Below, piece by piece: positions 1 to 64,000 of a stretch of 64,000 nt of DNA. Origin of the DNA: Dyella choica (GTDB lineage: Bacteria; Pseudomonadota; Gammaproteobacteria; Xanthomonadales; Rhodanobacteraceae); assembly GCF_003977665.1 (NCBI RefSeq), contig NZ_RYYV01000006.1, forward strand, positions 186,001 to 250,000, given 5' to 3'. Numbering within the stretch: position 1 is the stretch's first letter; every line of letters begins with the position of its first letter. A program made the position numbers and the translations under genes. The notes beneath the pieces are model-generated. The model saw only the letters and a program-made list of their open reading frames with translations, ran no database searches and had not been told where the DNA came from.

Positions 1-111
1 GAACTTGAGCGGGCGGAACAGGTGCGTGGCATCCACCAGCTCGTCGAGCCGGTAGCGCAACAGCACGATGGCGACGCGCAGCAGGCCGGGAACCACCTTC
101 AACGGCGTCAC
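1..111 (-). CDS. ubiB: UbiB N-terminus (partial, runs off window)
   Basis: Thirty-seven codons read leftwards from a GTG to the window edge, giving VTPLKVVPGLLRVAIVLLRY and then RLDELVDATHLFRPLKF. The LLRYRLDEL stretch resembles the start of xanthomonad UbiB, the ABC1/ADCK-type atypical kinase needed for ubiquinone synthesis. The GTG shares four bases (GTGA) with the ubiJ stop, which indicates translational coupling. The order ubiJ-ubiB matches the E. coli ubiE-ubiJ-ubiB arrangement. Only the N-terminus is visible, so the kinase-like domain cannot be checked. The identification rests on synteny and this short motif. Confidence 0.72.
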   Translation of the reverse strand, partial: MTPLKVVPGLLRVAIVLLRYRLDELVDATHLFRPLKF

Positions 112-758
112 GAGTGGCTTCCCCGCTGCTGGCGTTCGAGTCGCGCAAGACGCGCTTCCAGCCGTTCGGTGCGTTCGCGCAGGGTATCGACGTCATCCAG
201 GTAGCTTTCGACCTCGCCCGGCGCCACGGCGATGCGCGTCTCGTCGCGCAACCACGCCGCGCCATCCTGGGTGAGGTGCGAAGCGGTTTCGCGCGCATGG
301 GCGAAACCCTCCCGCGCGGCTTTGGCCAGCGGCACGCCAAGCACGTCGCCGAAACTGCGGGTGAAGGCAGCCTCGAAGTCGGGCGCGAAGCCGCTGGCGA
401 GTTTTTCCAGCCGGCGCGCCAGCTCTGCGTCGCCGGCGATTTCCACCTTGCCCGGGGCGAGGCTTTCGCTGTTGCGTCGGAACAGCATCGACAGCAGGCT
501 ACCGGGTGTCGCTGCGACTCGCAGGTCGCTACTCTCGGGAGCAGGGCCAACCTTCAGGCGCTGGCCTTCGACGGTCACGGCCAACGCGACGTCCATGCCC
601 TGCAGTTGCAGTTGCACGCTGCGGCTCTCGAGCGCGGCGAGTTTGCCTTGCGTATCCGGGTCGAGCGACAGCGCATGATTGAGCGCGCTTTCCAGCGCGC
701 GGCCGGCGAGCTTGCGCAATGGCCGGGGGAGCAGGTTGGGGGGGGGGGCGGCAGTCAT
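108..758 (-). CDS. ubiJ: UbiJ, ubiquinone biosynthesis accessory factor (SCP2-like)
   Basis: A 216-residue protein of the UbiJ (YigP) family, a lipid-binding SCP2-like scaffold of the soluble ubiquinone-synthesis complex. The N-terminal part (about residues 15-125) has the SCP2-like beta pattern, including ALAVTVEGQRLKV and KVEIAGDAELARRLEKL. The C-terminus (about 180-216) is a charged coiled coil, DTLRERTERLEARLARLERQ, as is usual for the family. I chose the ATG at 758. A longer frame reaches 803 but would run into the palindrome upstream. The start region holds an uninterrupted run of 11 C on the coding strand (codons 4-8, encoding Pro-Pro-Pro). The stop overlaps the ubiB GTG. Confidence 0.85.
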   Translation of the reverse strand: MTAAPPPNLLPRPLRKLAGRALESALNHALSLDPDTQGKLAALESRSVQLQLQGMDVALAVTVEGQRLKVGPAPESSDLRVAATPGSLLSMLFRRNSESLAPGKVEIAGDAELARRLEKLASGFAPDFEAAFTRSFGDVLGVPLAKAAREGFAHARETASHLTQDGAAWLRDETRIAVAPGEVESYLDDVDTLRERTERLEARLARLERQQRGSHS

Positions 759-786
759 GCCGCGATTGTAGCCGCCCTGGTCGGTA

Positions 787-852
787 AGGAGCCTCTGATC
801 CATTCCTACGTAGACGTCATGCCGGGCACGTAGGAATGGATCAGAGGCTCCT
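787..852. repeat. Perfect 25-bp inverted repeat (second dispersed palindrome family)
   Basis: Two perfect 25-bp arms (787-811 and 828-852) flank a 16-nt loop. The inner ends read ACGTAGGAATGGATCAGAGG outward on the right arm. It sits between trmL and ubiJ, and its last base is the first base of the trmL stop triplet on the plus strand. No T-run follows on either strand, so it is not a standard intrinsic terminator. A degraded copy of the right arm lies at the 3' end of phnN (8686-8712). The inner GTAG recalls REP-type elements, but the sequence differs from the main GTAG repeat family of the window. Confidence 0.9.
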
Positions 853-1322
853 CAGACCTCCAGCGCGCCCGGAAAACCCAGCTGCCGCCATGCCTCGTAC
901 ACCGCCACCGCCACGCTGTTGGAGAGATTGAGACTGCGGCTGTCCGCACGCATCGGCAACCGCAAGCGTTGCTCGGCCGGCAGCGCGGACAGCACTGCGT
1001 CGGGTAGGCCTGCCGTTTCGCAGCCGAACAGCAATGCATCCCCTGCGGCAAAGCGGGCCTGGACGTGCCAGTTACGGCCGCGGGTGGAAAACGCGAAAAC
1101 ACGAGGGTGTCCGAGCGCAGCCAGGCACGCGTCGAGATCGTCGTGCACGCTGACCCGCGCGTATTCGTGATAGTCGAGGCCGGCACGCCGCAGGCGGGCA
1201 TCATCGAGCTCGAAGCCCAGCGGGCGGATCAGGTGCAAGGCCGCGCCAGTGTTGGCGCATAGCCGGATCACGTTGCCGGTGTTGGGCGGAATTTCGGGGC
1301 GGAAGAGAATGACATGCAGCAT
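852..1322 (-). CDS. trmL: tRNA (cytidine(34)-2'-O)-methyltransferase TrmL
   Basis: A 156-residue SPOUT-class methyltransferase that 2'-O-methylates the wobble nucleotide of the tRNA-Leu isoacceptors CmAA and cmnm5UmAA. The visible family signature includes the N-terminal [20 protein letters not shown], the central [11 protein letters not shown] and the C-terminal [20 protein letters not shown], which forms the trefoil-knot SAM site. The length equals that of E. coli TrmL (about 157). The ATG at 1322 gives exactly this N-terminus; the longer open frame upstream has no family similarity. The gene points towards ubiJ, with the perfect palindrome in between. Confidence 0.95.
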
Positions 1323-1360
1323 GCCGCCATTATCGGATGGCTGGCGCCGGCGTGTCCCGC

Positions 1361-1537
1361 TCAGCCGGCCTTGCCGGCAGGATTCGCCGCCGCGATGACC
1401 TGGGTGGTTGCGATAGCGTGGCCTGGCGTCGCCAAGGCCGAGGCAGGCGTGGCCGTCACCATCGCCAGCAGCGTCAGGCCGCAAACCAGCGCGCAAGTGC
1501 CGAACAAGCCGCGCAGCAGCAAGGTTTCAAAGTTCAT
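1361..1537 (-). CDS. Small membrane/secreted protein, tandem paralogue 1 (58 aa)
   Basis: A 58-residue ORF starting [20 protein letters not shown], preceded by a strong AAGGAGAT ribosome binding site eight bases before the ATG. One hydrophobic segment covers about residues 6-28 and is followed by an Ala/Thr-rich tail, ending AANPAGKAG. It is clearly related to the next ORF upstream on the same strand (MKFETMILRGLFVACVLVCG), with the same MxFETxxLRGLF start and LVCGLxLxAMVT core. Two tandem paralogues, each with its own RBS, argue that both are real. I do not recognise the family. It is probably an inner-membrane micropeptide or a signal-anchored protein. Confidence 0.7.
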
Positions 1538-1568
1538 GGCCGGATCTCCTTAAGGCTAGGGGCGGGTT

Positions 1569-1775
1569 TCAGATCGATCCGCGCACGCAGATCATGTCGT
1601 CGACGATCGGCAGCACGCAGCTGGAAGAGGGCGAGGTCAGCAGGGAGGCAATCGAAGCGTTCGCCGCCAAGCGCAGCGGCGCCGTCTTGCTGGTGACCAT
1701 GGCCGTCAGGATCAGGCCGCAGACCAACACGCATGCCACGAACAGGCCGCGCAGGATCATTGTTTCGAATTTCAT
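1569..1775 (-). CDS. Small membrane/secreted protein, tandem paralogue 2 (68 aa)
   Basis: A 68-residue ORF starting MKFETMILRGLFVACVLVCG with a GGAGAGACGGAC leader before the ATG. It shares its first 28 residues with the 58-residue ORF just downstream and then diverges. The tail carries two cysteines (SPSSSCVLPIVDDMICVRGS). This suggests a disulphide if the hydrophobic segment (about 7-28) exports or anchors the protein. The tandem duplication and good RBSs support coding. Function is unknown. A longer in-frame extension to 2366 exists, but it crosses the divergent lipoprotein gene and is a shadow. Confidence 0.65.
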   Translation of the reverse strand: MKFETMILRGLFVACVLVCGLILTAMVTSKTAPLRLAANASIASLLTSPSSSCVLPIVDDMICVRGSI

Positions 1776-2048
1776 GTCCGTCTCTCCGAATCGTTGGGTG
1801 ATTTCCTCACCCTGGACTCTGCAATCCCTGTGCCAGTCCCATCTGCGCATGCAATGCGCTGATATCAAAGGAGTTGTTGCCGGCAAAGTGGGCGTCGTTG
1901 GTTGTCCGCGGACAGCGCCTGTGCCCGATCGGACAGTGTCCGGGGGTGGCCGGACCGGGCGCGCTAAGCCGGCGTTAGGTGACAGGCAACGGCGACGCGC
2001 TACGATTCCATACGGACGCAAGTTTTCTTTCCCTTGATGGAGCCACCC

Positions 2049-2483
2049 ATGCGCAAGACCCTGCTGCTGCTCGCACCTCTCGTATTGCTTGGCGGATGTA
2101 CCTGGGGCATCAATCCGGACCCCGGTTCGAACAACATCCGCACGGTGTGGAGCGGCGAAGTCACCGGCTGCCGCGACCTGGGCAAGATCACCGTCTCGGT
2201 GATGAGCCGGGTCGGACCGTTCGATCGCAATGACATCAAGGTGCGCGACGAACTGCAGGTGCAGGCTCGCAACAGCGCAGTAGGCATGCATGCGGACACG
2301 ATCAAGCCGCTGGGCGAGCCGGCCGAGGGCTCCCAGGCGTGGGAAGCCTATGCTTGCGGCAATCACATGGTCGGCCCGTCCTCGGCGCCGTCACCGGCGC
2401 AAAACTCGGGCAACCAGCCGTCGCCGCAAGCGCCGGCGCAACAGAGTGGCGGATTCCAGACCTATCCTGCGAAGGGCGGTTGA
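2049..2483 (+). CDS. Small secreted lipoprotein
   Basis: A 144-residue protein with a classical lipoprotein signal, MRKTLLLLAPLVLLGGC, where the lipobox LGGC places the acylated cysteine at residue 17. GGAG lies seven bases before the ATG at 2049. The mature domain (about 18-105) contains IRTVWSGEVTGCRDLGKITV and ends in a disordered Ser/Pro/Gln tail (about 110-144). The pattern resembles the DUF4156-type or Rcs-associated small lipoproteins, with a conserved GCxxLG, but I cannot assign it firmly. It is transcribed divergently from the two micro-ORFs, with the promoters presumably in the roughly 270-bp gap. Probably inserted in the outer membrane, function unknown. Confidence 0.75.
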   Translation: MRKTLLLLAPLVLLGGCTWGINPDPGSNNIRTVWSGEVTGCRDLGKITVSVMSRVGPFDRNDIKVRDELQVQARNSAVGMHADTIKPLGEPAEGSQAWEAYACGNHMVGPSSAPSPAQNSGNQPSPQAPAQQSGGFQTYPAKGG

Positions 2484-2578
2484 TTCCTGCGTTTGCCCAG
2501 GCGGCTTGGGCATCAAGCCGCCTGCTGGCGACAGCTTTGCATCAATTGAACGTGAGTGTAGCTGCGATTCCGCAGCGC

Positions 2579-2652
2579 GTAGGCGGGGATGGCAATCCCA
2601 GCATCGTTTGTGCTGCATGCATGGCAATGCTGGGATTGCCATCCCAGCCTAC
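2579..2652. repeat. GTAG-type REP doublet
   Basis: Two inverted REP-like units with GTAG at each outer end. The right unit is GGGATTGCCATCCCAGCCTAC; the left matches its reverse complement with one mismatch (GGCGGGGATG). The arms are about 26 bp around a spacer with GCATGCATGGC. Each arm can also fold alone, because GCTGGGAT pairs with AATCCCAGC. The element abuts the 3' end of the decayed receiver pseudogene. The foot GTAG is the hallmark of REPs mobilised by RAYT (TnpA-REP) transposases, such as the GTAG repeats of Stenotrophomonas. No RAYT gene is in the window. Confidence 0.92.
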
Positions 2653-2655
2653 CTG

Positions 2656-3003
2656 CTAGTGAACAACGAGAGCGTCAAGCATCGAATCGATTATCGCTTC
2701 ATAGCCGCTCCAGTCCGGCAGAGCGCCATCCAGCAGCACCATGTCGAGGCTCTTGCCGCCGAACAAGCGCAGTGCCGTTGTGCCATCCGCGCAGGATGTA
2801 ACCAGGCAGCCGATGCAGCGCAACGGTTGGTCGAACACGAGACGATTGGCTGGATGCTGCTCGACCAGCAGGATGGAGATGGCTTGTGCGTTGCTCCGGG
2901 GAATGCCGATGTCGAGAGAGCGGTAGAGATTGCGAATGATGGGTATGACGTGAACCGGAGTGGCGAGCTTGCAAAAGTATCGGTGAGCGCCGCACGCATG
3001 CGC
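2656..3003 (-). pseudogene. Remnant of a double-receiver response regulator or hybrid kinase
   Basis: Open for about 115 codons but with no start codon; an in-frame TAA lies just upstream. The translation begins with the C-terminal end of one receiver domain (GAHRYFCKLATPVHVIPIIR, where CKL sits at the conserved Lys-Pro). A linker follows, and then the front half of a second receiver: ISILLVEQHPANRLV, SCADGTTALRLF and LDMVLLDGALPDWSGYEAI, in which LLD holds the phospho-aspartate position. It stops after the alpha-3 region. The arrangement resembles receiver-receiver tails of BvgS/EvgS-like hybrid kinases. The GTAG repeat lies immediately downstream. This is a decayed fragment, read manually in a frame that the start-based ORFs only partly show. 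Confidence 0.6.
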
Positions 3004-3161
3004 TTAGTAGGAATCCGAAAAAAGCCGCGAAATGCCGACCCGTGCCCGAGCCTTTGCTAACTTTGTCATCTCATGCAGTAGTCATCGCGGTCCGCCTGGC
3101 TATTCAGTTGGGAAAGCGCAGCCACCAGGAGATGTATGGCTGCTGCCGAAAGGAGTAGCGA

Positions 3162-3827
3162 ATGTCGGAATCAACGGGAGCGCGCCTGCGCGTGATACTG
3201 CTCGATGACCATCCAGTCATGCGTCGAGGCCTCGAACTGTTGCTGAAGCTGGAGTATTCGATCGACGTGGTGGGCAGCTTTCGCAGCAGCGCGGAGCTGT
3301 TTGCGGGGCACAAGCACGTCCGCGCCGACGTGATCGTTACCGATTACGCACTCGCGAAGGGAGATGTCGATGGCCAGCGCCTGATCCGTTCCCTGAAGCA
3401 GCACATTCCACACGCGCGGATCCTGGTGATGTCGACCCATTGCAATGCGGGCACGGTCGCCATGGCAATGCGGGCTGGCGCCGATGGCTTCATCGGCAAA
3501 AACCAGAGCCTGCCGGAATTGGTCCTTGCCATCCAGGCCATCGCCGCCGGCCGCGTCTATCCCAGCGGCGAGCAGGTCCAGGCCATCGGTTCGACTGAAC
3601 CGTCCGGCGTCGAGGCCGCCGATGAACTGCTGGGCTTTTCCAGGCTTTCTCCACGGGAACGAGAAGTATTGCGCTGTGTGCTCGACGGTATGTCCATCTC
3701 GGAAATCGCCGCCAAATTCTCCAGGCAGGTCACCACCATCAGTGCCCAGAAGAATTCCGCGTTTCGCAAATTGGGCATACGCACCAACAATGAGCTCTTC
3801 AAGATCTGGCATCAGCTGGACCGATGA
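3162..3827 (+). CDS. Response regulator, NarL/FixJ (RcsB/EvgA-like)
   Basis: A 221-residue DNA-binding response regulator. The receiver domain (about 9-125) has the acid pair D15-D16 (VILLDDHP), phospho-acceptor D61 (VIVTDYAL) and K113 (FIGK). The LuxR-type helix-turn-helix (about 157-208) reads LSPREREVLRCVLDGMSISE followed by IAAKFSRQVTTISAQKNSAF, which is typical of RcsB/BvgA-like regulators. The start has a strong AAAGGAG site. No sensor kinase is adjacent. The next protein contains a close paralogue of this whole regulator, so the region looks duplicated. Likely partners are hybrid kinases elsewhere and the HPt protein downstream. Regulated genes cannot be deduced. Confidence 0.88.
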   Translation: MSESTGARLRVILLDDHPVMRRGLELLLKLEYSIDVVGSFRSSAELFAGHKHVRADVIVTDYALAKGDVDGQRLIRSLKQHIPHARILVMSTHCNAGTVAMAMRAGADGFIGKNQSLPELVLAIQAIAAGRVYPSGEQVQAIGSTEPSGVEAADELLGFSRLSPREREVLRCVLDGMSISEIAAKFSRQVTTISAQKNSAFRKLGIRTNNELFKIWHQLDR

Positions 3828-3896
3828 TGCGGTTGCGCGAGTCGCAGTCCGCGAGACGAAGGACGCGTAGTAAGTCATCCTAATGTCCTGAAATGG

Positions 3897-5177
3897 ATGG
3901 TTACTCAAGTGCGCAACTGTCCGCTTCCCTTAGGCTTCGCTTCGTCTGCCTGGGCGGTGAGGGAACCGCCCGCGTTCTACGGTGCGCACGCGGCGCCCGG
4001 CCAATCGTCTGCTCGCATCCTGGTGGTGGACGGCCGCCTACAGAGCCGCTTCGTCCTGGTTGAGCGGCTCAAGGCACTCGGCGTGGCTCCATTGGCCATC
4101 GATGATGGTGTTGCCGCATTGCAGGCGATCGCGCTCCGTGCGCCTGCGCTGATCCTGACGAATTGCCATATGCCTGGCATGGACGGCTACGAAATCGCGC
4201 GGCGCATTCGGCATTGGGAAGCCGAGCAAGGCATGCTGCGGATACCCATCATCGCCCTATGCGCCACTGCGAATGCCGCGCAATGGCAAAAATGCATGGA
4301 CAGCGGCATGGATGGCCTGCTGAAGAAGCCATCGCGTGCCAGGGAGCTGCAAGCCGTGCTGCAATTGTGGGTGGAGCAGCTGCGTCCGCCCGTGCAGGTC
4401 GAGCCATTTCTGCCACCGCCGGTTACTCGCCAAGCGTACCGATATCCCTTCGCCGAGGATATCCGTACGTTCGAGCAGGCGATGGAAATCCAGGATCGCG
4501 TACAGACGGCGCGCCTGCGTGTGATGCTGCTCGACGACCACGAAATAATGCGCCGCGGCCTGGAGTTGCTGCTCAAGCAGGAGTATTCGCTTGAAGTGGT
4601 GGGGAGTTTTCGTGCGAGCCGGGAACTGTTTGCGGCGCTGAAGGAGGTCAGCGCGGACGTGATCGTTTCCGACTATGCACTCGGCTCGACCGATGTCGAT
4701 GGCCTGCGCCTGATCCGGGCCTTGAAGCGGCGCTATCCGCGCACGCGGATATTGGTGATGTCGAGCCATCACCACTCAGGCACGGCGGCCTCGGCGATAC
4801 GGGCTGGCGCTCATGGCTTCATCGGCAAAAGCCAGGACCCGTCGGATCTGCTCCTGGCCATACGAACCATTGCCGCAGGTCGCACCTATCTCTGCCGTGA
4901 GCTGGCTCAAACCACTGGCTCGCCCGTTTCATTCGGCCCCGGGGCCGGCGATGAAAGCTTGGGTCATTCCAAGCTCTCCCCACAGGAGCGGGAAGTGCTG
5001 CGCTGCTTGCTCGACGGCATGTCCGTCACGGCCATCGCGGCCAAATTTTCCAGGGCAGTCACCACCATCAGTGCGCAAAAGCATGCCGCATTCCGCAAGC
5101 TGGGCATACGCAGCAACAGCGAGCTGTTCAAGACGAGGTATTTGCGCGACGAGCCGTCGGCAAGCGGGCGACCGTAG
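3897..5177 (+). CDS. Fused receiver-receiver-LuxR regulator, first receiver degenerate
   Basis: A 426-residue protein with an N-terminal receiver (about 40-162), a linker (163-205), a second receiver (206-325) and a LuxR HTH (358-410). In receiver 1 the phospho-aspartate is replaced by N89 (ALILTNCHMPGMDGYE) and the acid pair is reduced to D45-G46 (ILVVDGR), so it should not be phosphorylated. Receiver 2 keeps D212-D213, D259 (VIVSDYAL) and K311 and closely resembles the 221-residue regulator upstream. The fusion looks like a hybrid-kinase receiver joined to an RcsB/EvgA-type regulator. The start is uncertain: the ATG at 3897 has a poor RBS and a GTG at 3957 is possible. Confidence 0.85.
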   Translation: MVTQVRNCPLPLGFASSAWAVREPPAFYGAHAAPGQSSARILVVDGRLQSRFVLVERLKALGVAPLAIDDGVAALQAIALRAPALILTNCHMPGMDGYEIARRIRHWEAEQGMLRIPIIALCATANAAQWQKCMDSGMDGLLKKPSRARELQAVLQLWVEQLRPPVQVEPFLPPPVTRQAYRYPFAEDIRTFEQAMEIQDRVQTARLRVMLLDDHEIMRRGLELLLKQEYSLEVVGSFRASRELFAALKEVSADVIVSDYALGSTDVDGLRLIRALKRRYPRTRILVMSSHHHSGTAASAIRAGAHGFIGKSQDPSDLLLAIRTIAAGRTYLCRELAQTTGSPVSFGPGAGDESLGHSKLSPQEREVLRCLLDGMSVTAIAAKFSRAVTTISAQKHAAFRKLGIRSNSELFKTRYLRDEPSASGRP

Positions 5178-5372
5178 CCAAAAATGGCGGTGTGCACTTC
5201 ATCACCCTGCGTGTCTGGCAAAGTGCGGGCTGGGATGCCAACCCCTGCTTCTCCACGGGCAGCCTCTGCCTTGCAAGCTTTTCAAATTTTTAAAACTATT
5301 CCTATTCTTTGTCCGCCCAGTCACAGTCACACTGCGGGAATCACTCCGCCGTTGCGTTGTCGTTGCTCAGTC

Positions 5373-5705
5373 ATGCTTCCAACTGCCGCCCATCGGCGTC
5401 CCTTGATCCACTCCGCGGAAGCCCGCGAAATCTTCATCAGTGGCTGCGAAGCGGACCTGCAAGCCATTCGGCTTGCCCAGCGCAAGCGGGATAAAGACAG
5501 CCTGCAAAGACAGCTGCACGCGCTGAAGGGAGCGTTGATCGTCTTCGGCGAAAGAGAGACGGCGACTTTATGCGAACAAGCCGAAGACGATTTGCGACGC
5601 CATAGCGTCTCGGCGTGCGCCGCCACGTTGCGACGCTTCGAAGATGCTATTCGTACCGTCATCGAAACCTACAAGAGAGGCTGTGACTGTACTCGGTCGT
5701 GCTGA
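5373..5705 (+). CDS. Orphan HPt (histidine phosphotransfer) domain protein
   Basis: About 110 residues from the ATG at 5373. The core RQLHALKGALIVFGERETAT carries the HPt signature H-x-x-K-G with H49 as the phospho-histidine. It is followed by LCEQAEDDLRR and a C-terminal helix, the usual four-helix HPt layout. Stand-alone HPt proteins relay phosphate between hybrid kinases and response regulators; BvgS/EvgS-type kinases carry the same domain at their C-terminus. Placed just after two RcsB-like regulators, it could serve them, or it could be the surviving tail of a lost hybrid kinase. The frame extends upstream to 5184, but that part has no domain character and no good RBS. The C-terminus CDCTRSC is unusual. 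Confidence 0.65.
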   Translation: MLPTAAHRRPLIHSAEAREIFISGCEADLQAIRLAQRKRDKDSLQRQLHALKGALIVFGERETATLCEQAEDDLRRHSVSACAATLRRFEDAIRTVIETYKRGCDCTRSC

Positions 5706-5996
5706 TCGACCTGCACGGGCCCATCACAACAAGGCGACAGCTTCTTCACACTCTTCGGTCCGGAGGGAGCATCAGCCACGCGGACTCGATGCTGCACTGC
5801 CGCGTCGTCCTGGCTTGTCCAAAGCCATCTCTCTGACGCGAACCAGCAAGATTTATCGGCTTTAATCTTTTTGCTCGAATTTTGCGGCGCAGCGCGACCA
5901 GTCCGCTATGGCCCCTTTACAAGTTCAAAATGTAAAAGCTTAGATTTTCGTCGCAGTTAGGATAGGTGCCCATCCATCACGCAGAGGGACGCTTCG
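5706..5996. other. Intergenic gap before the LacI regulator
   Basis: About 290 bases with lower GC near the right end (around 5855-5945, with TTTATCGG, TTTTTGCTCG and AAAATGTAAAAGC). No ORF with family character is seen, and the short frames here are not convincing. The AT-rich part probably contains the promoter of the LacI gene. I see no clear terminator after the HPt gene. Confidence 0.5.
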
Positions 5997-7061
5997 ATGA
6001 CGACCAAAAACGCAACCATCAAGGACGTGGCGCGCGAGGCAAAGGTCTCGGTCGCTTCGGTTTCTCGCGTGCTCAACGGTCTGGGCGGCGTCACGCCCGC
6101 AACGCAAAAGATCGTGCGCGAAGTCGCTACGCGCCTGCATTACGTGCCGGACAATGCGGCGCGCAGTTTGATCACCGGACGCACACATACCATCGGTGCC
6201 GTGTTGCCGGACTTGTATGGCGAGTTCTTCTCCGAACTGATACGCGGCATCGACCTGGCTGCGCGGGTCCACGGATTGCATCTGCTGGTATCGAGTTCGC
6301 ATGACGGTGCGGAAGCTGCCGCCGCCGCGGTGTGCGCGATGCGCGGCCGCGTGGACGGGATGCTGATCCTTTCCGAATACGTAGACGCGGCTTTCCTCGA
6401 ACACAACCTGCCCGACAAATTGCCGGTGGTGTTGCTGGACAGCCCGGTCAAAAGCGCGCGCTACCCGGTCCTCAACATCGACAACCGAGCCGGTGCGATC
6501 GCCATGGTGCGGCATCTGGTCGAAGCAGGGCACCAGCAGGTCGCCTTCATCAGTGGTCCCAAGACCAGCTTTAACGCGCAGCAGCGCGAGAAAGGTTGTC
6601 GCGCCGCTATGGCCAAGCACGCGCCAGGCGTGCCGCTCACCGTCCTCGACGGTAATTTCAGTGAGGAATCGGGTTATCGCGCCGGGCAGGAGCTGTTGGG
6701 CAGGAAACCGCGCCCACAAGCCGTGTTCGCGGCCAACGACATGATGGCGATCGGCTGCTTGCGTGCTTTCAAGGAAGCAGGCCTCAACGTTCCGGGCGAC
6801 ATCGCGCTGGCCGGCTTCGACGACATCCTGATCTCGCGCTACCTCACGCCGCCGTTGAGCACGGTGCAGGTGCGCATCGCCGATCTCGGCCGCATCGCGC
6901 TGGAGCGGCTCGCGGGCTTGCTCAATCCGGCCGACAAGACGCCGGCGTCAGTCGAAACGCTGGGATGCGACATCGTCATCCGTGAATCCTGCGGGGGAAA
7001 GGCCGGCGCCACGGTAGCGCCAAGCAAGCTGCGCAAATCGCCGCGACCATTGCGCACATAA
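5997..7061 (+). CDS. LacI-family transcriptional regulator
   Basis: A 354-residue repressor. The N-terminal HTH (about 6-55) reads ATIKDVAREAKVSVASVSRV and LNGLGGVTPAT, with the hinge helix around NAARSLITGRT. The periplasmic-binding-like effector domain (62-335) has characteristic segments IGAVLPDLYGEFFSELIRG, VDGMLILSE, AVFAANDMMAIGC and GFDDILISRYLTPPLSTV. The effector is probably a sugar or other small carbon ligand. The gene lies on the same strand as the DUF5690 membrane protein, 214 bp apart, with a half repeat in between. Its own leader is AT-rich. There is no adjacent sugar pathway, so the target is unknown. Confidence 0.9.
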   Translation: MTTKNATIKDVAREAKVSVASVSRVLNGLGGVTPATQKIVREVATRLHYVPDNAARSLITGRTHTIGAVLPDLYGEFFSELIRGIDLAARVHGLHLLVSSSHDGAEAAAAAVCAMRGRVDGMLILSEYVDAAFLEHNLPDKLPVVLLDSPVKSARYPVLNIDNRAGAIAMVRHLVEAGHQQVAFISGPKTSFNAQQREKGCRAAMAKHAPGVPLTVLDGNFSEESGYRAGQELLGRKPRPQAVFAANDMMAIGCLRAFKEAGLNVPGDIALAGFDDILISRYLTPPLSTVQVRIADLGRIALERLAGLLNPADKTPASVETLGCDIVIRESCGGKAGATVAPSKLRKSPRPLRT

Positions 7062-7146
7062 CGACGAAACCTGCAGCACTTCCGGGCAGCGGCTGCCGCG
7101 CGGCAGCGTGAAAGGCAAGATGCGCGCCATGCTGTTTCATCATCAC

Positions 7147-7170
7147 GTAGGCTGGGATGACCATCCCAGC
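7147..7170. repeat. Single GTAG REP unit
   Basis: One arm only: GTAGGCTGGGATG followed by ACCATCCCAGC. It folds as a perfect 9-bp hairpin with a tiny loop. The inverted partner found in full doublets is missing. It sits in the gap between the LacI gene and the DUF5690 gene. Confidence 0.8.
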
Positions 7171-7275
7171 GCTTCGTATGATCCCTAGACCGGCTGTCCC
7201 CATAGGCCTAGGGACCGCCATGCGGCTGTAACCTGCGCCCGTCATCCTGCGCGTCAGCTTGGGGCTACAAGTCGG

Positions 7276-8574
7276 GTGGGTTTCGTGTCGTCTTTGTCGC
7301 GTATCCGCCATCCCATGGCGATCAATCTGCTGGCCGGTGGCGCCGCCTTCATGGCCTATGCATCCATGTATGCCTTCCGCAAGCCGTTCACGGCGGCTTC
7401 GTTCGACGGCATGTACCTGGCCGGCGTCGACTACAAGGTCTGGCTGGTGATCGCGCAGGTGCTGGGCTACATGCTGAGCAAGGTGCGTGGCATTACCTGG
7501 ATCGCGGAAATACAGCGCCAGCGCCGCGCACGCACCATGACGGGACTGATCGGCTTTTCGTGGCTCGCCCTGCTCGGCTTTGCTCTGGTTCCGGCCCCCT
7601 GGAACATCGCGTTCCTTTTTCTCAACGGTTTGCCGCTGGGCATGGTGTGGGGTGTGCTGTTCGGTTATCTGGAAGGGCGCCGCGGTACCGAGTTGATGGG
7701 GGCGTGCATGTGCGCCAGCTTCATCGTGGGATCGGGCGTGGTGAAATCGGTCGGCATGTGGCTGATGGTCAACGGCCACGTCAGCGAATTCTGGATGCCG
7801 TTCGCCACCGGGCTGCTGTTCGTGCCGCCGCTGTGCCTGGCTACGTGGATCCTGGAGCACCTGCCGGCCCCCAACGCCGCCGATATTGCGGCACGCAGCG
7901 TGCGCATGCCGATGGACGCCAGCAGCCGTCGCGCCTTTATTGCGCGCTTCCTGCCGGGTATCGTGATGATCGTGGTGCCTTACGTTGCGCTAACTGTGAT
8001 GCGCGATTTCCGCGACAACTTTGCGGCGGAGATCTGGAGCGATCTTGGCCATGGCGGCGACATCTCCGTCTTCACCGAGACCGAAGTGCCGATCGCCATT
8101 GCCGTGCTGATCATTACCGGCTTCACGATGTTCGTGCGCGACAACCTCAAGGCGTTGATGATCAATCACGTGCTGATCTTCGGCGGCTTCGCCATTGCGG
8201 TGCTCAGTACCTGGCTGCACCGGCATGTCATGATCGATCCGCTGGCCTGGATCGGCTTCACCGGATTCGGTCTCTACCTCGCCTACGTGCCATACAGCGT
8301 CACCTTTTTCGAGCGCATGCTGGCGACGTTCCGGGTCACCGGCAACGTAGGCTTCATCATGTACATTGCCGACAGCAGCGGCTACACGGGCAGCGTGCTG
8401 GTGATCCTGCTCAAGCAGTTCGGCGCCATGCATCTTTCGTGGGCGTCGTTCTATGGCGATACCGTCATGGCGCTATCGGCTGTCGGCATGCTGATCACCC
8501 TGGCTTCGGCGCTCTATTTCCACGAAAAGGCGCGCCGCGCGAAGGAAATAGTCGCGGTGCCCGCGCCGGCCTGA
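7276..8574 (+). CDS. DUF5690 family polytopic membrane protein (MFS-like)
   Basis: A 432-residue, very hydrophobic protein with roughly 10-12 predicted membrane spans, beginning AINLLAGGAAFMAYASMYAF near residue 15. The opening FMAYASMYAFRKPFTAASFD and the central GMVWGVLFGYLEGRRGTELM are the features I associate with DUF5690, an MFS-like family of unknown function. It reads towards the phn region but lies on the far side of phnN, and no phosphonate ABC transporter (phnCDE) is present, so it is a candidate phosphonate or phosphate-ester permease. That role is inference from position only. The start used is a GTG with a weak RBS; a second GTG at 7285 is possible. Confidence 0.7.
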   Translation: MGFVSSLSRIRHPMAINLLAGGAAFMAYASMYAFRKPFTAASFDGMYLAGVDYKVWLVIAQVLGYMLSKVRGITWIAEIQRQRRARTMTGLIGFSWLALLGFALVPAPWNIAFLFLNGLPLGMVWGVLFGYLEGRRGTELMGACMCASFIVGSGVVKSVGMWLMVNGHVSEFWMPFATGLLFVPPLCLATWILEHLPAPNAADIAARSVRMPMDASSRRAFIARFLPGIVMIVVPYVALTVMRDFRDNFAAEIWSDLGHGGDISVFTETEVPIAIAVLIITGFTMFVRDNLKALMINHVLIFGGFAIAVLSTWLHRHVMIDPLAWIGFTGFGLYLAYVPYSVTFFERMLATFRVTGNVGFIMYIADSSGYTGSVLVILLKQFGAMHLSWASFYGDTVMALSAVGMLITLASALYFHEKARRAKEIVAVPAPA

Positions 8575-8585
8575 TACCTGGCCGC

Positions 8586-8657
8586 GTAGGCTGGGATGGC
8601 AATCCCAGCATCGCGAAGTTGCATGCATGGCGAGCTGGGATTGCCATCCCAGCCTAC
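8586..8657. repeat. GTAG-type REP doublet
   Basis: A full doublet with GTAGGCTGGGATGGCAATCC on the left and its inverted partner ending CCATCCCAGCCTAC on the right, around a GCATGCATGGC-containing spacer. It begins 11 bases after the stop of the DUF5690 gene, between that gene and the convergent phnN. Confidence 0.93.
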
Positions 8658-8685
8658 GTGGCCAGGCACACATACAGTGCGGTGA

Positions 8686-8712
8686 CGGGCACGTAGAATA
8701 GATCAGAGCGCC
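8686..8712. repeat. Degraded copy of the second palindrome family
   Basis: CGGGCACGTAGAATAGATCA and the following GAGCGCC match the loop end and right arm of the perfect palindrome at 787-852, with a few gaps and changes. Only one arm remains. It overlaps the stop codon of phnN, just as the intact copy touches the stop of trmL. Confidence 0.65.
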
Positions 8713-9248
8713 GAGCGGATCGCCGACAGCAGGCTTGCACCGGCATCCGCAATGCTGCCGTCGTTGTGGATCACCACGCTGCCGGCGGGAATCGGGTAGG
8801 CGTCCACCCGGGCAAGCCGTGCGGCGATCTCCTGTTCCGATTCGCGTCCACGAGCCGCCAGACGGCTGGCGATCGCCTGCTGACTGGCGGTAATCAGCAC
8901 CGGCCGCAAGGCCGGAAACCGCGAGCAGGCCTTGGTCAGGGCACCACGCGATCCATTCACCAGCACATCGGTGCCGTGCGCGAGCCAAAGCGCGACTTCG
9001 TTGCCAATGCCATAGTGCAGCCCATGCGCCTGCCAGGTGAGGGCGAACAATCCGCGCTGCTCGCGCAACTGGAATTCCGCCTCGCTCAGCGCCACATGGT
9101 TTTCGCCACCTGCGTGCGCGGGACGGGTGATGTAACGATGCGCGCACACCACGCCCTGCGCGATGCCATGTTCGCGTATCCACGCCAGCACGCTGTCCTT
9201 GCCTGCGCCGGAAGGGCCCATCACGTAATACAGATGGCCCGCGCTCAT
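8703..9248 (-). CDS. phnN: PhnN, ribose 1,5-bisphosphate phosphokinase
   Basis: A 181-residue guanylate-kinase-like enzyme that phosphorylates ribose 1,5-bisphosphate to PRPP, the last step of the C-P lyase pathway. The Walker A loop GPSGAGKDS is at residues 11-19. It also shows HRYITRPAHAGGENHVALSE, typical of the family, and ending VVIHNDGSIADAG. The length matches E. coli PhnN (185). The ATG overlaps the stop of the DUF1045 gene by four bases, so it is the last gene of a phnF-DUF1045-phnN operon divergent from phnGHIJKLM. A longer upstream frame is a shadow of the DUF1045 gene. Confidence 0.93.
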   Translation of the reverse strand: MSAGHLYYVMGPSGAGKDSVLAWIREHGIAQGVVCAHRYITRPAHAGGENHVALSEAEFQLREQRGLFALTWQAHGLHYGIGNEVALWLAHGTDVLVNGSRGALTKACSRFPALRPVLITASQQAIASRLAARGRESEQEIAARLARVDAYPIPAGSVVIHNDGSIADAGASLLSAIRSAL

Positions 9249-9901
9249 GCGTCGATGCCTGCGTCCAGCGCAAATCGCTCGAACGGTTCGAACGGCTGCC
9301 CCGGTTCGGTCTCGCGGCAAATCGTCAATGCATCGATGCAGGTCGGCGGGAGGTTCGCCACCCTTGGCGACAACCATGCCCGCAAGGCGCGTTCTTCCTC
9401 CTCGCTGGCCCGCGCGGACAAGGTCATGTGGAACCGATAGCGGTCCAACACGTAGGGGTAGCCAAACTGCTGATACAAGGCCAGTTCGGTTGCATCGAGC
9501 TTCGCGGCTCTACGCTGCCATGCTGCTTCGGTCGTCGGCGCGCGCAGTGAGTTCAGGCGGCGCGCGCACTGCTCGGCCAACTGGTTGATATCCGCCTTGT
9601 TACCCGACGGCCGCAAGGCCAGAAAGCCTGCCAGCTGCTGCAGGTGCAATGAAAGTTCGAAAGCCTGATTACGTTGGGCGATCTCGGCCACATGTCGGCG
9701 TAGCTCGTCGTAGCTGCCCTGCTCGTTCAGCGCAAACGGTGCGCACAGCGTTGCATGCCAGCCATAGCGGCGCACGTTGCCCATCAATTCATGCAATCGT
9801 TCCGCCGCCAACCCTGAAATCTCTCGCGTAGAGAGCCATTCCCGCCCGAAGGCATCCAGTTCGCTGCCCGCAACCGGGCAGAAATACACGGCATAGCGCA
9901 T
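9245..9901 (-). CDS. DUF1045 phosphonate-operon protein, 2H-phosphoesterase-like
   Basis: A 218-residue member of the DUF1045 family (phosphonate-operon protein). Two H-x-T motifs are visible, H49-A-T51 (YGWHATLCAPF) and H158-M-T160 (RFHMTLSA). This is the signature of the 2H phosphoesterase superfamily, which opens or closes cyclic nucleotide phosphates. The start is the ATG at 9901, which shares one base with the phnF stop (TGATG). It is coupled to phnN by an ATGA overlap. C-P lyase yields a ribosyl 1,2-cyclic phosphate that PhnP normally hydrolyses, and no phnP is in this locus, so this protein is a plausible substitute. That function is my inference. Confidence 0.85.
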   Translation of the reverse strand: MRYAVYFCPVAGSELDAFGREWLSTREISGLAAERLHELMGNVRRYGWHATLCAPFALNEQGSYDELRRHVAEIAQRNQAFELSLHLQQLAGFLALRPSGNKADINQLAEQCARRLNSLRAPTTEAAWQRRAAKLDATELALYQQFGYPYVLDRYRFHMTLSARASEEEERALRAWLSPRVANLPPTCIDALTICRETEPGQPFEPFERFALDAGIDA

Positions 9902-10632
9902 CAATGGTCCGCCATCAGTACCAATTGCACCCAGTCGCCCGAAAACCGCGTAATGCCGTACTGCACGGGCACTCCGCGCGTGTCGGCATTGATCGATTCC
10001 ACGTAGAGCAGGGGGCGGCTTGTCGGTTGCTGCATCAGGCGCGCCGTGATGGCGTCCGGAAGCCGGGCGGAGACGCGGGTGTGCTTGCGCTCGTAGTCGG
10101 CGACGCCGAACTCGGCCAGCGTACGGGTGACCGACAGTAGGCGGCGGTACAGCGCGGGCAGGTCGGCAAAGCGTGCTGCCGGAAAATACGACGTGCTGTA
10201 GTCGATGATGTGGCCATCGGCGCGGTCCAGCGTCTCGATCCGGTAGACGTATTCGTTGCGATCCAGGCCCAGCGCCCGCGCTACCTGGGGCGGCGGAAGC
10301 TCATGCGCGTCTTCCAGCACCCGGATATCGGCGTCGACGTTCAGGTTGCGCATGTTCTGCGTAAAACGCGTGCGGCGGCTGATCACGTAATCCAGCGTCT
10401 GCTCTTGCACGAAGGTGCCACGGCCCTGTTCGGTGCGCACCAGGTTGCGCTGCTCCAGGGCCGCGATGGCGCGGCGCACGGTGTGGCGGTTGACATTGAA
10501 GCGCATGGCCAGCTCCTGCGCCGAGGGCAATTGCTCCCCCTGGCGCAGCTGGCCCTTGAGTATGTCGGAAGCCAGGATGCCGCTGATCTGGCTCCACAGC
10601 GCCACCCCACGTCCGCGTTCGATTTCGCTCAT
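9901..10632 (-). CDS. phnF: PhnF, GntR/HutC-type regulator of phosphonate genes
   Basis: A 243-residue regulator. The winged HTH (about 10-78) contains WSQISGILASDILKGQLRQG, LPSAQELAMRFNVNRHTVRR and RTEQGRGTFV, a standard GntR N-terminus. The UTRA effector domain covers about 95-240 (YVYRIETLDRADGHIIDYST, PLLYVESINADTRGVPVQYG). The length equals that of E. coli PhnF (241). It heads the divergent operon with DUF1045 and phnN. The 134-bp gap to phnG holds a TCTAG-N4-CTAGA palindrome and a Pho-box-like pair. It probably represses both divergent units until phosphonate or a related ligand is bound. Confidence 0.9.
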   Translation of the reverse strand: MSEIERGRGVALWSQISGILASDILKGQLRQGEQLPSAQELAMRFNVNRHTVRRAIAALEQRNLVRTEQGRGTFVQEQTLDYVISRRTRFTQNMRNLNVDADIRVLEDAHELPPPQVARALGLDRNEYVYRIETLDRADGHIIDYSTSYFPAARFADLPALYRRLLSVTRTLAEFGVADYERKHTRVSARLPDAITARLMQQPTSRPLLYVESINADTRGVPVQYGITRFSGDWVQLVLMADH

Positions 10633-10646
10633 ACCACGTCCTCAAC

Positions 10647-10664
10647 CTGTCTAATCACCGTCAT
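10647..10664. promoter_or_regulatory. Candidate Pho box (PhoB site)
   Basis: CTGTCTA-ATCA-CCGTCAT: two 7-bp direct repeats separated by 4 bases, matching CTGTCAT at 5 of 7 and 6 of 7 positions. This is the spacing of the PhoB consensus. It lies 15 bases upstream of the phnF start and about 100 bases upstream of phnG. PhoB control of phn genes is well known in enterobacteria. An alternative reading is that CCTGTCTA, which recurs at 10723, is part of a PhnF operator. Confidence 0.4.
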
Positions 10665-10726
10665 GGCAGCGGCACGCTGACCTGCTGGAATGATCACCTG
10701 AAGGCGCCTTGTCGCGCCCCAGCCTG

Positions 10727-10740
10727 TCTAGATAACTAGA
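10727..10740. promoter_or_regulatory. Candidate PhnF operator upstream of phnG
   Basis: TCTAG-ATAA-CTAGA, a perfect 5-bp inverted repeat with an AT spacer, 26 bases before the phnG ATG in the phnF-phnG divergent gap. Palindromes of this size are usual for GntR/HutC regulators. Assignment to PhnF rests on position. Confidence 0.45.
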
Positions 10741-10766
10741 TATTTGTGACAAGCCTAGGAACACCC

Positions 10767-11213
10767 ATGGACACCTCCCCCCACTTGGCGCGTGCGCAAT
10801 GGATGTCGCTGCTGGCGCAGGCCGATCCGGCCGAGCTCGCCGCGGCGATGGACGCGTTTGCGCCGCCCGCCGATACGGCCTGGCTGCGCCCGGCCCAGAC
10901 TGGCCTGTACATGTTGCGCGGCCGGATCGGCGGCACCGGTCCGCAGTTCAATTTCGGCGAGATTACCGTGACCCGCTGCAGTGTCCAGGTAGGCGAGCGC
11001 ATCGGCCATGCCTGGGTGCGCGGCAGCCAGGCACGCCATGCCGAGCTGGCCGCCTTTGCCGATGCGCTGATGCAGGACCCCGAGCAGGCTGCGCACCTGC
11101 GCCGGCAGGTGATTGAACCGCTGCGCAGTGCCCTGGAAGAGCGCCGGGAAGCGGCGAGCCGCAAGGCTGCCGCCAGCAAGGTGGAATTCTTTACCGTGGT
11201 GAGGGGCGAATGA
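10767..11213 (+). CDS. phnG: PhnG, C-P lyase complex subunit
   Basis: A 148-residue subunit of the carbon-phosphorus lyase core complex (PhnGHIJ). With PhnI it supports transfer of the phosphonate onto ribose of ATP, releasing adenine. Family segments include ARAQWMSLLAQADPAEL, FNFGEITVTRCSVQV and GHAWVRGSQARHAELAAFAD. I chose the ATG at 10767 because AGGA lies six bases before it; a GTG at 10746 would add seven residues and overlaps the operator region. The gene opens a tightly packed operon, and its stop overlaps the phnH start (ATGA). The length matches the E. coli protein (150). Confidence 0.95.
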   Translation: MDTSPHLARAQWMSLLAQADPAELAAAMDAFAPPADTAWLRPAQTGLYMLRGRIGGTGPQFNFGEITVTRCSVQVGERIGHAWVRGSQARHAELAAFADALMQDPEQAAHLRRQVIEPLRSALEERREAASRKAAASKVEFFTVVRGE

Positions 11214-11788
11214 TGCTGGCCGCCTTTGCCGAACCCGTATTCGACAGCCAGCGCACGTTCCGCGAACTGCTGCAGGCGATGGCCCGACCGGCGGTGCCGC
11301 GCCGCCTGCCCGTCTTGCCGCCCGCGCCTGCGCCGGTCCGGCCGGAAGCGATGGCCATACTGCTGACCCTTTGCGATGCCGCGACTTCGGTCTGGCTGCA
11401 GCACCCGGCAGCGGAAGTAGCCGGACATCTGCGCTTCCATGCCGGTTTGCGTCTGGCCGAGCAGACGCAGCAGGCGGATTTCGCCTTGATCGATGCCCCC
11501 GCTTCGATGCCCGCGCTGGACAGCTTCGCGTGCGGCGATTTGCGCTATCCGGATCGCTCCGCCAGCCTGATCATGCAGGTTGAGGGCTTTCGCACCGATC
11601 GCGGCCGGCGCTTTGCCGGCCCCGGCATTCGCGATACCGAGATGCTTGCTATCGAGGGGCTGCCGGATGAGTTCTGGCACCGGCGCGCGGAGCTTTCCGC
11701 GCAGCTGCCGCTGGGTGTGGACCTGTATTTCGTCGCCGCGCAACACGTCGTTGCCATGCCGCGCACGACTCGCTTGCTGGAGGATTGA
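11210..11788 (+). CDS. phnH: PhnH, C-P lyase complex subunit
   Basis: A 192-residue subunit of the C-P lyase core complex. Family features are the N-terminal EPVFDSQRTFRELLQAMARP (the usual xxFRxxLxAMxRPG-like opening), CDAATSVWL in the middle, and FAGPGIRDTEMLAIEGLPDE near the end. Length is that of E. coli PhnH (194). Its start overlaps the phnG stop and its stop is followed directly by the phnI ATG, with GGAGGA as RBS. It has no known enzymatic activity on its own and serves as a structural part of PhnGHIJ. Confidence 0.94.
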   Translation: MMLAAFAEPVFDSQRTFRELLQAMARPAVPRRLPVLPPAPAPVRPEAMAILLTLCDAATSVWLQHPAAEVAGHLRFHAGLRLAEQTQQADFALIDAPASMPALDSFACGDLRYPDRSASLIMQVEGFRTDRGRRFAGPGIRDTEMLAIEGLPDEFWHRRAELSAQLPLGVDLYFVAAQHVVAMPRTTRLLED

Positions 11789-12892
11789 ATGTACGTAGCC
11801 GTCAAGGGCGGCGAGCAGGCCATCGCTCGTTCGCTGGAGTTGCTGGCCGAAGCGCGCCGTGGTGACAAGGCTGTGCCGGAGCTGGAGTTGGCGCAGATTC
11901 GCGAACAGCTTCGCCTCGGGGTTGCGCGCGTGATGCAGGAAGGCTCGCTGTATGACGAAGAGCTGGCCGCCCTGGCCATCCGCCAGGCGGCGGGCGACAT
12001 GCTCGAAGCGATCTTCCTGCTGCGTGCGTACCGCACCACCTTGCCACGTTTCGGCTACACGCGGCCGCTGGATACCGCAGCCATGCGCGTGCGGCGCCGG
12101 GTCTCGGGCACCTTCAAGGATATTCCTGGTGGTCAGGTGCTGGGTCCCACGTATGACTACACGCAACGCCTGCTCGAATTCGACACCGCGCCGATCCCCA
12201 CGACGCAACCCGCCGACACTGCACTGCCGGCCAGCATGCCGCGAGTGCTGGATCTGCTCGATGCCGAAGCGCTGATCGAGCGCATCGATCCGGGCAGCGA
12301 TCCGGAACCGGTCGATCTGACCCGCGAACCGCTGATGTTTCCCGCCAACCGCGCCACGCGCCTGCAGAATCTCGCGCGGGGCGATGAAGGCTTCCTGCTC
12401 GGCATGGCCTATTCCACGCAACGCGGCTATGCGGAAAACCATCCCTTCGCCGGCGAAATCCGCATGGGCGAGGTGGATGTCGTGATCTGTCCGGACGAGC
12501 TGGGCTTCCCGATCGAAATCGGCTCGATCACGCTGACCGAGTGTCAGATGATCAACCAGTTCCACGGCGGCAACGGCACGCCGCCGCAGTTCACGCGAGG
12601 CTACGGCTTGAGCATGGGGGAGGGGGAGCGCAAGGCCATGTCGATGGCCTTGGTCGACCGCGCCTTGCGCTGCGATGAACTGGCCGAAGCGAACCAGGCG
12701 CCGGCGCAAAGCCAGGAATTCGTGCTGTCGCATTCGGACAGCGTGGAGGCATCCGGTTTCGTGCAGCACCTGAAACTGCCGCACTACGTGGATTTCCAGG
12801 CGGAACTTTCGCTGTTGCGTACGCTGGCCGTGCAGCACACCGCGGATGCCGACGAGCAGCCGTTGAGCGTAACCACAGGAGCGCAGGCATGA
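11789..12892 (+). CDS. phnI: PhnI, phosphonate ribosyltransferase subunit of C-P lyase
   Basis: A 367-residue protein (E. coli PhnI 354). It is the catalytic subunit for displacing adenine from MgATP to give alpha-D-ribose 1-methylphosphonate 5-triphosphate, together with PhnG, PhnH and PhnL. The family start MYVAVKGGEQAIARSLELLA is visible, as are LRAYRTTLPRFGYTRPLDT, FKDIPGGQVLGPTYDYTQRL and GDEGFLLGMAYSTQRGYAEN. A third block is HPFAGEIRMGEVDV, followed by ITLTECQMINQFHG. It is coupled to phnJ by an ATGA overlap. Confidence 0.96.
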   Translation: MYVAVKGGEQAIARSLELLAEARRGDKAVPELELAQIREQLRLGVARVMQEGSLYDEELAALAIRQAAGDMLEAIFLLRAYRTTLPRFGYTRPLDTAAMRVRRRVSGTFKDIPGGQVLGPTYDYTQRLLEFDTAPIPTTQPADTALPASMPRVLDLLDAEALIERIDPGSDPEPVDLTREPLMFPANRATRLQNLARGDEGFLLGMAYSTQRGYAENHPFAGEIRMGEVDVVICPDELGFPIEIGSITLTECQMINQFHGGNGTPPQFTRGYGLSMGEGERKAMSMALVDRALRCDELAEANQAPAQSQEFVLSHSDSVEASGFVQHLKLPHYVDFQAELSLLRTLAVQHTADADEQPLSVTTGAQA

Positions 12893-13728
12893 CTCCGCGC
12901 TACAACTTCGCCTTCCTCGATGAAGACACCAAGCGCATGCTGCGCCGAGCCCTGCTCAAGGCCGTGGCGATTCCCGGCTACCAGGTGCCGTTCGGCAGTC
13001 GCGAAATGCCGTTGCCCTACGGCTGGGGTACAGGGGGCATCCAGGTCACCGCCGCCTTGCTCGGACCTGACGACGTCCTGAAGGTGATCGACCAAGGGGC
13101 GGACGACACCACCAATGCGGTGAATATCCGCCGCTTCTTTTCACGGGTTGCCGGCATTGCAACCACGGAACGCACCGCCGACGCCACGCTGATCCAGACC
13201 CGTCACCGCATTCCTGAAACATCGCTCAGGGAAGATCAGATCCTGGTTTTCCAGGTGCCTGAACCCGAGCCGCTGCGCACCCTGGAACCCCGCGAAGCGG
13301 AGACGCGCACGTTACACGCCCTGGCCGATTACGGATTGATGCATGTGAAGCTGTACGAAGACATCGCCCAGTACGGGCGCATCGCCACCAGTTATGACTA
13401 CCCGGTACTGGTCGATGGCCGTTTCCTCACCTCGCCCTCGCCGATCCCCAAGTTCGACAACCCCAAGCTCGATCGCTCGCCGGCCTTGATGCTGTTCGGT
13501 GCCGGACGCGAGAAACGTCTCTACGCCATCCCGCCCTATACGCGCGTCGAAAGCCTGGCCTTCGACGATCATCCGTTCGAGCTTCAGAGCTGGGAGCACC
13601 ATTGCGCGCTGTGCGGCTCGAACGACAGCTACCTGGACGAAGTGGTGGTGGACGATAGCGGTACGCGCATGTTCGTATGCTCCGACACCGACTACTGCAG
13701 CGGTCACCGCCCGGAGGCACGAGCATGA
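12889..13728 (+). CDS. phnJ: PhnJ, radical SAM C-P lyase (catalytic)
   Basis: A 279-residue enzyme that homolytically cleaves the carbon-phosphorus bond of ribose 1-methylphosphonate 5-phosphate, giving the ribosyl 1,2-cyclic phosphate and the alkane. The C-terminal cysteines are C239 and C242 (HHCALCGS), C264 (FVCSD) and C270 (YCSGH). They correspond to the three cluster ligands and the catalytic thiyl cysteine of E. coli PhnJ. The glycine that forms the glycyl radical lies in AIPGYQVPFGSREMPLPYG (G30). All key residues are present, so the enzyme should be active. Coupled on both sides by ATGA overlaps. Confidence 0.97.
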   Translation: MTPRYNFAFLDEDTKRMLRRALLKAVAIPGYQVPFGSREMPLPYGWGTGGIQVTAALLGPDDVLKVIDQGADDTTNAVNIRRFFSRVAGIATTERTADATLIQTRHRIPETSLREDQILVFQVPEPEPLRTLEPREAETRTLHALADYGLMHVKLYEDIAQYGRIATSYDYPVLVDGRFLTSPSPIPKFDNPKLDRSPALMLFGAGREKRLYAIPPYTRVESLAFDDHPFELQSWEHHCALCGSNDSYLDEVVVDDSGTRMFVCSDTDYCSGHRPEARA

Positions 13729-14495
13729 GTGCGCTGCTGCAAGTCCGCGATCTGAGTCTTCACTACGGACCACGCGTAGGCTGCGAAGACGTGAGTTTCG
13801 ACCTGCATCCGGGTGAGCTGCTGTGCATCGTCGGCGAATCGGGTTCCGGCAAATCGACGCTGCTCAATGCCGTTGCAGCGCAGCTCACCCCCACGGCCGG
13901 CAGCGTGCGTTATCGCCAGCGCGACGGCGAATGGCTCGAACTTGGCGCGCTGAGCGAAGCGGACCGTCGCCGCCTGGCGCGCGAGGAATGGGGCTTCGTC
14001 ACCCAGAACCCCCGCGACGGCCTGCGCCTGAATGTCAGTGCGGGCGCCAACGTCGCCGAACGCTTGATGGCGCTCGGCATGCGCCACTACAGCCAATTGC
14101 GCGCTACCGCGCGCCATTGGCTCGAACGCGTGGAGATCGACCCCACGCGCATCGACGATGCGCCCACCAGTTTTTCCGGCGGCATGCAGCAGCGTTTGCA
14201 GATTGCACGCACGCTCGTGACGCAACCGCGCCTGGTGTTCATGGACGAACCCACCGCCGGCTTGGATGTGTCCGTGCAGGCGCGCATTCTCGATCTGCTG
14301 CGACGGTTGGTGAACGAGCTGGGTCTGGCTGCGGTGATGGTGACGCACGACCTGGCCGTGGCGCGCCTGCTGGCCGCGCGCACGATCGTGATGCAAGGCG
14401 GCCGCGTGGTCGAAACCGGCCTCACCGACCAGATCCTCGACGATCCGCAACATCCGTATACGCAATTGCTCGTTTCCTCGGTACTGACCACATGA
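13725..14495 (+). CDS. phnK: PhnK, ABC-type ATPase associated with C-P lyase
   Basis: A 256-residue ABC ATPase with Walker A GESGSGKST (about 37-45), signature SFSGGMQQR, Walker B RLVFMDEPTAGLD and the H-loop VMVTHDL. It contains the dipeptide-ABC-like ending DDPQHPYTQLLVSSVL that PhnK shares with oligopeptide ATPases. PhnK binds the PhnGHIJ core near the PhnJ active site and, with PhnL, gates the complex; it is not a transporter subunit. The start ATG overlaps the phnJ stop (ATGA), and its stop overlaps the phnL start the same way. Length fits E. coli PhnK (252). Confidence 0.95.
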   Translation: MSALLQVRDLSLHYGPRVGCEDVSFDLHPGELLCIVGESGSGKSTLLNAVAAQLTPTAGSVRYRQRDGEWLELGALSEADRRRLAREEWGFVTQNPRDGLRLNVSAGANVAERLMALGMRHYSQLRATARHWLERVEIDPTRIDDAPTSFSGGMQQRLQIARTLVTQPRLVFMDEPTAGLDVSVQARILDLLRRLVNELGLAAVMVTHDLAVARLLAARTIVMQGGRVVETGLTDQILDDPQHPYTQLLVSSVLTT

Positions 14496-15193
14496 CCGCC
14501 GCCTTGATGCTTGAACTGCGTGATCTCAGCAAGTCGTTCGAATTGCACCAGCAGCAGGGAGCGCGCCTGAATGTGCTGCGCGGGTTCGACTTGCGGCTAC
14601 ATGCGGGCGAATGCGTGGTGCTGTCCGGTCCGTCGGGCGCGGGCAAGAGCACCTTGTTGCGCGTGATCTACGCCAACTATCGACCCAGCCTTGGTGCGGT
14701 GCATGTGCGCCATCAGGATCGCTGGCTCGACCTGGCCAAGGCGACGCCCCACGAGGTCCTGGATGTCCGCCGCCACACCTTGGGCTACGTGAGCCAGTTT
14801 CTGCGCGTGATCCCGCGCGTGCCGGCGCTGGATATCGTGGCCGAGCCGCTGGTGGCGCATGGTGTCGACGTCCAGCAGGCGCGCCGCCGCGCTGCTTACA
14901 TGCTAAGCCGCCTGAACGTGCCCGAACGCCTGTGGCAACTTCCGCCGGGTACGTTTTCCGGCGGCGAACAGCAGCGCGTGAACATTGCGCGCGGCTTGAT
15001 CGTGCCGCGTCCGATCCTGTTGCTGGACGAACCCACGGCATCACTCGATGCCGACAACCGCGCCATCGTCGCCGAATTGCTGGCCGAGGCGTGCAGTGCC
15101 GGCTCCGCCGTGCTCGGCATTTTCCATGACGAGGACATGCGCGATCGCGTTGCCACCCGCCTGTTTCCGATGCAAGCGCTTGAAGCCGCCTGA
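14492..15193 (+). CDS. phnL: PhnL, ABC-type ATPase associated with C-P lyase
   Basis: A 233-residue ABC ATPase: Walker A SGPSGAGKST, signature TFSGGEQQRVNIARG, Walker B PILLLDEPTASLD and the H-loop IFHDEDMRD. The insert RHTLGYVSQFLRVIPRVPAL is the characteristic PhnL Q-loop region. It is needed for phosphonate ribosylation and binds as a heterodimer with PhnK on the core complex. The usual longer open frame in the region mixes two genes; the ATG at 14492 is supported by the ATGA overlap with phnK. A 51-bp gap separates it from phnM. Confidence 0.95.
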   Translation: MTAALMLELRDLSKSFELHQQQGARLNVLRGFDLRLHAGECVVLSGPSGAGKSTLLRVIYANYRPSLGAVHVRHQDRWLDLAKATPHEVLDVRRHTLGYVSQFLRVIPRVPALDIVAEPLVAHGVDVQQARRRAAYMLSRLNVPERLWQLPPGTFSGGEQQRVNIARGLIVPRPILLLDEPTASLDADNRAIVAELLAEACSAGSAVLGIFHDEDMRDRVATRLFPMQALEAA

Positions 15194-15244
15194 TTTGCCG
15201 TTTCAATACCCCGTCTATTGCCACCCGCCCGTGCTGAGAAGACC

Positions 15245-16387
15245 ATGAATGACCTCGTTTTGACCAATGCCCGCATCGTGCTGGACAACAGCGTGATCCA
15301 CGGCACCCTGATCGCCCGCAAAGGCGTCATCCGCCTGGTCGAAGACGGCTCGACCCAGGCTCCCGGCGCGATCGATTGCGAAGGCGACTACATCATTCCA
15401 GGCCTGGTGGAGCTGCACACGGACAATCTGGAAAAGCACCTGATGCCGCGCGCGGGCGTGATCTGGCCATCGATTCCCGCCGTACTGACGCATGACGCAC
15501 AGGTGGCAGCGGCTGGCATTACCACGGTCTTCGACGCGCTGTCGGTAGGCGACCTGGAAGAGGAAAGCGTGCGCATCGAAACCCTGCGCAGCACTTACGA
15601 TGCCATCCTGGAGGGACAGGCCACCGGCGCCTTGCGTGCGGAGCACTGGATTCACCTGCGCTGCGAGCTGGCCTATCCGCGCCTGATCGAAGCGCTTGAA
15701 CCGTTGATGGATCATGGCAGCGTGCGCCTGATCTCGCTGATGGACCACACGCCGGGCCAGCGCCAGTACCGCGATCTGGCGCAGTACCGCAAGTACTACA
15801 GCAAGAACCACATGAGCTGGACGGAAGACGAATTTGCCGACGTCGTGCGGCGTCGTACCGAGCAGCAGGCCCAATACAGCGCCAGGCACGAAAGCATCGT
15901 GCTGGGCATGATGCACGGCCGCAGCATGGTGCTGGCCAGCCATGACGACACGGATACCCAACAAGTGGAGCATGCGCACCGCATCGGCGTGACGATCTCG
16001 GAATTTCCCACCACCCAGGAAGCCGCCGATGCCGCGCATGCGCGCGGCCTGGTCACGGTGATGGGGGCGCCCAACGTCGTTCGCGGCGGTTCGCACTCCG
16101 GCAACGTCGCGGCGCTGGAGCTGGCCCGCACCGATCGGCTGGACATGTTGTCCTCCGACTATGTGCCGGCCAGCTTGCTGCATGGCGCCTTCATGCTGCA
16201 TACGCAAGCTGGCTGGTCGATGCCCAAGGCGATGGCGACGGTAAGCCGCAATCCCGCGAAGGCGCTGGGCTTTGACGATCGTGGCTCGCTGAAAGCCGGC
16301 ATGCGCGCGGATGTCGTGCGTATGCGCGCCGTGGATCGTCTGCCTATCGTGCGCAATGTGTGGGTACGCGGAGAGCGCGCGTTCTAA
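15245..16387 (+). CDS. phnM: PhnM, ribose 1-methylphosphonate 5-triphosphate diphosphatase
   Basis: A 380-residue amidohydrolase-superfamily enzyme that removes pyrophosphate from the triphosphate intermediate to give the PhnJ substrate. The visible family motifs are IIPGLVELHTDNLEKHLMPR (metal-binding segment), LISLMDHTPGQRQ, ASHDDTDTQQVEHA, TVMGAPNVVRGGSHSGN and SSDYVPASLL. The length equals E. coli PhnM (378). The start ATG at 15245 follows GAGAAG; nine further codons upstream are unlikely. It is the last gene of the phnGHIJKLM operon, with no clear terminator but a degraded repeat 27 bases after the stop. Confidence 0.95.
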   Translation: MNDLVLTNARIVLDNSVIHGTLIARKGVIRLVEDGSTQAPGAIDCEGDYIIPGLVELHTDNLEKHLMPRAGVIWPSIPAVLTHDAQVAAAGITTVFDALSVGDLEEESVRIETLRSTYDAILEGQATGALRAEHWIHLRCELAYPRLIEALEPLMDHGSVRLISLMDHTPGQRQYRDLAQYRKYYSKNHMSWTEDEFADVVRRRTEQQAQYSARHESIVLGMMHGRSMVLASHDDTDTQQVEHAHRIGVTISEFPTTQEAADAAHARGLVTVMGAPNVVRGGSHSGNVAALELARTDRLDMLSSDYVPASLLHGAFMLHTQAGWSMPKAMATVSRNPAKALGFDDRGSLKAGMRADVVRMRAVDRLPIVRNVWVRGERAF

Positions 16388-16413
16388 TCGTTTCAGGCAC
16401 ATGTCTGCTGGAC

Positions 16414-16485
16414 GTAGGCTGGGATGAAAATCCCAGCATTGCCGTGCCTGCACATCGCGATGTCGGGGATTGCCCTCCGGTCTGC
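16414..16485. repeat. Degraded GTAG REP doublet
   Basis: The left arm is intact (GTAGGCTGGGATGAAAATCC and CAGC). The right arm is eroded to GGGGATTGCCCTCCGGTCTGC, where the canonical form is TGGGATTGCCATCCCAGCCTAC. It lies downstream of phnM. Confidence 0.75.
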
Positions 16486-16672
16486 GCGCTGGGCTATCGA
16501 GCCCGGAAATAGGCATCGCACGTATTCGCTCGGGAAAAGGCATAGACAGCCATCCAACTTGGCTAGACCACGTCATAAGCGTTTCATCGCTGCTCTCTAG
16601 CCTCTGCAAAGTTGCCGTATCCAACATTTGTGCCGGCGGATTCCGGCCTTCACACCCTCGGGGGAAACCATC

Positions 16673-19336
16673 TTGAAGATCAATCCAATCACCTGCGCGG
16701 TGCTGGCCGCGCTCGCGGTGACTCGTGTGTCCTATGCCGATGGCACGGCCCAACCGGCGGCGACCGCCCAGCCGGCCTCGACCAGTCAGCCGGCGCAGCC
16801 GGACAAGGCGGGGGACAAGTCGGCGAACAAGGCGAATTCGTCGCAGGCGTCCATGCTCGGCGTAGTCACCGTTACCGCGCAGCGCACGGCCGAGGACATG
16901 CAGGACGTGCCGATCACGCTGCAGGCGTTCACCGCCACCACCTTGCAGCAGCAGAACATCGTGTCGTTCAACGACCTGATCAAATACCTGCCCAATGTGA
17001 CCTTCGCCGCCAACGGTCCGGGCCAGGGCAATATCTACATGCGCGGCCTCAGCACCGGCTTCCTGGGCAACCAGTCCAGCGCATCGATTGCGCCGTTCCC
17101 GAACGTCGCGGTCTATCTCGACGACCAGTCGATGCAATTTCCGGCGCGCAACCTCGACATCTACATGGCCGACATGGAGCGCGTCGAGGTGCTCGAAGGC
17201 CCGCAGGGCACGCTGTTCGGCGGTGGCGCCGAAGCGGGCGCGGTGCGCTACATCACCAACAAGCCGGACCTGTACAAGGTCAGCGGCAACGCGGAAGCCG
17301 GAATCGGTACGACCGAAGGCGGCTCGTCGAACAACTCGGCCCACGTGGTGCTCAACCTGCCGATCATCCCCGGCAAGCTCGCCGTGCGCGGTGTCATCTA
17401 CAACGAGCGCCAGGGCGGCTATATCGACAACGTGCCCAGCACGTTCACCCGCCGACCCACCGACGGCGGTGGCGCGATGGCGCCTTATGTGGCTGCCGGC
17501 GGTACCCCGGTCGCCAACAACTATTCCGTGGCGCAGAGCAGCTGGAACCCGGTCACCTACCAGGGCGGCCGTCTGAGCGTCGCCTACCAGATCAACGACA
17601 ACTGGAACGCACTGATCTCCGAGAGCTACCAGGACCTGGATGCACGAGGCCAGTCCTCGATCTATCCGATCGGTGCCGATGGCCAGGCGCTAGGCACCAA
17701 CCAGATCAACGCGTTTGTGCCGGCCTGGAACAAGGACCGCTTCTCCAACACCGCCTGGACCTTGAACGGCCAGGTCGGCGACCTTTCGCTGGTGTACACC
17801 GGCGGCTACACCAATCGCCACATCAGCGAACAGCAGGACTACACCAACTACTCGCGCAGCGCCGGTGGCATGTATTACAGCTGCACCGGCACTTCGGCCG
17901 GCCTGTCCAGCGCCGGCAAGCCGATCTGCTACTCGCCGGTGGGCTATTGGAACGACCGCGTGGCCAGCACGCACGAAACGCACGAGCTGCGCCTGAGCAC
18001 GCCGGACGACTATCGCCTGCGCGCCATCGGCGGTCTGTACTATGAAAACTTCAACATCGACGACCACATGAACTTCGACTACAGGACGATCCCGTCCTGT
18101 ACGCCGCAGAACCTCACCAGCGCCCTAGCCGGCGGCGCGCCCTGCGTGGCCAACGCCATGTCCTCACCCGGTGTGATGCTTCCCGACGGCACGGCCTTCG
18201 GCGAGGTGGAGCGGCGCGGCTACAAGCAGGAAGCAGCGTTTGGTTCGCTGTCCTACGACATCATTCCGGATGTGTTGACCGTGACCGGCGGCACGCGTTA
18301 CTACCATTACTCCGAATGGCAGACCGGGACCGAGTTCTGGACCGCCAGCAACCAGGTGAACGTCCCCAACGGCACCTACCTTGGCAATGACGCGGTGATG
18401 AACTACCACACCACCTATCATGGCTTCAAAAGTCGTGCGAACGTGGAATGGCACATCACGCCTGACGTGATGGTGTACTACACCTTCTCGCAGGGCTTCC
18501 GTCCGGGCGGCTTCAACCGCACCACCGGCGCAGTGGCCAAGCTCAATGGCCAGGCGCAGTACCAGAAGCCGATCAGCTACGCCCCCGATACGCTGACCAA
18601 CAACGAGATCGGCTTCAAGACCACGTTCTTCAATGACCGCCTGCTGCTCAACGGCTCGCTGTACGACATGCGGTGGGACAACGTGCAGATGCAGTTCTTC
18701 AACCCGCTGGTGCTGGGCAACACCACCTTCGCGGTCAACGGGCCGAACTACAAGGTGGACGGCATGGAGCTGCAATGGCATGCGCGCCTCACCGACGGCC
18801 TGTCGCTGATCGGCTCCGGTTCGCTCAACCACGCCAAGCAGACCAATTCGCCGTGCCTGGTCGACAACATTCCGAAGTCGCCCAACTACAACCAGTGCAT
18901 CATCCAGACCGGCGCCGCCGCTGCAGTGACGTCGTTCGCCAATCCGTTCGGTGTCATCGGCAGCACGCCGGCCTTCTCACCCCGTTCGCAGGTCAATATG
19001 CGCTTGCGTTACGACTGGACCTTCGGTGACGGCTACAAGGCGTTCTGGCAGTTCGGCGCCAACTACACCGGCTCGATGTACAACCAGCCGGCAACCTATC
19101 CGAGCGGCGCGGGCGTGACCGACATCACCACGGTGGAACTGCGTTACCTGCAGGCCGGTTACACCACCTTCGACGCCTCGGTCGGCCTTGCCAAGGATGC
19201 CTGGAACGTTTCGCTCTACGGCACCAACCTGGGCAACAGCCACGCGAGCGTGTTTACCTCGTCGGCCGAGTTCATCAAGTCGGAAGTGCCCATTCGCCCG
19301 CGCGTGGTGGGTGTGAAGTTCGGCTACAAGTTCTGA
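16673..19336 (+). CDS. TonB-dependent receptor downstream of the phn operon
   Basis: About 887 residues, an outer-membrane active-transport channel. The signal peptide KINPITCAVLAALAVTRVSYA is followed by a Gln/Pro/Thr-rich stretch. The plug begins VTVTAQRTAEDMQDVPITLQ and includes VEVLEGPQGTLFGGGAEAGA. The 22-strand barrel runs to a terminal aromatic (VVGVKFGYKF). I prefer the TTG at 16673, because GGGGGAAA lies just before it and the signal peptide begins there; the longer frame also starts with TTG and lacks an RBS. Substrate is unknown. Its place after phnM and before a sulfotransferase leaves both phosphonate and sulfated or iron ligands possible. A strong terminator follows. Confidence 0.88.
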   Translation: MKINPITCAVLAALAVTRVSYADGTAQPAATAQPASTSQPAQPDKAGDKSANKANSSQASMLGVVTVTAQRTAEDMQDVPITLQAFTATTLQQQNIVSFNDLIKYLPNVTFAANGPGQGNIYMRGLSTGFLGNQSSASIAPFPNVAVYLDDQSMQFPARNLDIYMADMERVEVLEGPQGTLFGGGAEAGAVRYITNKPDLYKVSGNAEAGIGTTEGGSSNNSAHVVLNLPIIPGKLAVRGVIYNERQGGYIDNVPSTFTRRPTDGGGAMAPYVAAGGTPVANNYSVAQSSWNPVTYQGGRLSVAYQINDNWNALISESYQDLDARGQSSIYPIGADGQALGTNQINAFVPAWNKDRFSNTAWTLNGQVGDLSLVYTGGYTNRHISEQQDYTNYSRSAGGMYYSCTGTSAGLSSAGKPICYSPVGYWNDRVASTHETHELRLSTPDDYRLRAIGGLYYENFNIDDHMNFDYRTIPSCTPQNLTSALAGGAPCVANAMSSPGVMLPDGTAFGEVERRGYKQEAAFGSLSYDIIPDVLTVTGGTRYYHYSEWQTGTEFWTASNQVNVPNGTYLGNDAVMNYHTTYHGFKSRANVEWHITPDVMVYYTFSQGFRPGGFNRTTGAVAKLNGQAQYQKPISYAPDTLTNNEIGFKTTFFNDRLLLNGSLYDMRWDNVQMQFFNPLVLGNTTFAVNGPNYKVDGMELQWHARLTDGLSLIGSGSLNHAKQTNSPCLVDNIPKSPNYNQCIIQTGAAAAVTSFANPFGVIGSTPAFSPRSQVNMRLRYDWTFGDGYKAFWQFGANYTGSMYNQPATYPSGAGVTDITTVELRYLQAGYTTFDASVGLAKDAWNVSLYGTNLGNSHASVFTSSAEFIKSEVPIRPRVVGVKFGYKF

Positions 19337-19369
19337 CCTGCTTACTCCGCGAGCAGGGAAGTAGAATTG

Positions 19370-19398
19370 GGGTGGGCGCAAGCCCACCCTCTTTTTTT
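19370..19398 (+). terminator. Intrinsic terminator after the TonB receptor
   Basis: GGGTGGGC-GCAA-GCCCACCC followed by TCTTTTTTT: an 8-bp GC stem, a stable GNRA-type tetraloop and a seven-T tail. It separates the receptor gene from the TPR-sulfotransferase, whose ATG comes 12 bases later. Confidence 0.92.
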
Positions 19399-19409
19399 AA
19401 GGTTTACGC

Positions 19410-21413
19410 ATGAACGCCACGGCGATCGACCCATCGGTGGAGCAGGGGCTCCAACGCATACGCGAATGGCAACAGCAAGGCCAGCATGCGCAGGCCCTGC
19501 AGGCCGCCCAGGCGTTGGCGGTCGGTGCGCCGGACCATCGCGATGTGCTGCACCTGATCGCCAGAAGCCAGCGCTACCTTGGACAGCTCGAGGCCGCCTT
19601 GGCGACACTCGCGCGGCTGGAACTGGGTCATCCCCATTTCAGTCGCCTGCACGAAGAACGCGGCCTGTGTTACGTGGCGATGCGCGATGCGCCGCATGCC
19701 GTCGACGCCTTGCTGCGCGCGGTCAACATCAATCCTGCGTTGGCTTCGAGCTGGCATATGCTCGAAGGTCTGTATCGCATGACTGGCGAAACCGCCAACG
19801 CCGCAACGGCAGCGGCGCACGTGGCCACGCTCAAGCGCCTGGCTCCGGAAGTCGTCCATGCCACCAGTCTGTTCTCGGATGGCGACCTGGAGCCGGCCGA
19901 AAGCATCATTCGTCCGTACCTGCTCAGGGTCGGCAACGATATTGAAGCCATGCGTCTGCTTGCCCGCCTCGGCCTGGTTCGCGATGTGCTCGATGACGCC
20001 GAAATCCTGCTCGATGCGGTGCTTAAGATCGACCCGGACTATCACGCTGCACGTTACGACTATGCCTGCGTATTGTTCGAGCGGCACCTGTATCAGCGCG
20101 CCTGCGAAGAGATCGAAAAGCTGCTCGCCGTCGCCCCCAGCCATCTCGACTACCGCACGCTTTACGCCAGCGCGAGTGTGGGCCTGGGCGAACACGAGCG
20201 TGCCATCACGCTATACCGGGAGCTGCTGCGCGATATGCCTGGTGCGGCGGACCTGCATCTGTCGCTCGCCCACTCGCTGAAGACGCAAGGCAGGCAGGCT
20301 GAGGCGATCGAAGCCTATCGCGCCGCAACGGCGGCACGCCCCAGCTTTGGCGACGCTTACTGGAGCCTGGCCAACCTCAAGACTTACGGTTTTACGGACG
20401 ATGAAATCGCGCGCATGCGTAGCGAGGAAGGCTCGCCGGCAACACCGTTGGTCGACCGCTACCATCTGTGCTTCGCGCTGGGCAAGGCATGGGAAGATCG
20501 CGGCGACTATGCCCAGTCGTGGCACTACTACGAGCAAGGCAATGCGCTGAAGCGTTCGGAAAGCCGCTACCGGGCCGAGATCATCGAAACCAACACGCGC
20601 AAGCAGATCCAAGTGTGCACGCGCGAGTTCCTGGCAAGCCGTGTGGGGATGGGTGATCCGAGTCCCGATCCGATTTTCATCGTCGGCTTGCCGCGCGCCG
20701 GCTCCACCCTGATCGAGCAGATCCTCGCCTCGCACTCGCTGGTCGAAGGTACGCAAGAGCTGGCGGACATCCCGCGCATCGTGCTGGACCTGCAAGGACG
20801 CGATCCCAATCTGGACGATCCGCGCTATCCGGGCGTCTTGACCCAACTGCCACCCGAGGCATTTCGCCGGCTCGGTGAAAAGTATCTGCGCGACACCCGG
20901 ATCTATCGCAGCGGCAAGCCCTACTTCATCGACAAGATGCCGAACAATTTTCGGCATCTGGGACTGATCCATTTATTGCTGCCCAACGCGAAAATCATCG
21001 ACGCACGCCGCGAACCCATGGCCTGCTGCTTCAGCAATCTCAAGCAACTGTTTGCCACCGGCCAGGAGTTCACCTACAGCATCGAAGACATTGCGCGCTA
21101 CTACCGTACCTATCTCGACCTGATGCAACACTGGGACGAGGTGCTGCCGGGCCGCATCCTGCGCGTCTATCACGAAGACATAGTCGATGACCTGGAAGGC
21201 AACGTGCGCCGCATCCTGGATTTCTGCGGCCTGCCGTTCGAGCCGGGCTGCCTTGAGTTCCACAAGACCGAGCGAAGCGTGCGCACGGCCAGCTCCGAAC
21301 AGGTGCGCCGCCCCATCTTTCGCGACGGCGTCGACCAGTGGACCAAGTACGCTCCCTATCTCGCTGCGCTCAAAGAGCAGCTCGGTGATGCGCTGGAGCG
21401 CTATCGCACGTAG
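19410..21413 (+). CDS. TPR-repeat sulfotransferase family protein
   Basis: A 667-residue protein. Residues about 10-345 are TPR-like helical repeats (ERGLCYVAMRDAPHAVDALL, YDYACVLFERHLYQRACEEI, LAHSLKTQGRQAEAIEAYRA). The C-terminal part (about 420-660) is a sulfotransferase domain with the 5'-phosphosulfate loop PIFIVGLPRAGSTLIEQIL, followed by GTQELADI and a FIDKMPNNFRHLGLI segment. It probably transfers sulfate from PAPS to an unknown acceptor. TPR-sulfotransferase genes next to TonB receptors are common in xanthomonads and caulobacters. The stop codon TAG is the outer GTAG foot of a REP doublet, so the C-terminus was set by the repeat. Confidence 0.88.
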   Translation: MNATAIDPSVEQGLQRIREWQQQGQHAQALQAAQALAVGAPDHRDVLHLIARSQRYLGQLEAALATLARLELGHPHFSRLHEERGLCYVAMRDAPHAVDALLRAVNINPALASSWHMLEGLYRMTGETANAATAAAHVATLKRLAPEVVHATSLFSDGDLEPAESIIRPYLLRVGNDIEAMRLLARLGLVRDVLDDAEILLDAVLKIDPDYHAARYDYACVLFERHLYQRACEEIEKLLAVAPSHLDYRTLYASASVGLGEHERAITLYRELLRDMPGAADLHLSLAHSLKTQGRQAEAIEAYRAATAARPSFGDAYWSLANLKTYGFTDDEIARMRSEEGSPATPLVDRYHLCFALGKAWEDRGDYAQSWHYYEQGNALKRSESRYRAEIIETNTRKQIQVCTREFLASRVGMGDPSPDPIFIVGLPRAGSTLIEQILASHSLVEGTQELADIPRIVLDLQGRDPNLDDPRYPGVLTQLPPEAFRRLGEKYLRDTRIYRSGKPYFIDKMPNNFRHLGLIHLLLPNAKIIDARREPMACCFSNLKQLFATGQEFTYSIEDIARYYRTYLDLMQHWDEVLPGRILRVYHEDIVDDLEGNVRRILDFCGLPFEPGCLEFHKTERSVRTASSEQVRRPIFRDGVDQWTKYAPYLAALKEQLGDALERYRT

Positions 21414-21482
21414 GCTGGGATGACAATCCCAGCATCGCGCAGGCGCATGCATGGCAATGCTGGGTTTAGCAGCCCAGCCTAC
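21410..21482. repeat. GTAG-type REP doublet overlapping a stop codon
   Basis: The left unit GTAGGCTGGGATGACAATCC and the right unit CAGCCCAGCCTAC enclose a spacer with GCATGCATGGC. The right stem has changes (GGGTTTAGCAG). Bases 2-4 of the left GTAG serve as the TAG stop of the sulfotransferase. It lies between two convergent genes (sulfotransferase and thrC). Confidence 0.9.
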
Positions 21483-21504
21483 GATCACGGCGGTGCGGGT
21501 TTTC

Positions 21505-22842
21505 TCAGGACGGCAACATCACGTGTGGCGCCGCTCTTTCCAACAGCCACCTCTGCAGCGCTTGATCTTCCGCCGCCATCGCTTGCGCTGACGCCGATCG
21601 CCGAAGCATCTCGGCCAGCGCAGGCGGCACCTCCACCGGCCTGCCAATCAGCGGTTCGACGACACTTTCGAACTTCGCCGGATGGGCCGTAGCGACGACT
21701 GCCCACGGCGCATTGTCACCGGCAGCGCGCAATCGATCGAGCACGTGCATCGCTGTTGCGGTATGCGGGCAGAACACCTCGCCATGCTCACGTGCATGCG
21801 AGGAAATCGTAGCAGCGATGGTGCGGTCATCCACGCTCTGCGCGTGCAAGCTCTGGCGCAGCTCATCGGCATCCGGATACGTCCAGCGCAGGCGTTCAAA
21901 ATTGCTGGGTGCGCCCACGTCCATCGCGTTCGCCAGGGTTGCGACGGCCTGGCGTGGCGTGTAGTCGTGGCCGGCAAAGAAATCCGGCAGCGTTTCGTTG
22001 GCGTTGCAGGCAAGGCGAATCTCGCCCAGCGGCAAGCCCATCGCGCGCACCCAGACGGCCGCCAGCGCATTGCCCAGGTTGCCGGTGGGCACGACAAAGT
22101 TCAGCGCTACGCGATGTTTTTGCCACCACGCCAATGCGGCGTGCGCGTAATAGCTCATCTGCGGCAGCAGTCTGCCTAGGCTGATGCTGTTGGCCGATGA
22201 CAGGGGTGATTGCACTTGCAGGCCGGCATCGTTCAAGGCTGCCTTCACCATGCGCTGGCAATCGTCGAAGCGGCCCTGCACACGCAACGCCTGCACGTTT
22301 TCGCCGAAACAGCCAAGCTGATGGGCCTGGCGCGGCGAAACGCGGCCATCGGGATAGAGAATCGCCACTTCAATGCCGGGCTGGCGATGGAAGGCGGCGC
22401 CGACTGCCGCACCGGTGTCGCCGGAGGTCGCCACCAGGATGGTCAAAGGCGTAGTTGCGTCGCTACGCATACGGCGCAGGCAGGCGGCAAGAAAGCGCGC
22501 CCCCACATCCTTGAAGGCCGCCGTGGGGCCGTGGAACAGCTCCAGTACGGATGTATTCGGATGCTCTGGGAGCGGACGTAACGGCGTGGGAAAAGTCAGT
22601 GCCTCGGCGCAAAGGGCGGGCAGCGCTGCAGCCAGCCCGTCGCCAGCGAAGAAGGGTGCCAGCAGCGTGGCTGCCGTTTCGGCCAGGCTGCTGCCCGGCC
22701 TGAAATCCTCCACGCTGAGCGTCGGCAAATGATCCGGCACGTACAAACCACCATCCGCAGCAAGCCCTGCAGCGATCGCCTCGCTCAAGCTGACCGATGG
22801 GCCCACGCCGCGCGTGCTGTGGTAACGCAAGGCTTCACTCAT
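21505..22842 (-). CDS. thrC: Threonine synthase
   Basis: A 445-residue PLP enzyme converting O-phosphohomoserine to threonine. The start [20 protein letters not shown] and [20 protein letters not shown] (the F-K-D segment holds the PLP-binding lysine) are diagnostic. The phosphate/PLP cradle [15 protein letters not shown] and [20 protein letters not shown] are also present. Length fits the proteobacterial ThrC family (425-470). The ATG overlaps the thrB stop (ATGA). It is the last gene of the thrL-hom-thrB-thrC operon and converges on the sulfotransferase gene. Confidence 0.95.
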
Positions 22843-23828
22843 GCGTGTTCACCGGCGTCGAGCGAAGCAACCAGGGTGGCGGCAGGTCCGTCCACCGGCG
22901 AGACGAAGCTGTCGCTGTCCAGTCCCGCTTCGGCAAAGGCGCTGCGCATCGCGTTGGCCGCGGCCTCGGCTTGCGCGCGATGTTCGAACCAGCCGAACAC
23001 GCTGGGCCCTGCGCCGGAGATACTGGCGCCCAGTGCGTGGTGATCCAGGGCCGCCTGCTTTACCCGCGCAAAATTCGGGATCAGCGAAGCGCGGCGCGGC
23101 TCCACCAGTACGTCCTTCAGTCCCTCACGCACCAGATCCGCTTCGCCGCGGAAGCAGCCGGCCAGCACCAGGGCGAGGTTGGCCGACTGCGCCACGAATT
23201 CCCCCAGTGCATAGTCGCCGGCCAGGGCAGCTCGTGCCTTGCGCGTTTCCAGCATTACGTGTGGATGCACCAGCGCGCAATGCCAACTCGCAGGCACCGG
23301 CAGGCGCACCAGGCGGTCGCGCGTTGCCAGCACCAGGCCACCCAGCAGCATCGGGCCGACGTTGTCGCCATGGCGGCCGCCACTGGCCACGGCTTCGCCC
23401 TCCACTGCGAAGCCGTACAGCGATTCGCGTGGCAATGGCCGCTCCAGCAAGGCGTTCGCCGCCACCAGCGCCGCCACGCACGAAGCGGCCGAGCCGCCCA
23501 TGCCGGAGCCGAGCGCGATGCCTTTGTGCAGCGAAATCTCGAAGCCATGCTGCAAACCCAGAGCCTTGCGCAAAGCCATCAAGGCGGCCCCGGCCGTGTT
23601 CTGCGCGGCATCCATCGGCAACACGTCCACGCAGCCATCTATGCTGGCCAGGCGCACGACTGGCGCATCGATGCGCCGCACATCGACGCGATCGCCGGCA
23701 CCCGCGATGCAGTGGCCAAGAATGTCGAAACCAACGCCCACGTTGCCGACGCTGGCGAAGGCGGTGGCGGAGGCAGTTTGCAGGCGTTGCACGGACATGG
23801 AGGGCTTCACGGCAAAAGGGGCGTTCAT
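22839..23828 (-). CDS. thrB: Homoserine kinase
   Basis: A 329-residue GHMP-family kinase that phosphorylates homoserine. Motif 1 near the start is [19 protein letters not shown]; motif 2, the ATP-binding glycine loop, is [14 protein letters not shown]; motif 3 is [17 protein letters not shown]. It is flanked by four-base ATGA overlaps with hom upstream and thrC downstream, so translation is coupled. An N-terminal extension of about 12 residues precedes the conserved region, which could mean an internal ATG (residue 11) is used. Confidence 0.95.
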
Positions 23829-24967
23829 GCGCGCACCTGTAGCGATTCGGCGATGCGCAGCAGGTCGGCGAAGATCCCAGCGGCCGTCACTTCGGGACCG
23901 GCGCCGGGGCCTTGCACCAGCAGCGGATTGTCGCGGTAGCGCTGGGTACGGAATTGCACGATGTTATCCGTAAGCCGCGTATGCGCGAACGGGTGCGGGG
24001 AAGGCAGCGCCTGCAGGCCGACCTGGGCGCGGCCGTTGCGGTCGAGGCTGGCGACGTGGCGCAGTACGCCCTGGTGCGCATGGGCCTCGGCAAGGCGCGC
24101 GGCCATCGGCGCGTCGAGCTCTTCCAGGCGTGCCATGAATTCCTCCAGCGGCACCTCCGCCAGTTCCGCCGGCACCAGGCTCTCTACCGCCACGTCATGC
24201 AAGGACATCGGCCAGCCTGCTTCACGCGCCAGTATCACCAGCTTGCGCGCCACATCCATGCCGGACAAATCGTCGCGCGGATCGGGCTCCGTATAACCCA
24301 GCGCATGCGCTTCACGCACCAGCGCTGAGAACGGGCGTTTGCCGTCGTACTGGCAACACAGCCAGGCGAGCGTGCCGGAGAACATGCCCTCCACCGACAG
24401 CAGCTGATCGCCGGTGTCGAGCAGGTCACGCAGCGTCTGCACTACGGGCAGGCCGGCGCAAACCGTCGCTTCATAGCGGAAGCGGCCGCCGTGCTGGCTC
24501 GCTGCGCGAATCGCCTGCCAGCGCGAGAGTGGGCCACTGCTCGCCAGTTTGTTCGGCGTCACAACGTGCAGACCGGAGGCGAGCCAGTAGGAATACTTCG
24601 ATGCCACCATGTCGTTCGCGCTGCAGTCGACCAGCATCGCGTGACGCCCCTCGTCGCCGCGAACGTGCGCAGCGAATTGCTCCAGATCGGTGGGGCGCCA
24701 GGTCTGCGCGTCGTGCTGGGCGTTGAGTTCCGGATCATCGCAGTCCAGCCACATGCGGCGGCTGGCGGCCACGCCGCACAGCTTCAACGCAAGCCCGGTG
24801 TCACGCAGCAGGCGTTCTTGTGCCGCACGCAACTGCGCCAGCAGCACGCTGCCTACGCGCCCGGGCCCGATCAGCCCGACGGCGAGGGTTCGTCGTCGTG
24901 ACATGGCGGCCTGTAAAGACGGCAGGCGATGCGGATGTTCAGCGATGGGTGGTGCACAGCTTTCCAT
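23825..24967 (-). CDS. hom: Homoserine dehydrogenase (monofunctional, ThrA C-terminus type)
   Basis: A 380-residue enzyme reducing aspartate semialdehyde to homoserine. It shows the nucleotide-binding loop [18 protein letters not shown] (about 29-46), [39 protein letters not shown], the catalytic region [20 protein letters not shown] and [19 protein letters not shown]. It matches the dehydrogenase half of bifunctional aspartokinase-homoserine dehydrogenase but has no kinase domain. The ATG at 24967 has GGAGG six bases upstream; an internal ATG at 24904 lacks an RBS. Expression is probably attenuated by the Thr/Ile-rich leader upstream. Confidence 0.92.
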
Positions 24968-24970
24968 GAC

Positions 24971-24987
24971 GGCCTCCGGTAGAGGCC
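24971..24987 (-). promoter_or_regulatory. Hairpin sequestering the hom Shine-Dalgarno
   Basis: GGCCTC-TACCG-GAGGCC on the coding strand. The 3' arm contains the GGAGG ribosome binding site of hom, ending four bases before its ATG. It suggests that translation initiation of hom is controlled by RNA folding linked to the leader peptide. Confidence 0.55.
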
Positions 24988-25015
24988 CCTAGCTCGCTGG
25001 CGGTTCGGAAGTGCC

Positions 25016-25040
25016 GGCCCGCCTCGTCGAGGGCGGGACC
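25016..25040 (-). promoter_or_regulatory. GC-rich stem-loop in the thr leader
   Basis: CCCGCC pairs with GGCGGG around an 8-base loop (TCGTCGAG read on the plus strand), with GG/CC pairs outside and one bulge. It begins about 15 bases after the leader-peptide stop. No T-run follows, so it is not a standard terminator; it may act as an antiterminator or pause element of the attenuator. Confidence 0.5.
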
Positions 25041-25055
25041 GTTTGCGTGTGAAGA

Positions 25056-25211
25056 CTATTCGCGCACAGACACCACCCCAGACCCGGTCGTTCCGGTTCC
25101 GGTAGTGGTGGTAATAATCGTGGTGGCGATGATCGTTGCCGCCGCAACGCCCGTACGACCAGTGTTGACCGGTGCGAATTCGATGCGTGCTGGCGTGGAT
25201 ACGGGCGACAT
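25056..25211 (-). CDS. thrL: thr operon leader peptide (Thr/Ile-rich)
   Basis: A 51-residue ORF with 15 Thr and 5 Ile codons, including the dense run TIIATTIITTTTGTGTT, then GSGVVSVRE and stop. This is the composition expected of a threonine/isoleucine-sensing attenuator, because the E. coli thr leader also has runs of Thr and Ile codons. It ends 88 bases before hom, and two hairpins lie in between, one covering the hom RBS. No RBS is visible before the ATG, and a TTGACA box lies about 32-37 bases upstream, so the message may be leaderless. Uncharged tRNA-Thr or tRNA-Ile should stall ribosomes in the run and switch the downstream folding. Confidence 0.85.
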   Translation of the reverse strand: MSPVSTPARIEFAPVNTGRTGVAAATIIATTIITTTTGTGTTGSGVVSVRE

Positions 25212-25218
25212 GGGGTCG

Positions 25219-25248
25219 ACACTACTTGTGCACTGCAGCGGCTGTCAA
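25219..25248 (-). promoter_or_regulatory. Candidate thr operon promoter
   Basis: TTGACA (25248-25243) matches the -35 consensus perfectly. At 18 bases spacing there is TAGTGT as a weak -10 (3 of 6). The start site would fall at or very near the leader ATG. Confidence 0.35.
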
Positions 25249-25285
25249 CGGTTGCTTGCGAAACCAAATCCAGGCCGATTCGCTT

Positions 25286-26369
25286 TCATTCCACCTTGGT
25301 GGTGCCGTTGTCCGGGGATGCCGTGCCGTCGCGGATTTGCTGGATGAATAGCGAAACCTCGCGCATGACCAGGTCGGCCCGATCCACTTGCACGTAATGC
25401 CCGCTGCCCTTGGCAATGATGCGCCGGCTGCGCGTGGAAAGCTGCTTGAGATCCTCCTGCATACCGTTCCAGCTATCGGAAACCGCTTTCATTACGGCCG
25501 GCGGAAAGGGGAGAGGATCGTCCTTTCTGGCGGGTCCGGCCGGGTCCTCGGAAAAAAATCAGGATGGGCAGACTGCCGAAAGGTCCGCTCTGGCGCGTCT
25601 CGTCGCTGGAACGATCGATATCACGGAACTCGCCGATACCCGCTGCCACGATCGAGGGGACGCAAGCGTCAGACAGAATCCAGCCTCGTTCGGATTCCAG
25701 GCCGGGCTCGATGTCCGGACATTGACCAGTGGCGCGGGCAACGCCAAGCACCGTCATCCATTTCATCAGCGCGAAGTTGGGAACGCTGCCCATTACTTCC
25801 TTGGGCAGGCGTTTCATCTGGTCGGGCGTGCTGCCGTCCACGAACACCAGCCCGGCCAGATCGTGCGGATAACGCGTTGCATAGGCGCGTAGATAAACAC
25901 CGGCAATCGAATGTCCCATCAGTACGAACGGCTTCGCTATGCCGGCTTGTTCGAGCAGCGCATGCAATTGGTCCGCTAGCGTGTTGGCGTCGTGATCGTT
26001 CGATAGGGTGTCACTGCGACCCAGGCCGGAACGATCGTACGAACACACCTGCGTGGTTTTCGACAGCTCCGGCTGCACCTTCGCCCACACCGTGCAGTCA
26101 TCGCCCAGGCCGGCATCGAGTACCAGGGTGGGCGAGCCCGTGCCGGTGCAATACATGTGCATCGCGTGCCCATCGACCCGATAAGTTTTTCCGGGAGCGG
26201 GATACGCCAGGCGGTAATGGCGGATCATCAGTGCATTCCATGTTGCACCGGTGATGCACGTCAGTACGAGCAGCAGGAGAAGGCCGATACCGATCCTGGC
26301 CAGGAGGCGACGCCAGCGGTGCTCGCGGCTTGGCTGGCCAATACTGTTTTGCCGACTATCCAACGCCAT
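25286..26369 (-). pseudogene. Alpha/beta hydrolase interrupted by a frameshift at an A7 run
   Basis: A membrane-anchored hydrolase: transmembrane segment about 25-45 (IGIGLLLLLVLTCITGATW), oxyanion region VLDAGLGDDCTVWAKV, and nucleophile elbow GHSIAG (S154). The frame breaks at a run of seven T on the coding strand (plus-strand A7 at 25552-25558). With one T fewer it continues as PILIFSEDPAGPARKDDP, then MKAVSDSWNGMQEDLKQLS, and reaches SGHYVQVDRADLV, which carries the catalytic histidine. In the unshifted frame the protein ends with a foreign tail and lacks that histidine. Either a pseudogene, a sequencing indel, or slippage at the homopolymer. The start ATG follows GGGGAG. Confidence 0.8.
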
Positions 26370-26574
26370 GGGACATCTCCCCGGGAGGATGGGGGGGATA
26401 ATAGCAATCCTTGGACGAGAAATAGGAAATCGAATTGCACCGCGGCCATAAGGCTGCCGGCATGGCGCAGCACGTTGCCGATGCTGTGCCGGACGCTTCG
26501 TGTTGGACAATGCCGACATGAAAAGCAGCCAAGGCGAGGTACTACGTGGGGAAATTGCCCCAAGCTTCCATCCG

Positions 26575-26763
26575 CCGCACCGTGGTACGTTTATCAATAT
26601 GAAAATCGGATGGCAGGCATCGCGCCATTTGGCTGAAGCCGCCTATCGATTCAATCGTCGGTTTTGCTTGCACCAGATGCTGCCTTGCCTGGCGCGAGCG
26701 ATGATGCTTTGCAAGCCTCAGCCAGAGCCGGCCCTACGCAGGGCGAGCAACTTTCATGTCTGA
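26575..26763 (+). pseudogene. C-terminal remnant of an IS1595-family transposase
   Basis: About 62 residues reading HRGTFINMKIGWQASRHLAE followed by AAYRFNRRFCLHQMLPCLAR. This matches the C-terminal end of ISXO2-like (IS1595) transposases, where a GTxHGxSxKHLxxYLxEFxYRFNRRF segment is followed by LxxMLPRL. No upstream catalytic part, no inverted repeats and no target duplication were found. It marks an old insertion next to the lower-GC genes that follow. Confidence 0.6.
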
Positions 26764-26850
26764 GGTTCGAGGCTGATCAGGAACGCTGCTTTGAAGCTTT
26801 TCTGAAGCCGGCGCCTTTCACAGCGGTGCAGTCTGATAGGAGATTGAATC

Positions 26851-26907
26851 ATGGCCAATGGTGACGACATGCAACCACTTGGTAAGCTGCGGGAGCTCTG
26901 CCAATGA
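26851..26907 (+). CDS. 18-codon ORF coupled to the next gene
   Basis: MANGDDMQPLGKLRELCQ, preceded by AGGAGATTGAATC. Its TGA overlaps the ATG of the following secreted-protein gene (ATGA). It may be a translational coupling leader, or an N-terminal remnant. Too short for homology judgement. Confidence 0.35.
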   Translation: MANGDDMQPLGKLRELCQ

Positions 26908-27806
26908 ATCGCAAAAAGATCGAGTGGTTCGCCGCAGTCTTGGCGTGGGTTTTGTTGCCGATGACGGCCTATGCGCTCCCTTTATATTGGTACAAGTACG
27001 TTCCGTTGCGTGCCGGCCAAGCGGCAAGCGCTGATCAGATCGAAAGTGTAGTGCACGTGCTTTTCAGGAGCGGCATATCAGTGAACCGGCCACGAAGTGT
27101 TCGCGATAATATTGCGCTTGATTTCTACAATGACTTTTCTAATTCCATAGAGCATGGCTACTTTACGCCGTTGTATCCAACCATCCAGGAGGCGGAATCA
27201 GAGGCAAGGTTTAACGCGCCACTCAATGGCATACTGATGGAAGTGGCTCCGGACGAAAGGGCCTTCGATCTCAGGCGGACGATCGACAATCTGGAATCCG
27301 CCATACCCAATCAGGACGCTGAACGGTCAAAAATACTAAGATACCTTGCTGCTGTATTGAGGCACATCCCCCCTCGCACATTGATAGCAGGAATGCCTTT
27401 GCCGTCGGACGATGCGCCCATCACCCCAACGATTCAAGGTGCACACGTAAGACGGGCGATCATCTATCTTAATGACGCAGTGGTGCGCGAAGTGACGAGG
27501 AACAGTCAAGATCCGCCATTTTCCGAGCCGTCTGATACCCATTTAGCACAAGGCTATGAGTTCAGTGCATCACCTGTTCCATTCCCCGTGCGTGGGCCGG
27601 TCTCAACCGTTGCTCCTGGGACGGATAATCTGACGTTCTTTGGGCAGTGTCGTGCACTAACTCGTGCCTTGAGCCCATCGACAGGGCGCGATCACCGTTA
27701 TTCGCAGCAAGAAACATGCAAATCAGAAATGATCACCTTGGATGAATTTAGCCGAAGGCATGCTCGTCACCAAGGAGTCACGGCGCCGCTGACGCTTTTG
27801 CTTTGA
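26904..27806 (+). CDS. Secreted protein of unknown function, tandem paralogue A
   Basis: A 300-residue protein with a signal peptide (KIEWFAAVLAWVLLPMTAYA, about 5-24). Codon use is visibly AT-richer than in the flanking genes. It is a paralogue of the next gene: shared blocks are IALDFYN, LYPT-x-E-x-AE, EVAPDER, IAGMP and DDAPI-x-P-x-IQGAH, then TVAPGTDNLT-x-FG-x-C and SEMxTLDEFxRRHxRH. The order of segments loosely recalls pertussis-toxin S1-type ADP-ribosyltransferases (a hydrophobic strand ending in EV, then a late strand ending R-x-x-x-Y). However, the S-T-S and catalytic Glu signatures are not evident, so I assign no function. Likely transferred, periplasmic or extracellular. Confidence 0.72.
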   Translation: MNRKKIEWFAAVLAWVLLPMTAYALPLYWYKYVPLRAGQAASADQIESVVHVLFRSGISVNRPRSVRDNIALDFYNDFSNSIEHGYFTPLYPTIQEAESEARFNAPLNGILMEVAPDERAFDLRRTIDNLESAIPNQDAERSKILRYLAAVLRHIPPRTLIAGMPLPSDDAPITPTIQGAHVRRAIIYLNDAVVREVTRNSQDPPFSEPSDTHLAQGYEFSASPVPFPVRGPVSTVAPGTDNLTFFGQCRALTRALSPSTGRDHRYSQQETCKSEMITLDEFSRRHARHQGVTAPLTLLL

Positions 27807-27873
27807 TGAGAGCAGGAAAAAACCTGCATCGATAGGGGTTTTGCTTATTACTGTCGGGTCGCGAGTCTTCATT

Positions 27874-28782
27874 ATGAATGGAAAGCTCATCCCTTGGGTT
27901 GCCCTGGTTTTTGCGTGGTCTTTGTTGTCGGCGGAGTCCTGTGCACGTCCTTCGTCGCATTGGTATATGGCTGTAGCGGTGCCTGAAGATATGACCGTCG
28001 ATGGTCTCGAAATGCAGGCGCATCTATTCTTCAGTCACGGAGCGCCGGTGGCGCAGCCACGGAGCATTCACGACGATATTGCACTTGATTTCTACAATGC
28101 GTTGACGGCTTCCGTCATCCACCCCTATTTCCTGCTGTTGTATCCAACCTTGGAAGGGGCGGAAATGAGCGAGCGACGGTCGGGTCCGATGAATGCCATC
28201 ATCTTTGAAGTCGCCCCGGACGAAAGGGTCTTTCACTTTGGACAGACCATGCACAATCTGAAGGGCGTTGTTCCCATGCAAGGTGATCTTGGGCGGTCGC
28301 TCATACTGAGGTTTCTTGCAAATGCCGCCAGAGACGTCGGCGACGATGCGGCGATAGCCGGAATGCCTTTGGCTGTGGACGATGCGCCCATCGATCCGGT
28401 CATTCAAGGTGCTCATATAGAGCGAGCGCGTATTTACCTCAATAACGTGTTGGTGCGTACGGTAGACCGGATTGATCAACAAGATGGGCCATTCATCGAG
28501 CCTGGGAATAGCCATGTGACTGAAGGATATCCGTTCAACCCGCCAAGGCAGGTATTTCCGGTCCATGGTCGAATCGTGTCGGTGGCTCCCGGGACAGATA
28601 ACTTGACGCTTTTTGGGCCATGCAACACTCAAGGGCCTGCTCCCATCCGGTCAGGCCGCTTCGATCGCAAACGGTCGTTGGAAAACGCCTGCCCATCGGA
28701 AATGACCAGCCTGGATGAATTCAACCGCAGGCATGTTCGTCACGAGGGAATCATGGTTCCCGTAACGCTTTTGCTCTGGTGA
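27874..28782 (+). CDS. Secreted protein of unknown function, tandem paralogue B
   Basis: A 302-residue paralogue of the preceding protein with a signal peptide (LIPWVALVFAWSLLSAESCA). Shared segments include IHDDIALDFYNALTASVIHP, FEVAPDERVFHFG, IAGMPLAVDDAPIDPVIQGA, SVAPGTDNLTLFGPC and SEMTSLDEFNRRHVRHEG. Identity to copy A is about half by eye, so the duplication is old. The ATG at 27874 gives a clean signal peptide; the frame opens 11 codons earlier without an RBS. As with copy A, the overall strand order is only weakly reminiscent of an ADP-ribosyltransferase fold. Both cysteines near the C-terminus are conserved between the copies. Confidence 0.72.
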   Translation: MNGKLIPWVALVFAWSLLSAESCARPSSHWYMAVAVPEDMTVDGLEMQAHLFFSHGAPVAQPRSIHDDIALDFYNALTASVIHPYFLLLYPTLEGAEMSERRSGPMNAIIFEVAPDERVFHFGQTMHNLKGVVPMQGDLGRSLILRFLANAARDVGDDAAIAGMPLAVDDAPIDPVIQGAHIERARIYLNNVLVRTVDRIDQQDGPFIEPGNSHVTEGYPFNPPRQVFPVHGRIVSVAPGTDNLTLFGPCNTQGPAPIRSGRFDRKRSLENACPSEMTSLDEFNRRHVRHEGIMVPVTLLLW

Positions 28783-28787
28783 GCGCC

Positions 28788-28982
28788 ATGATCGAATCCA
28801 TTGAAGAGGGCATCGCCAAATGCTTGCAGGTGCCTCCTGATGAGGCGGGCTCGCCGGGTATCGTGATTCCTTCGACAGAGTGGTTGGCTAGGATGAAATT
28901 CCCAGGAACGCGTACGCATAAGAGCGACCGGGTTTTCATCCCAGCCGCTGGCGATAGAGCAGGGTTCTTTCGTTCAGGGTGA
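28788..28982 (+). CDS. Doubtful small ORF overlapping a degraded repeat
   Basis: MIESIEEGIAKCLQVPPDEA and about 44 further residues. It starts six bases after the stop of the second secreted paralogue, and a GTG three codons earlier overlaps that stop. No RBS is evident and its second half runs through a degraded GTAG repeat, so the C-terminus cannot be an old conserved sequence. It converges on cpdB and overlaps its 3' end. Confidence 0.3.
   Translation: MIESIEEGIAKCLQVPPDEAGSPGIVIPSTEWLARMKFPGTRTHKSDRVFIPAAGDRAGFFRSG
28886..28946. repeat. Strongly degraded GTAG REP doublet
   Basis: GGCTAGGATGAAATTCCCAG on the left and GGGTTTTCATCCCAGCC on the right are inverted partners, close to the repeat form at 43219-43281, with the GTAG feet lost. 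It sits just beyond cpdB. Confidence 0.5.
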
Positions 28983-31001
28983 CAGGTCGATGGCGTACAC
29001 CGCTGTACCGTCGCCATTGTCGCGTAGCTGCCGGATGTTATGCAGCCCATCAGCCTCCGCCACGGACTGTTTGTCGCTGGCTGAAGTGAACACCACGGGG
29101 CCCCGCGTTTTCAGATGAGCGAAATGCCAAGAAGTGCGCGGCAGATCGACGGCGCTAAGTGTGGGGTGCGCCGTCAACCACTGCGCAAGAATCTCGCGCG
29201 TGCCATCGGGCGAGGCCAGCACGATGCTGCTGCCATCCAGGCCTGGAAAATGCCCACCGCCGCTGGCGCGATAGTTGTTGGTCACCACTACGAACGTCTG
29301 CGACGCCATCACCGGCCTGCCGTGGTAGCTCAGCTTTTCAATGCGTTGCCCCACCGGCTTGGAGACGTCGATGGCGTAGCTGATGCCGCCCTGGATCTGG
29401 TCGAAGTTGAAGCCGGGGTATTTGGTGTTGATCAGCTGCTGTTCGCCTTCCGTGTTCGGATCGATACGGTTGAAGCGCTCGGCGGATTTCTCCAGCCATG
29501 CCTTAAGCGCCGCGCCGTCAATTTTTACCGCCGACAGCGTGTTGGGATAGAAATACAAATCTGCCGCGCTACGCAGCGTGAGCGGACCGGGTTGCACGTC
29601 GGTGAAATCGTCCGCTCCGCCGAAGCCATTGCGGAATGCCGCAGCAGCGGCAAGCACCGGCACATGGGCCAGTTCCGGGTGCGCCGTGGACAGTTCATGT
29701 TGCACGTCATCGATCTGCGCGGCATTCACCGGCGCCAGCGCGCTCATGTCGCCCTCGTCGGCGAAATAGCTGCTCATGCGTACCGCGCTTTGTCCGACCG
29801 GCGTGTTCACATAGTCGATGGCCGCCTGTTGCAGCTTGCCGACGACCAAGGCAATTTGCGGATCGGCCGGCACGCAGTTGCTTGCCGAGACGGTAGGCTT
29901 GCCGGCGATCAGCATCGGCGGACAGATCGGCTGCACCTGGCTGAAGGTCTTGGTTTTATCGATGGTCCAATGACCTTGTTGGCGCAGCATCGCCAGGCGG
30001 ATCACACCCAGGTCCTTGCCGAAGAAACCGCCCATTACCGCGGGCACACCACGCACGAAGCCGTGCTCGTCGTCCACGTCCTGCATGTGCTCGAAACGCG
30101 GGCCAGGGAAGTCCGTGTGCTCGTGCCCCATCAGCAGCACATCGATGCCCGGCACGCCGGCCAGGTACCAGCCGCCGTTCTCCATGTCGGAGGTATAGGG
30201 CGAGGTATTCATGCCACCGTGCAGGATCGCGATCACCAGGTCCGGATGCTGGGCCTGGATCTCGGGCAGGTATTTCTGCGCCGCTTCCACCACGCCGGTG
30301 ACGGTGACCTTGCCTTCGAGGTTTTGTTTGTCCCACTGCATGATCGGCGGGGGAGCGAAGCCGATGATGGCGATCTTCAGCGGCACGCTGAGCTGGCTGC
30401 CGTCCGGCGTGAAGGCGGCGATCTTGCGGTTCACGATCGTCCACGGCGGGAAGATCGGCTTGCCGTCGCGCGCGCCATCGACATTGGCCAGCACCAGCGG
30501 GTAATGCGGTCCGACGCAGTGCTGGGGGGCGCCCCCGTCCACGTTCATCGGCGTGCCGGTGACCTGCGAGAGAAAGGGCAGGCCATAGTTGAATTCGTGA
30601 TTGCCGATGGTGCCGCCGTCATAGCCTACGGCATCCATCACTTTATAGATCGCCAGTTCTTCCGCGCAGCCGGGCTTCTGTACCCGGGCCTGGTAGTCGG
30701 CCAGCACGCTGCCCTGGATGGTGTCGCCGGCATCGAACAGCAGGCTGTTGGTGAACTGCTCGCGCGCCTTGCGGATCAGGGTGACCGTGCGCTCGAAACC
30801 CAGGGTCGGGTCGGCCTTTTGCTTGTAGTAGTCGTAGCTGAGGACATTGGAGTGCAGATCGGTCGTCTCCAGCACGGCCACGTCGGCGCGCAGGCCATCC
30901 GGCAACGGCTGGGTTCGAGGCTGCTCGCCATGCGGTTGGCTGGCGCAGCCGGCCAGGAGCAGGGCAGCGACAAGGGTGGCGAGACGGGGGCGTGGATGCA
31001 T
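28974..31001 (-). CDS. cpdB: 2',3'-cyclic-nucleotide 2'-phosphodiesterase / 3'-nucleotidase
   Basis: A 675-residue periplasmic enzyme, here a lipoprotein (signal LATLVAALLLAGC, acylated cysteine at 19). The metallophosphatase domain shows ETTDLHSNVLSYDYYKQK, LFDAGDTIQGS, GGTIGNHEFNYGLPF, ILHGGMN and LLMGHEHTDFPG, the usual two-metal ligands. The C-terminal 5'-nucleotidase domain (about 395-640) carries FRNGFGGADDFTDVQPGPLT and VVTNNYRASGGGHFPGLDG. It hydrolyses 2',3'-cyclic nucleotides from RNA breakdown and then 3'-nucleotides, so it scavenges phosphate and nucleosides. No operon partner. Confidence 0.94.
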   Translation of the reverse strand: MHPRPRLATLVAALLLAGCASQPHGEQPRTQPLPDGLRADVAVLETTDLHSNVLSYDYYKQKADPTLGFERTVTLIRKAREQFTNSLLFDAGDTIQGSVLADYQARVQKPGCAEELAIYKVMDAVGYDGGTIGNHEFNYGLPFLSQVTGTPMNVDGGAPQHCVGPHYPLVLANVDGARDGKPIFPPWTIVNRKIAAFTPDGSQLSVPLKIAIIGFAPPPIMQWDKQNLEGKVTVTGVVEAAQKYLPEIQAQHPDLVIAILHGGMNTSPYTSDMENGGWYLAGVPGIDVLLMGHEHTDFPGPRFEHMQDVDDEHGFVRGVPAVMGGFFGKDLGVIRLAMLRQQGHWTIDKTKTFSQVQPICPPMLIAGKPTVSASNCVPADPQIALVVGKLQQAAIDYVNTPVGQSAVRMSSYFADEGDMSALAPVNAAQIDDVQHELSTAHPELAHVPVLAAAAAFRNGFGGADDFTDVQPGPLTLRSAADLYFYPNTLSAVKIDGAALKAWLEKSAERFNRIDPNTEGEQQLINTKYPGFNFDQIQGGISYAIDVSKPVGQRIEKLSYHGRPVMASQTFVVVTNNYRASGGGHFPGLDGSSIVLASPDGTREILAQWLTAHPTLSAVDLPRTSWHFAHLKTRGPVVFTSASDKQSVAEADGLHNIRQLRDNGDGTAVYAIDLSP

Positions 31002-31166
31002 GGGGGAGAGTTCGAGGGCGCCAAATAAATGAACCTAACAGATATGGGTGACAGTCCGCGCCTGCCTTTTGGCAGCTGCCCGGCTGTCGAATGGCACTAA
31101 AATGACGCAAATTTGACAACCAGAAGAACGCGCCTTGCCGGCGCCGCCGATACAGGGGAACCACCC

Positions 31167-32879
31167 ATGCCGTTGATTCCGTTTCGCGCTACGCGAAACC
31201 GCGTGACTGCTGCCTGCGCATGGGCGTTCTTCGCCGTGTGCGTTTGGTTCACCGCCTGGCAAGAGCCCCTGCTCGAACAGCGTAGCTTCGTATTGACGCT
31301 GATGCTGTGCGTGTTCGGCGTGGCGCTGTTCGTGTTCGCGCGGCTGGCGTTCGCGCTGGTTTTCAGCGGCGGTCTGTTCCTGCTGTTGCGCGCGATTACG
31401 GTGCTGAAGGAACAGTACCTGGAATCTCCGCTGATGCCGGCGGACTTCGTTTATTACGTACGCTCCAGCTTATTCGAAACGCTGCGCCGCTATCCCGACA
31501 TCTATAGTGTGGGCCTCTGCGTAGGTATCGCCGTACCCATCGTGCTGTGGCTGGCCTGGAATTGCGATCGGCAACTGTTCCAGCACCTGCGCAAGATGCC
31601 GCGCTCCCTGCTGCGCGTGGGCGGTATCGCGCTTTGTGCGCTGCTGTTCTGGATCTGCCTGCTGCCCACCGGGCCGTTCGAACAGGTGCACGCGCGCGGT
31701 ACCTGGGAAAAGATGTCCGACGATGCGGACCTCACCAATTTCTTCGTGAATCTGCGCGATTCCAGCGTGCATGTGCCGGCCGGCTCCGACGACGCCACGG
31801 CAGCGCGCCAATGGCAGTCCACGGTGACGGAGGTGCCGTCGAACATCGACCCCGCCCGCTATCCGGACATCGTGCAAGTTCTGGAAGAAAGCACCTTCGA
31901 CCCCGCGCCGTTCACCCACTGCAGCGTGCCTGAGTGCCGCCTGGACATGTTCAAACCGGATGCCCGTACGCGCGGCACGGGTGTGCTGCGCGTGCATACC
32001 TTCGGCGGTGGCACCTGGGTCAGCGAATTCGCCGCGCTCACCGGCATGCCGCAGGACATCTTCGGTCCCGGCGGCATGTACGCGCCTTACGTGCTTGCCC
32101 CGCACGTGCACGACTCGTTGCCGCGGCTGCTGAAAAAGCTCGGCTATCTCACCGTGGCGGTCTATCCCACGCATGGCGAGTTTCTCAACGGACGCGATGC
32201 CTACAAGGCCTATGGGGTGGATCAGTTCTATGGCGCCGGCGAGCTGGGCCTGGATGACTGGGACGAAACGGACGCCCAGATGTTCGAGGCCGCCAAGCGC
32301 GTCTACGACAAGCTGAAGAAGCCGGGCCAGCCGGTCTTCATGATGATTCTCACCATCAACCAGCACGGCCCGCACAACGATCCGATGTCGACCCTGCCCA
32401 AGCCGTTCCAGAACCTGCTGCAAGGCTTGCCGCCGGCCACCGCGCTGAATTTCGACACCTATCTGCAACGCCTGCACGATTCGGACGTGGCCATGCAGGG
32501 GCTGGAGCACGAATTCCTCGATCGCGAGCAACCGACCGTGCTGGTGCATTTCGGTGACCACCAGCCCTCGTTCGATGACCTGATGCGCACGCTGCCGCGC
32601 AGCCTGCCGCTGGCCTTGGTGCAATACCAGGACTACCTGACCTACTACATGATCAAGAGCAATGTGCCCGGCGCGCCGTTGCCGACCTATCCGATGCTGG
32701 ACATCGCACATCTGCCGGGCATGGTGGTGAAGGCGGCCGGCTTGCCGACGGGCGCCTATTTCTCCGCGCTGACGTCATTGCGGGAGCGCTGCAACGGTTT
32801 GTATGCCGATTGTGCGGACAAGTCGCTGGTGAAGTCGTATTACGGTTGGGTGTTCAATCGCCTGCATGTGTATCAGTGA
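31167..32879 (+). CDS. LtaS-like membrane sulfatase-fold enzyme (phosphoglycerol or phosphoethanolamine transferase type)
   Basis: A 570-residue protein. Four to five N-terminal spans (about 1-190, for example LTLMLCVFGVALFVFARLAF and VGLCVGIAVPIVLWLAW) are followed by an alkaline-phosphatase-fold domain facing the periplasm. The nucleophile segment DIVQVLEESTFDPAPF has the catalytic Thr, and metal residues follow in YPTHGEFLNGRDAYKAYG, TINQHGPHNDP and LVHFGDHQPSFDD. Such enzymes transfer phosphoglycerol or phosphoethanolamine onto envelope glycans; the substrate here cannot be told. The ATG at 31167 follows AGGGGAA; an earlier in-frame start lacks an RBS. Confidence 0.85.
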   Translation: MPLIPFRATRNRVTAACAWAFFAVCVWFTAWQEPLLEQRSFVLTLMLCVFGVALFVFARLAFALVFSGGLFLLLRAITVLKEQYLESPLMPADFVYYVRSSLFETLRRYPDIYSVGLCVGIAVPIVLWLAWNCDRQLFQHLRKMPRSLLRVGGIALCALLFWICLLPTGPFEQVHARGTWEKMSDDADLTNFFVNLRDSSVHVPAGSDDATAARQWQSTVTEVPSNIDPARYPDIVQVLEESTFDPAPFTHCSVPECRLDMFKPDARTRGTGVLRVHTFGGGTWVSEFAALTGMPQDIFGPGGMYAPYVLAPHVHDSLPRLLKKLGYLTVAVYPTHGEFLNGRDAYKAYGVDQFYGAGELGLDDWDETDAQMFEAAKRVYDKLKKPGQPVFMMILTINQHGPHNDPMSTLPKPFQNLLQGLPPATALNFDTYLQRLHDSDVAMQGLEHEFLDREQPTVLVHFGDHQPSFDDLMRTLPRSLPLALVQYQDYLTYYMIKSNVPGAPLPTYPMLDIAHLPGMVVKAAGLPTGAYFSALTSLRERCNGLYADCADKSLVKSYYGWVFNRLHVYQ

Positions 32880-32894
32880 CACGTGACCGGCAGC

Positions 32895-32930
32895 GTAGGC
32901 TGGGATGACAATCCCAGCTATCCTGCCTAC
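32895..32930. repeat. Shortened GTAG REP with both feet
   Basis: GTAGGCTGGGATGACAATCC then CAGCTATCCTGCCTAC. The right stem has been deleted but the final GCCTAC foot remains, giving a GTAGGC...GCCTAC outer pair. It ends two bases before the ATG of the JmjC gene. Confidence 0.8.
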
Positions 32931-32932
32931 CC

Positions 32933-33937
32933 ATGATGGCATCCATTGAGGCATTCCAGGGGCCCGCTGCATCGATCACCATCGATGACTTTGCCGGTTG
33001 CGATCGTCCCCTGGTCATCCGCGGCCTGGTTCGCGACTGGCCGATTGTCGAACTCGCGAGGGAGTCGGACACGGCCTTTGCGCGCCGCCTGTCGGAACTC
33101 GACAACGGCACGCCAGTGGACACGCTACTGATCCCGCCGGGCGAGGATGGCCTGGTGGGCTACAACGCCGATCTCAGCGGCTTCAATTACGAACATCACC
33201 GCGTTTCTCTTAAGCAGGGGCTGCAGCGACTGGCCCAGTACAGCCGTGAGCACAGCACGGCCGGCCTCGCTATCCAGAGCGCGCTGATTTCGGCGTGCCT
33301 GCCGGGCTTCGTGGAACAGCATGACGTGTCCTTCCTGCCGCCACACATCCAGCCGCGTCTGTGGCTCGGCAATCGGGTGGTGACGCCTGCGCACTTTGAC
33401 GAGTACTACAACATCGCCTGCGTCGTATGCGGACGCAGGGAGTTCACGGTGTTCCCGCCAGAACAGGTAAAGAATCTTTATGTCGGCCCGTTGGACTTTG
33501 CGCCGACCGGCGCGGCGATCAGCATGGCGCGGCTGGACCGCCCCGACGATCCGCGCTTCCCCAAGCTGAGGGAAGCGTTGAAGCACGCGCAACAGGCAGT
33601 GCTGGAGCCGGGCGATGCCATCTACATTCCGCCGCTATGGTGGCATCACGTGGCGTCACTGGAGCGGCTCAACGCACTGGTGAATTACTGGTGGAAGCCG
33701 ATCATGCAGGGCGTGCCCGCCACGCATTCGGCCCGCGGCTTCCTGCTGCACGGGCTGCTGAGCATGAGGGGGTTGTCGCCAGCGGAAAAAGCGGCCTGGC
33801 GGCATCTGCTGGATTACTACCTGTTCGACAGCGCGCATCCGGCTGCGCATATTCCAGAGGACAAGCGCGGCATTTTAGGGCCGTTGACGCCTGAATTGGC
33901 GGAGCAGCTCAAGCAGCTCGTCCTCAAGCAGCTGTAA
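32933..33937 (+). CDS. Cupin-like / JmjC-domain Fe(II)-2-oxoglutarate oxygenase
   Basis: A 334-residue protein of the cupin_8/JmjC type. The metal triad is visible: H154 and D156 in TPAHFDEYYNIACVVCG, and H238 or H239 in AIYIPPLWWHHVASL. The start SIEAFQGPAASITIDDFAGC and VIRGLVRDWPIVELA are the usual opening of this group. Such proteins hydroxylate protein side chains or small molecules and in xanthomonads often lie beside TonB-receptor and carbohydrate clusters, as here next to the nag genes. No RBS is visible, because the shortened repeat abuts the start codon; an internal start may be used. The gene converges on nagA. Confidence 0.82.
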   Translation: MMASIEAFQGPAASITIDDFAGCDRPLVIRGLVRDWPIVELARESDTAFARRLSELDNGTPVDTLLIPPGEDGLVGYNADLSGFNYEHHRVSLKQGLQRLAQYSREHSTAGLAIQSALISACLPGFVEQHDVSFLPPHIQPRLWLGNRVVTPAHFDEYYNIACVVCGRREFTVFPPEQVKNLYVGPLDFAPTGAAISMARLDRPDDPRFPKLREALKHAQQAVLEPGDAIYIPPLWWHHVASLERLNALVNYWWKPIMQGVPATHSARGFLLHGLLSMRGLSPAEKAAWRHLLDYYLFDSAHPAAHIPEDKRGILGPLTPELAEQLKQLVLKQL

Positions 33938-33966
33938 TTTCGTAGCTAGATCAAATTGTCGGAGGC

Positions 33967-34034
33967 GTAGGCTGGGATGACAATCCCAGCTATCCCTTGA
34001 CGAGTTTGCTGCTGGGATTTGCATCCCAGCCTAC
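33967..34034. repeat. GTAG-type REP doublet overlapping the nagA stop
   Basis: GTAGGCTGGGATGACAATCC on the left and GGGATTTGCATCCCAGCCTAC on the right. Read on the minus strand, the right-hand foot GTAG supplies the TAG stop of nagA. It lies between two convergent genes. Confidence 0.92.
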
Positions 34035-35194
34035 GCGGTAACCGCATAACGCACGCCCGCCACCCACGTCTCCTGCACCACCAGCGCATCATCCATCACC
34101 GCAAAATCCGCCTGATACCCGGCCGCCATCCGCCCATGCGTGCGGTCCAGTCCGATCCATGCCGCCGGATAGCTGCTCGCCATTCGTGACGCTTCCGCCA
34201 GCGACAGGCCGAGCGTCTGCACGGCATTGCGTACGGCGCTAGCCATGTCCAGGCCGGAGCCAGCCAGCACGCCTGCTTCGTTCTGGCAGATGCCGTCGCG
34301 CATCACGATGGTCTGGCCGTTGAGCACGTAGTTGGGATGATCGCTGCCGACAGGTGGCATTGCGTCGGTAACCAGTACGCATTTGCCGCGCGCCTTGGCC
34401 GCGATAGCGATGCGCAAAGCGGCCGGATGCACGTGATGGCCATCCACGATCAGGCCACACCAGCTGTGCGGATCATCCAGCGCTGCGCCCACCACGCCCG
34501 GATCGCGACTGGCGAGCGGTGTCATGGCGTTGTACAGATGAGTAAAGCCACAGACGCCGGCATCGAGCGCGGCGCGCGTGGTGGCGTAGGTGGCGGCGGT
34601 ATGGCCGGCCACCACCACGACACCGGCGCCAGCGAGCCGCGCGATCACTGGCAGCGGCACCTGGTCCGGCGCAAGCGTCAGCATCACCGGGCCTTTGTGT
34701 GGGGCGATCAGTGCTTCGACGTCTTCGTCATCCGGCTGGCGAAACAGGTCGGCGTTGTGAATGCCCTTGCGCGCGTTGGCGAGGAAAGGGCCTTCCACGT
34801 GGATGCCGAGAATGCCGGGGACGCGCTGCTCGATCGCATCGTCCACCGCTTGCAGGGCGGCGCGCATCTTCTCCGCGGTGTCGGTGATCAGCGTGGGCAG
34901 CATGCCGGTGCTGCCGAATTTGCGATGCGCTGCGGCCATGCCTCGCAGGGTTTCCACGCTGGGATCGTCGTTGAACAACAAGCCGCCGCCGCCGTTGACC
35001 TGTACGTCGATGAAGCCCGGCAACAGCAGATGACCCTGCAGATCGTGTTTCTGCGCATCGGCGAGGCGCGGATCGTCGTGTGCAACGATGGCGACGATGC
35101 GCTTGCCGCGCACCAGCACCGCCAGGCCTTCGCGCGGGCCGTGATCGCCGAGTACACGGCCATTGACGAGGGCGATAAGCGGATTCGGCGGCAT
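34031..35194 (-). CDS. nagA: N-acetylglucosamine-6-phosphate deacetylase
   Basis: A 387-residue amidohydrolase producing glucosamine-6-phosphate and acetate. Visible motifs: LLLPGFIDVQVNGGGGLLFN, GIHVEGPFLANARKGIHN (E134 metal ligand), VVAGHTAATYATTRAAL (H198), GFTHLYNAMTPLASRDPG (H219), DGHHVHPAALRIA and the catalytic aspartate in LVTDAMPPVG (D277). The ATG at 35194 overlaps the TAA of the SIS gene (TAATG), and the longer frame upstream is a shadow. The stop codon comes from the repeat. Together with the neighbours it gives the xanthomonad-type GlcNAc route. Confidence 0.95.
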   Translation of the reverse strand: MPPNPLIALVNGRVLGDHGPREGLAVLVRGKRIVAIVAHDDPRLADAQKHDLQGHLLLPGFIDVQVNGGGGLLFNDDPSVETLRGMAAAHRKFGSTGMLPTLITDTAEKMRAALQAVDDAIEQRVPGILGIHVEGPFLANARKGIHNADLFRQPDDEDVEALIAPHKGPVMLTLAPDQVPLPVIARLAGAGVVVVAGHTAATYATTRAALDAGVCGFTHLYNAMTPLASRDPGVVGAALDDPHSWCGLIVDGHHVHPAALRIAIAAKARGKCVLVTDAMPPVGSDHPNYVLNGQTIVMRDGICQNEAGVLAGSGLDMASAVRNAVQTLGLSLAEASRMASSYPAAWIGLDRTHGRMAAGYQADFAVMDDALVVQETWVAGVRYAVTA

Positions 35195-36258
35195 TAGACG
35201 GTCTCCGTGACCTTGCGCAGATGCGGCGGCACATCCGGATCGTAGCCGCGTGCGAGCGACAGGGCGCTGGCGGCGCGATAGAAGCTCTGCACGGCGAGCA
35301 GCGGCGTCACGATCGGGTCGATGCCGCTGGGCAGCGGCAGTGCATCGGCGCCTTGTGCGCCAGGTGCCGCCACCCACACGCGAGCGCCGCGCGAGCGGAA
35401 TTCGTTGGCGACGGCGAGGGTGTTTTCCAGCGTGCCGTCATCCTGGGCCAGGAACAGGACCGGAAAGCCATCGCCCACCAACGCCATCGGGCCATGCTTT
35501 ACCTCGGCAGCGCTGAAGGCTTCCGCGTGCAGGCCGCAGGTTTCCTTGAGCTTGAGGGCCGTTTCGAGCGCCGCACCGAAGCCGTACCCGCGCCCGACCA
35601 CGAACAGGTTGTGTACATTGACCAGTCCCTGTTCCAGCGCATTCCAGTCACCTTCCCAGCCGCGGCGCAGGTCATCGGGCAGTCGCCCAACCGCGGCGTG
35701 CAGCGCGCTGTCATTGGACCAGTGCGCGGTCAGCTGCAGCACGGCTGCAAGCGTGGCGAGATAGCTTTTGGTGGCGGCGACGCTGCGCTCGGGGCCGGCG
35801 CGCAGCGGAATGACGGTATCGGCGAGTGCGGCAAGCGGCGAATCTTCCACGTTCACCAGAGCGAGCACGTACGCGCCCGCCTGCTTGGCGGCTTCGGCGC
35901 TGCGCAACAGGTCGGGGCTTTTGCCGGATTGCGAAATCGCCACGAACAATGCGCCGTCGAGTTTGAGGTTGGCGTCGTAGATGGAGGAAATCGACGGCGA
36001 AGCCGATGCCGTGACCAGCCCGAGCCGCGTTTCGAAGACGTATTTCGCGTAGGCCGCCGCGTGGTCGGAGCTGCCGCGCGCACAGGTAACGATGAAGCGC
36101 GGCGGGTTTGCGCGCAGGCGTTCGCCGAGTGCTTTGAGGATCGACGCGTTCTGCGTAAGCTGTCGTTCGATGGCGACGGCGCTTTCCTGCGCCTCGTTGT
36201 ACATCAGGGTGTCACGAGCGGATTTCACGGGCGGCTCCGGGAGAATAAGACGCGGCAT
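35194..36258 (-). CDS. nagB-II: Glucosamine-6-phosphate deaminase, SIS-domain type (NagB-II)
   Basis: A 354-residue protein with two SIS domains (about 45-190 and 210-350), like the isomerase half of GlmS but without the glutaminase. Segments: CARGSSDHAAAYAKYVFETR, AISQSGKSPDLLRSAEAAKQ, GRGYGFGAALETALKLKETC and AEAFSAAEVKHGPMALVGDG, with ARGYDPDVPPHLRKVTETV at the end. In xanthomonads and Shewanella this NagB-II deaminates GlcN-6-P to fructose-6-P. Start: the ATG at 36258, or more likely the GTG at 36228, which has GGAG eight bases before it. Coupled to nagA by TAATG. Confidence 0.9.
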   Translation of the reverse strand: MPRLILPEPPVKSARDTLMYNEAQESAVAIERQLTQNASILKALGERLRANPPRFIVTCARGSSDHAAAYAKYVFETRLGLVTASASPSISSIYDANLKLDGALFVAISQSGKSPDLLRSAEAAKQAGAYVLALVNVEDSPLAALADTVIPLRAGPERSVAATKSYLATLAAVLQLTAHWSNDSALHAAVGRLPDDLRRGWEGDWNALEQGLVNVHNLFVVGRGYGFGAALETALKLKETCGLHAEAFSAAEVKHGPMALVGDGFPVLFLAQDDGTLENTLAVANEFRSRGARVWVAAPGAQGADALPLPSGIDPIVTPLLAVQSFYRAASALSLARGYDPDVPPHLRKVTETV

Positions 36259-36262
36259 GCAC

Positions 36263-36297
36263 CACTTCCACTCCCCGCCGGGGAGAGGATTGAAGTG
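36263..36297. repeat. Imperfect hairpin upstream of nagB-II
   Basis: CACTTC and CTCCCC pair with GGGGAG and GAAGTG around a GCC loop. It lies in the 114-bp gap between the LacI gene and nagB-II and may reduce read-through between them. No T-run. Confidence 0.45.
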
Positions 36298-36372
36298 AGG
36301 GGACAGGCTCGCCGTACAGTGGGTAGGCGCGTCGCAGATGGGTGGGGGAGTTACGGAAGAAGGGCGGGAGAA

Positions 36373-37398
36373 TCAGGTCTGCCGTGGCGGCGCGGTTGAT
36401 CCGCGCACCACCAGTTCCGGCATGAAGCCCTCGTTGGGCAATTCGGTGTCCTGCTGCAAGCCGCTGATCAGGTGCAGCGCCGCATGTCGCCCGATTTCGC
36501 TGGTCGATTGCCGCGCGGTGGTCAGGGCCGGCCAGGCCTGCTTGGAAAACGGGCTGTCTTCGAAGCCGGCAATGGACAGGTCCCATGGCACGTCCAGGCC
36601 GGCCGAGCGCGCCGCGGCCAGCACGCCCGCGGCAATCTCGTCGTTGCAGCCGAAAATAGCAGTGGGTGGCTCTTTCAGCGCCAGCAGCTTGCGTGCGCCC
36701 CGGAAGCCGTCGTCGAACGCATAGCGGCCGGGCAGGATCATTTTGCGGTTGAGCGGGATGCCGTAATCCTTCAAGGCATCCGCGTAGCCCTGGTAACGTT
36801 CCGGGCTGGAGCGGTGATGCGGCTCGCCCCACAGGAAGCCGATGCGGGTATGGCCTAGCTGGATCAGGTGTTCGGTGATGGCGTACGCCGCATCGTGATC
36901 GTCCACGTATACGCATGGCATGCCATCCCTGGGGTCCTCGCGGGCGGCGATGATGCGTACGAAGTCCACGTCGCTCGCCTTCAGCGTGGCAAGCAGCGCG
37001 GATTGCTCCGACATCGGCGGCGCCAGGATCAGGCCGGCCAGGCGCGCGCGTTGCACCAGCGAAACCAGCTCTTCGGCCAGGCCCGGCGCGGTCGAGTCGC
37101 AGGGATAGATCTGCAGGCCGAAGCCGCGCTCGCGGCAGGCCGACAGCACCCCGTTCTGCATGTCGATCACGTAATGCGCGTTCGGATTGTCGTAGACCAG
37201 GCCGATCGCATACGCGTGGGAACTGCTGCGCAAGCTGCGTGCGGAAGGATCCGGGCGATAGCCCAGCTGCTCGATCGCCCGCTCCACCTTTTCGCGGGTT
37301 TCGGGCCGTACCGCCGCCTCGTGGTTGATGACGCGCGAAACCGTCTTCAACGAAACGCCGGCGTGCTTGGCGACGTCCTTGATGGTGGGGCTGTGCAA
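36373..37398 (-). CDS. nagR: LacI-family regulator of the nag cluster (NagR-like)
   Basis: A 341-residue repressor with the HTH TIKDVAKHAGVSLKTVSRVI and the hinge RSLRSSSHAYAIG. Effector-domain landmarks are GLVYDNPNAHYVIDMQNGVL, YVDDHDAAYAITEHLIQLGH, AIFGCNDEIAAGVLAAARSA and IAGFEDSPFSKQAWPALTTA. It lies between the SIS deaminase and nagP in the same direction. In Xanthomonas a LacI regulator (NagR) controls the same gene set. Palindromes with a central AACGTT or GCGT in the nagP-glucokinase gap are likely targets. The gene symbol is by context. Confidence 0.85.
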   Translation of the reverse strand: MHSPTIKDVAKHAGVSLKTVSRVINHEAAVRPETREKVERAIEQLGYRPDPSARSLRSSSHAYAIGLVYDNPNAHYVIDMQNGVLSACRERGFGLQIYPCDSTAPGLAEELVSLVQRARLAGLILAPPMSEQSALLATLKASDVDFVRIIAAREDPRDGMPCVYVDDHDAAYAITEHLIQLGHTRIGFLWGEPHHRSSPERYQGYADALKDYGIPLNRKMILPGRYAFDDGFRGARKLLALKEPPTAIFGCNDEIAAGVLAAARSAGLDVPWDLSIAGFEDSPFSKQAWPALTTARQSTSEIGRHAALHLISGLQQDTELPNEGFMPELVVRGSTAPPRQT

Positions 37399-37505
37399 CG
37401 AGAGATCCTCCCGGGTGTCGGGTGGGCATCGTAGCCCAATGACCCGCCGAATGTCGGGGTTTGGTGGAGAGGGAGAGTGCAGGACCTGACTTCACTTCAG
37501 CTGCC

Positions 37506-38789
37506 TTAGGCGGCATGCATGCCCACGTTATGGCCGCGCACCCCGTAGTACAGGATGTACAGATAGCACGGCACGATGACAATCACGAACGCGAGCTGGA
37601 AGTCGATGTACTGCTTCAGGTGCACGAAGGCTTGCGGCAGCAGCGCGCCGCCGACGATGCCCATGATCAGCACGGCCGAGCCCAGTTCGGTGTGGCTGCC
37701 CAGCCCCTTGATCGCCAGCGGGAAGATGGCCGGCCACATCATGGCATTGGCAAAGCCCAGCGCGGCGACAAAGGCCACCGATACATAACCGTGGGTGACG
37801 AATGCGCCGATGGCGAACAGCACACCCAGCACGGCCGATACTCCCAGGTAGCTCTGTTGCGAGATGACGCGTGGGATCAGCGCCGAGCCGAGCACGTAGC
37901 CGGCCAGCATGGCCGCCATGGTGTAGGTCGTGAAGTGCGAAGTCACTTGCAGCGGCAGGCCAAAGCCCTGGCCGTAGGTGTTGATGGCATCGCCGGCCAT
38001 CACTTCCACGCCCACGTACAGGAACAGGCAAAGCACGCCCAGCCACAGGTGCGGGAAGCTGAAAATGCCGCCCTTGCCATGCCCGATCGAGCGTTCGCTG
38101 TTGGCGCCGGAAGGTTTGATCTCCGGCAGCGCGGAAAACAGGATCCAGACCGCCAGCAGCACCAGCAGCCCGGCCAGGCTCATGTACGGCCAGAACACGC
38201 GTGCGGCGAACTCATTGAGCAGGCCTTCGCGTGCCGTACCTTCGGCCATGCCGGTGACCTGGCCCAAAAACGTATCGATGCCCGTCATCACCAGCGCGCC
38301 GAAGGCCAGCGGCGCCAGCGCACCGGCCACCTTGTTGCAGATGCCCATCAGCGCAATGCGCTGGGCGGCACTGTCGATCGGGCCAAGAATGCTGATGTAG
38401 GGATTGGCGGCGGTCTGCAGCAGCGACAAACCCGCGCCGATCACGAACAAGCCGGCCAGCGCACCGGGATAGACGCGAATGCGCACGAACTGCCCGAACA
38501 CCGCCGCGCCGATGGCCATGATGATCAGCCCCAGCACCATGCCTTTCTTCATGCCGGTGCGCTTGAGTACCGCGCCGGCGGGCAGCGCGAGGACGAAGTA
38601 GGAAACATAAAACGCAAAGGGCACCAGGAAGGCGTTGATGTCGTCCAGCGTAAAGGCCACTTTCACGAACGAAATCAGCGGCCCGTTGAGCCAGGTGAAA
38701 AATCCCATGATGAAGAACAGCACGCCGATGATCAGCATCGGCAACAAGGTCGACGTGCGTGCGTCGGCGGTATATGTGGTGGAAGACAT
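37506..38789 (-). CDS. nagP: Sugar MFS transporter, FucP/NagP type
   Basis: A 427-residue, 12-span permease of the fucose/glucose-galactose subfamily. Typical segments are MLIIGVLFFIMGFFTWLNGP near the start, AFYVSYFVLALPAGAVLKRT, GLSLLQTAANPYISILGP, and FANAMMWPAIFPLAIKGLGS near the C-terminus. In Xanthomonas and Shewanella nag clusters this family imports free N-acetylglucosamine. I chose the ATG at 38789 (GGGGAAA upstream) over the earlier in-frame start. It is divergent from glucokinase, with candidate operators in between. Confidence 0.88.
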   Translation of the reverse strand: MSSTTYTADARTSTLLPMLIIGVLFFIMGFFTWLNGPLISFVKVAFTLDDINAFLVPFAFYVSYFVLALPAGAVLKRTGMKKGMVLGLIIMAIGAAVFGQFVRIRVYPGALAGLFVIGAGLSLLQTAANPYISILGPIDSAAQRIALMGICNKVAGALAPLAFGALVMTGIDTFLGQVTGMAEGTAREGLLNEFAARVFWPYMSLAGLLVLLAVWILFSALPEIKPSGANSERSIGHGKGGIFSFPHLWLGVLCLFLYVGVEVMAGDAINTYGQGFGLPLQVTSHFTTYTMAAMLAGYVLGSALIPRVISQQSYLGVSAVLGVLFAIGAFVTHGYVSVAFVAALGFANAMMWPAIFPLAIKGLGSHTELGSAVLIMGIVGGALLPQAFVHLKQYIDFQLAFVIVIVPCYLYILYYGVRGHNVGMHAA

Positions 38790-38861
38790 GTAGCGGCTTT
38801 CCCCGTGGCTGGACCCGATGCCGGCAACCGACATCCTTAAGACGTCCTTTATTGTCCTCAA

Positions 38862-38877
38862 TGCACAACGTTGTCAA
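38862..38877. promoter_or_regulatory. Candidate NagR operator 1 (upstream of nagP)
   Basis: TGCACAACGTTGTCAA contains the perfect palindrome ACAACGTTGT with a central CG, the usual form of a LacI-family operator. It lies about 75 bases before the nagP start. A related half, GACAACGTGCGTCAT, follows at 38899-38913. Confidence 0.6.
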
Positions 38878-39094
38878 TCGGCGGTCTTTTTTGGTGCCGA
38901 CAACGTGCGTCATTTGTCTCCTTCCGGAGGCCGGTCGTGATGCGTCGCAGCAGCTCGCCGCATAGGCCATTCGGCCTACAGTGCCGAGGCGAAATTAACG
39001 AAGTTTCAAATAGTTGAAAACTTTCGCTGGAAACCATGCGGATTGCCGTATCGCGCCGCCGCACGGCTCGCTGCCAGGCTGGTGTTTCCGCTTG

Positions 39095-39110
39095 TTGACA
39101 GCGTTGTCAT
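39095..39110. promoter_or_regulatory. Candidate NagR operator 2 (upstream of glucokinase)
   Basis: TTGACAGCGTTGTCAT, with perfect TGACA/TGTCA arms around GCGT. It shares CGTTGTCA with operator 1 and lies about 90 bases before the glucokinase start. The pair supports joint repression of both divergent units. Confidence 0.6.
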
Positions 39111-39200
39111 TCATGACCAGACTCCGTCAACGAATCGTGCCTGGAGGGTCGTCCCGCAAGTTTGGTGGGGCAGGCACGGCCAAAGACGTGAGGAGGGGGC

Positions 39201-40232
39201 GTGGTTCAGGCTGTCGTACATGGCAAGGCGCAATCGGCGTTGGCTCCGCAACCGGCGTTCCTGGCGGCTGATGTTGGCGGTACGCATGCGCGCATCGGGC
39301 TGGTCAGCCCGTGCGCCGACGGCCGCCGTCCCGTCACGGTGCTGGAATACCGTCGCTATGCCTGCGCCGAATGGCCCAGCCTCACCGCAGTGCTCAAGGA
39401 CTTTGTCGCGCAGCTCAGTGGCGGCACCCGCGTGGACCATTGCGCGGTGGCCAGCGCCGGTTACGTGCTGGGCGACGCCATCGTCAACGACAACCTGCCG
39501 TGGCCGGTGTCCATTCGCGACATCCGCGAGAGCCTGGGCATTTCCAGTCTTGCGGTGATCAACGACTTCGAAGCCGTCGCTTACGCCACCCAGTTCATGA
39601 CCCAGGCCGATGCTGTGCCGGTGATCGAGAGCAGCGCGCCGCAGGTGCCCGGACCCGTGTTGGTGATGGGGCCGGGCACGGGTTTGGGTTCGGCCGTGCT
39701 GCTGCCAGGCAAGCCGCACGCCACCGTGTTGGCGACCGAAGCAGGGCAGGTGTCGCTGGCACCTGGCAATGAACTGGAAATCGACATTCTGCGCTGGCTC
39801 GCACGCGATCGCGCATACGTGTCCTACGAGCATGCGCTATCCGGTCCAGGCCTGCTCAACTTGTACAACGCCATCTGTGCGCTGCGCGGTGCGAAACCGG
39901 GCTTGCAACTGCCGGCCGAAGTGACGCGCAGCGCGGTGGAGCGCAGCGACGCTGCAGCGGTCGAAGCCTTGAACGTGTTCTGCGGACTGCTCGGCAGCTT
40001 CGTCGGCGATCTCGTGCTGCTGTACGGCGCCCGCGGCGGGGTTTACCTCGCCGGCGGCATCCTGCCGCAGATCCGCGGCCTGCTGCTGTCGAGCACCTTT
40101 GCGGAGCGCTACTTCAACAAGGGCGTGATGCGCCCTTTTCTGCAGCAGGTACCTGTTCGACTGATGGAGCACGGCCAGCTCGGCGTGATCGGCGCCGCCG
40201 GCTTGTATCTGGATGGTCAGCACGCGCCTTGA
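39201..40232 (+). CDS. glk: Glucokinase / GlcNAc kinase of the nag cluster
   Basis: A 343-residue bacterial glucokinase-type (Glk) protein. The phosphate loop FLAADVGGTHARIGLV is at about 20-35, the substrate loop NDNLPWPVSI and LAVINDFEAVAYATQF at about 95-130, and GPGTGLGSAVLL follows. The start is a GTG directly behind AGGAGGGGGC. In Xanthomonas nag clusters a Glk-family enzyme phosphorylates N-acetylglucosamine after import by NagP; this one is placed for that job, although plain glucose activity is possible. The last codons fold into a perfect hairpin with the stop codon in the loop. Confidence 0.85.
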   Translation: MVQAVVHGKAQSALAPQPAFLAADVGGTHARIGLVSPCADGRRPVTVLEYRRYACAEWPSLTAVLKDFVAQLSGGTRVDHCAVASAGYVLGDAIVNDNLPWPVSIRDIRESLGISSLAVINDFEAVAYATQFMTQADAVPVIESSAPQVPGPVLVMGPGTGLGSAVLLPGKPHATVLATEAGQVSLAPGNELEIDILRWLARDRAYVSYEHALSGPGLLNLYNAICALRGAKPGLQLPAEVTRSAVERSDAAAVEALNVFCGLLGSFVGDLVLLYGARGGVYLAGGILPQIRGLLLSSTFAERYFNKGVMRPFLQQVPVRLMEHGQLGVIGAAGLYLDGQHAP

Positions 40233-40242
40233 GGCGCGTGCT
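40219..40242 (+). terminator. Hairpin spanning the glucokinase stop codon
   Basis: AGCACGCGCC-TTGA-GGCGCGTGCT: a perfect 10-bp stem with the TGA stop in the loop. No T-run follows, so termination would be weak or the hairpin may protect the message end. Confidence 0.5.
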
Positions 40243-40368
40243 CGAGTCAGATGTAGAGGGTAGAGGAAGGTTTTAAAACGAACCGGGCGCAAGCCCATAT
40301 GCCACCGCAGTACGGACATGCCGCGAACATTTGCCGTGCTGAAAAAACGCCTCTGAGGGGAGGAAGCC

Positions 40369-43098
40369 ATGTCACATCGTAAGACCCTGCTCGCCGCGAG
40401 CATCATCGCCGGCCTTTGGTGCGTGTCGGGTGCGCTCTATGCACAAGACAACAGCCAGACCTCCAGCCAGGCCAATCAGCGCAACAGTGCGGAACAGGCC
40501 AACAAGGAGAAGATCAAGGAGCTGTCCACGATCACGGTCACCGGCATCCGCTCCAGCGCTGAGCTGTCGCTCGATACCAAGCGCGCGGACAACACCCACG
40601 TGGAAGTGGTTTCCGCCGAGGACATCGGCAAGCTGCCCGCCAAGAACGTGGCCGATACTCTGCAGCGCCTGCCGGGCGTGAACATCAGTTCCTCCAGCGC
40701 CAGCGAAGGTGCGTTTGACGAAGTGGATCGCGTGAGCCTGCGCGGCACCAATCCCAGCATGACGCAGACCACGATCAACGGTCACACCGTGGCGACCGGC
40801 GACTGGTTCGTGCTCAACCAGGTGCAGACCGTGGGCCGTAGCGTCAGCTTTTCGCTGCTGCCATCCGAAATCGTCAGCCAGGTGGTAGTGCACAAGACCT
40901 CCGAAGCCAGCCTGCTGGAAGGTGGCAGCGCCGGCTCGGTGGACATCATTACGCGCAAACCGCTCGAGTACGCCAAGCAGTTCACCGCCGAAGCCTCTGT
41001 TGGCGGCGTGTACGCCGACCTGCCCGGCAACGTCAAGCCGCAGTTCAGTGGCCTGTTCAACTACAAGAGCGCTGACAACACCTTCGGTGCGCTCGTCCAG
41101 GCGTTCTATGAAGAGCGCAGCCTGCAACGTGATGGCCAGGAAGTGGTAGGCGGTTACAACTCCATCCCGCTGAATGGTAAGACGTACTATTACCCGAACG
41201 AAATCGGCAACGCGCTGTTCACGCAGACGCGCAAGCGCGAAGGCGGCGCTTTCGATCTGGAATGGAAGCCGACCGACAACCTGACGCTGAACCTGGACGG
41301 CTTCTACTCCCAAATGAAGGCCGACAACTTCAACCGCAACTACATGTTGTGGACCAGCAATGCGCTCGGTGGTGGCGGTCAGCTGACCAACGTTCAAACC
41401 CAGGGCAACGTGATCACCGCCGGAAATATTGCAGGCGGTACCGGCGCTTATGGCGTATACGACCAGATCTCGCGACCCGGCGCCAAGTCCAAGACCAACT
41501 ACATCACCCTGACCGCGGATTGGAAAGTCAACGACAAGCTCAGCTTCAGGGGCGAAGTCGGCACCACGCACGGCTCCGGCGACAGCCCGCACCAGGACGT
41601 GATCGAACTGGGCGAAAACGTCGGCGGTTCCGGCAGCTGGTCGATGAACGGCCTGGGTACGCCGATCAACTGGAACGAAGGCCCGGTCAACAATAACCAG
41701 TCCACCATGGCGCCCTCGTTCGGCTGGATCTTCGGCGAGCAGGGCATCCACATGGTCGACAAGGAAACCTGGGTCAAGGGCGATGGCGAGCTCGACTTCG
41801 ACGGTCCGCTCTCCTCGGTGCAGTTCGGCGGGCGCTATGCCACCCATACCCGCGATAGCCTGCATGACATCGCACAGGGTCCGAACTTCGCCAGCGCCTG
41901 GCAGAATCCGGCGGCCTATCCGGGCGCATACTCCAACTACCCGAGCGACTTCGGCAGCCAGATCGGCGCGAACGTTCCCGGCAGCGTGTGGTACTTCACG
42001 CCCGCGCAGCTGGCGCAAATCGACGCGCAATTCGCCAATCGCAATCCGGTGACGCGCTTCTACTGGAACGACATCTACAAGGTGAAGGAAAAGGACACCG
42101 CGCTTTACGCTCAGGCGAATTTCGACGGTGACCGCTGGGGCGGCAATTTCGGCTTCCGCTACGTCCACACCGCCGAAACGATCAACGACGCCACCACCAA
42201 CCCCGATCCGACGGCTTCGTCGGCGGTCGGTCCGATCACCACCTCTGCATTTGGCCCGTACTACTGGAACACCATCCACCATTCGTACAACAAGGTGCTA
42301 CCCAGCGCGAACCTGAAGTTCGATCTCACCGATGACGTCATTGCCCGCTTCGCGGCGTCGCAGACCTTGACCCGTCCGGACTACTCGGCGCTGGCAGGCT
42401 CCGTGTCGCTGGATGACCTCACCCATACGGGTGCAGGCGGCAACCCAGGCCTGAAGCCGTTGGTGTCCACCAACTTCGATGCAGCCCTGGAATGGTATTT
42501 CGCGCCGCGCGGCCTGCTGTCGGGCAGCGTGTACGAAATGTCGCTGAGCAACTATGTGAACTTTGCGGATGTGCAGCGGGTGTACAAGGACATCCAGGCC
42601 TCGGGCAATGCCGGTCATGATGTGTTTGCCACCTACACCGTTACCGTGCCGAGCAACACCAATGGCAACGTCAAGGGTGTGGAGCTGACCTACGACCAGC
42701 CGATCGGCAAGAACTGGGGCGTGGAGACGAACTACACCTACGCCAACGCCCGCGCATCCGGCGGTGCGCCGCTGCAGGGCACTTCAAAGAACACCTTCAA
42801 CGCCTCGGTGTACTTCGAGAATGACCTGTTCAATGCACGCCTGGCCTACACCTATCGCTCGTCGTTCTACGACACGGTCAGCCACGGTGCGAACTACTTC
42901 CAGGCCGGTGTAGGCAACCTTGCGTTCTCGGCCGGCTACAAGATCAACGACTGGATGTCGGTGACCTTCGATGCGATGAACCTCAACAACCCGAAGTGGC
43001 GCTACTACTACCAGGACAACAACACCTTCGGTAAGCAGCCGTATGCGTTCTACGTGAACGGCCGCCAGTACTACTTCAATTTGCGCTTCAAGTTCTAG
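40369..43098 (+). CDS. TonB-dependent receptor of the nag cluster (TonB-Xanth-Caul type)
   Basis: A 909-residue outer-membrane receptor. Signal peptide TLLAASIIAGLWCVSGALYA; TonB box region STITVTGIRSS; plug with VEVVSAEDIGKLPAKNVADT, LQRLPGVNISSSSASEGAFD and the NGHTVATGDW element typical of the TonB-Xanth-Caul subfamily. The barrel ends YYFNLRFKF. Receptors of this subfamily accompany carbohydrate loci in xanthomonads. Its position after glucokinase and before a GH20 hexosaminidase suggests uptake of GlcNAc or chito-oligosaccharides. The RBS GAGGGGAGGAAG lies just before the ATG. Confidence 0.9.
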   Translation: MSHRKTLLAASIIAGLWCVSGALYAQDNSQTSSQANQRNSAEQANKEKIKELSTITVTGIRSSAELSLDTKRADNTHVEVVSAEDIGKLPAKNVADTLQRLPGVNISSSSASEGAFDEVDRVSLRGTNPSMTQTTINGHTVATGDWFVLNQVQTVGRSVSFSLLPSEIVSQVVVHKTSEASLLEGGSAGSVDIITRKPLEYAKQFTAEASVGGVYADLPGNVKPQFSGLFNYKSADNTFGALVQAFYEERSLQRDGQEVVGGYNSIPLNGKTYYYPNEIGNALFTQTRKREGGAFDLEWKPTDNLTLNLDGFYSQMKADNFNRNYMLWTSNALGGGGQLTNVQTQGNVITAGNIAGGTGAYGVYDQISRPGAKSKTNYITLTADWKVNDKLSFRGEVGTTHGSGDSPHQDVIELGENVGGSGSWSMNGLGTPINWNEGPVNNNQSTMAPSFGWIFGEQGIHMVDKETWVKGDGELDFDGPLSSVQFGGRYATHTRDSLHDIAQGPNFASAWQNPAAYPGAYSNYPSDFGSQIGANVPGSVWYFTPAQLAQIDAQFANRNPVTRFYWNDIYKVKEKDTALYAQANFDGDRWGGNFGFRYVHTAETINDATTNPDPTASSAVGPITTSAFGPYYWNTIHHSYNKVLPSANLKFDLTDDVIARFAASQTLTRPDYSALAGSVSLDDLTHTGAGGNPGLKPLVSTNFDAALEWYFAPRGLLSGSVYEMSLSNYVNFADVQRVYKDIQASGNAGHDVFATYTVTVPSNTNGNVKGVELTYDQPIGKNWGVETNYTYANARASGGAPLQGTSKNTFNASVYFENDLFNARLAYTYRSSFYDTVSHGANYFQAGVGNLAFSAGYKINDWMSVTFDAMNLNNPKWRYYYQDNNTFGKQPYAFYVNGRQYYFNLRFKF

Positions 43099-43115
43099 GC
43101 TTGCTTCCCCGCCAA

Positions 43116-43149
43116 GGACCTGGTGATGTCTTGCCAGGTCCGCTTTTTT
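43116..43149 (+). terminator. Intrinsic terminator after the nag TonB receptor
   Basis: GGACCTGG and CCAGGTCC form an 8-bp stem around a 10-nt loop, followed by GCTTTTTT. It lies 18 bases after the stop. Confidence 0.88.
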
Positions 43150-43218
43150 GGGAAAAGGCTTGCTGACACCTGCTTGCAACGCCGCTACCCCGGCGTTGCA
43201 AACTTGCCTCGGGGGAAC

Positions 43219-43281
43219 GTAGGCTGGGATGAAATCCCAGCATCGCCGTCTGCACGAAGCTGGGATTTCATCCCAGCCTAC
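43219..43281. repeat. GTAG-type REP doublet (short-stem form)
   Basis: GTAGGCTGGGATGAAATCCC and its inverted partner GGGATTTCATCCCAGCCTAC, almost perfectly symmetrical, with the spacer AGCATCGCCGTCTGCACGA. It lies between the terminator and the hexosaminidase gene. Confidence 0.94.
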
Positions 43282-43355
43282 GAGTCAGATGCATGGGGGT
43301 GGTGCAAGGGGCCCTCATGAAGGAGCCGCGTCACTCCCGACCAACAGGAAACCGC

Positions 43356-45647
43356 ATGCGAATCGCCGCTTCACTGCTTTGCCTAGCCTTAGCTGGCCTC
43401 GTCCACGCCGCTCCGGTATCGCTGATCCCACTACCCGCGCAGCTGCAGCAGGCAAAAGGCTCGTTCAAGGTCGATAGCAGCACTTCCATCGTCGTGCCGG
43501 CGAATGACCCTGCAGCGCATGCCTCTGCGCAGTATCTCGCCGATCTCGTCGCGCGCACCCGCGGCTTGCATCTTGGCGTAAAGGAAGGCACGACAGGCCA
43601 GGCCATCGTCTTTCAGCGCAATCCCAAGCTGGCGCGCGCCGAATGCTATACCCTCGATGTCAGCCCAACGGGCATTCGTATCGAGGCCCGCGACGATGCC
43701 GGCCTGTTCCATGGCGCAGTCACGTTGTACCAACTGCTGACGCCAAACGCGCGACAGGGCGAAGAGCAGGTTCCAGCGCTGCACATCAGTGACTGGCCTC
43801 GCTTCGCCTGGCGTGGCGTGATGCTGGATTCCGCCCGTCATTTTCAGACCGCCGACGAAGTGAAGCTGCTGCTTGACCAGATGGCGCAGCACAAGCTCAA
43901 TGTGCTGCATTGGCATCTCACCGACGACCAGGGCTGGCGCATCGAAATAAAGCGCCACCCGGAACTCACGAGCATCGGCGCGTGGCGCACCCCGCCCGAT
44001 GCCGGTCTTGATGGCGAGCCGCAGCGCTACGGCGGCTTCTATACGCAAGAGCAGATTCGTGACGTGGTGGCGTATGCAGCCGCCCGCCACATTACCGTGA
44101 TGCCCGAAATAGACATGCCTGGGCATGCGCAAGCCGCGGTGGCTGCGTATCCGGAACTCGGTGTCACTGGCAAGCGCCCGCCGGTATCGGCCGACTGGGG
44201 CGTGAATCCCTACCTCTACAACGTCGACGACGCGAGCTTCCAGTTCATCGACGACGTGCTGGACGAAGTGATGGCGCTGTTCCCTTCGCATTACATCCAT
44301 GTGGGGGGCGACGAAGCGATCAAAGACCAATGGAAGGCATCGCCGGCCATCCAGGCGAAGATCCGCGCGCTGCACCTGAAAGACGAGGACGCTCTGCAGG
44401 GCTGGTTCATCGGCCGCGTCGGCAGCTACCTGTCCGCACATGGGCGGCGGCTGATCGGCTGGGATGAAATCCTTGACGGTGGCGTGCCGGCCGATGCCAC
44501 CGTGATGTCTTGGCGCGGTACCGACGGCGCCATCAAGGCAGCCAGGCTGGGGCACGACGTGGTGATGTCGCCGGCACCGGACTTGTACCTGGACAGCCTG
44601 CAAAGCCTTCTGCCCGATGAAACGGCCGGACGCGACCCGGCGCGCAGCCTGGAAGACGTCTATCGCTTCAATCCCGTTCCTTCGCTGCTGACCGCGACGC
44701 AGGCCGCCCACGTGCTGGGCGCGCAGGCAAACGCATGGACCGAGCACATGCCAAGCATGCGGCATGTGGAGCACGCCGCCTTCCCGCGCCTGGATGCATT
44801 GAGCGAGGTCGTGTGGTCGCCAGCCGCCACACACGATTGGAAAGGCTTTCTTGCGCGGCTACCGGCACAGTTCCAGCGTTATGCGGCACAGCAAGTCGAC
44901 TACGCCGACAGCGCGTTTGCACCAGTCATTCAGATCGATGCCGACGTCGCGTTGAAGAGCGACAAAGCCTTGGTGACGCTCTCCAACCAGGCGGGATATG
45001 GCGCCATCCATTACACGACCGATGGCAGCAGTCCTGATAGTCATGCGCCGCTTTACAGCAAGCCCTTTGCCTTGGCCTGGCCCGCCACGATCAGGGCGTC
45101 GGTCTATGCCGACGACGGCAGCATGCTTGCTGGCATGCGCACACGCGTGATCGACCGCGAGCATTTGCTTTCGCGCGCGGGTGTCGAGCTTGCCAATTGT
45201 GCCGGCAGCGATTTTCGCCTGCGCGTACAACCCATGCCGGATGCCACCAGCATGGCGCCGGTATACGCCATCAATGTCTTCGACGCCTGCCAGCAGTATC
45301 CGGCCGCTCCCTTGGACGGCATCGCTTCGATTCATGTCGAGGTGGCACGATTGGAGCGCAACTACGCACTCGCGCATGATGCCAGGCTGGTGGTATCGCG
45401 CCCGCACGCTACGCCGCACGGCGAGCTGGTCGCCCATCTGGATCGTTGCGACGGACCGATAGTTGCGACCGCACTTCTGCCCGATCCAGCGATCGGTGCC
45501 AGGCACTTCGGTCTCGATGCCGTATTTTCGCCACAACAGGGCAAGCACACGTTGTGCCTGCTGTTCACTGCGCCGACGGATGGCCCGCTGTACGCCTTTG
45601 ACCGCGTATCGTTGGTTCCTTCCGGTTCGGACAACAGCAAACGGTGA
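43356..45647 (+). CDS. Beta-N-acetylhexosaminidase, GH20
   Basis: A 763-residue secreted enzyme with signal peptide MRIAASLLCLALAGLVHA. An N-terminal GH20b domain (about 20-145) precedes the TIM barrel (about 148-480) with RGVMLDSARHFQTADEVK, NVLHWHLTDDQGWRIEIK, MPEIDMPGHAQAAVAAYPEL and the catalytic pair D319-E320 in HVGGDEAIKDQW. A chitobiase-like C-terminal domain (about 545-605, LVTLSNQAGYGAIHYTTDGS) and a beta-rich end follow. It releases terminal GlcNAc from chito-oligosaccharides or glycans in the periplasm, feeding the nag genes. The ATG at 43356 follows AGGAAA; earlier in-frame starts lack a signal peptide. Confidence 0.93.
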   Translation: MRIAASLLCLALAGLVHAAPVSLIPLPAQLQQAKGSFKVDSSTSIVVPANDPAAHASAQYLADLVARTRGLHLGVKEGTTGQAIVFQRNPKLARAECYTLDVSPTGIRIEARDDAGLFHGAVTLYQLLTPNARQGEEQVPALHISDWPRFAWRGVMLDSARHFQTADEVKLLLDQMAQHKLNVLHWHLTDDQGWRIEIKRHPELTSIGAWRTPPDAGLDGEPQRYGGFYTQEQIRDVVAYAAARHITVMPEIDMPGHAQAAVAAYPELGVTGKRPPVSADWGVNPYLYNVDDASFQFIDDVLDEVMALFPSHYIHVGGDEAIKDQWKASPAIQAKIRALHLKDEDALQGWFIGRVGSYLSAHGRRLIGWDEILDGGVPADATVMSWRGTDGAIKAARLGHDVVMSPAPDLYLDSLQSLLPDETAGRDPARSLEDVYRFNPVPSLLTATQAAHVLGAQANAWTEHMPSMRHVEHAAFPRLDALSEVVWSPAATHDWKGFLARLPAQFQRYAAQQVDYADSAFAPVIQIDADVALKSDKALVTLSNQAGYGAIHYTTDGSSPDSHAPLYSKPFALAWPATIRASVYADDGSMLAGMRTRVIDREHLLSRAGVELANCAGSDFRLRVQPMPDATSMAPVYAINVFDACQQYPAAPLDGIASIHVEVARLERNYALAHDARLVVSRPHATPHGELVAHLDRCDGPIVATALLPDPAIGARHFGLDAVFSPQQGKHTLCLLFTAPTDGPLYAFDRVSLVPSGSDNSKR

Positions 45648-45713
45648 GCCGACGAGGAGAGCCGAGGCAGCCATGAAATGCTCCTTTCCCGGCTGTCGTA
45701 TCACCGAATCGGC

Positions 45714-45781
45714 GTAGGCTGGGATGACAATCCCAGCTTTCTTGGCGCGGTCCCGATGCTGGGATTGCCATCCCAGCCTAC
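45714..45781. repeat. GTAG-type REP doublet
   Basis: GTAGGCTGGGATGACAATCC on the left and GGGATTGCCATCCCAGCCTAC on the right, in the gap between the hexosaminidase gene and the convergent Mig-14-like gene. It is placed as a boundary between converging transcripts. Confidence 0.94.
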
Positions 45782-45798
45782 GTGGCAATGTCGGCAAA

Positions 45799-46734
45799 CT
45801 AGGGTAGCCAGTATCCAGTCAGCCCTCGCGTTACGCGATGGCACCACTGGTCCTTGTATTCGGTATTGGCCTTGCCGTAGCTGTAAATGAGCTGTTTGCC
45901 GGTTTGCCGGCTTTCTTCGCAGGCGTTACAGCCGTTTATATAGGAAAGCAATGAGCCTGGGCTGAGGTTCTTGAGCGTCTTCACCACTCCGCCGTTGACG
46001 TAGTCAATGCAGATCGTACGGCGAGTATCGGCGCGGTAATTGATTTGAATGGCGATGGGATGATCGTCCAGCCACAAAATCTTGCCGAACAGGAATTTCT
46101 TCAGCGCCGAAAACGTATGGCCGAGCATTGCGGCGCCCTGTGGTGGTCGATCCCAGCGCTGTTGAAACAGGTCGACGTAGATGGCGGCGATTTCTTCGCC
46201 ACTGAATGCCTGGATATCGCGCGCGATCCCGCCCTGTCGCTTGAATCGGCGTTCCTTGATCTGGTATTCCTTTTTGCCGGCCTCAAGCTCGTCGGGCAAT
46301 TGCTTGAGGATGGCCATCTGCTTGCGCTTCATGAACAACGCGCCGGCGATTTGCGGCTGCTGCAGGCTCAGCAGGTATTTCGCCTTGTAAAGCACATGGC
46401 ACTTCGATTGCGGGTCGATCGGCAGATGGATCACCGGATAGCCAAAATCTTCCTTGCGATCCAGCTGGTGGGCATGCAGGGCCGAGTGGTCGCCCGCCAC
46501 GAACGCACCCCAAACCGGCACGGCCCCCACACACTGCCCATTCTTGAAATAACCGCGATAACGAACTTTGACGTTATGCGTTGCTTCAAAGTAATTCAGA
46601 ACTTCCGGATGAACGATAAAGCTGCCGCCCCACTCACGGTAGCAATGCGCGTATTCCTCGGCGCTGATTTGGCGGGTGTTCAACGAGCGAAGGCCGGATC
46701 CAAAGCGGGTAAGCAGTAAGGTCTCGCTGGCCAT
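45799..46734 (-). CDS. Mig-14-like protein
   Basis: A 311-residue protein resembling Mig-14, an inner-membrane-associated protein of Salmonella linked to antimicrobial-peptide resistance. Recognisable segments: EEYAHCYREWGGSFIVHPEV, RYRGYFKNGQCVGAVPVWG, AKYLLSLQQPQIAGALFMKR, LFQQRWDRPPQGAAMLGHTF, DYVNGGVVKTLKNLSPGSLL and SYGKANTEYKDQWCHRVTRG. The fold is GNAT/FemAB-like. The gene is AT-richer than its neighbours, so transfer is likely. It stands alone and converges on the hexosaminidase gene across a repeat. Biochemical activity is unknown. Confidence 0.78.
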   Translation of the reverse strand: MASETLLLTRFGSGLRSLNTRQISAEEYAHCYREWGGSFIVHPEVLNYFEATHNVKVRYRGYFKNGQCVGAVPVWGAFVAGDHSALHAHQLDRKEDFGYPVIHLPIDPQSKCHVLYKAKYLLSLQQPQIAGALFMKRKQMAILKQLPDELEAGKKEYQIKERRFKRQGGIARDIQAFSGEEIAAIYVDLFQQRWDRPPQGAAMLGHTFSALKKFLFGKILWLDDHPIAIQINYRADTRRTICIDYVNGGVVKTLKNLSPGSLLSYINGCNACEESRQTGKQLIYSYGKANTEYKDQWCHRVTRGLTGYWLP

Positions 46735-47155
46735 GTGCGATATCTTTGCAGGTCAAAAGAGCGCGAATGCCGTTGCAGAAGGCAGCGCTTGGAAGCGAAT
46801 TTCGCCGGATGCGCTGGCTTGATCAACGTCGTCATGACGCGAAACCGTTATGTTACGGCGCAATAGGTAGCAGGTCCAGCTTAGGGGCATTTCTCCATAC
46901 CTTTGTCGTGAAGGTTTGGCCTCATGCGTTGCAGGCAAGCAGTCCATGCGCATGCCATCGACGATATCCCCAGGCGAACGCCTTCGTCATGGATTGTTCG
47001 CGGATCCTTGATGCCCCTTTCAGGGATGGTGGACGAAGCTATCTTCGACGCAGGGTGACGTCTCGGATGGGTACCAGCAACGCCCGGCGTGGGGGCGCAT
47101 GCCTGGGTGGCGTAGCTGTGGTGGTTTCTTTAGTCCTTTGAAGCGAGGAAACGAC
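46735..47155. other. Intergenic region upstream of the first EXORDIUM-like gene
   Basis: About 420 bases without a convincing gene; a 131-codon frame runs through but has no RBS and no protein-like pattern. The final 130 bases resemble the leader of the second EXORDIUM-like gene (shared CAACGCCCGG-like block, TTCTTTxGTCCTTTGAAxCG and AGGAAACGACATG), so the promoter region was duplicated with the gene. It probably also holds the Mig-14 promoter. Confidence 0.6.
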
Positions 47156-48232
47156 ATGTCCGCTCTTTTGAAGCACGGTAAGGTCATCGCTTTTTCATCC
47201 CTGGTGGCCGCACTGTCCGGTGCTGCGCTGGCGGCGGGGCAGTCGTCGCTACAGGTGAATCCCTATTCGCCTTCCTACGGCCACCAATACCGTCATGGGG
47301 TGATCCCCACCATGGAGACCTGGCATGTCATGCAGGCCTATGAGTCAGCTTCCAATCGCCTCAAAGTGACAAGAAAGACCCTGTTTTACGGCGGCGGTAC
47401 GAATGATTCGGGCATCGCCAATGCCGGCGTCACCAGCGGACCTGAGAAGGTCTATCTGGTGTTCTACGGCTCGCAGTGGGGCACGCAGCACTCCAGTGGC
47501 GGACGGGTGACGTTTTCCAACGATCCGGTGAATGCGGCGCCCTATCTGCAGAATCTGTTCCTGGGCCTGGGCACGGGTGAAGGCTGGTCCACGGTGATGA
47601 CGCAATATTGCGATGGCGCTGCGGCCATGGCGGGCTCGGCTAGCTGCCCCAAAAACGCGAATTTCGTACCGTATCCGGCCGGTGGGACGGTGTTGGCCGG
47701 TGTGTGGTACGACAATAGCGCGGCATCGCCGCAGCAGGCTACGGTGGCGCAATTGGCGCAAGAAGCGCTCAATGCGGCCGCGCACTTCGGCAATACGACC
47801 GCTGCGTCCAACCGCTATGCGCAATACGTGATCCTGTCGGCGACCGGAACCAATCCCGACGGGTTCAATGCGGGAGCCAATTTCTGCGCCTGGCATGACT
47901 ACACGACGTCTACGGCTGGGAATGTGGCGTATACCAATATGCCCTACGTTTACGATGCGGGCGCAAGCTGTGGACAGAATTTCGTCAACGCAGGCGTAGG
48001 CGGCGTCGACGACGGCTTTTCGATCGTGGAAGGCCACGAATATGCCGAGACAATCACGGATCAATTCCCCTCCTTCGGCTGGGTGACCAAGCGCGGCAGT
48101 GAAACCGGTGACGTCTGCGCTTGGATCAGTTCGGGCCAGGGTGCGGCAGGCAACGTGGCGATGAAGACCGGGGTTTTTGCAATGCAAAGCACCTATTCGA
48201 ACAACAATGGCGCCTGTGAGTTGACGCTTTAG
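47156..48232 (+). CDS. Secreted EXORDIUM/PHI-1-like protein with HEYAE motif, copy 1
   Basis: A 358-residue secreted protein (signal peptide VIAFSSLVAALSGAALA). Segments such as VYLVFYGSQWG, AQYVILSATGTNPDGFN, NFCAWHDYTT, MPYVYDAGASCGQNFV and the conserved core FSIVEGHEYAETITDQFPSF (H294-E-Y-A-E298), then SETGDVCAWIS, follow the order seen in plant EXORDIUM/phosphate-induced protein 1: YxxWYG, then VLTS, FCxxxCGxH, SVIxHExAExxTxP, and ExxDxC. The HExAE motif suggests metal binding or a peptidase-like fold. Activity is not established. The start follows GAGGAAACGAC. A second copy lies next downstream. Confidence 0.7.
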   Translation: MSALLKHGKVIAFSSLVAALSGAALAAGQSSLQVNPYSPSYGHQYRHGVIPTMETWHVMQAYESASNRLKVTRKTLFYGGGTNDSGIANAGVTSGPEKVYLVFYGSQWGTQHSSGGRVTFSNDPVNAAPYLQNLFLGLGTGEGWSTVMTQYCDGAAAMAGSASCPKNANFVPYPAGGTVLAGVWYDNSAASPQQATVAQLAQEALNAAAHFGNTTAASNRYAQYVILSATGTNPDGFNAGANFCAWHDYTTSTAGNVAYTNMPYVYDAGASCGQNFVNAGVGGVDDGFSIVEGHEYAETITDQFPSFGWVTKRGSETGDVCAWISSGQGAAGNVAMKTGVFAMQSTYSNNNGACELTL

Positions 48233-48596
48233 CGCGTGCATCGATCGCTCCGCCAGCCATGCCATGCACAATGCGTTGAAGGAAGCGCTGAGCTAAGCAT
48301 TGGCGAGTCATTCAAACGTTTGTACTCGGTCTGCGTTCCCGGGTAACGGACGGTTGTCTTTGCCGAAATCTTCCGTTACGTTCCGCAAGTTCGCCACTGG
48401 GAGGGGGTGAATGGCTTCGTCATGAAATTACGCCGGATGCTTCATCTCATTTTCAAATGCGTTCGACGAAGCCTTCTTCAAAGCAGGATGTCGTGCAGTA
48501 CGTCCCGATTGGTGTCATGAACGCCCGGTGCGGCGATGCATGCTTCAGCGACATGGCCGCTGCGGGTTCTTTCGTCCTTTGAAACGAGGAAACGAC
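48233..48596. other. Intergenic region between the two EXORDIUM-like genes
   Basis: About 360 bases without an ORF. The last 130 bases repeat the leader of copy 1. No terminator hairpin with a T-run is seen after copy 1. Confidence 0.55.
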
Positions 48597-49673
48597 ATGT
48601 TCGCTTTTTCGAAGTACGGCAAGACCATCGCTTTTTCATCGCTGATCGCCGCGCTATCCGGGGTTGCGATCGCGGCCGGCCAGTCGCCGCTGCAGGAGAA
48701 TCCCTATTCGCCTGCTTTCGGCCACGCCTATCGCCATGGTGTGATCCCCACCATGGAAACCTGGCATGTGATGCAGTCTTACGAGTCGGCTGCCGGCTCG
48801 CTCAGGGTATCGACGAAGACGTTGTATTACAGCGGCGGTACGACGGATTCCGGCTTCGTCAATGCTGCCGTCACCAGTGGACCTGAAAAGGTGTATCTGG
48901 TGTTCTACGGCTCGCAATGGGGCACACAGGGATCCAGTGGCGGCCAGGTGACATTCTCCAACGATCCGGCCAATGCCGCGCCGTACCTGCAAAACCTGTT
49001 CCTCGGCCTGGGCACGGGCGAGGGCTGGTCCACGGTGATGACGCAATATTGCGACGGTCCGGCGGCCGTGAAAGGCTCGACCTCCTGCCCGAGCAGCGCA
49101 AACTTCATCCCGTACCCCGGCGGCGGAACGGTGCTGGCGGGTGTGTGGTACGACAATAGCGCGCCATCGCCGCAGCAGGCGACGACAGCTCAGTTGACGC
49201 AGGAGGCGCTCAATGCGGCCGCACACTTCGGCAATACGACGGCTGCGTCCAATCGCTATGTGCAATACGTGATCCTGTCGCCGACCGGAACCAATCCGGA
49301 CGGGTTCAATGCAGGGGCCAATTTCTGTGCCTGGCACAACTACACGACGTCATCGTCTGGGGATATCGCGTACACCAATATGCCTTACGTCTACGATGCC
49401 GGATCCAGTTGCGGGAAGAATTTCGTCAATGCGGGTACGGCGGGCGTCGCCGACGGCTTTTCCATCGTGGAGGGCCATGAGTATGCCGAAACCCTCACGG
49501 ATCAGTTTCCGTCGACTGGCTGGGTGACCAAACGCGGTAGCGAAACCGGTGACGTCTGCGCGTGGATCAGTACGGGCCAAGGGGCGTCGGGGAACGTGAC
49601 GATGAAAACAGGCGTCTTTGCGATGCAAAGTACCTATTCGGACAAGAACAACGCCTGTGAGTTGACGCTTTAA
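48597..49673 (+). CDS. Secreted EXORDIUM/PHI-1-like protein with HEYAE motif, copy 2
   Basis: A 358-residue tandem paralogue of the preceding protein, very similar throughout and equal in length. All motif residues are kept: VYLVFYGSQWG, VQYVILSPTGTNPDGFN, NFCAWHNYTT, SIVEGHEYAETLTDQFPS and ETGDVCAWIST. Signal peptide TIAFSSLIAALSGVAIA. The RBS and 5' leader are duplicated too, so both copies are probably expressed in the same way. The high similarity suggests a recent duplication, with differences spread over the protein. A perfect hairpin follows the stop. Function as for copy 1 is not known. Confidence 0.7.
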   Translation: MFAFSKYGKTIAFSSLIAALSGVAIAAGQSPLQENPYSPAFGHAYRHGVIPTMETWHVMQSYESAAGSLRVSTKTLYYSGGTTDSGFVNAAVTSGPEKVYLVFYGSQWGTQGSSGGQVTFSNDPANAAPYLQNLFLGLGTGEGWSTVMTQYCDGPAAVKGSTSCPSSANFIPYPGGGTVLAGVWYDNSAPSPQQATTAQLTQEALNAAAHFGNTTAASNRYVQYVILSPTGTNPDGFNAGANFCAWHNYTTSSSGDIAYTNMPYVYDAGSSCGKNFVNAGTAGVADGFSIVEGHEYAETLTDQFPSTGWVTKRGSETGDVCAWISTGQGASGNVTMKTGVFAMQSTYSDKNNACELTL

Positions 49674-49688
49674 GCCTGGCGGGTATCT

Positions 49689-49718
49689 GTTCCCTCCCCT
49701 GCAAGCAGGGGAGGGAAC
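49689..49718. terminator. Bidirectional hairpin between convergent genes
   Basis: GTTCCCTCCCCTGC-AA-GCAGGGGAGGGAAC: a perfect 14-bp inverted repeat 16 bases after the second EXORDIUM-like gene, facing the end of the papain-like gene. There is no T-run on either side. Confidence 0.7.
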
Positions 49719-49786
49719 TACCCATCATGAAACTGAGATACCTGGCTAATCAGGTCCCGCAGGGAGAGGGGCTCAAGCCATGCGAC

Positions 49787-50371
49787 TCAATAAGTGATCA
49801 GCGACTCGGACCAGTAGTGCGTGCCCATGTTGCCGGTGCCGTCGGCGATCCAATCGTAATCGCCGTAGCCCGCGCCCTCGCCCGGCCACGGGTTCATGAA
49901 ATACAGCATCTGTCCGTTGTCGTCGTAGCCGTCGAGCACCACGAAGTGTCCTCCGCCGCCTTGCCACTCCCAGAGTATGACGACCGGATTGCCATGGCTG
50001 ATGGCGTTGGCTGCCGTGCTGTAGGAGATCGCCCGGTTGTAGTAGTACCAATGGCGACCGCCGAGGTTCCAGAGGATGCCTGAGATGCCGGTCGACCCGG
50101 TCAGCGAGTTGGGTGAATTGGCGTCGTCGTACCAATCGAATGAGTAGCTTCCGCAGGTGTAATCGACGCCGTAGACCCAGTTGGCAATGGCGCACTGACT
50201 CTCATTGCTGCCGCGATACTGAAGGATCGCGCTGGCATCGGCATCCCAGCACCATTCGCTGTGCTGTTGCGTCACGATCGGGACGTTGAGCTGCAACGCG
50301 GCTGCGCTCGCGCACAGGGGGATCGCGAAATTGAGCGCGCCGGCAAGCAGGTGGGCCAAGTTCTTTTTCAT
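49787..50371 (-). CDS. Secreted papain-like cysteine protease
   Basis: A 194-residue protein with signal peptide KNLAHLLAGALNFAIPLCASA. Papain-fold landmarks are present: the catalytic cysteine C41 in QQHSEWCWDADASAIL, H142 in GGGGHFVVLDGYDDNG and N160 in YFMNPWPGEGAG. This matches the small papain-like/C39-type bacterial protease group. The ATG at 50371 has AAGGAGCC in front. It lies 12 bases after the stop of a secreted partner protein, so the two form an operon. An extracellular or periplasmic role is likely; the partner might be an inhibitor, chaperone or substrate. Confidence 0.8.
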   Translation of the reverse strand: MKKNLAHLLAGALNFAIPLCASAAALQLNVPIVTQQHSEWCWDADASAILQYRGSNESQCAIANWVYGVDYTCGSYSFDWYDDANSPNSLTGSTGISGILWNLGGRHWYYYNRAISYSTAANAISHGNPVVILWEWQGGGGHFVVLDGYDDNGQMLYFMNPWPGEGAGYGDYDWIADGTGNMGTHYWSESLITY

Positions 50372-50382
50372 GGCAGGCTCCT

Positions 50383-51111
50383 TCAATGAGTGAACGAGTG
50401 GGCGCCCAGGCCCCGCTGGATGCTGGCGCGCAATTCATCAGTGACCTCAGGTTCGGCGAGGGCCGGCGCAACGGTGTCGGTAGCTACGTCCGATTGCTTC
50501 AGCATGATGCGCGCGCTCAGCAGCGGAACATATCGCGGAGCAGGGTTCTTGCCGGCGGATGTCACCTCAACGAGGTCGGCCACGCTTTGCTGGCTGCGAA
50601 GGAAGCGCAGGCGCGCAGCAGGGTCTTGCCGGCTGTATTGCGAAACGATGTGCGAGATCTCCTGCGCCATTTCGCTGGCCCCGGCCGACACCATCTTCCA
50701 TTGGCCATGCAGAGGTGCCACGGTGACCAGCCCCACCGCCTGGTTGTCGACCGTCACTACGAAGCGCCACTCATTGCTGGGATAGGTGCTGGCGCCGATG
50801 CTATTTCCGGAAAGCAGCGCCTGTGGATCGATGAGGTTGACCTCGAAGCCGACGCCGATGCGAGCGCGGCGCAGCTCCCGATAATCGCTGACGGCAAAGA
50901 TGGGTGTGGCTGGGTTCGGCAAGGCCATCAAGCGGTTGCCGAGGTCGAACAGCCCCCGTTCCGCGGCGTGGCGCTGCGCCGTGCCTTGGGCTGCATTCAT
51001 GGCATCGAGCGCGTCATTGCCGGCTGGCGCGGACATAACGGGTTGGGTAAGCGTGGTGCATAACATCGTGGCCATCATGGCGGGCCACAGAGCGAAGCTA
51101 CGTGCTCGCAT
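50383..51111 (-). CDS. Secreted protein of unknown function, operon partner of the papain-like protease
   Basis: A 242-residue protein starting MRARSFALWPAMMATMLCTT with a signal peptide of about 25-30 residues. I chose the ATG at 51111 because GGGAG lies seven bases before it; a second ATG six bases earlier is too close to the RBS. The mature part contains IFAVSDYRELRRARIGVGFE, WRFVVTVDNQAVGLVTVAPL and HGQWKMVSAGASEMAQEISH, suggesting a compact alpha/beta domain, and ends with LRASIQRGLGAHSFTH. I do not recognise the family. It is translated just before the protease gene, so the products probably work together. Confidence 0.7.
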   Translation of the reverse strand: MRARSFALWPAMMATMLCTTLTQPVMSAPAGNDALDAMNAAQGTAQRHAAERGLFDLGNRLMALPNPATPIFAVSDYRELRRARIGVGFEVNLIDPQALLSGNSIGASTYPSNEWRFVVTVDNQAVGLVTVAPLHGQWKMVSAGASEMAQEISHIVSQYSRQDPAARLRFLRSQQSVADLVEVTSAGKNPAPRYVPLLSARIMLKQSDVATDTVAPALAEPEVTDELRASIQRGLGAHSFTH

Positions 51112-51740
51112 AAGCATGCTCCCGTTGCAGTGAAAGTGATCCCCTGACGCTGAAAAGGGCAGGACGGACCCGTCCAGCGAAAAACTGGCGCTGGCAGGTT
51201 CAGTGACGACTTGTTCCCCAACATGTCTTCCCAGGACATGTGCCCTGTACCAAAAGCGGTGCTCAATGTCCTCGCGCGCTCGTGCAACGGGTGTGAATGA
51301 TCGCGCTATGTGCGCTGATCGAATGCAATTGTGCGCCATTCCATGCATGGGTGGACGATGTGGGCACAAAAGCAACAAGCGGAGTCATCGCATGCGACGG
51401 AGGTCAGTGCCTGCATTGGAAGCCAAACAGCATTGCGCCTGCATGGCCGTCGTCCAGGTAGGGATATTCGCTGTACGCACGTATTGGTGTTGGGCGAATT
51501 TTTGACCGCACTGCTTTGTTGTCGCGAAGCTTACGCATTTCGAGCTGACGAAACATGCGCGACACATCTCTTAAATACGAACGTCCAAATCCATCCATAT
51601 TTCTGTAATGCCGCATACATCTATGTGAGCAAAACTTAACACTGCGCCGTCCAGGGGCGGCGTTCCCTCCTGTCCCGAATTCCAAAAAACATTTATGCGG
51701 CGACCCGCTGCAGGGTCAGCTGCGCAAAGGATATTTCTGC
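51112..51740. other. Intergenic region with an ACATGTC palindrome
   Basis: About 630 bases, AT-richer in the right half, with no convincing gene. ACATGTC-N7-GACATGT (51221-51241) is a perfect 7-bp inverted repeat about 110 bases upstream of the protease-operon start and is a candidate operator. The right part (51540-51740) should hold the promoter of the TonB receptor that follows. Short frames here have no protein-like pattern. Confidence 0.55.
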
Positions 51741-54053
51741 ATGTCCGTTCGTAAGATCTCGATTCGCATGTCTGGGCTCGCACTTGCCGTAGTGGCGGCA
51801 TTGCATGGCGCAGCGGCCTTTGCGGCTGACGATGCCAACGATACGCCGGCTGCTGCGGGTCCTGCCGATGCTTCCGCCGCGGAGAAGAGCCGGCCCAAGT
51901 CGCTGGATACGATTTCCGTGGTGGCGCCGGGGCAGACGATCCAGGTGCAGAGTGTGTCCAGCGTGGATATCAAGGCATTGCCGCCGGGCAGCAGCGCGTT
52001 CAAGGCGCTGGACCAGCTGCCGGGCGTGAACTTCCAGTCGTCCGACCCGTGGGGTGCGTATGAGTGGTCGACGCAGATCACGCTGCACGGTTTCGACCAG
52101 AGCCGCCTGGGTTTCACGCTCGACAACATCCCGCTGGGCAACATGAGTTACGGTGTCACCAATGGCTTGCAGGTCACGCGCGCGATCACCAGCGACAACC
52201 TGAGTTCGGTGGAAATCGCCCAGGGCGCGGGCGCCTTGGGCACGCCGTCGAGCACCAACCTGGGCGGCACGGTGCAATTCTACTCGGCCGACCCGGACGG
52301 GGTGGCGGGTGCGCGGGTAAGCCAGGCCTTCGCATCGGACAGCACCTATCGCACGTTCGTGCGCCTGGACAGCGGCGACTTCCACGGCTATTCGATGTAT
52401 GTGTCGTTCGCTCGTGCCGATACCGGCAAGTGGAAGGGCTATGGCGACCAGGTCGACAACCAGATCAACCTGAAGAGCTTGTATCAATGGGGTGACGGCA
52501 ATCGCGTCAGCCTGTTCGTCGACAGCTCCAAGCGCAAGGAATATGACTACCAGGATCTGTCGCTCACCAGCCAGCGCGTGCTCGGCTGGAACTACGACTA
52601 CTGGCAGCCGGACTGGGCGTCTGCAGTGCAGACGGCGTGGGCGATCCAGGGCAAGGGTGCGTACCCGGCTTCGTTGAACGGCTTGCCGGCCGACTACGAC
52701 AAGGGTGACGTGAACTATTACGCCGGTGGCGGCATCCGTCGCGACAATCTAGTGGGTCTGAGCGGCCAGCTCAGCCTGGCCAGCAATGCCACGCTGAATC
52801 TCGGCACCTACTATCACAACGATCGCGGCGAAGGCCAGTGGGCCACGCCGTATGTGGCTTCTTCGGCCACGGTGCCGATCGCGATGCGTACCACCGATTA
52901 TGGCCTGGATCGCACCGGCGGTACCGCTTCGCTGGATGTCACCCTTGGCAACAACGACCTTCAAGTCGGCGCCTGGGTGGAAGACGCGAACACCAACCAG
53001 GAGCGCAATTACTTCTCCTTGAACGGCCAGTACACCTTCCTCAGCAATTTCTACGATTCCGAGGCACCGTTCGCGCGCGGCTTCTTCCAGAACTATCAGA
53101 CCACCACGCGCATGGGTTACATCCAGGACACGCTGCACCTGATGGATGACCGCCTGACGGTGAACTTCGGCAGCAAGGCGCTGGACGTCACCACCACCGC
53201 CAAGTCGCTGGAGCCCAGCGCGCTGTCCGCGGGCCGCGTGAGTGCGAGGGAGAATTTCCTGCCGCAGGCCGGCGTGGACTACAAACTCGACGAGCACCAG
53301 GACGTGTATGCGTCCTACACCAAGAACATGGCGGCGTTCGGCTTCCTGCCGTTCTCGCAGTCGCAGGCTTCGTTCGACAGCGCCAAATCCCATCTGAAGC
53401 CGGAAGAATCGCAGACCTTCGAATTCGGCTATCGCGTGCAGGGCGCCGGCTTTGAAGCCTCGGCTGACGCCTACTACACGCATTTCACCAACCGCCTGCT
53501 CTCGGTCAGTCCGTGCAGCGCCGTGCAGACTTGCTCGGCCATCATCAACAACGTCGGTTCGGTGAAGAGCAAGGGCCTGGACCTGGCCTTGATCTGGAAG
53601 CCCATGGAGCACATGCGTTGGCTGAACACGTTGTCGTACGCCAACACCAAGTACGAGAACAACTATCTTAACAATGGCGTGGTCGACACCTCCGGCAAGT
53701 ACGTGGTAGGCACGCCGGTATGGATGTTCACCAGTGCGCTGAGCTATAGCCTGAATGGCTTCACCTTCAATCTCGACGGCAAGTACACCGGCCGCCGATA
53801 CATCACCTACATCAACGACTCGTCGGTGCCGGCGTACTGGCTGTTCAATGCGGGCGTGAGCTACGACGTCGGTGCGGTGTCGATCCTGAAGGACCTGAAC
53901 TTCAGCTTCAACATCACCAATCTCGCCAACAAGCACTACTTCGCCACCACCGGCACCAACGGCTACGTGGCATCCGATCCGTCCGGCTACAACCAGACGC
54001 TGCAGGCTGGTGCCCCGCGTCAGTATTTCTTCAACATCAACGCCAAGTTCTGA
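51741..54053 (+). CDS. TonB-dependent receptor
   Basis: A 770-residue outer-membrane receptor. Signal peptide MSGLALAVVAALHGAAAFAA; plug from LDTISVVAPGQTIQVQSVSS with ALDQLPGVNFQSSDPWGAYE, then the barrel to YFFNINAKF. The plug carries FDQSRLGFTLDNIPLGNMSY and VEIAQGAGALGTPSSTNLGG, common in receptors with small-ligand specificity. No partner transporter is adjacent, so substrate is unknown; siderophore or vitamin uptake are the usual options. Followed by a very stable hairpin. Confidence 0.88.
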   Translation: MSVRKISIRMSGLALAVVAALHGAAAFAADDANDTPAAAGPADASAAEKSRPKSLDTISVVAPGQTIQVQSVSSVDIKALPPGSSAFKALDQLPGVNFQSSDPWGAYEWSTQITLHGFDQSRLGFTLDNIPLGNMSYGVTNGLQVTRAITSDNLSSVEIAQGAGALGTPSSTNLGGTVQFYSADPDGVAGARVSQAFASDSTYRTFVRLDSGDFHGYSMYVSFARADTGKWKGYGDQVDNQINLKSLYQWGDGNRVSLFVDSSKRKEYDYQDLSLTSQRVLGWNYDYWQPDWASAVQTAWAIQGKGAYPASLNGLPADYDKGDVNYYAGGGIRRDNLVGLSGQLSLASNATLNLGTYYHNDRGEGQWATPYVASSATVPIAMRTTDYGLDRTGGTASLDVTLGNNDLQVGAWVEDANTNQERNYFSLNGQYTFLSNFYDSEAPFARGFFQNYQTTTRMGYIQDTLHLMDDRLTVNFGSKALDVTTTAKSLEPSALSAGRVSARENFLPQAGVDYKLDEHQDVYASYTKNMAAFGFLPFSQSQASFDSAKSHLKPEESQTFEFGYRVQGAGFEASADAYYTHFTNRLLSVSPCSAVQTCSAIINNVGSVKSKGLDLALIWKPMEHMRWLNTLSYANTKYENNYLNNGVVDTSGKYVVGTPVWMFTSALSYSLNGFTFNLDGKYTGRRYITYINDSSVPAYWLFNAGVSYDVGAVSILKDLNFSFNITNLANKHYFATTGTNGYVASDPSGYNQTLQAGAPRQYFFNINAKF

Positions 54054-54077
54054 GGCAGGGGCTTCCTGCGTTTCAAA

Positions 54078-54108
54078 CGGGCGCGCCGCCGCAAGGGCGG
54101 CGCGCCCG
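54078..54108 (+). terminator. Very stable GC hairpin after the TonB receptor
   Basis: CGGGCGCGCCGCC-GCAAG-GGCGGCGCGCCCG: a perfect 13-bp stem, 25 bases after the stop. No T-run follows, so it may act as a Rho-aided or weak terminator. Confidence 0.6.
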
Positions 54109-54145
54109 GCTATGATCGGCGGACACGATCACACAGGAACGATGC

Positions 54146-54877
54146 ATGTCCGCAGTGTCTTCCAGGCATATGCCATTGGCATCGAACAGGGGATTCGCGC
54201 TTGTCGCTGTCGTAGCGGCCGCAGCGATACTCGGTTCGCTGTCCACGCACGGCGGCGCAGATGGGTGGCATTGGTTGCACTGGGTGTGCAAGCCGCTCGC
54301 CACGCTGCTGATCTTCATGCAGGCCTGGCAGGCTGGGCAGCCCATATCCATCGCGTATCGGCGGCGTGTGTTGTTCGCCATAGTGTTTTGCCTGCTGGGC
54401 GATGTGCTGCTGATGCTGCCGCAGGATCTGTTCGTACCTGGCTTGATCAGTTTTCTGCTGGCGCATGCATGCTTCATTGCAGCATTGAGCAGCGACGTGC
54501 GGTTTGCGGCGCGCTGGCAGCCCTGGCTCGGTTGTCTGGCGTTCGGGGCGGGCATGACGGTGCTGCTGTGGCCAGGAATTGCTCCGGCCATGCGGGTGCC
54601 GGTGCTGGTGTACATCTGCGTACTGGCCACCATGGCTGGCCAGGCCCTTGGAAGGGCGGTATGGCTGAAAGCGCAGGGTGATGTCCGGGCTGCCTCCGCT
54701 CGCTACGCCAGTGCCGGCGCCTTGCTGTTCATGGCCAGCGACGGCCTGCTTGCGTGGGATCGATTTCGCACCGCGCTACCATGGGCGGCGCTATATATAC
54801 TGGCGACGTATTATGCGGCGCTGTGGTTGCTGGCCCGTTCGGTCGAACGCGGTTGCGTGGATAGGGGTGGGCAATGA
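54146..54877 (+). CDS. YhhN family protein (TMEM86-like, lysoplasmalogenase type)
   Basis: A 243-residue protein with about eight membrane spans. Family segments: WVCKPLATLLIFMQAWQA, FAIVFCLLGDVLLMLPQDLF, LISFLLAHACFIAAL, and LLFMASDGLLAWDRFR near the end. YhhN/TMEM86 proteins hydrolyse the vinyl-ether bond of lysoplasmalogen in animals, and bacterial homologues have been shown to do so in some cases. Its stop overlaps the start of an AGMO-like hydroxylase gene (ATGA), which supports a role in ether-lipid turnover. AGGA lies seven bases before the ATG. Confidence 0.85.
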   Translation: MSAVSSRHMPLASNRGFALVAVVAAAAILGSLSTHGGADGWHWLHWVCKPLATLLIFMQAWQAGQPISIAYRRRVLFAIVFCLLGDVLLMLPQDLFVPGLISFLLAHACFIAALSSDVRFAARWQPWLGCLAFGAGMTVLLWPGIAPAMRVPVLVYICVLATMAGQALGRAVWLKAQGDVRAASARYASAGALLFMASDGLLAWDRFRTALPWAALYILATYYAALWLLARSVERGCVDRGGQ

Positions 54878-56142
54878 TTACTCCGGAACGCATCATGGCC
54901 TGGGCGATACCGGGCTTCTTCGTATTGATCGGCCTGGAACTGCTGGTGGCAAAGTGGCGTGGCCGCGACGTTTATGACAGCAACGATGCGATCAACAGCC
55001 TCGGGTTGGGCATGCTGTCGCAAATCGTCGGCGTGTTCACCAAGCTGTTCGCGATCGGCATCTACGCCTGGTGCGCGGCCCATCTGGCGCCATGGACCCT
55101 GCCGGCCAACAGCGTGTGGGTATGGATCAGCGGCTTGCTGCTGTATGACCTGCTTTACTACTGGCTGCATCGATTCGGGCATGAAGTGAATGTGTTGTGG
55201 GCCGCGCATGTGGTGCATCACCAGAGCGAACGCTACAACTTGACCACGGCGCTCCGCCAGACGGGCAGCGGTTTCCTGCTGGGCTGGCTCGCTTATCTGC
55301 CGATGGCGCTGCTTGGGTTTCCCACCGAAGTGTTCGCGGTCGTCGCGCTCATCGACCTGCTGTACCAGTTCTGGGTGCACACCGAGATGATCGGCCGGCT
55401 GGGCTGGTATGACCGCGTGTTCTGTGCGCCTTCCAACCATCGAGCGCATCACGCGGTGAATGATCGCTACCTCGATCGCAACTACGGCGGCATCCTGATC
55501 ATCTGGGACCGCCTGTTCGGCACCTTCGTCGAAGAGAACGATGAAGACCCTCCGGTCTATGGCACGCGTGCACCGCTGCAAAGCTGGAATCCGCTGTGGG
55601 CGAACGTGGAAGTGTATGGGGCCATGTTCAAGGACAGCTGGCATGCGCGCCATGGGCTGGACAAGCTGCGCGTGTGGATCAAGCCGCCGGGTTGGCGTCC
55701 GGCCGACGTTGCGGCACGTTTTCCCAAGCCTGAGTTCGAGCTTCATCATGCACGCTACAGCCCGCGGATTTCGCCAGCGCTGAAGATCTATTGCATCGTG
55801 CAGTTCGCGTTGCTGCTGTTGCTGGGGGTGAATTTTCTTGACGTGGCGCCGAAGCTGGCCTGGGCGCCGGCGACGGCTTACGCGGTGTATCTGGTGTATA
55901 GCTTGTGGGCGCTGGGTTTCTTGCTGGAGGGGCGACAAGTTGGCGTGTGGCTGGAACTGCTGCGCACCGGGGGCACGGCATTGCTGGTAGCCATCGGTGG
56001 GCATTGGTTCGGCGTCGCGCAGTTGGATGCGCGGATCACCGTCGCGATGGCGACGGTGTTTGGGCTGGGTGCAATAGCGCTGTTGCTGGTGGCGAGCTTT
56101 GAGCGTCGCCACGTGGATTCCACCCGGCCTGTGCTTGGTTAG
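54874..56142 (+). CDS. Sterol desaturase/fatty acid hydroxylase family (AGMO/TMEM195-like)
   Basis: A 422-residue membrane di-iron oxygenase. The eight-histidine signature is complete: H-x3-H (LHRFGHEVN), H-x2-HH (HVVHHQSER) and H-x2-HH (NHRAHHAVN), with further histidines in HTEMIGRLGW. The length and the C-terminal membrane part (about 300-415) fit the alkylglycerol monooxygenase-like branch rather than short fatty acid hydroxylases. AGMO cleaves the ether bond of alkylglycerols. The four-base overlap with the YhhN gene suggests one pathway for ether lipids. Substrate is inferred. Confidence 0.85.
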   Translation: MITPERIMAWAIPGFFVLIGLELLVAKWRGRDVYDSNDAINSLGLGMLSQIVGVFTKLFAIGIYAWCAAHLAPWTLPANSVWVWISGLLLYDLLYYWLHRFGHEVNVLWAAHVVHHQSERYNLTTALRQTGSGFLLGWLAYLPMALLGFPTEVFAVVALIDLLYQFWVHTEMIGRLGWYDRVFCAPSNHRAHHAVNDRYLDRNYGGILIIWDRLFGTFVEENDEDPPVYGTRAPLQSWNPLWANVEVYGAMFKDSWHARHGLDKLRVWIKPPGWRPADVAARFPKPEFELHHARYSPRISPALKIYCIVQFALLLLLGVNFLDVAPKLAWAPATAYAVYLVYSLWALGFLLEGRQVGVWLELLRTGGTALLVAIGGHWFGVAQLDARITVAMATVFGLGAIALLLVASFERRHVDSTRPVLG

Positions 56143-56185
56143 CCTAACGACGCCGCTTCAGCAAAACGTGGCGTGCTCTCTCATG

Positions 56186-56217
56186 GCCGTCATTCCCGCT
56201 TTCGCGGGAATGACGGC
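56186..56217. terminator. Perfect hairpin between convergent genes
   Basis: GCCGTCATTCCCGC-TTTC-GCGGGAATGACGGC, a 14-bp perfect stem. Palindromes with ATTCCCGC...GCGGGAAT are a common dispersed element in proteobacteria. It is placed 43 bases after one stop and 37 bases before the other, and probably ends both transcripts. Confidence 0.7.
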
Positions 56218-56253
56218 AAGGTAAAACCGGGCATTGCGGAGGCTGCGGGCCCT

Positions 56254-58770
56254 CTAGAACTTCACCCGAAACTCCGCCCCATACATGCGAGGCCTCGTGA
56301 TATAGGCATACGGCGTACCCAGCACCGACTGCGATACCGTGCCAAGCCCGATCACATAGCGTTGGTTGAACGCGTTGTTGACGAACAGGCCTACGCCCCA
56401 GCGCCCGCTGTTCGCCGTCCAGTCGATCCTGAAATCGGTGCGCTTTTGCGGGGCGTTGAGGTTGAAGTTGGTGGGCAATGAGCATTTGCCCTGGAAGACC
56501 GAGGCGTCATTGCAGCGCAGGGGGCCACGGAACCCGTAATTGGCATTCAACGTGATGCTGCCGTTGGCGATGTCATGCCAGCTGTACGAGCCGCTGAGGG
56601 AATAGGAAACCTTGGGCTCGTCCACAGGTTGCCCGGACACGTTTGCATATTCGATCTGCCCGGCGCCGCTCAGGCCGATCGGCACATCGGCGTGCAGATA
56701 GGTTGAATCGATGTAGCCGCCGTTGAAAGCCAGTCGCAGGTTGCCGATGGGCACCCATTCCACTTGCAGGTCCAGGCCCTTGGCGGCCTGATTGGTGTTG
56801 CTCACCTGGTACTCCGGCACGCTGAGCCCCTGGCTGGACGGGATCAGCGTCAGGGTCTGGCGGTTAGTATAGCGGTAGTAGTAGGCCGAGGCATTCACCA
56901 GCAGGTTCTGGTCGGGGAACGTGCTCTTGACGCCGGTCTCGAAGTTCCACACTTTTTCCGGCGCGAATTCCGCACCCGGCTCGGTGCCGTCGAAACCGCC
57001 GGCCTTGTAGCCTTTGGCCAGCGAGGCGTAGCCCATTACCTCGGGGGTGAACTTGTAGTCGAGCACGAAGCGCGGGCTGGCATCGTTCCAGTTCGCGCGC
57101 CTGGTCACCAGCTGATTCACCGCGGTGCTGAAGATCTGGTTCTGGGTAAGGATGTTCAACAACTGCTGCGCGGTGACTTTGCCGCCGGTTAGCAGCGGCA
57201 CCAGGTTCAGCAGTCCGGCTGCCTGCATCTGCGCCAGCGTGGCGTCAAGTTGCGGTGCGGAGCGCGGCGGCGTGAACCAGCTGAAGTCCTTTACATCGTG
57301 GGTCAGGCGCAAGCCCACCGTGAGGTTGAGCTTGTCGTTGAGATGCCAGATGGTGTCGCCATAGACTGCGGTCGCACTGAAGCGGCCGGTGTTGTAGATC
57401 GTTTCCGTCCATCGATCACCGAGCAGGTTGTACGGCAGCCCGAACGACTCAAGGGCCGAATTGAAATAGCCGAAGATCGTGCCGGTGGGCGTGTACTGCT
57501 TGCCGATGCCGGTGTTGACGGCGAGCGTGTCAAAGGTATCGGTGTTGACGCGCGCCAGGCTCGTCTGGTCGGCGTGCTCCTGGTAATAGCTGGCACCGGC
57601 CACCCAGTCGAGCAGGTCGTTGTTGCCGCTGAACTTGAACTCCTGGTACCAGGTATGGCCCATGCCGATCACGCCGGTATTGAGGTATTCGGTCACCTGC
57701 TGCAGACCGGTGCCATTGTCGATATGCGACATGCTGTAGCTGGTGAAGTTGGTGGTCGAGGTGAAGCTGCCCCAGCTGAAATTGTGGTCGACGGCCAGCG
57801 TGGCGTCGTTGTAGTTGCGCTCCTCTCGGCCATCCGTTGCGCTGTCGTAGAACGGCGCGTGGAACGGGTTGTAGAACGTGGCCGGATTGGCGGGGAAGGG
57901 CGCGCGTTGCTGCAGGTTCGCCGACGACACCGGGACCAGGCCCATGTCGATGCGTGATGGCTGCCTTACGCGATCGTGGTCGTAGCTCAGATGCACCTGC
58001 GTGTCCGGCGTGATGTCCCAGCGATAGACCGCGCGCAGGCCCCATTCGTCATCCTTGCCATAGTGCTGGCCGGTGGCGGCATCCTTGAGCCAGCCGTTGC
58101 TTTGGTTGTCGACCACGCTCAGGCGTAGTGCCATGTCCTTGTTCAAGGGCAGGTTGATCCGTGCGTCGCCATAGCGCTTGCCGTAGTTGCCCAAGCGCAG
58201 GCGTGCATCACCCTCGAATTTGTTGGTCGGCTCGTTCGTGATGATGGAAATCGCGCCGGCAGCGGTATTGCGGCCGAACAGGGTGCCTTGCGGGCCCTTC
58301 AATACCTCGACGCGGGCGACGTCGTTGAAGGCCATCAGCGAGCCGCCGCTGCGTGTCTGGTAGACGCCGTTGATATAAACGCCCACGGCCGAGTCGGTGC
58401 CGATGCCGAAGTCGTCGGTTTCGATGCCGCGCAGGCGATAGGTCGGCTGCGTTGCGTCGGTGTCGTCCACCACCAGGCCTGGTACGAACAGGCTCATGCG
58501 GCTGAGATCGGTCGCTGCTACAGCGTCGATCTGCTTGCTTGTGACGATGCTCATGGCAATCGGCACGTCCTGCATTTCCTGCGTACGGCTCTGTGCCGTC
58601 ACGGTGATTTGTTCGAGCTTGCTGGAGCGGGTCGCGGAAGCTTGTTGCGGGCTTTGTGACGCCTGAGCGGTGGCGTCCTGCGCCGTATCGGGCTGGGCTG
58701 CGGCTGCAAGCGGCGCAGCCCAAAGCGCACAAGCGATCCAGGAGGCAAGCCTCCTCTTGCGAATAAGCAT
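56254..58770 (-). CDS. TonB-dependent receptor
   Basis: An 838-residue receptor with signal peptide LASWIACALWAAPLAAAAQ. The plug runs from EQITVTAQSRTQEMQDVPIA with TDLSRMSLFVPGLVVDD, VGVYINGVYQTRSGG and VARVEVLKGPQGTLFGRNTA. The barrel ends RMYGAEFRVKF. The VTAQ-R-Q-Q-D-V-P-I plug opening is the common type found for flavonoid, sugar or siderophore ligands in sphingomonads and xanthomonads. The gene stands alone and converges on the AGMO-like gene across a hairpin. Substrate unknown. Confidence 0.9.
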   Translation of the reverse strand: MLIRKRRLASWIACALWAAPLAAAAQPDTAQDATAQASQSPQQASATRSSKLEQITVTAQSRTQEMQDVPIAMSIVTSKQIDAVAATDLSRMSLFVPGLVVDDTDATQPTYRLRGIETDDFGIGTDSAVGVYINGVYQTRSGGSLMAFNDVARVEVLKGPQGTLFGRNTAAGAISIITNEPTNKFEGDARLRLGNYGKRYGDARINLPLNKDMALRLSVVDNQSNGWLKDAATGQHYGKDDEWGLRAVYRWDITPDTQVHLSYDHDRVRQPSRIDMGLVPVSSANLQQRAPFPANPATFYNPFHAPFYDSATDGREERNYNDATLAVDHNFSWGSFTSTTNFTSYSMSHIDNGTGLQQVTEYLNTGVIGMGHTWYQEFKFSGNNDLLDWVAGASYYQEHADQTSLARVNTDTFDTLAVNTGIGKQYTPTGTIFGYFNSALESFGLPYNLLGDRWTETIYNTGRFSATAVYGDTIWHLNDKLNLTVGLRLTHDVKDFSWFTPPRSAPQLDATLAQMQAAGLLNLVPLLTGGKVTAQQLLNILTQNQIFSTAVNQLVTRRANWNDASPRFVLDYKFTPEVMGYASLAKGYKAGGFDGTEPGAEFAPEKVWNFETGVKSTFPDQNLLVNASAYYYRYTNRQTLTLIPSSQGLSVPEYQVSNTNQAAKGLDLQVEWVPIGNLRLAFNGGYIDSTYLHADVPIGLSGAGQIEYANVSGQPVDEPKVSYSLSGSYSWHDIANGSITLNANYGFRGPLRCNDASVFQGKCSLPTNFNLNAPQKRTDFRIDWTANSGRWGVGLFVNNAFNQRYVIGLGTVSQSVLGTPYAYITRPRMYGAEFRVKF

Positions 58771-59093
58771 TTATTGTTCCCCGTAAGTAATGTATTGCCG
58801 CGACCATGCCGTGGACCCCGCCGGCGGCATGGATACGCACAAGTATGTTCAGTTGCCGTGACTGTGCGTGAATAGGTGCGCCGCAACAAGTGTCGGACGT
58901 CAGCTTGGCGATCAATACGAATCGGGTGTTTGGGTAAGCTGCCTACGCAGCGCTGTGAGGGGATTCGGGAAAACCGTGCCTGGGCGAGTTGGAACATAAG
59001 GCCGTTTGTTCCATAGTGAGCGCCAGAGGGTCCGCCTGGCCTGGCGCCGTCCATCGAGCCAGGTGGGTATGTTGTTCTCCCAGGAGAATGATC
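58771..59093. other. Divergent promoter region between the TonB receptor and DoxX
   Basis: About 320 bases. The left end (58765-58800) is AT-rich (AAGCATTTATTGTTCC, GTAAGTAATGTATTG) and probably holds the receptor promoter. AGGAGA just before 59094 is the DoxX ribosome binding site. No gene is supported here. Confidence 0.5.
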
Positions 59094-59510
59094 ATGCGCT
59101 ACACACAGCTGTTCGATCGCTACAGGGACGTTCTGCTACTGGTCGCCCGCATCCTGCTGGTCACTCTGTTCGTGCTGTTCGGCTGGGACAAATTCCTGAA
59201 CTTCTCCGGCACGACCTCATACATGGAATCGGTAGGGCTGCCGTTTGCCACGCTTGCCGCAGCCAGTGCGTTGATCATGGAGCTGGTGGTGGGGGTGGCC
59301 ATCGTGCTCGGCTACTACACGCGGCCACTGGCCCTGCTGCTTGCCCTGTACACCTTGATCACCGCCCTGATCGGCCACCGGTTCTGGGTGCTGACAGGCG
59401 GCCTGCGGCTGGACACGATGATCCATTTCTACAAGAACCTGAGCATCGCCGGCGGATTGCTGCTGCTGTGCCTGTCCGGGCCGGGCAAGTTTTCGATGGA
59501 CAAGCGTTAG
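59094..59510 (+). CDS. DoxX family membrane protein
   Basis: A 138-residue protein with four membrane spans (about 15-33, 54-75, 80-98, 110-128). The DoxX core LLVARILLVTLFVLFGWDKF, GLPFATLAAASALIMELVVG and LIGHRFWVL is clear. Such proteins are linked to redox and envelope stress but lack a fixed activity. AGGAGA lies six bases before the ATG at 59094; an ATG two codons earlier overlaps the RBS. It is followed after 127 bases by an amino-acid permease. Confidence 0.85.
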   Translation: MRYTQLFDRYRDVLLLVARILLVTLFVLFGWDKFLNFSGTTSYMESVGLPFATLAAASALIMELVVGVAIVLGYYTRPLALLLALYTLITALIGHRFWVLTGGLRLDTMIHFYKNLSIAGGLLLLCLSGPGKFSMDKR

Positions 59511-59637
59511 GCCTCGTCGCGGGCGTCTCTCTGGGGTTGCACCGCAACAAGACAAACGTCGTCGGATAGCCCTTCCGGCAGCCGTACCGCCCGTCCGCTT
59601 TCGCTATGATCGGCGCTTTCGTCTGGGAGAGTCGCCG

Positions 59638-61179
59638 ATGAGTGTCCTGAGCAGGATGCTGCGCCACAAGTCCGTCGAACAATTGCAGGCCGAAGCAGGA
59701 CGGCGTGGCGATTTCCGCCGCGTGCTGGGTTTGTGGCAGCTCACCGCCATCGGCATCGGTGGCATCATCGGCGTCGGCATCTTCGTTCTGGCCGGGCAGC
59801 AGGCGGCAGCGAACGCAGGGCCCGCCGTGGCCCTGAGCTTCATCATCGCGGGCATCGGCAGCGCGTGTGCGGCGTTGTGCTACGCCGAGTTCGCCGGGCT
59901 GATTCCGGTTACCGGCAGCGCCTATACCTACGGCTATGCCGTGCTCGGCGAATTCGTCGCCTGGATCATCGGCTGGGATCTGTTGCTGGAGTACGCGCTG
60001 GTCGTGGCGGTCGTGGCGATCGGCTGGTCCGGCTATGTCCAGGTGCTGCTTGGCTCGGCGGGCATCCACTTGCCGGTATGGGCGCAGCAGAGCATGAGTG
60101 CGCAGACCATGGAGTACTACCTGCAGCAGCTACTGGGCGCGCACGGCGCGCAGGCCATCGCCGGGCCAAGCGATGGACACCGCTTCAATGTGGTTGCCGC
60201 AGGTGTATCGCTGTTGGTGGCGGCGCTGCTGACGATTCGCACGGAGTGGGGGGCGCGTTTCAACACGTTAGTGGTGACGATCAAGGTGATTGGCGTACTG
60301 CTGGTCGTGCTGGTTGGTGCCTTCTATGTGCACGCGGTGAACTGGCAGCCGTTCATTCCCGCTCGCATCGTCGATGCACAGGGCGTGGCGCATTTCGGTT
60401 GGGCCGGCGTATTGACGGGTGCGAGCGTGGTGTTCTTCGCAGTATTCGGCTACGACACGCTGACCACGGCGGCGGAGGAAGCGAAATTCCCGCAGCGCGA
60501 CCTGCCACGCGCGGTACTGCTGTCGCTGGCGGTGGCGATGGTGCTCTACATAGCGGTATCGCTGGTGCTTACCGGTGTCACGCATTACAGCCATCTGGGT
60601 GGTGATGCCTCCGTATCGCAAGCGTTCGAATCGATCGGCCTGCACTGGTTGAGCGTGACGATCGCCGTGGCCGCGGTGATCGGTGTTACCAGCGTGCTGT
60701 TCGCTTTCATGCTGGGTGCCGCGCGCATCTGGTTTGCGCTGGCGCGCGACGGCCTGTTGCCGACCTGGTTCGCGCATATCCACCCGCGTTTTGGCACGCC
60801 GGCGCGGCCGACGGTGATCCTCGGCGCGTTCACCGCGTTGGTGGCCGGCTTGCTGCCGATCGGCGAAGTGGCCGAACTGGTGAACATCGGCACGCTCAGC
60901 GCCTTCATCATCATCTGCACAGCGGTGCTGGTGCTGCGCATTCGCAAGCCGCAGGTGCCGCGCAGCTTCCGCGCGCCGGTGCTGGCGCTGGTCTCGCCGC
61001 TGGGCGTACTGTTTTCGCTGCTGCTGATTTTCGGCGTGCCGTGGCCAGGCGCTGTGGGCTGGCAGCGCATCGGCGGCCTGCCGGGGATCACCTTCGAGCG
61101 TTTCATCCTCTGGATGGCGCTGGGTTGCTTAATCTACTTCGGCTACGGTATGCGGCACAGCCGGGTGGAGCAGAAGTAG
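59638..61179 (+). CDS. APC-family amino-acid permease (cationic amino-acid transporter type)
   Basis: A 513-residue, 12-span transporter of the APC superfamily. Hallmarks: LTAIGIGGIIGVGIFVLAGQ (span 1), GSACAALCYAEFAGLIPVTG, SAYTYGYAVLGEFVAWIIGW, FFAVFGYDTLTTAAEEAKFP, MLGAARIWFALARDGLLPTW and GTPARPTVILGAFTALVAGL. It most resembles the CAT/YfnA branch, which carries arginine, lysine or branched-chain amino acids with protons. The ATG follows GGGAGAG. It is monocistronic as far as seen. Confidence 0.9.
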   Translation: MSVLSRMLRHKSVEQLQAEAGRRGDFRRVLGLWQLTAIGIGGIIGVGIFVLAGQQAAANAGPAVALSFIIAGIGSACAALCYAEFAGLIPVTGSAYTYGYAVLGEFVAWIIGWDLLLEYALVVAVVAIGWSGYVQVLLGSAGIHLPVWAQQSMSAQTMEYYLQQLLGAHGAQAIAGPSDGHRFNVVAAGVSLLVAALLTIRTEWGARFNTLVVTIKVIGVLLVVLVGAFYVHAVNWQPFIPARIVDAQGVAHFGWAGVLTGASVVFFAVFGYDTLTTAAEEAKFPQRDLPRAVLLSLAVAMVLYIAVSLVLTGVTHYSHLGGDASVSQAFESIGLHWLSVTIAVAAVIGVTSVLFAFMLGAARIWFALARDGLLPTWFAHIHPRFGTPARPTVILGAFTALVAGLLPIGEVAELVNIGTLSAFIIICTAVLVLRIRKPQVPRSFRAPVLALVSPLGVLFSLLLIFGVPWPGAVGWQRIGGLPGITFERFILWMALGCLIYFGYGMRHSRVEQK

Positions 61180-61447
61180 GTACAGCGCGCCGCAACAGCC
61201 AATAACTGCACTGCGGCATCAACTTCGTTAGCCATTCCGGCGAGGATCGGAATGGCCGACCGAAGATTTAGGCAAACCGTGGGTATCGCACGCGTAAAAT
61301 GCGCAACAACGTGACCTCTGGCAGGGGATGTCGCGCAGGGTCTTCGCTCTACCATCGCCGGCAATCCGTCCCATCGAGGCGGTGATCGTGCTGCTCTTGC
61401 GTCCTTGCCAGTCACGGGCCAGGGCAGCGCCTTGCCGGAGTTGTCGA

Positions 61448-63385
61448 GTGAAGTCCAAAGCCCTGCGTTTGAGCCTGATCGCCGCCGCCGTCGCGGCAGC
61501 TTGTTGCTTGTCGACCATCGCCGCCGCACAAGCGGAGTTTTCCGGCAACGTGCCGGCACCGGTCGATCAGCCTTACTCGGGCATGCTGACGGTCAACGTC
61601 GATCTCACTGATGCCGGCAAGCGCATTTTCCGCGCGCACGAAACCGTCCCGGTGCAGGCGGGAGCGCTCACGCTGTTGTATCCGAAGTGGATTCCCGGTG
61701 AGCACGCGCCGTCCGGACCGGTGGCGAACGTATCGGGCTTGATCATTCGCGCCAATGGCAAGCAGCTGCCGTGGCGCCGCGACCTGCGCGACATGTACGC
61801 GATCCATGTCGACGTGCCGCAGGACGCGAGCCAGCTCGATCTCGACTTCCAGTTCCTGTCGCCGGGCGAAGGCGAGGGCAGCAATTTCGGCGCCAGCGTT
61901 TCGACCTCGCCTGATCTGGTGGACATGGAATTCAACCAGGTCGCGTTCTATCCGGCGGGCTACTACACGCGGCAGATCCAGATCCAGCCAAGCGTGCAGC
62001 TGCCGCAAGGCTGGAAGTTCGGCTCCGCCCTGGCCGTGGACAGCCAATCGGGCAACACCATTCGCTTCAAGCCGCTGAGCTTCAACAACTTCGTCGACTC
62101 GCCCCTGATCGCCGGCGCGAACTTCAACCGCGTCGACCTTAGCCCCAAGGGCAGTGCTCCGGTGTACTTGAACGTGGTGGGCGATGAAGCGAAGGATGTG
62201 AAGCTCACCGACAAGCAGCTGGAGCAACAGCGCAACGTGGTGACGCAGACCAATCTGCTGTTCGGTGCGCACCACTACGATCATTACGACTTCCTGCTCA
62301 CCCTGTCGGACCATACCGGACACTTTGGGCTGGAGCACCACCAGTCCAGCGACGATCGTCTGCCGGCCAATTTCTTCACCGACGAGGACATGCACCGGGT
62401 AACCGCCAGCCTGATGCCGCATGAATTCGTGCATTCCTGGAACGGCAAGTTCCGCCGTCCGGCGGATCTGTGGACGCCCAACTTCAACCAGCCGATGCAG
62501 GATGATCTGCTGTGGGTGTACGAGGGCCTCACCGATTACTGGTGCGGCATCCTCACCGCCCGCGCCGGCCTGTGGACGCCGGAACAGTATCGCGATTCGA
62601 TCGCCAGCATCGCCGGCGAAATGAGCTATCGCACCGGTCGTGCGTGGCGCCCGCTGCAAGACACCGCCGATGCCGCGCCGCTCACCTATTACGGTTCGGA
62701 AAGCTGGATCAACCGGATCCGTGATACTGATTTCTATCCCGAAGGCCAGCTGCTGTGGCTCGATGTCGATACGAAACTGCGCGAACTGAGCAACGGCAAG
62801 CGTTCGCTGGATGATTTCGCGCACGCCTTCTATGGCATGGACAACGGCAGCTATGTCACCAAGACATACGCCTTCGACGACGTGATCAACACGCTCAACC
62901 AGGTGCAGCCGTTCGACTGGGCGAAATTCCTGCGCGATCGCCTGGACTACACCGGGACGGAACTCCCCGAGCACGGCATCGAGCGTGGCGGCTGGAAGCT
63001 GGTGTTCAATGACACGCCCAACGCCGAGGAGAAGGTGTGGGAAGGTATTCGCCACGGCGCGAGCCTGGCGTATTCGCTCGGCCTGGCCGTCAGCCAGAAA
63101 GGCCGCATCGGAGACGTGCAGTGGAACGGGCCGGCATTCAAGGCCGGCCTGGTGCCGAACCAGACCATCGTCGCGGTCAATGGCCGCGACTTCTCCACCG
63201 ATGCGCTGAAGGATGCGGTCACGGCCGCCAAGACTTCGCAGGCGCCAATCGAGCTGCTGGTGAAGAACGTGGACGTGTACAGCACCGTGAAAGTGGATTA
63301 CCACGAAGGCTTGCGCTACCCGCACCTGGTGCGGGCGGATGGCAAGGATTTGATCGGGGCGATCGTGGCGCCGCGCAACAAATAA
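61448..63385 (+). CDS. M61-family metallopeptidase (glycyl aminopeptidase type)
   Basis: A 645-residue secreted zinc peptidase. Signal peptide LRLSLIAAAVAAACCLSTIA; N-terminal beta domain (about 30-200) with YPKWIPGEHAPSGPVANVSG. The catalytic region shows the HExxH motif H325-E-F-V-H (SLMPHEFVHSWNGKFRRP) and WVYEGLTDYWCG with the third zinc ligand. A C-terminal PDZ domain (about 550-630, GPAFKAGLVPNQTIVAVNGR) follows. The family removes N-terminal Gly and Ala from peptides. I chose the GTG at 61448, with GGAG seven bases before it and the signal peptide right after; the earlier frame has no RBS. Confidence 0.9.
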   Translation: MKSKALRLSLIAAAVAAACCLSTIAAAQAEFSGNVPAPVDQPYSGMLTVNVDLTDAGKRIFRAHETVPVQAGALTLLYPKWIPGEHAPSGPVANVSGLIIRANGKQLPWRRDLRDMYAIHVDVPQDASQLDLDFQFLSPGEGEGSNFGASVSTSPDLVDMEFNQVAFYPAGYYTRQIQIQPSVQLPQGWKFGSALAVDSQSGNTIRFKPLSFNNFVDSPLIAGANFNRVDLSPKGSAPVYLNVVGDEAKDVKLTDKQLEQQRNVVTQTNLLFGAHHYDHYDFLLTLSDHTGHFGLEHHQSSDDRLPANFFTDEDMHRVTASLMPHEFVHSWNGKFRRPADLWTPNFNQPMQDDLLWVYEGLTDYWCGILTARAGLWTPEQYRDSIASIAGEMSYRTGRAWRPLQDTADAAPLTYYGSESWINRIRDTDFYPEGQLLWLDVDTKLRELSNGKRSLDDFAHAFYGMDNGSYVTKTYAFDDVINTLNQVQPFDWAKFLRDRLDYTGTELPEHGIERGGWKLVFNDTPNAEEKVWEGIRHGASLAYSLGLAVSQKGRIGDVQWNGPAFKAGLVPNQTIVAVNGRDFSTDALKDAVTAAKTSQAPIELLVKNVDVYSTVKVDYHEGLRYPHLVRADGKDLIGAIVAPRNK

Positions 63386-63401
63386 CGCGGCAAGCGGCTT
63401 T

Positions 63402-63473
63402 GTAGGCTGGGATGACAATCCCAGCTTGCCATGTATGCGGCCCCGCGATGCTGGGATTGTCATCCCAGCCTAC
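63402..63473. repeat. GTAG-type REP doublet
   Basis: GTAGGCTGGGATGACAATCC on the left and GGGATTGTCATCCCAGCCTAC on the right, both arms intact, 16 bases after the M61 peptidase stop. Confidence 0.95.
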
Positions 63474-63544
63474 GTGTTGGCCACCCATCAAGCCCTGTCC
63501 ATCCCTGCCGATAAGCTGTCCCATGGGGACCAGCTAGGCCGGAT

Positions 63545-64000
63545 ATGAGTGGATTCTGGAAGCGACTGTTTGCAGGCGAAGCACCGCCACCGAAAGAGCG
63601 GGCTCGTTTCGGCGTGGTGCTGCCGTGGCCGGAGGAATGCGCGCCCCAGGAGCCGGTCCCGGCGCTGAGCAGTGCGGACATCCAGGACTGGTTCTACCGC
63701 CTGGTGCTGGGCATGCCCAGTTCCGAAACGGATCAGCTGCGGCTGCAGGAGCAGGTGATGTTGCGGCGACTGGACGAGTTGTGCGGCGGCGATCGCTTCG
63801 ATATCTCCACCTTGCCGCGCCTGCCGGAGGTGTTGCCGCAGCTGTTGCGCCTGCTCAAAAGCGAGCACTCCGACGGCACCAAGGTGGCCCGGCTGATCGG
63901 CCGCGACCCGGTACTGGTCGGCGAGGTGATGCGGGTGAGCCGCAGTGCGCATTATCGGACCGCGCGCACGATCTCCAGCTTGCAGCACGCAGTCGTGTTG
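63545..64000 (+). CDS. HDOD-domain protein, N-terminus (partial, runs off window)
   Basis: 152 codons from the ATG to the window end. Residues about 1-90 are a lead segment (MSGFWKRLFAGEAPPPKERA, then SADIQDWFYRLVLGMPSSET). From about 88 the HDOD pattern begins: ISTLPRLPEVLPQLLRLLKS, KVARLIGRDPVLVGEVMRVS and RSAHYRTARTISSLQHAVVL. HDOD domains are found in signalling proteins with c-di-GMP or phosphorelay links. The C-terminal part lies outside the window, so other domains are unknown. Confidence 0.8.
   Translation, partial: MSGFWKRLFAGEAPPPKERARFGVVLPWPEECAPQEPVPALSSADIQDWFYRLVLGMPSSETDQLRLQEQVMLRRLDELCGGDRFDISTLPRLPEVLPQLLRLLKSEHSDGTKVARLIGRDPVLVGEVMRVSRSAHYRTARTISSLQHAVVL

Follow-up and report, generated by a model that had tools for sequence, protein, structure and literature searches.

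PhnP, the cyclic phosphodiesterase of Escherichia coli, has a metallo-beta-lactamase fold. The C-P lyase clusters described from marine Rhodobacterales, Aminobacter and Sinorhizobium are without phnP and contain a protein known as RcsF or DUF1045, to which the passages dealing with these clusters assign the same role (PMC3840354, PMC8235418). A review, where it touches on this PhnP-replacement proposal, credits it to a 2009 paper (PMC10574752), and "Putative C-P lyase DUF1045" stands as a row in a table of the P-stress response (PMC10132767). We infer that the two names, RcsF and DUF1045, refer to a single family. Among the matches listed from the literature on DUF1045, RcsF and PhnP, no title reports an assay of the DUF1045 protein.

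From the point of view of fold and chemistry, the closest proteins are the ADP-ribose 1'',2''-cyclic phosphodiesterase of Arabidopsis (Appr>p CPDase, 1fsi/1jh6) and LigT of E. coli, which are like DUF1045 in the 2H fold, the two H-x-T motifs and ribose cyclic phosphate chemistry (putative in DUF1045). However, their substrates are ADP-ribose cyclic phosphate, nucleotides or RNA, and they have no tie to phosphonates. Regarding uptake, PhnCDE and AepP/AepXVW are the phosphonate uptake systems given in the relevant part of a review.

The phn locus of Dyella choica

The DNA analysed, here called the window, is a stretch of 64,000 nt from the soil bacterium Dyella choica (NCBI RefSeq GCF_003977665.1, contig NZ_RYYV01000006.1, 186,001-250,000 of the forward strand). 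As an initial annotation had reported, phnN and a complete C-P lyase core (phnGHIJKLM) are present, with Pfam and NCBIfam profile matches over cut-off; PhnG, PhnH, PhnI and PhnJ were assigned via Pfam, and PhnK, PhnL, PhnM, PhnN and PhnF via NCBIfam equivalog models.

8703..9248, minus strand: phnN, ribose 1,5-bisphosphokinase (TIGR02322, 212.4 bits, cut-off 156)
9245..9901, minus strand: DUF1045 (PF06299), 2H phosphoesterase, putative phosphoribosyl cyclic phosphate phosphodiesterase, 218 aa from ATG (Pfam, 147.9 bits, cut-off 24.3)
9901..10632, minus strand: phnF, GntR/UTRA regulator (TIGR02325, 260.4 bits, cut-off 156.8)
10746..11213, plus strand: phnG (PF06754, 168.3 bits; TIGR03293)
11210..11788, plus strand: phnH (PF05845, 198 bits; TIGR03292)
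11789..12892, plus strand: phnI (PF05861, 530.4 bits)
12889..13728, plus strand: phnJ, C-P bond-cleaving subunit (PF06007, 487.9 bits)
13725..14495, plus strand: phnK (TIGR02323, 379 bits, cut-off 302.85)
14492..15193, plus strand: phnL (TIGR02324, 337.3 bits, cut-off 256.3)
15218..16387, plus strand: phnM (TIGR02318, 468.1 bits, cut-off 390.55)

The phnF-DUF1045-phnN block is divergent from phnGHIJKLM. Within this block, phnF and DUF1045 overlap by TGATG, and reading of the sequence confirms the ATGA overlap previously indicated between the DUF1045 gene and phnN, in which the start codon of phnN overlaps the stop of DUF1045. When compared with the RcsF/DUF1045 operons of the literature, the locus is alike in that the gene sits in a C-P lyase cluster without phnP, but it differs in the divergent arrangement, in the protein itself (shorter in the stretch of residues 24-40 than the majority of its relatives), in a genome without PhnE over cut-off and in the existence of sister species that keep DUF1045 after the loss of C-P lyase. 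The coordinates of phnM make use of an upstream TTG start, and the real start may be further in.

DUF1045 and the absence of PhnP

The two H-x-T motifs of the window protein, H49/T51 and H158/T160, are found exactly as first described. Both are conserved in the loci of 24 out of 24 relatives, and a wide alignment of 22 rows (the window protein plus 21 of 30 collected loci) has them in every row; S replaces T160 in one of 36 family rows. Besides PF06299, the Pfam profiles 2_5_RNA_ligase2 and LigT_PEase match the protein over cut-off. TIGR03223 (Phn_opern_protn), the NCBIfam model for the DUF1045 protein of phn operons, aligns at positions 1-227 of 228, and its 201.5 bits fall short of the 248.95 required; on this comparison the protein can be regarded as a divergent relative of TIGR03223 and not as a formal member, and the score counts against DUF1045 as a substitute for PhnP.

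The AF2 model (pLDDT 87.6) has a 2H fold, in agreement with the 2H signature recognised in the initial annotation. Its best structural matches are mostly 2H proteins, with a trypanosome mitoribosome chain among them, and it is equally close to LigT and CPDase (around 16-18% identity in the structural alignment). Searching PDB sequences with a profile made from 22 DUF1045 proteins gave no relative and a single match at the level of chance (E 0.65); none of 13 pattern matches in viral contigs was a relative either. Considering motifs, profiles and modelled fold, DUF1045 is placed with confidence in the 2H phosphoesterase superfamily, the hydrolysis of cyclic phosphate being putative.

The search of the whole genome for phnP and the tabulation of this gene against DUF1045, both suggested in the initial annotation, have now been carried out. 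In the D. choica genome (99.96% complete, 68 contigs) no protein was over the cut-off of the PhnP profile TIGR03307; the best match, with 26.1 of 272.25 bits, reads from its sequence as a glyoxalase-II-like protein. PhnP and DUF1045 were mutually exclusive in 80 PhnJ-bearing genomes drawn from a phylum sample and belonging to 20 families: 19 have PhnP, 59 have DUF1045, none has both and two have neither (Fisher p 1.8e-16, kinship ignored). The two proteins, which share the same proposed reaction and pathway position, are unrelated in fold.

This exclusion is partly due to shared ancestry. It could be argued that it reflects phylogeny only, each lineage having inherited one gene or the other without any functional equivalence, and the fact that both states occur within just one of the 20 families (f6) is in favour of this idea. 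Nevertheless, the step would be necessary in each lineage all the same, exactly one of the two proteins is present in 78 of the 80 genomes and the fold of DUF1045 suits the chemistry, so that such an explanation is very improbable. The DUF1045 gene is away from phnJ in 15 of the 59 genomes, which counts against its reading as a PhnP substitute. Further points against it are the two genomes with neither protein and a PhnP-like protein below cut-off that is encoded elsewhere in 25 of the 59, none that strong being found in D. choica.

As for the two PhnJ-bearing genomes with neither protein (G374 and G377), a third enzyme was looked for among the ORFs of at least 90 aa after phnN, and none is like PhnP or DUF1045. 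In G377 a phnC-like gene comes after a gap of 470 bases; the nearest likely gene beyond phnN in G374 sits on the opposite strand. The phn locus of G374 may be decaying, because its listed phnN ORF is without the P-loop end. Both cases are read as loss and not as a new enzyme.

DUF1045 is probably a 2H-fold cyclic phosphodiesterase that replaces PhnP and that has, in addition, a role needing neither C-P lyase nor PhnN. PhnJ releases 5-phosphoribosyl 1,2-cyclic phosphate. According to the proposed mechanism, both H-x-T motifs would hold the cyclic phosphate; one of the histidines would activate water, and the second would donate a proton to the 2-oxygen as it leaves. The product would be ribose 1,5-bisphosphate, further converted to PRPP by PhnN. 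We infer the substrate, the product and the direction of ring opening. The initial reading, in which DUF1045 fills the gap left by PhnP, is supported by the genome search, the exclusion and the fold. On the other hand, it is incomplete and was already in print: the substitution of PhnP by DUF1045 has good support but is no novelty, having been published under the names RcsF or DUF1045.

DUF1045 in genomes without C-P lyase

One clade of D. choica's family has lost C-P lyase, and each of the 16 genomes from it carries an intact DUF1045; this constitutes a natural experiment bearing on the PhnP-replacement proposal. D. kyungheensis is an example of a Dyella without C-P lyase. The phnN gene beside DUF1045 is not intact in 11 of the 16 genomes, the tree implies no fewer than four separate losses or disruptions of phnN, and some members retain phnF and phnN remnants. 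The active site of DUF1045 is kept. The wide alignment has 26 invariant positions; all 16 genomes agree with it at 23 of these, and at each of the other three a single row deviates. The dN/dS values are 0.036-0.080 in 18 of 18 pairs (dS 0.49-1.37), the pairs being taken within the two sub-clades in which no member has phnN.

As the PhnJ-less clade is a single one and such remnants persist in it, DUF1045 might merely have had too little time to decay. This is extremely improbable given the repeated loss of phnN beside an intact DUF1045, the low dN/dS of every pair at those dS values and the nearly complete conservation of the invariant positions. Since DUF1045 is intact and under strong purifying selection without C-P lyase, gap-filling cannot be its sole use in these genomes and a second function is apparent; selection of this strength implies a use beyond phosphonates, perhaps the clearing of ribosyl cyclic phosphates from other sources. 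It is possible, though put forward here tentatively, that DUF1045 is also a stand-alone metabolite-repair enzyme that removes phosphoribosyl 1,2-cyclic phosphate (or a different ribosyl 1,2-cyclic phosphate) where C-P lyase is lacking, which would explain its survival where phnF, phnG-M and phnN decayed. PRPP can cyclise spontaneously, and this is one possible source of phosphoribosyl 1,2-cyclic phosphate; the passages of two papers matching this compound with PRPP place it only in the context of the phosphonate pathway.

Selection in the 16 PhnJ-less genomes, 11 of them without an intact adjacent phnN, as well as a fold equally near LigT and CPDase, would also be expected if DUF1045 were mainly a general phosphodiesterase of cyclic phosphates or RNA ends (LigT/CPDase-like), some other hydrolase opening the phosphoribosyl cyclic phosphate. 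The near-strict replacement of PhnP, the strong linkage of DUF1045 to phnJ and the D. choica genome without PhnP over cut-off make this unlikely, and the replacement of PhnP together with a second role is preferred.

Three weak matches to phnG (E 0.001, 0.026 and 0.08) lie at the expected phnG place in this clade and are candidates for remnants. A fourth one (L213, E 0.023) is in the wrong place, and the weaker matches may therefore be due to chance.

DUF5690 and the genes flanking the phn locus

Three further genes of the window have to be considered:

7276..8574, plus strand: DUF5690 polytopic membrane protein (PF18943, 550.5 bits; 12 hydrophobic segments)
16628..19336, plus strand: TonB-dependent receptor, just 3' of phnM (PF00593, PF07715; upstream TTG start listed)
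19410..21413, plus strand: TPR-sulfotransferase-like protein (PF13469, 173 bits)

The PhnE profile gave no match over cut-off in the D. choica genome (best 58.9 of 216.7 bits) nor in any of 20 C-P-lyase genomes of its family, and PhnE is over cut-off in ten out of ten compared C-P-lyase genomes outside the family. In 20 of 20 C-P-lyase genomes of the family, DUF5690 is encoded in the phn locus or close to it, and it adjoins other phosphonate genes in 10 of the 11 loci examined (of 15) from PhnJ-less genomes. DUF5690 is a candidate for the inner-membrane phosphonate transporter or permease of the phn loci of this family, its transport activity being putative. The absence of PhnE and the constant presence of this neighbour point to a family of possible phosphonate importers that occurs in two different kinds of phosphonate locus. 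DUF5690 forms a polytopic protein family separate from PhnCDE and AepP/AepXVW, and it is named in no paper of the literature searched. An OPA/GlpT-type antiporter was considered and rejected, and no transporter class is claimed, because the structure model is unusable (pLDDT 44.8) and there is no solved relative by sequence.

The LacI gene at 5997-7061 was dropped as a part of the system, being present in one of 24 loci (L152, 5 kb from DUF5690). The TonB-dependent receptor is found 3' of phnM in 13 of 19 loci from relatives, accompanied in those 13 by the TPR-sulfotransferase-like gene, and it is regarded as a candidate for an outer-membrane receptor with a link to phosphonate loci.

The phn cluster of Dyella choica

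The C-P lyase cluster of the window is complete and each of its genes was confirmed by family models, as the initial annotation had stated for phnGHIJKLM and phnN. Two divergent gene groups are found:

10746-16387, + strand: phnGHIJKLM
10632-8703, - strand: phnF, DUF1045 and phnN, divergent from phnGHIJKLM

The DUF1045 gene (PF06299; 9245-9901, - strand) starts at ATG 9901, overlaps phnF through TGATG and is coupled to phnN through ATGA. The latter overlap, as well as the residues H49/T51 and H158/T160 of the two H-x-T motifs, had been described correctly. The genome (5.49 Mb, 68 contigs, 99.96% complete) contains one copy of DUF1045 over cut-off. The lack of PhnP noted at the locus holds for the whole genome, where the profile search found nothing over cut-off; the top match, which reads as a glyoxalase-II-like protein, reaches 26.1 bits and 272.25 are needed. 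The earlier observation on the phn locus is right.

The closest named relative of this DUF1045 is that of Dyella flagellata (78% identical). Among the 24 loci found to carry relatives, 21 are named Dyella or Rhodanobacter, and the remaining three are assigned to Rhodanobacteraceae, Lysobacterales and Candidatus Eremiobacteraeota. Compared with most other families, the Dyella-group protein is shorter in the region of residues 24-40; a similar gap is seen in the DUF1045 of another genome (L067, G016).

Distribution of DUF1045 and PhnP in the phylum

The phylum was sampled evenly with 398 genomes. PhnJ is over cut-off in 83 of them, and 80 of these were searched together (G361 and G390 were omitted before any result, and G000 was treated separately). 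PhnP is over cut-off in 19 of these 80 genomes and DUF1045 in 59; none contains both and two (G374 and G377) contain neither. The exclusion gives a Fisher p of 1.8e-16, a value that treats the genomes as independent, which they are not: they belong to 20 families, and only one (f6) shows both states, in different genera. DUF1045 lies within 10 kb of a phnJ in 44 of the 59 genomes and not in the other 15. Eighty genomes without PhnJ were also drawn evenly from this sample, own order excluded; DUF1045 was found in three of them, in one barely (30.1 bits).

It counts against replacement that 25 of the 59 DUF1045 genomes also bear a PhnP-like protein below cut-off (43.6-85.9 bits). Judged by the listed positions, none of these proteins lies within 30 kb of a phnJ, and the genome of the window has no protein in that range. 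The claim that DUF1045 fills the PhnP gap agrees with this tabulation, and the role of DUF1045 as PhnP replacement in the C-P lyase pathway is well supported.

This proposal is already published and is not new. A 2013 paper considers that a 2H protein, 'RcsF', likely fills the role of PhnP in phnP-less clusters (PMC3840354), and a review reports PhnP in 27 of 54 surveyed operons and rcsF in the 16 operons without phnP (PMC10574752). The same proposal is reported for DUF1045 in PMC8235418. No report of a DUF1045 assay was found in the literature search listings.

The two genomes with neither protein have phnF-N loci of one family (L114 and L115). In G178, of the same genus as G377, PhnP adjoins phnN. 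The listed phnN ORF of G374 is without its P-loop end.

DUF1045 in genomes without C-P lyase

An even sample of the own order (398 genomes) contains PhnJ in 21 genomes and DUF1045 in 35. Those with DUF1045 are the 20 members of the own family that have PhnJ, 14 PhnJ-less members of a single genus of that family (g214), and G413, which has no PhnJ and two DUF1045 copies, one of them beside phnM and phnN. In the 21st PhnJ genome (G450, another family) no DUF1045 match was found, and its contig ends in phnM. As for G413, one 16 kb stretch holds DUF1045, phnM and phnN together (L219, 7641-10039) and no other phn gene was found in it; the second DUF1045 stands alone (L220, 8084-8734).

Eighteen of the 24 loci of DUF1045 relatives are phn loci and six are not; PhnJ is absent genome-wide from all six Dyella genomes that carry the latter. 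Together with the 14 genomes of g214, four being common to both groups, they form a set of 16 phn-less genomes. DUF1045 is intact in all 16, with both H-x-T motifs. The adjacent phnN is an intact ORF in five (one with a changed P-loop glycine), is broken or a stub in two (L170 and L205) and gives no match better than chance in nine. Remnants of phnF lie upstream in two genomes (E 2e-14 and 2e-12), and weak matches to a divergent phnG occupy the expected place in three others (E 0.001, 0.026 and 0.08); a phnG match of like strength (E 0.023) falls in the wrong place in one phn-less locus. These remains suggest a locus that once was a phn locus and is decaying. All 16 fall into one clade in the tree (support 100/98), on which at least four losses or breaks of phnN, by our count and as losses only, and no loss of DUF1045 among the 16 genomes can be placed.

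Selection was measured as pairwise dN/dS (Nei-Gojobori), with ratios that are rough as synonymous sites are partly saturated. The median for DUF1045 is 0.236 for 20 genes taken from phn loci (usable ratios in 170 of the 190 pairs), 0.115 in the 16 phn-less genes (120/120 pairs) and 0.124 in the 11 of them without an intact phnN (55/55 pairs). There are two sub-clades in which no member has phnN, and all 18 pairs within them range from 0.036 to 0.080; each pair shows 12-37 amino-acid-changing and 63-110 silent changes, so that despite saturation there is little doubt of constraint. Where phnN is retained in phn-less genomes it is likewise constrained (0.078-0.264 in 10 pairs; 0.064-0.145 for DUF1045 in the same pairs). 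A wide DUF1045 alignment has 26 invariant positions. None of the 16 phn-less rows departs from 23 of these, and positions 67, 95 and 130 each deviate in a single row; ten of the 26 vary among the 20 rows with C-P lyase loci. Constraint together with an unchanged active site speaks against slow decay and suggests that DUF1045 still acts as an enzyme in these genomes.

A cell without PhnJ should produce no phosphonate-derived phosphoribosyl cyclic phosphate. PRPP cyclises spontaneously, which is one source of phosphoribosyl cyclic phosphate, and a putative repair role of DUF1045 on cyclised PRPP would fit the phn-less genomes; cyclic phosphates of other ribosyl compounds or of RNA type would likewise fit as putative substrates. 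What speaks for a role of DUF1045 beyond C-P lyase is worth attention.

Absence of PhnE and candidate transport proteins

No PhnE over cut-off was found in the own family, where 20 genomes with C-P lyase were searched (that of the window and 19 others). The search that covered those 19 did find it in all 10 PhnJ genomes of other families, chosen from the phylum and order samples. The 19 relatives share the divergent arrangement of phnN-DUF1045-phnF and phnG-M. For 18 of their phn loci, the 20 kb that were fetched include a DUF5690 membrane protein; in the remaining genome (G562) it is 19 kb away from phnJ. It is also present at the locus of the window:

7276-8574: DUF5690, with 12 hydrophobic segments

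The sample of the own order yields 35 genomes with DUF5690 over cut-off, and 15 of these have no PhnJ. Eleven loci of these 15 genomes were fetched (L140-L150) and queried with proteins of the window, supplemented by two from L143, a locus that belongs to the eleven. DUF5690 is accompanied by a TIGR03364-type FAD oxidoreductase in 10 loci, a PhnX-like HAD hydrolase in nine, a PhnF-like regulator in nine and a PhnM-like protein in eight; L146 has none of these four. The tested proteins of L143, L144 and L148 are over cut-off for TIGR03364, TIGR02325 and TIGR02318, and just below it for TIGR03351. Since it is tied to two different phosphonate pathways, DUF5690 is a good candidate for a phosphonate importer or permease family, a function we consider somewhat probable from gene neighbourhood. 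The word DUF5690 was not found in the literature searched. The absence of PhnE is worth attention, as is DUF5690, which perhaps stands in its place.

The PhnM-like protein and the PhnF-like regulator are kept together in eight of the eleven loci (L140-L144 and L148-L150), in genomes without PhnJ; TIGR02318 is over cut-off for the PhnM-like protein of L143, the one tested.

Two further genes lie downstream of phnM:

16628-21413: TonB-dependent receptor and TPR-sulfotransferase-like gene

The former may be an outer-membrane receptor for a phosphonate-bearing ligand. The pair follows phnM in 13 of the 19 phn loci of relatives and recurs in five of the 11 PhnJ-less (PhnX-type) DUF5690 loci, with receptors 61-71% identical.
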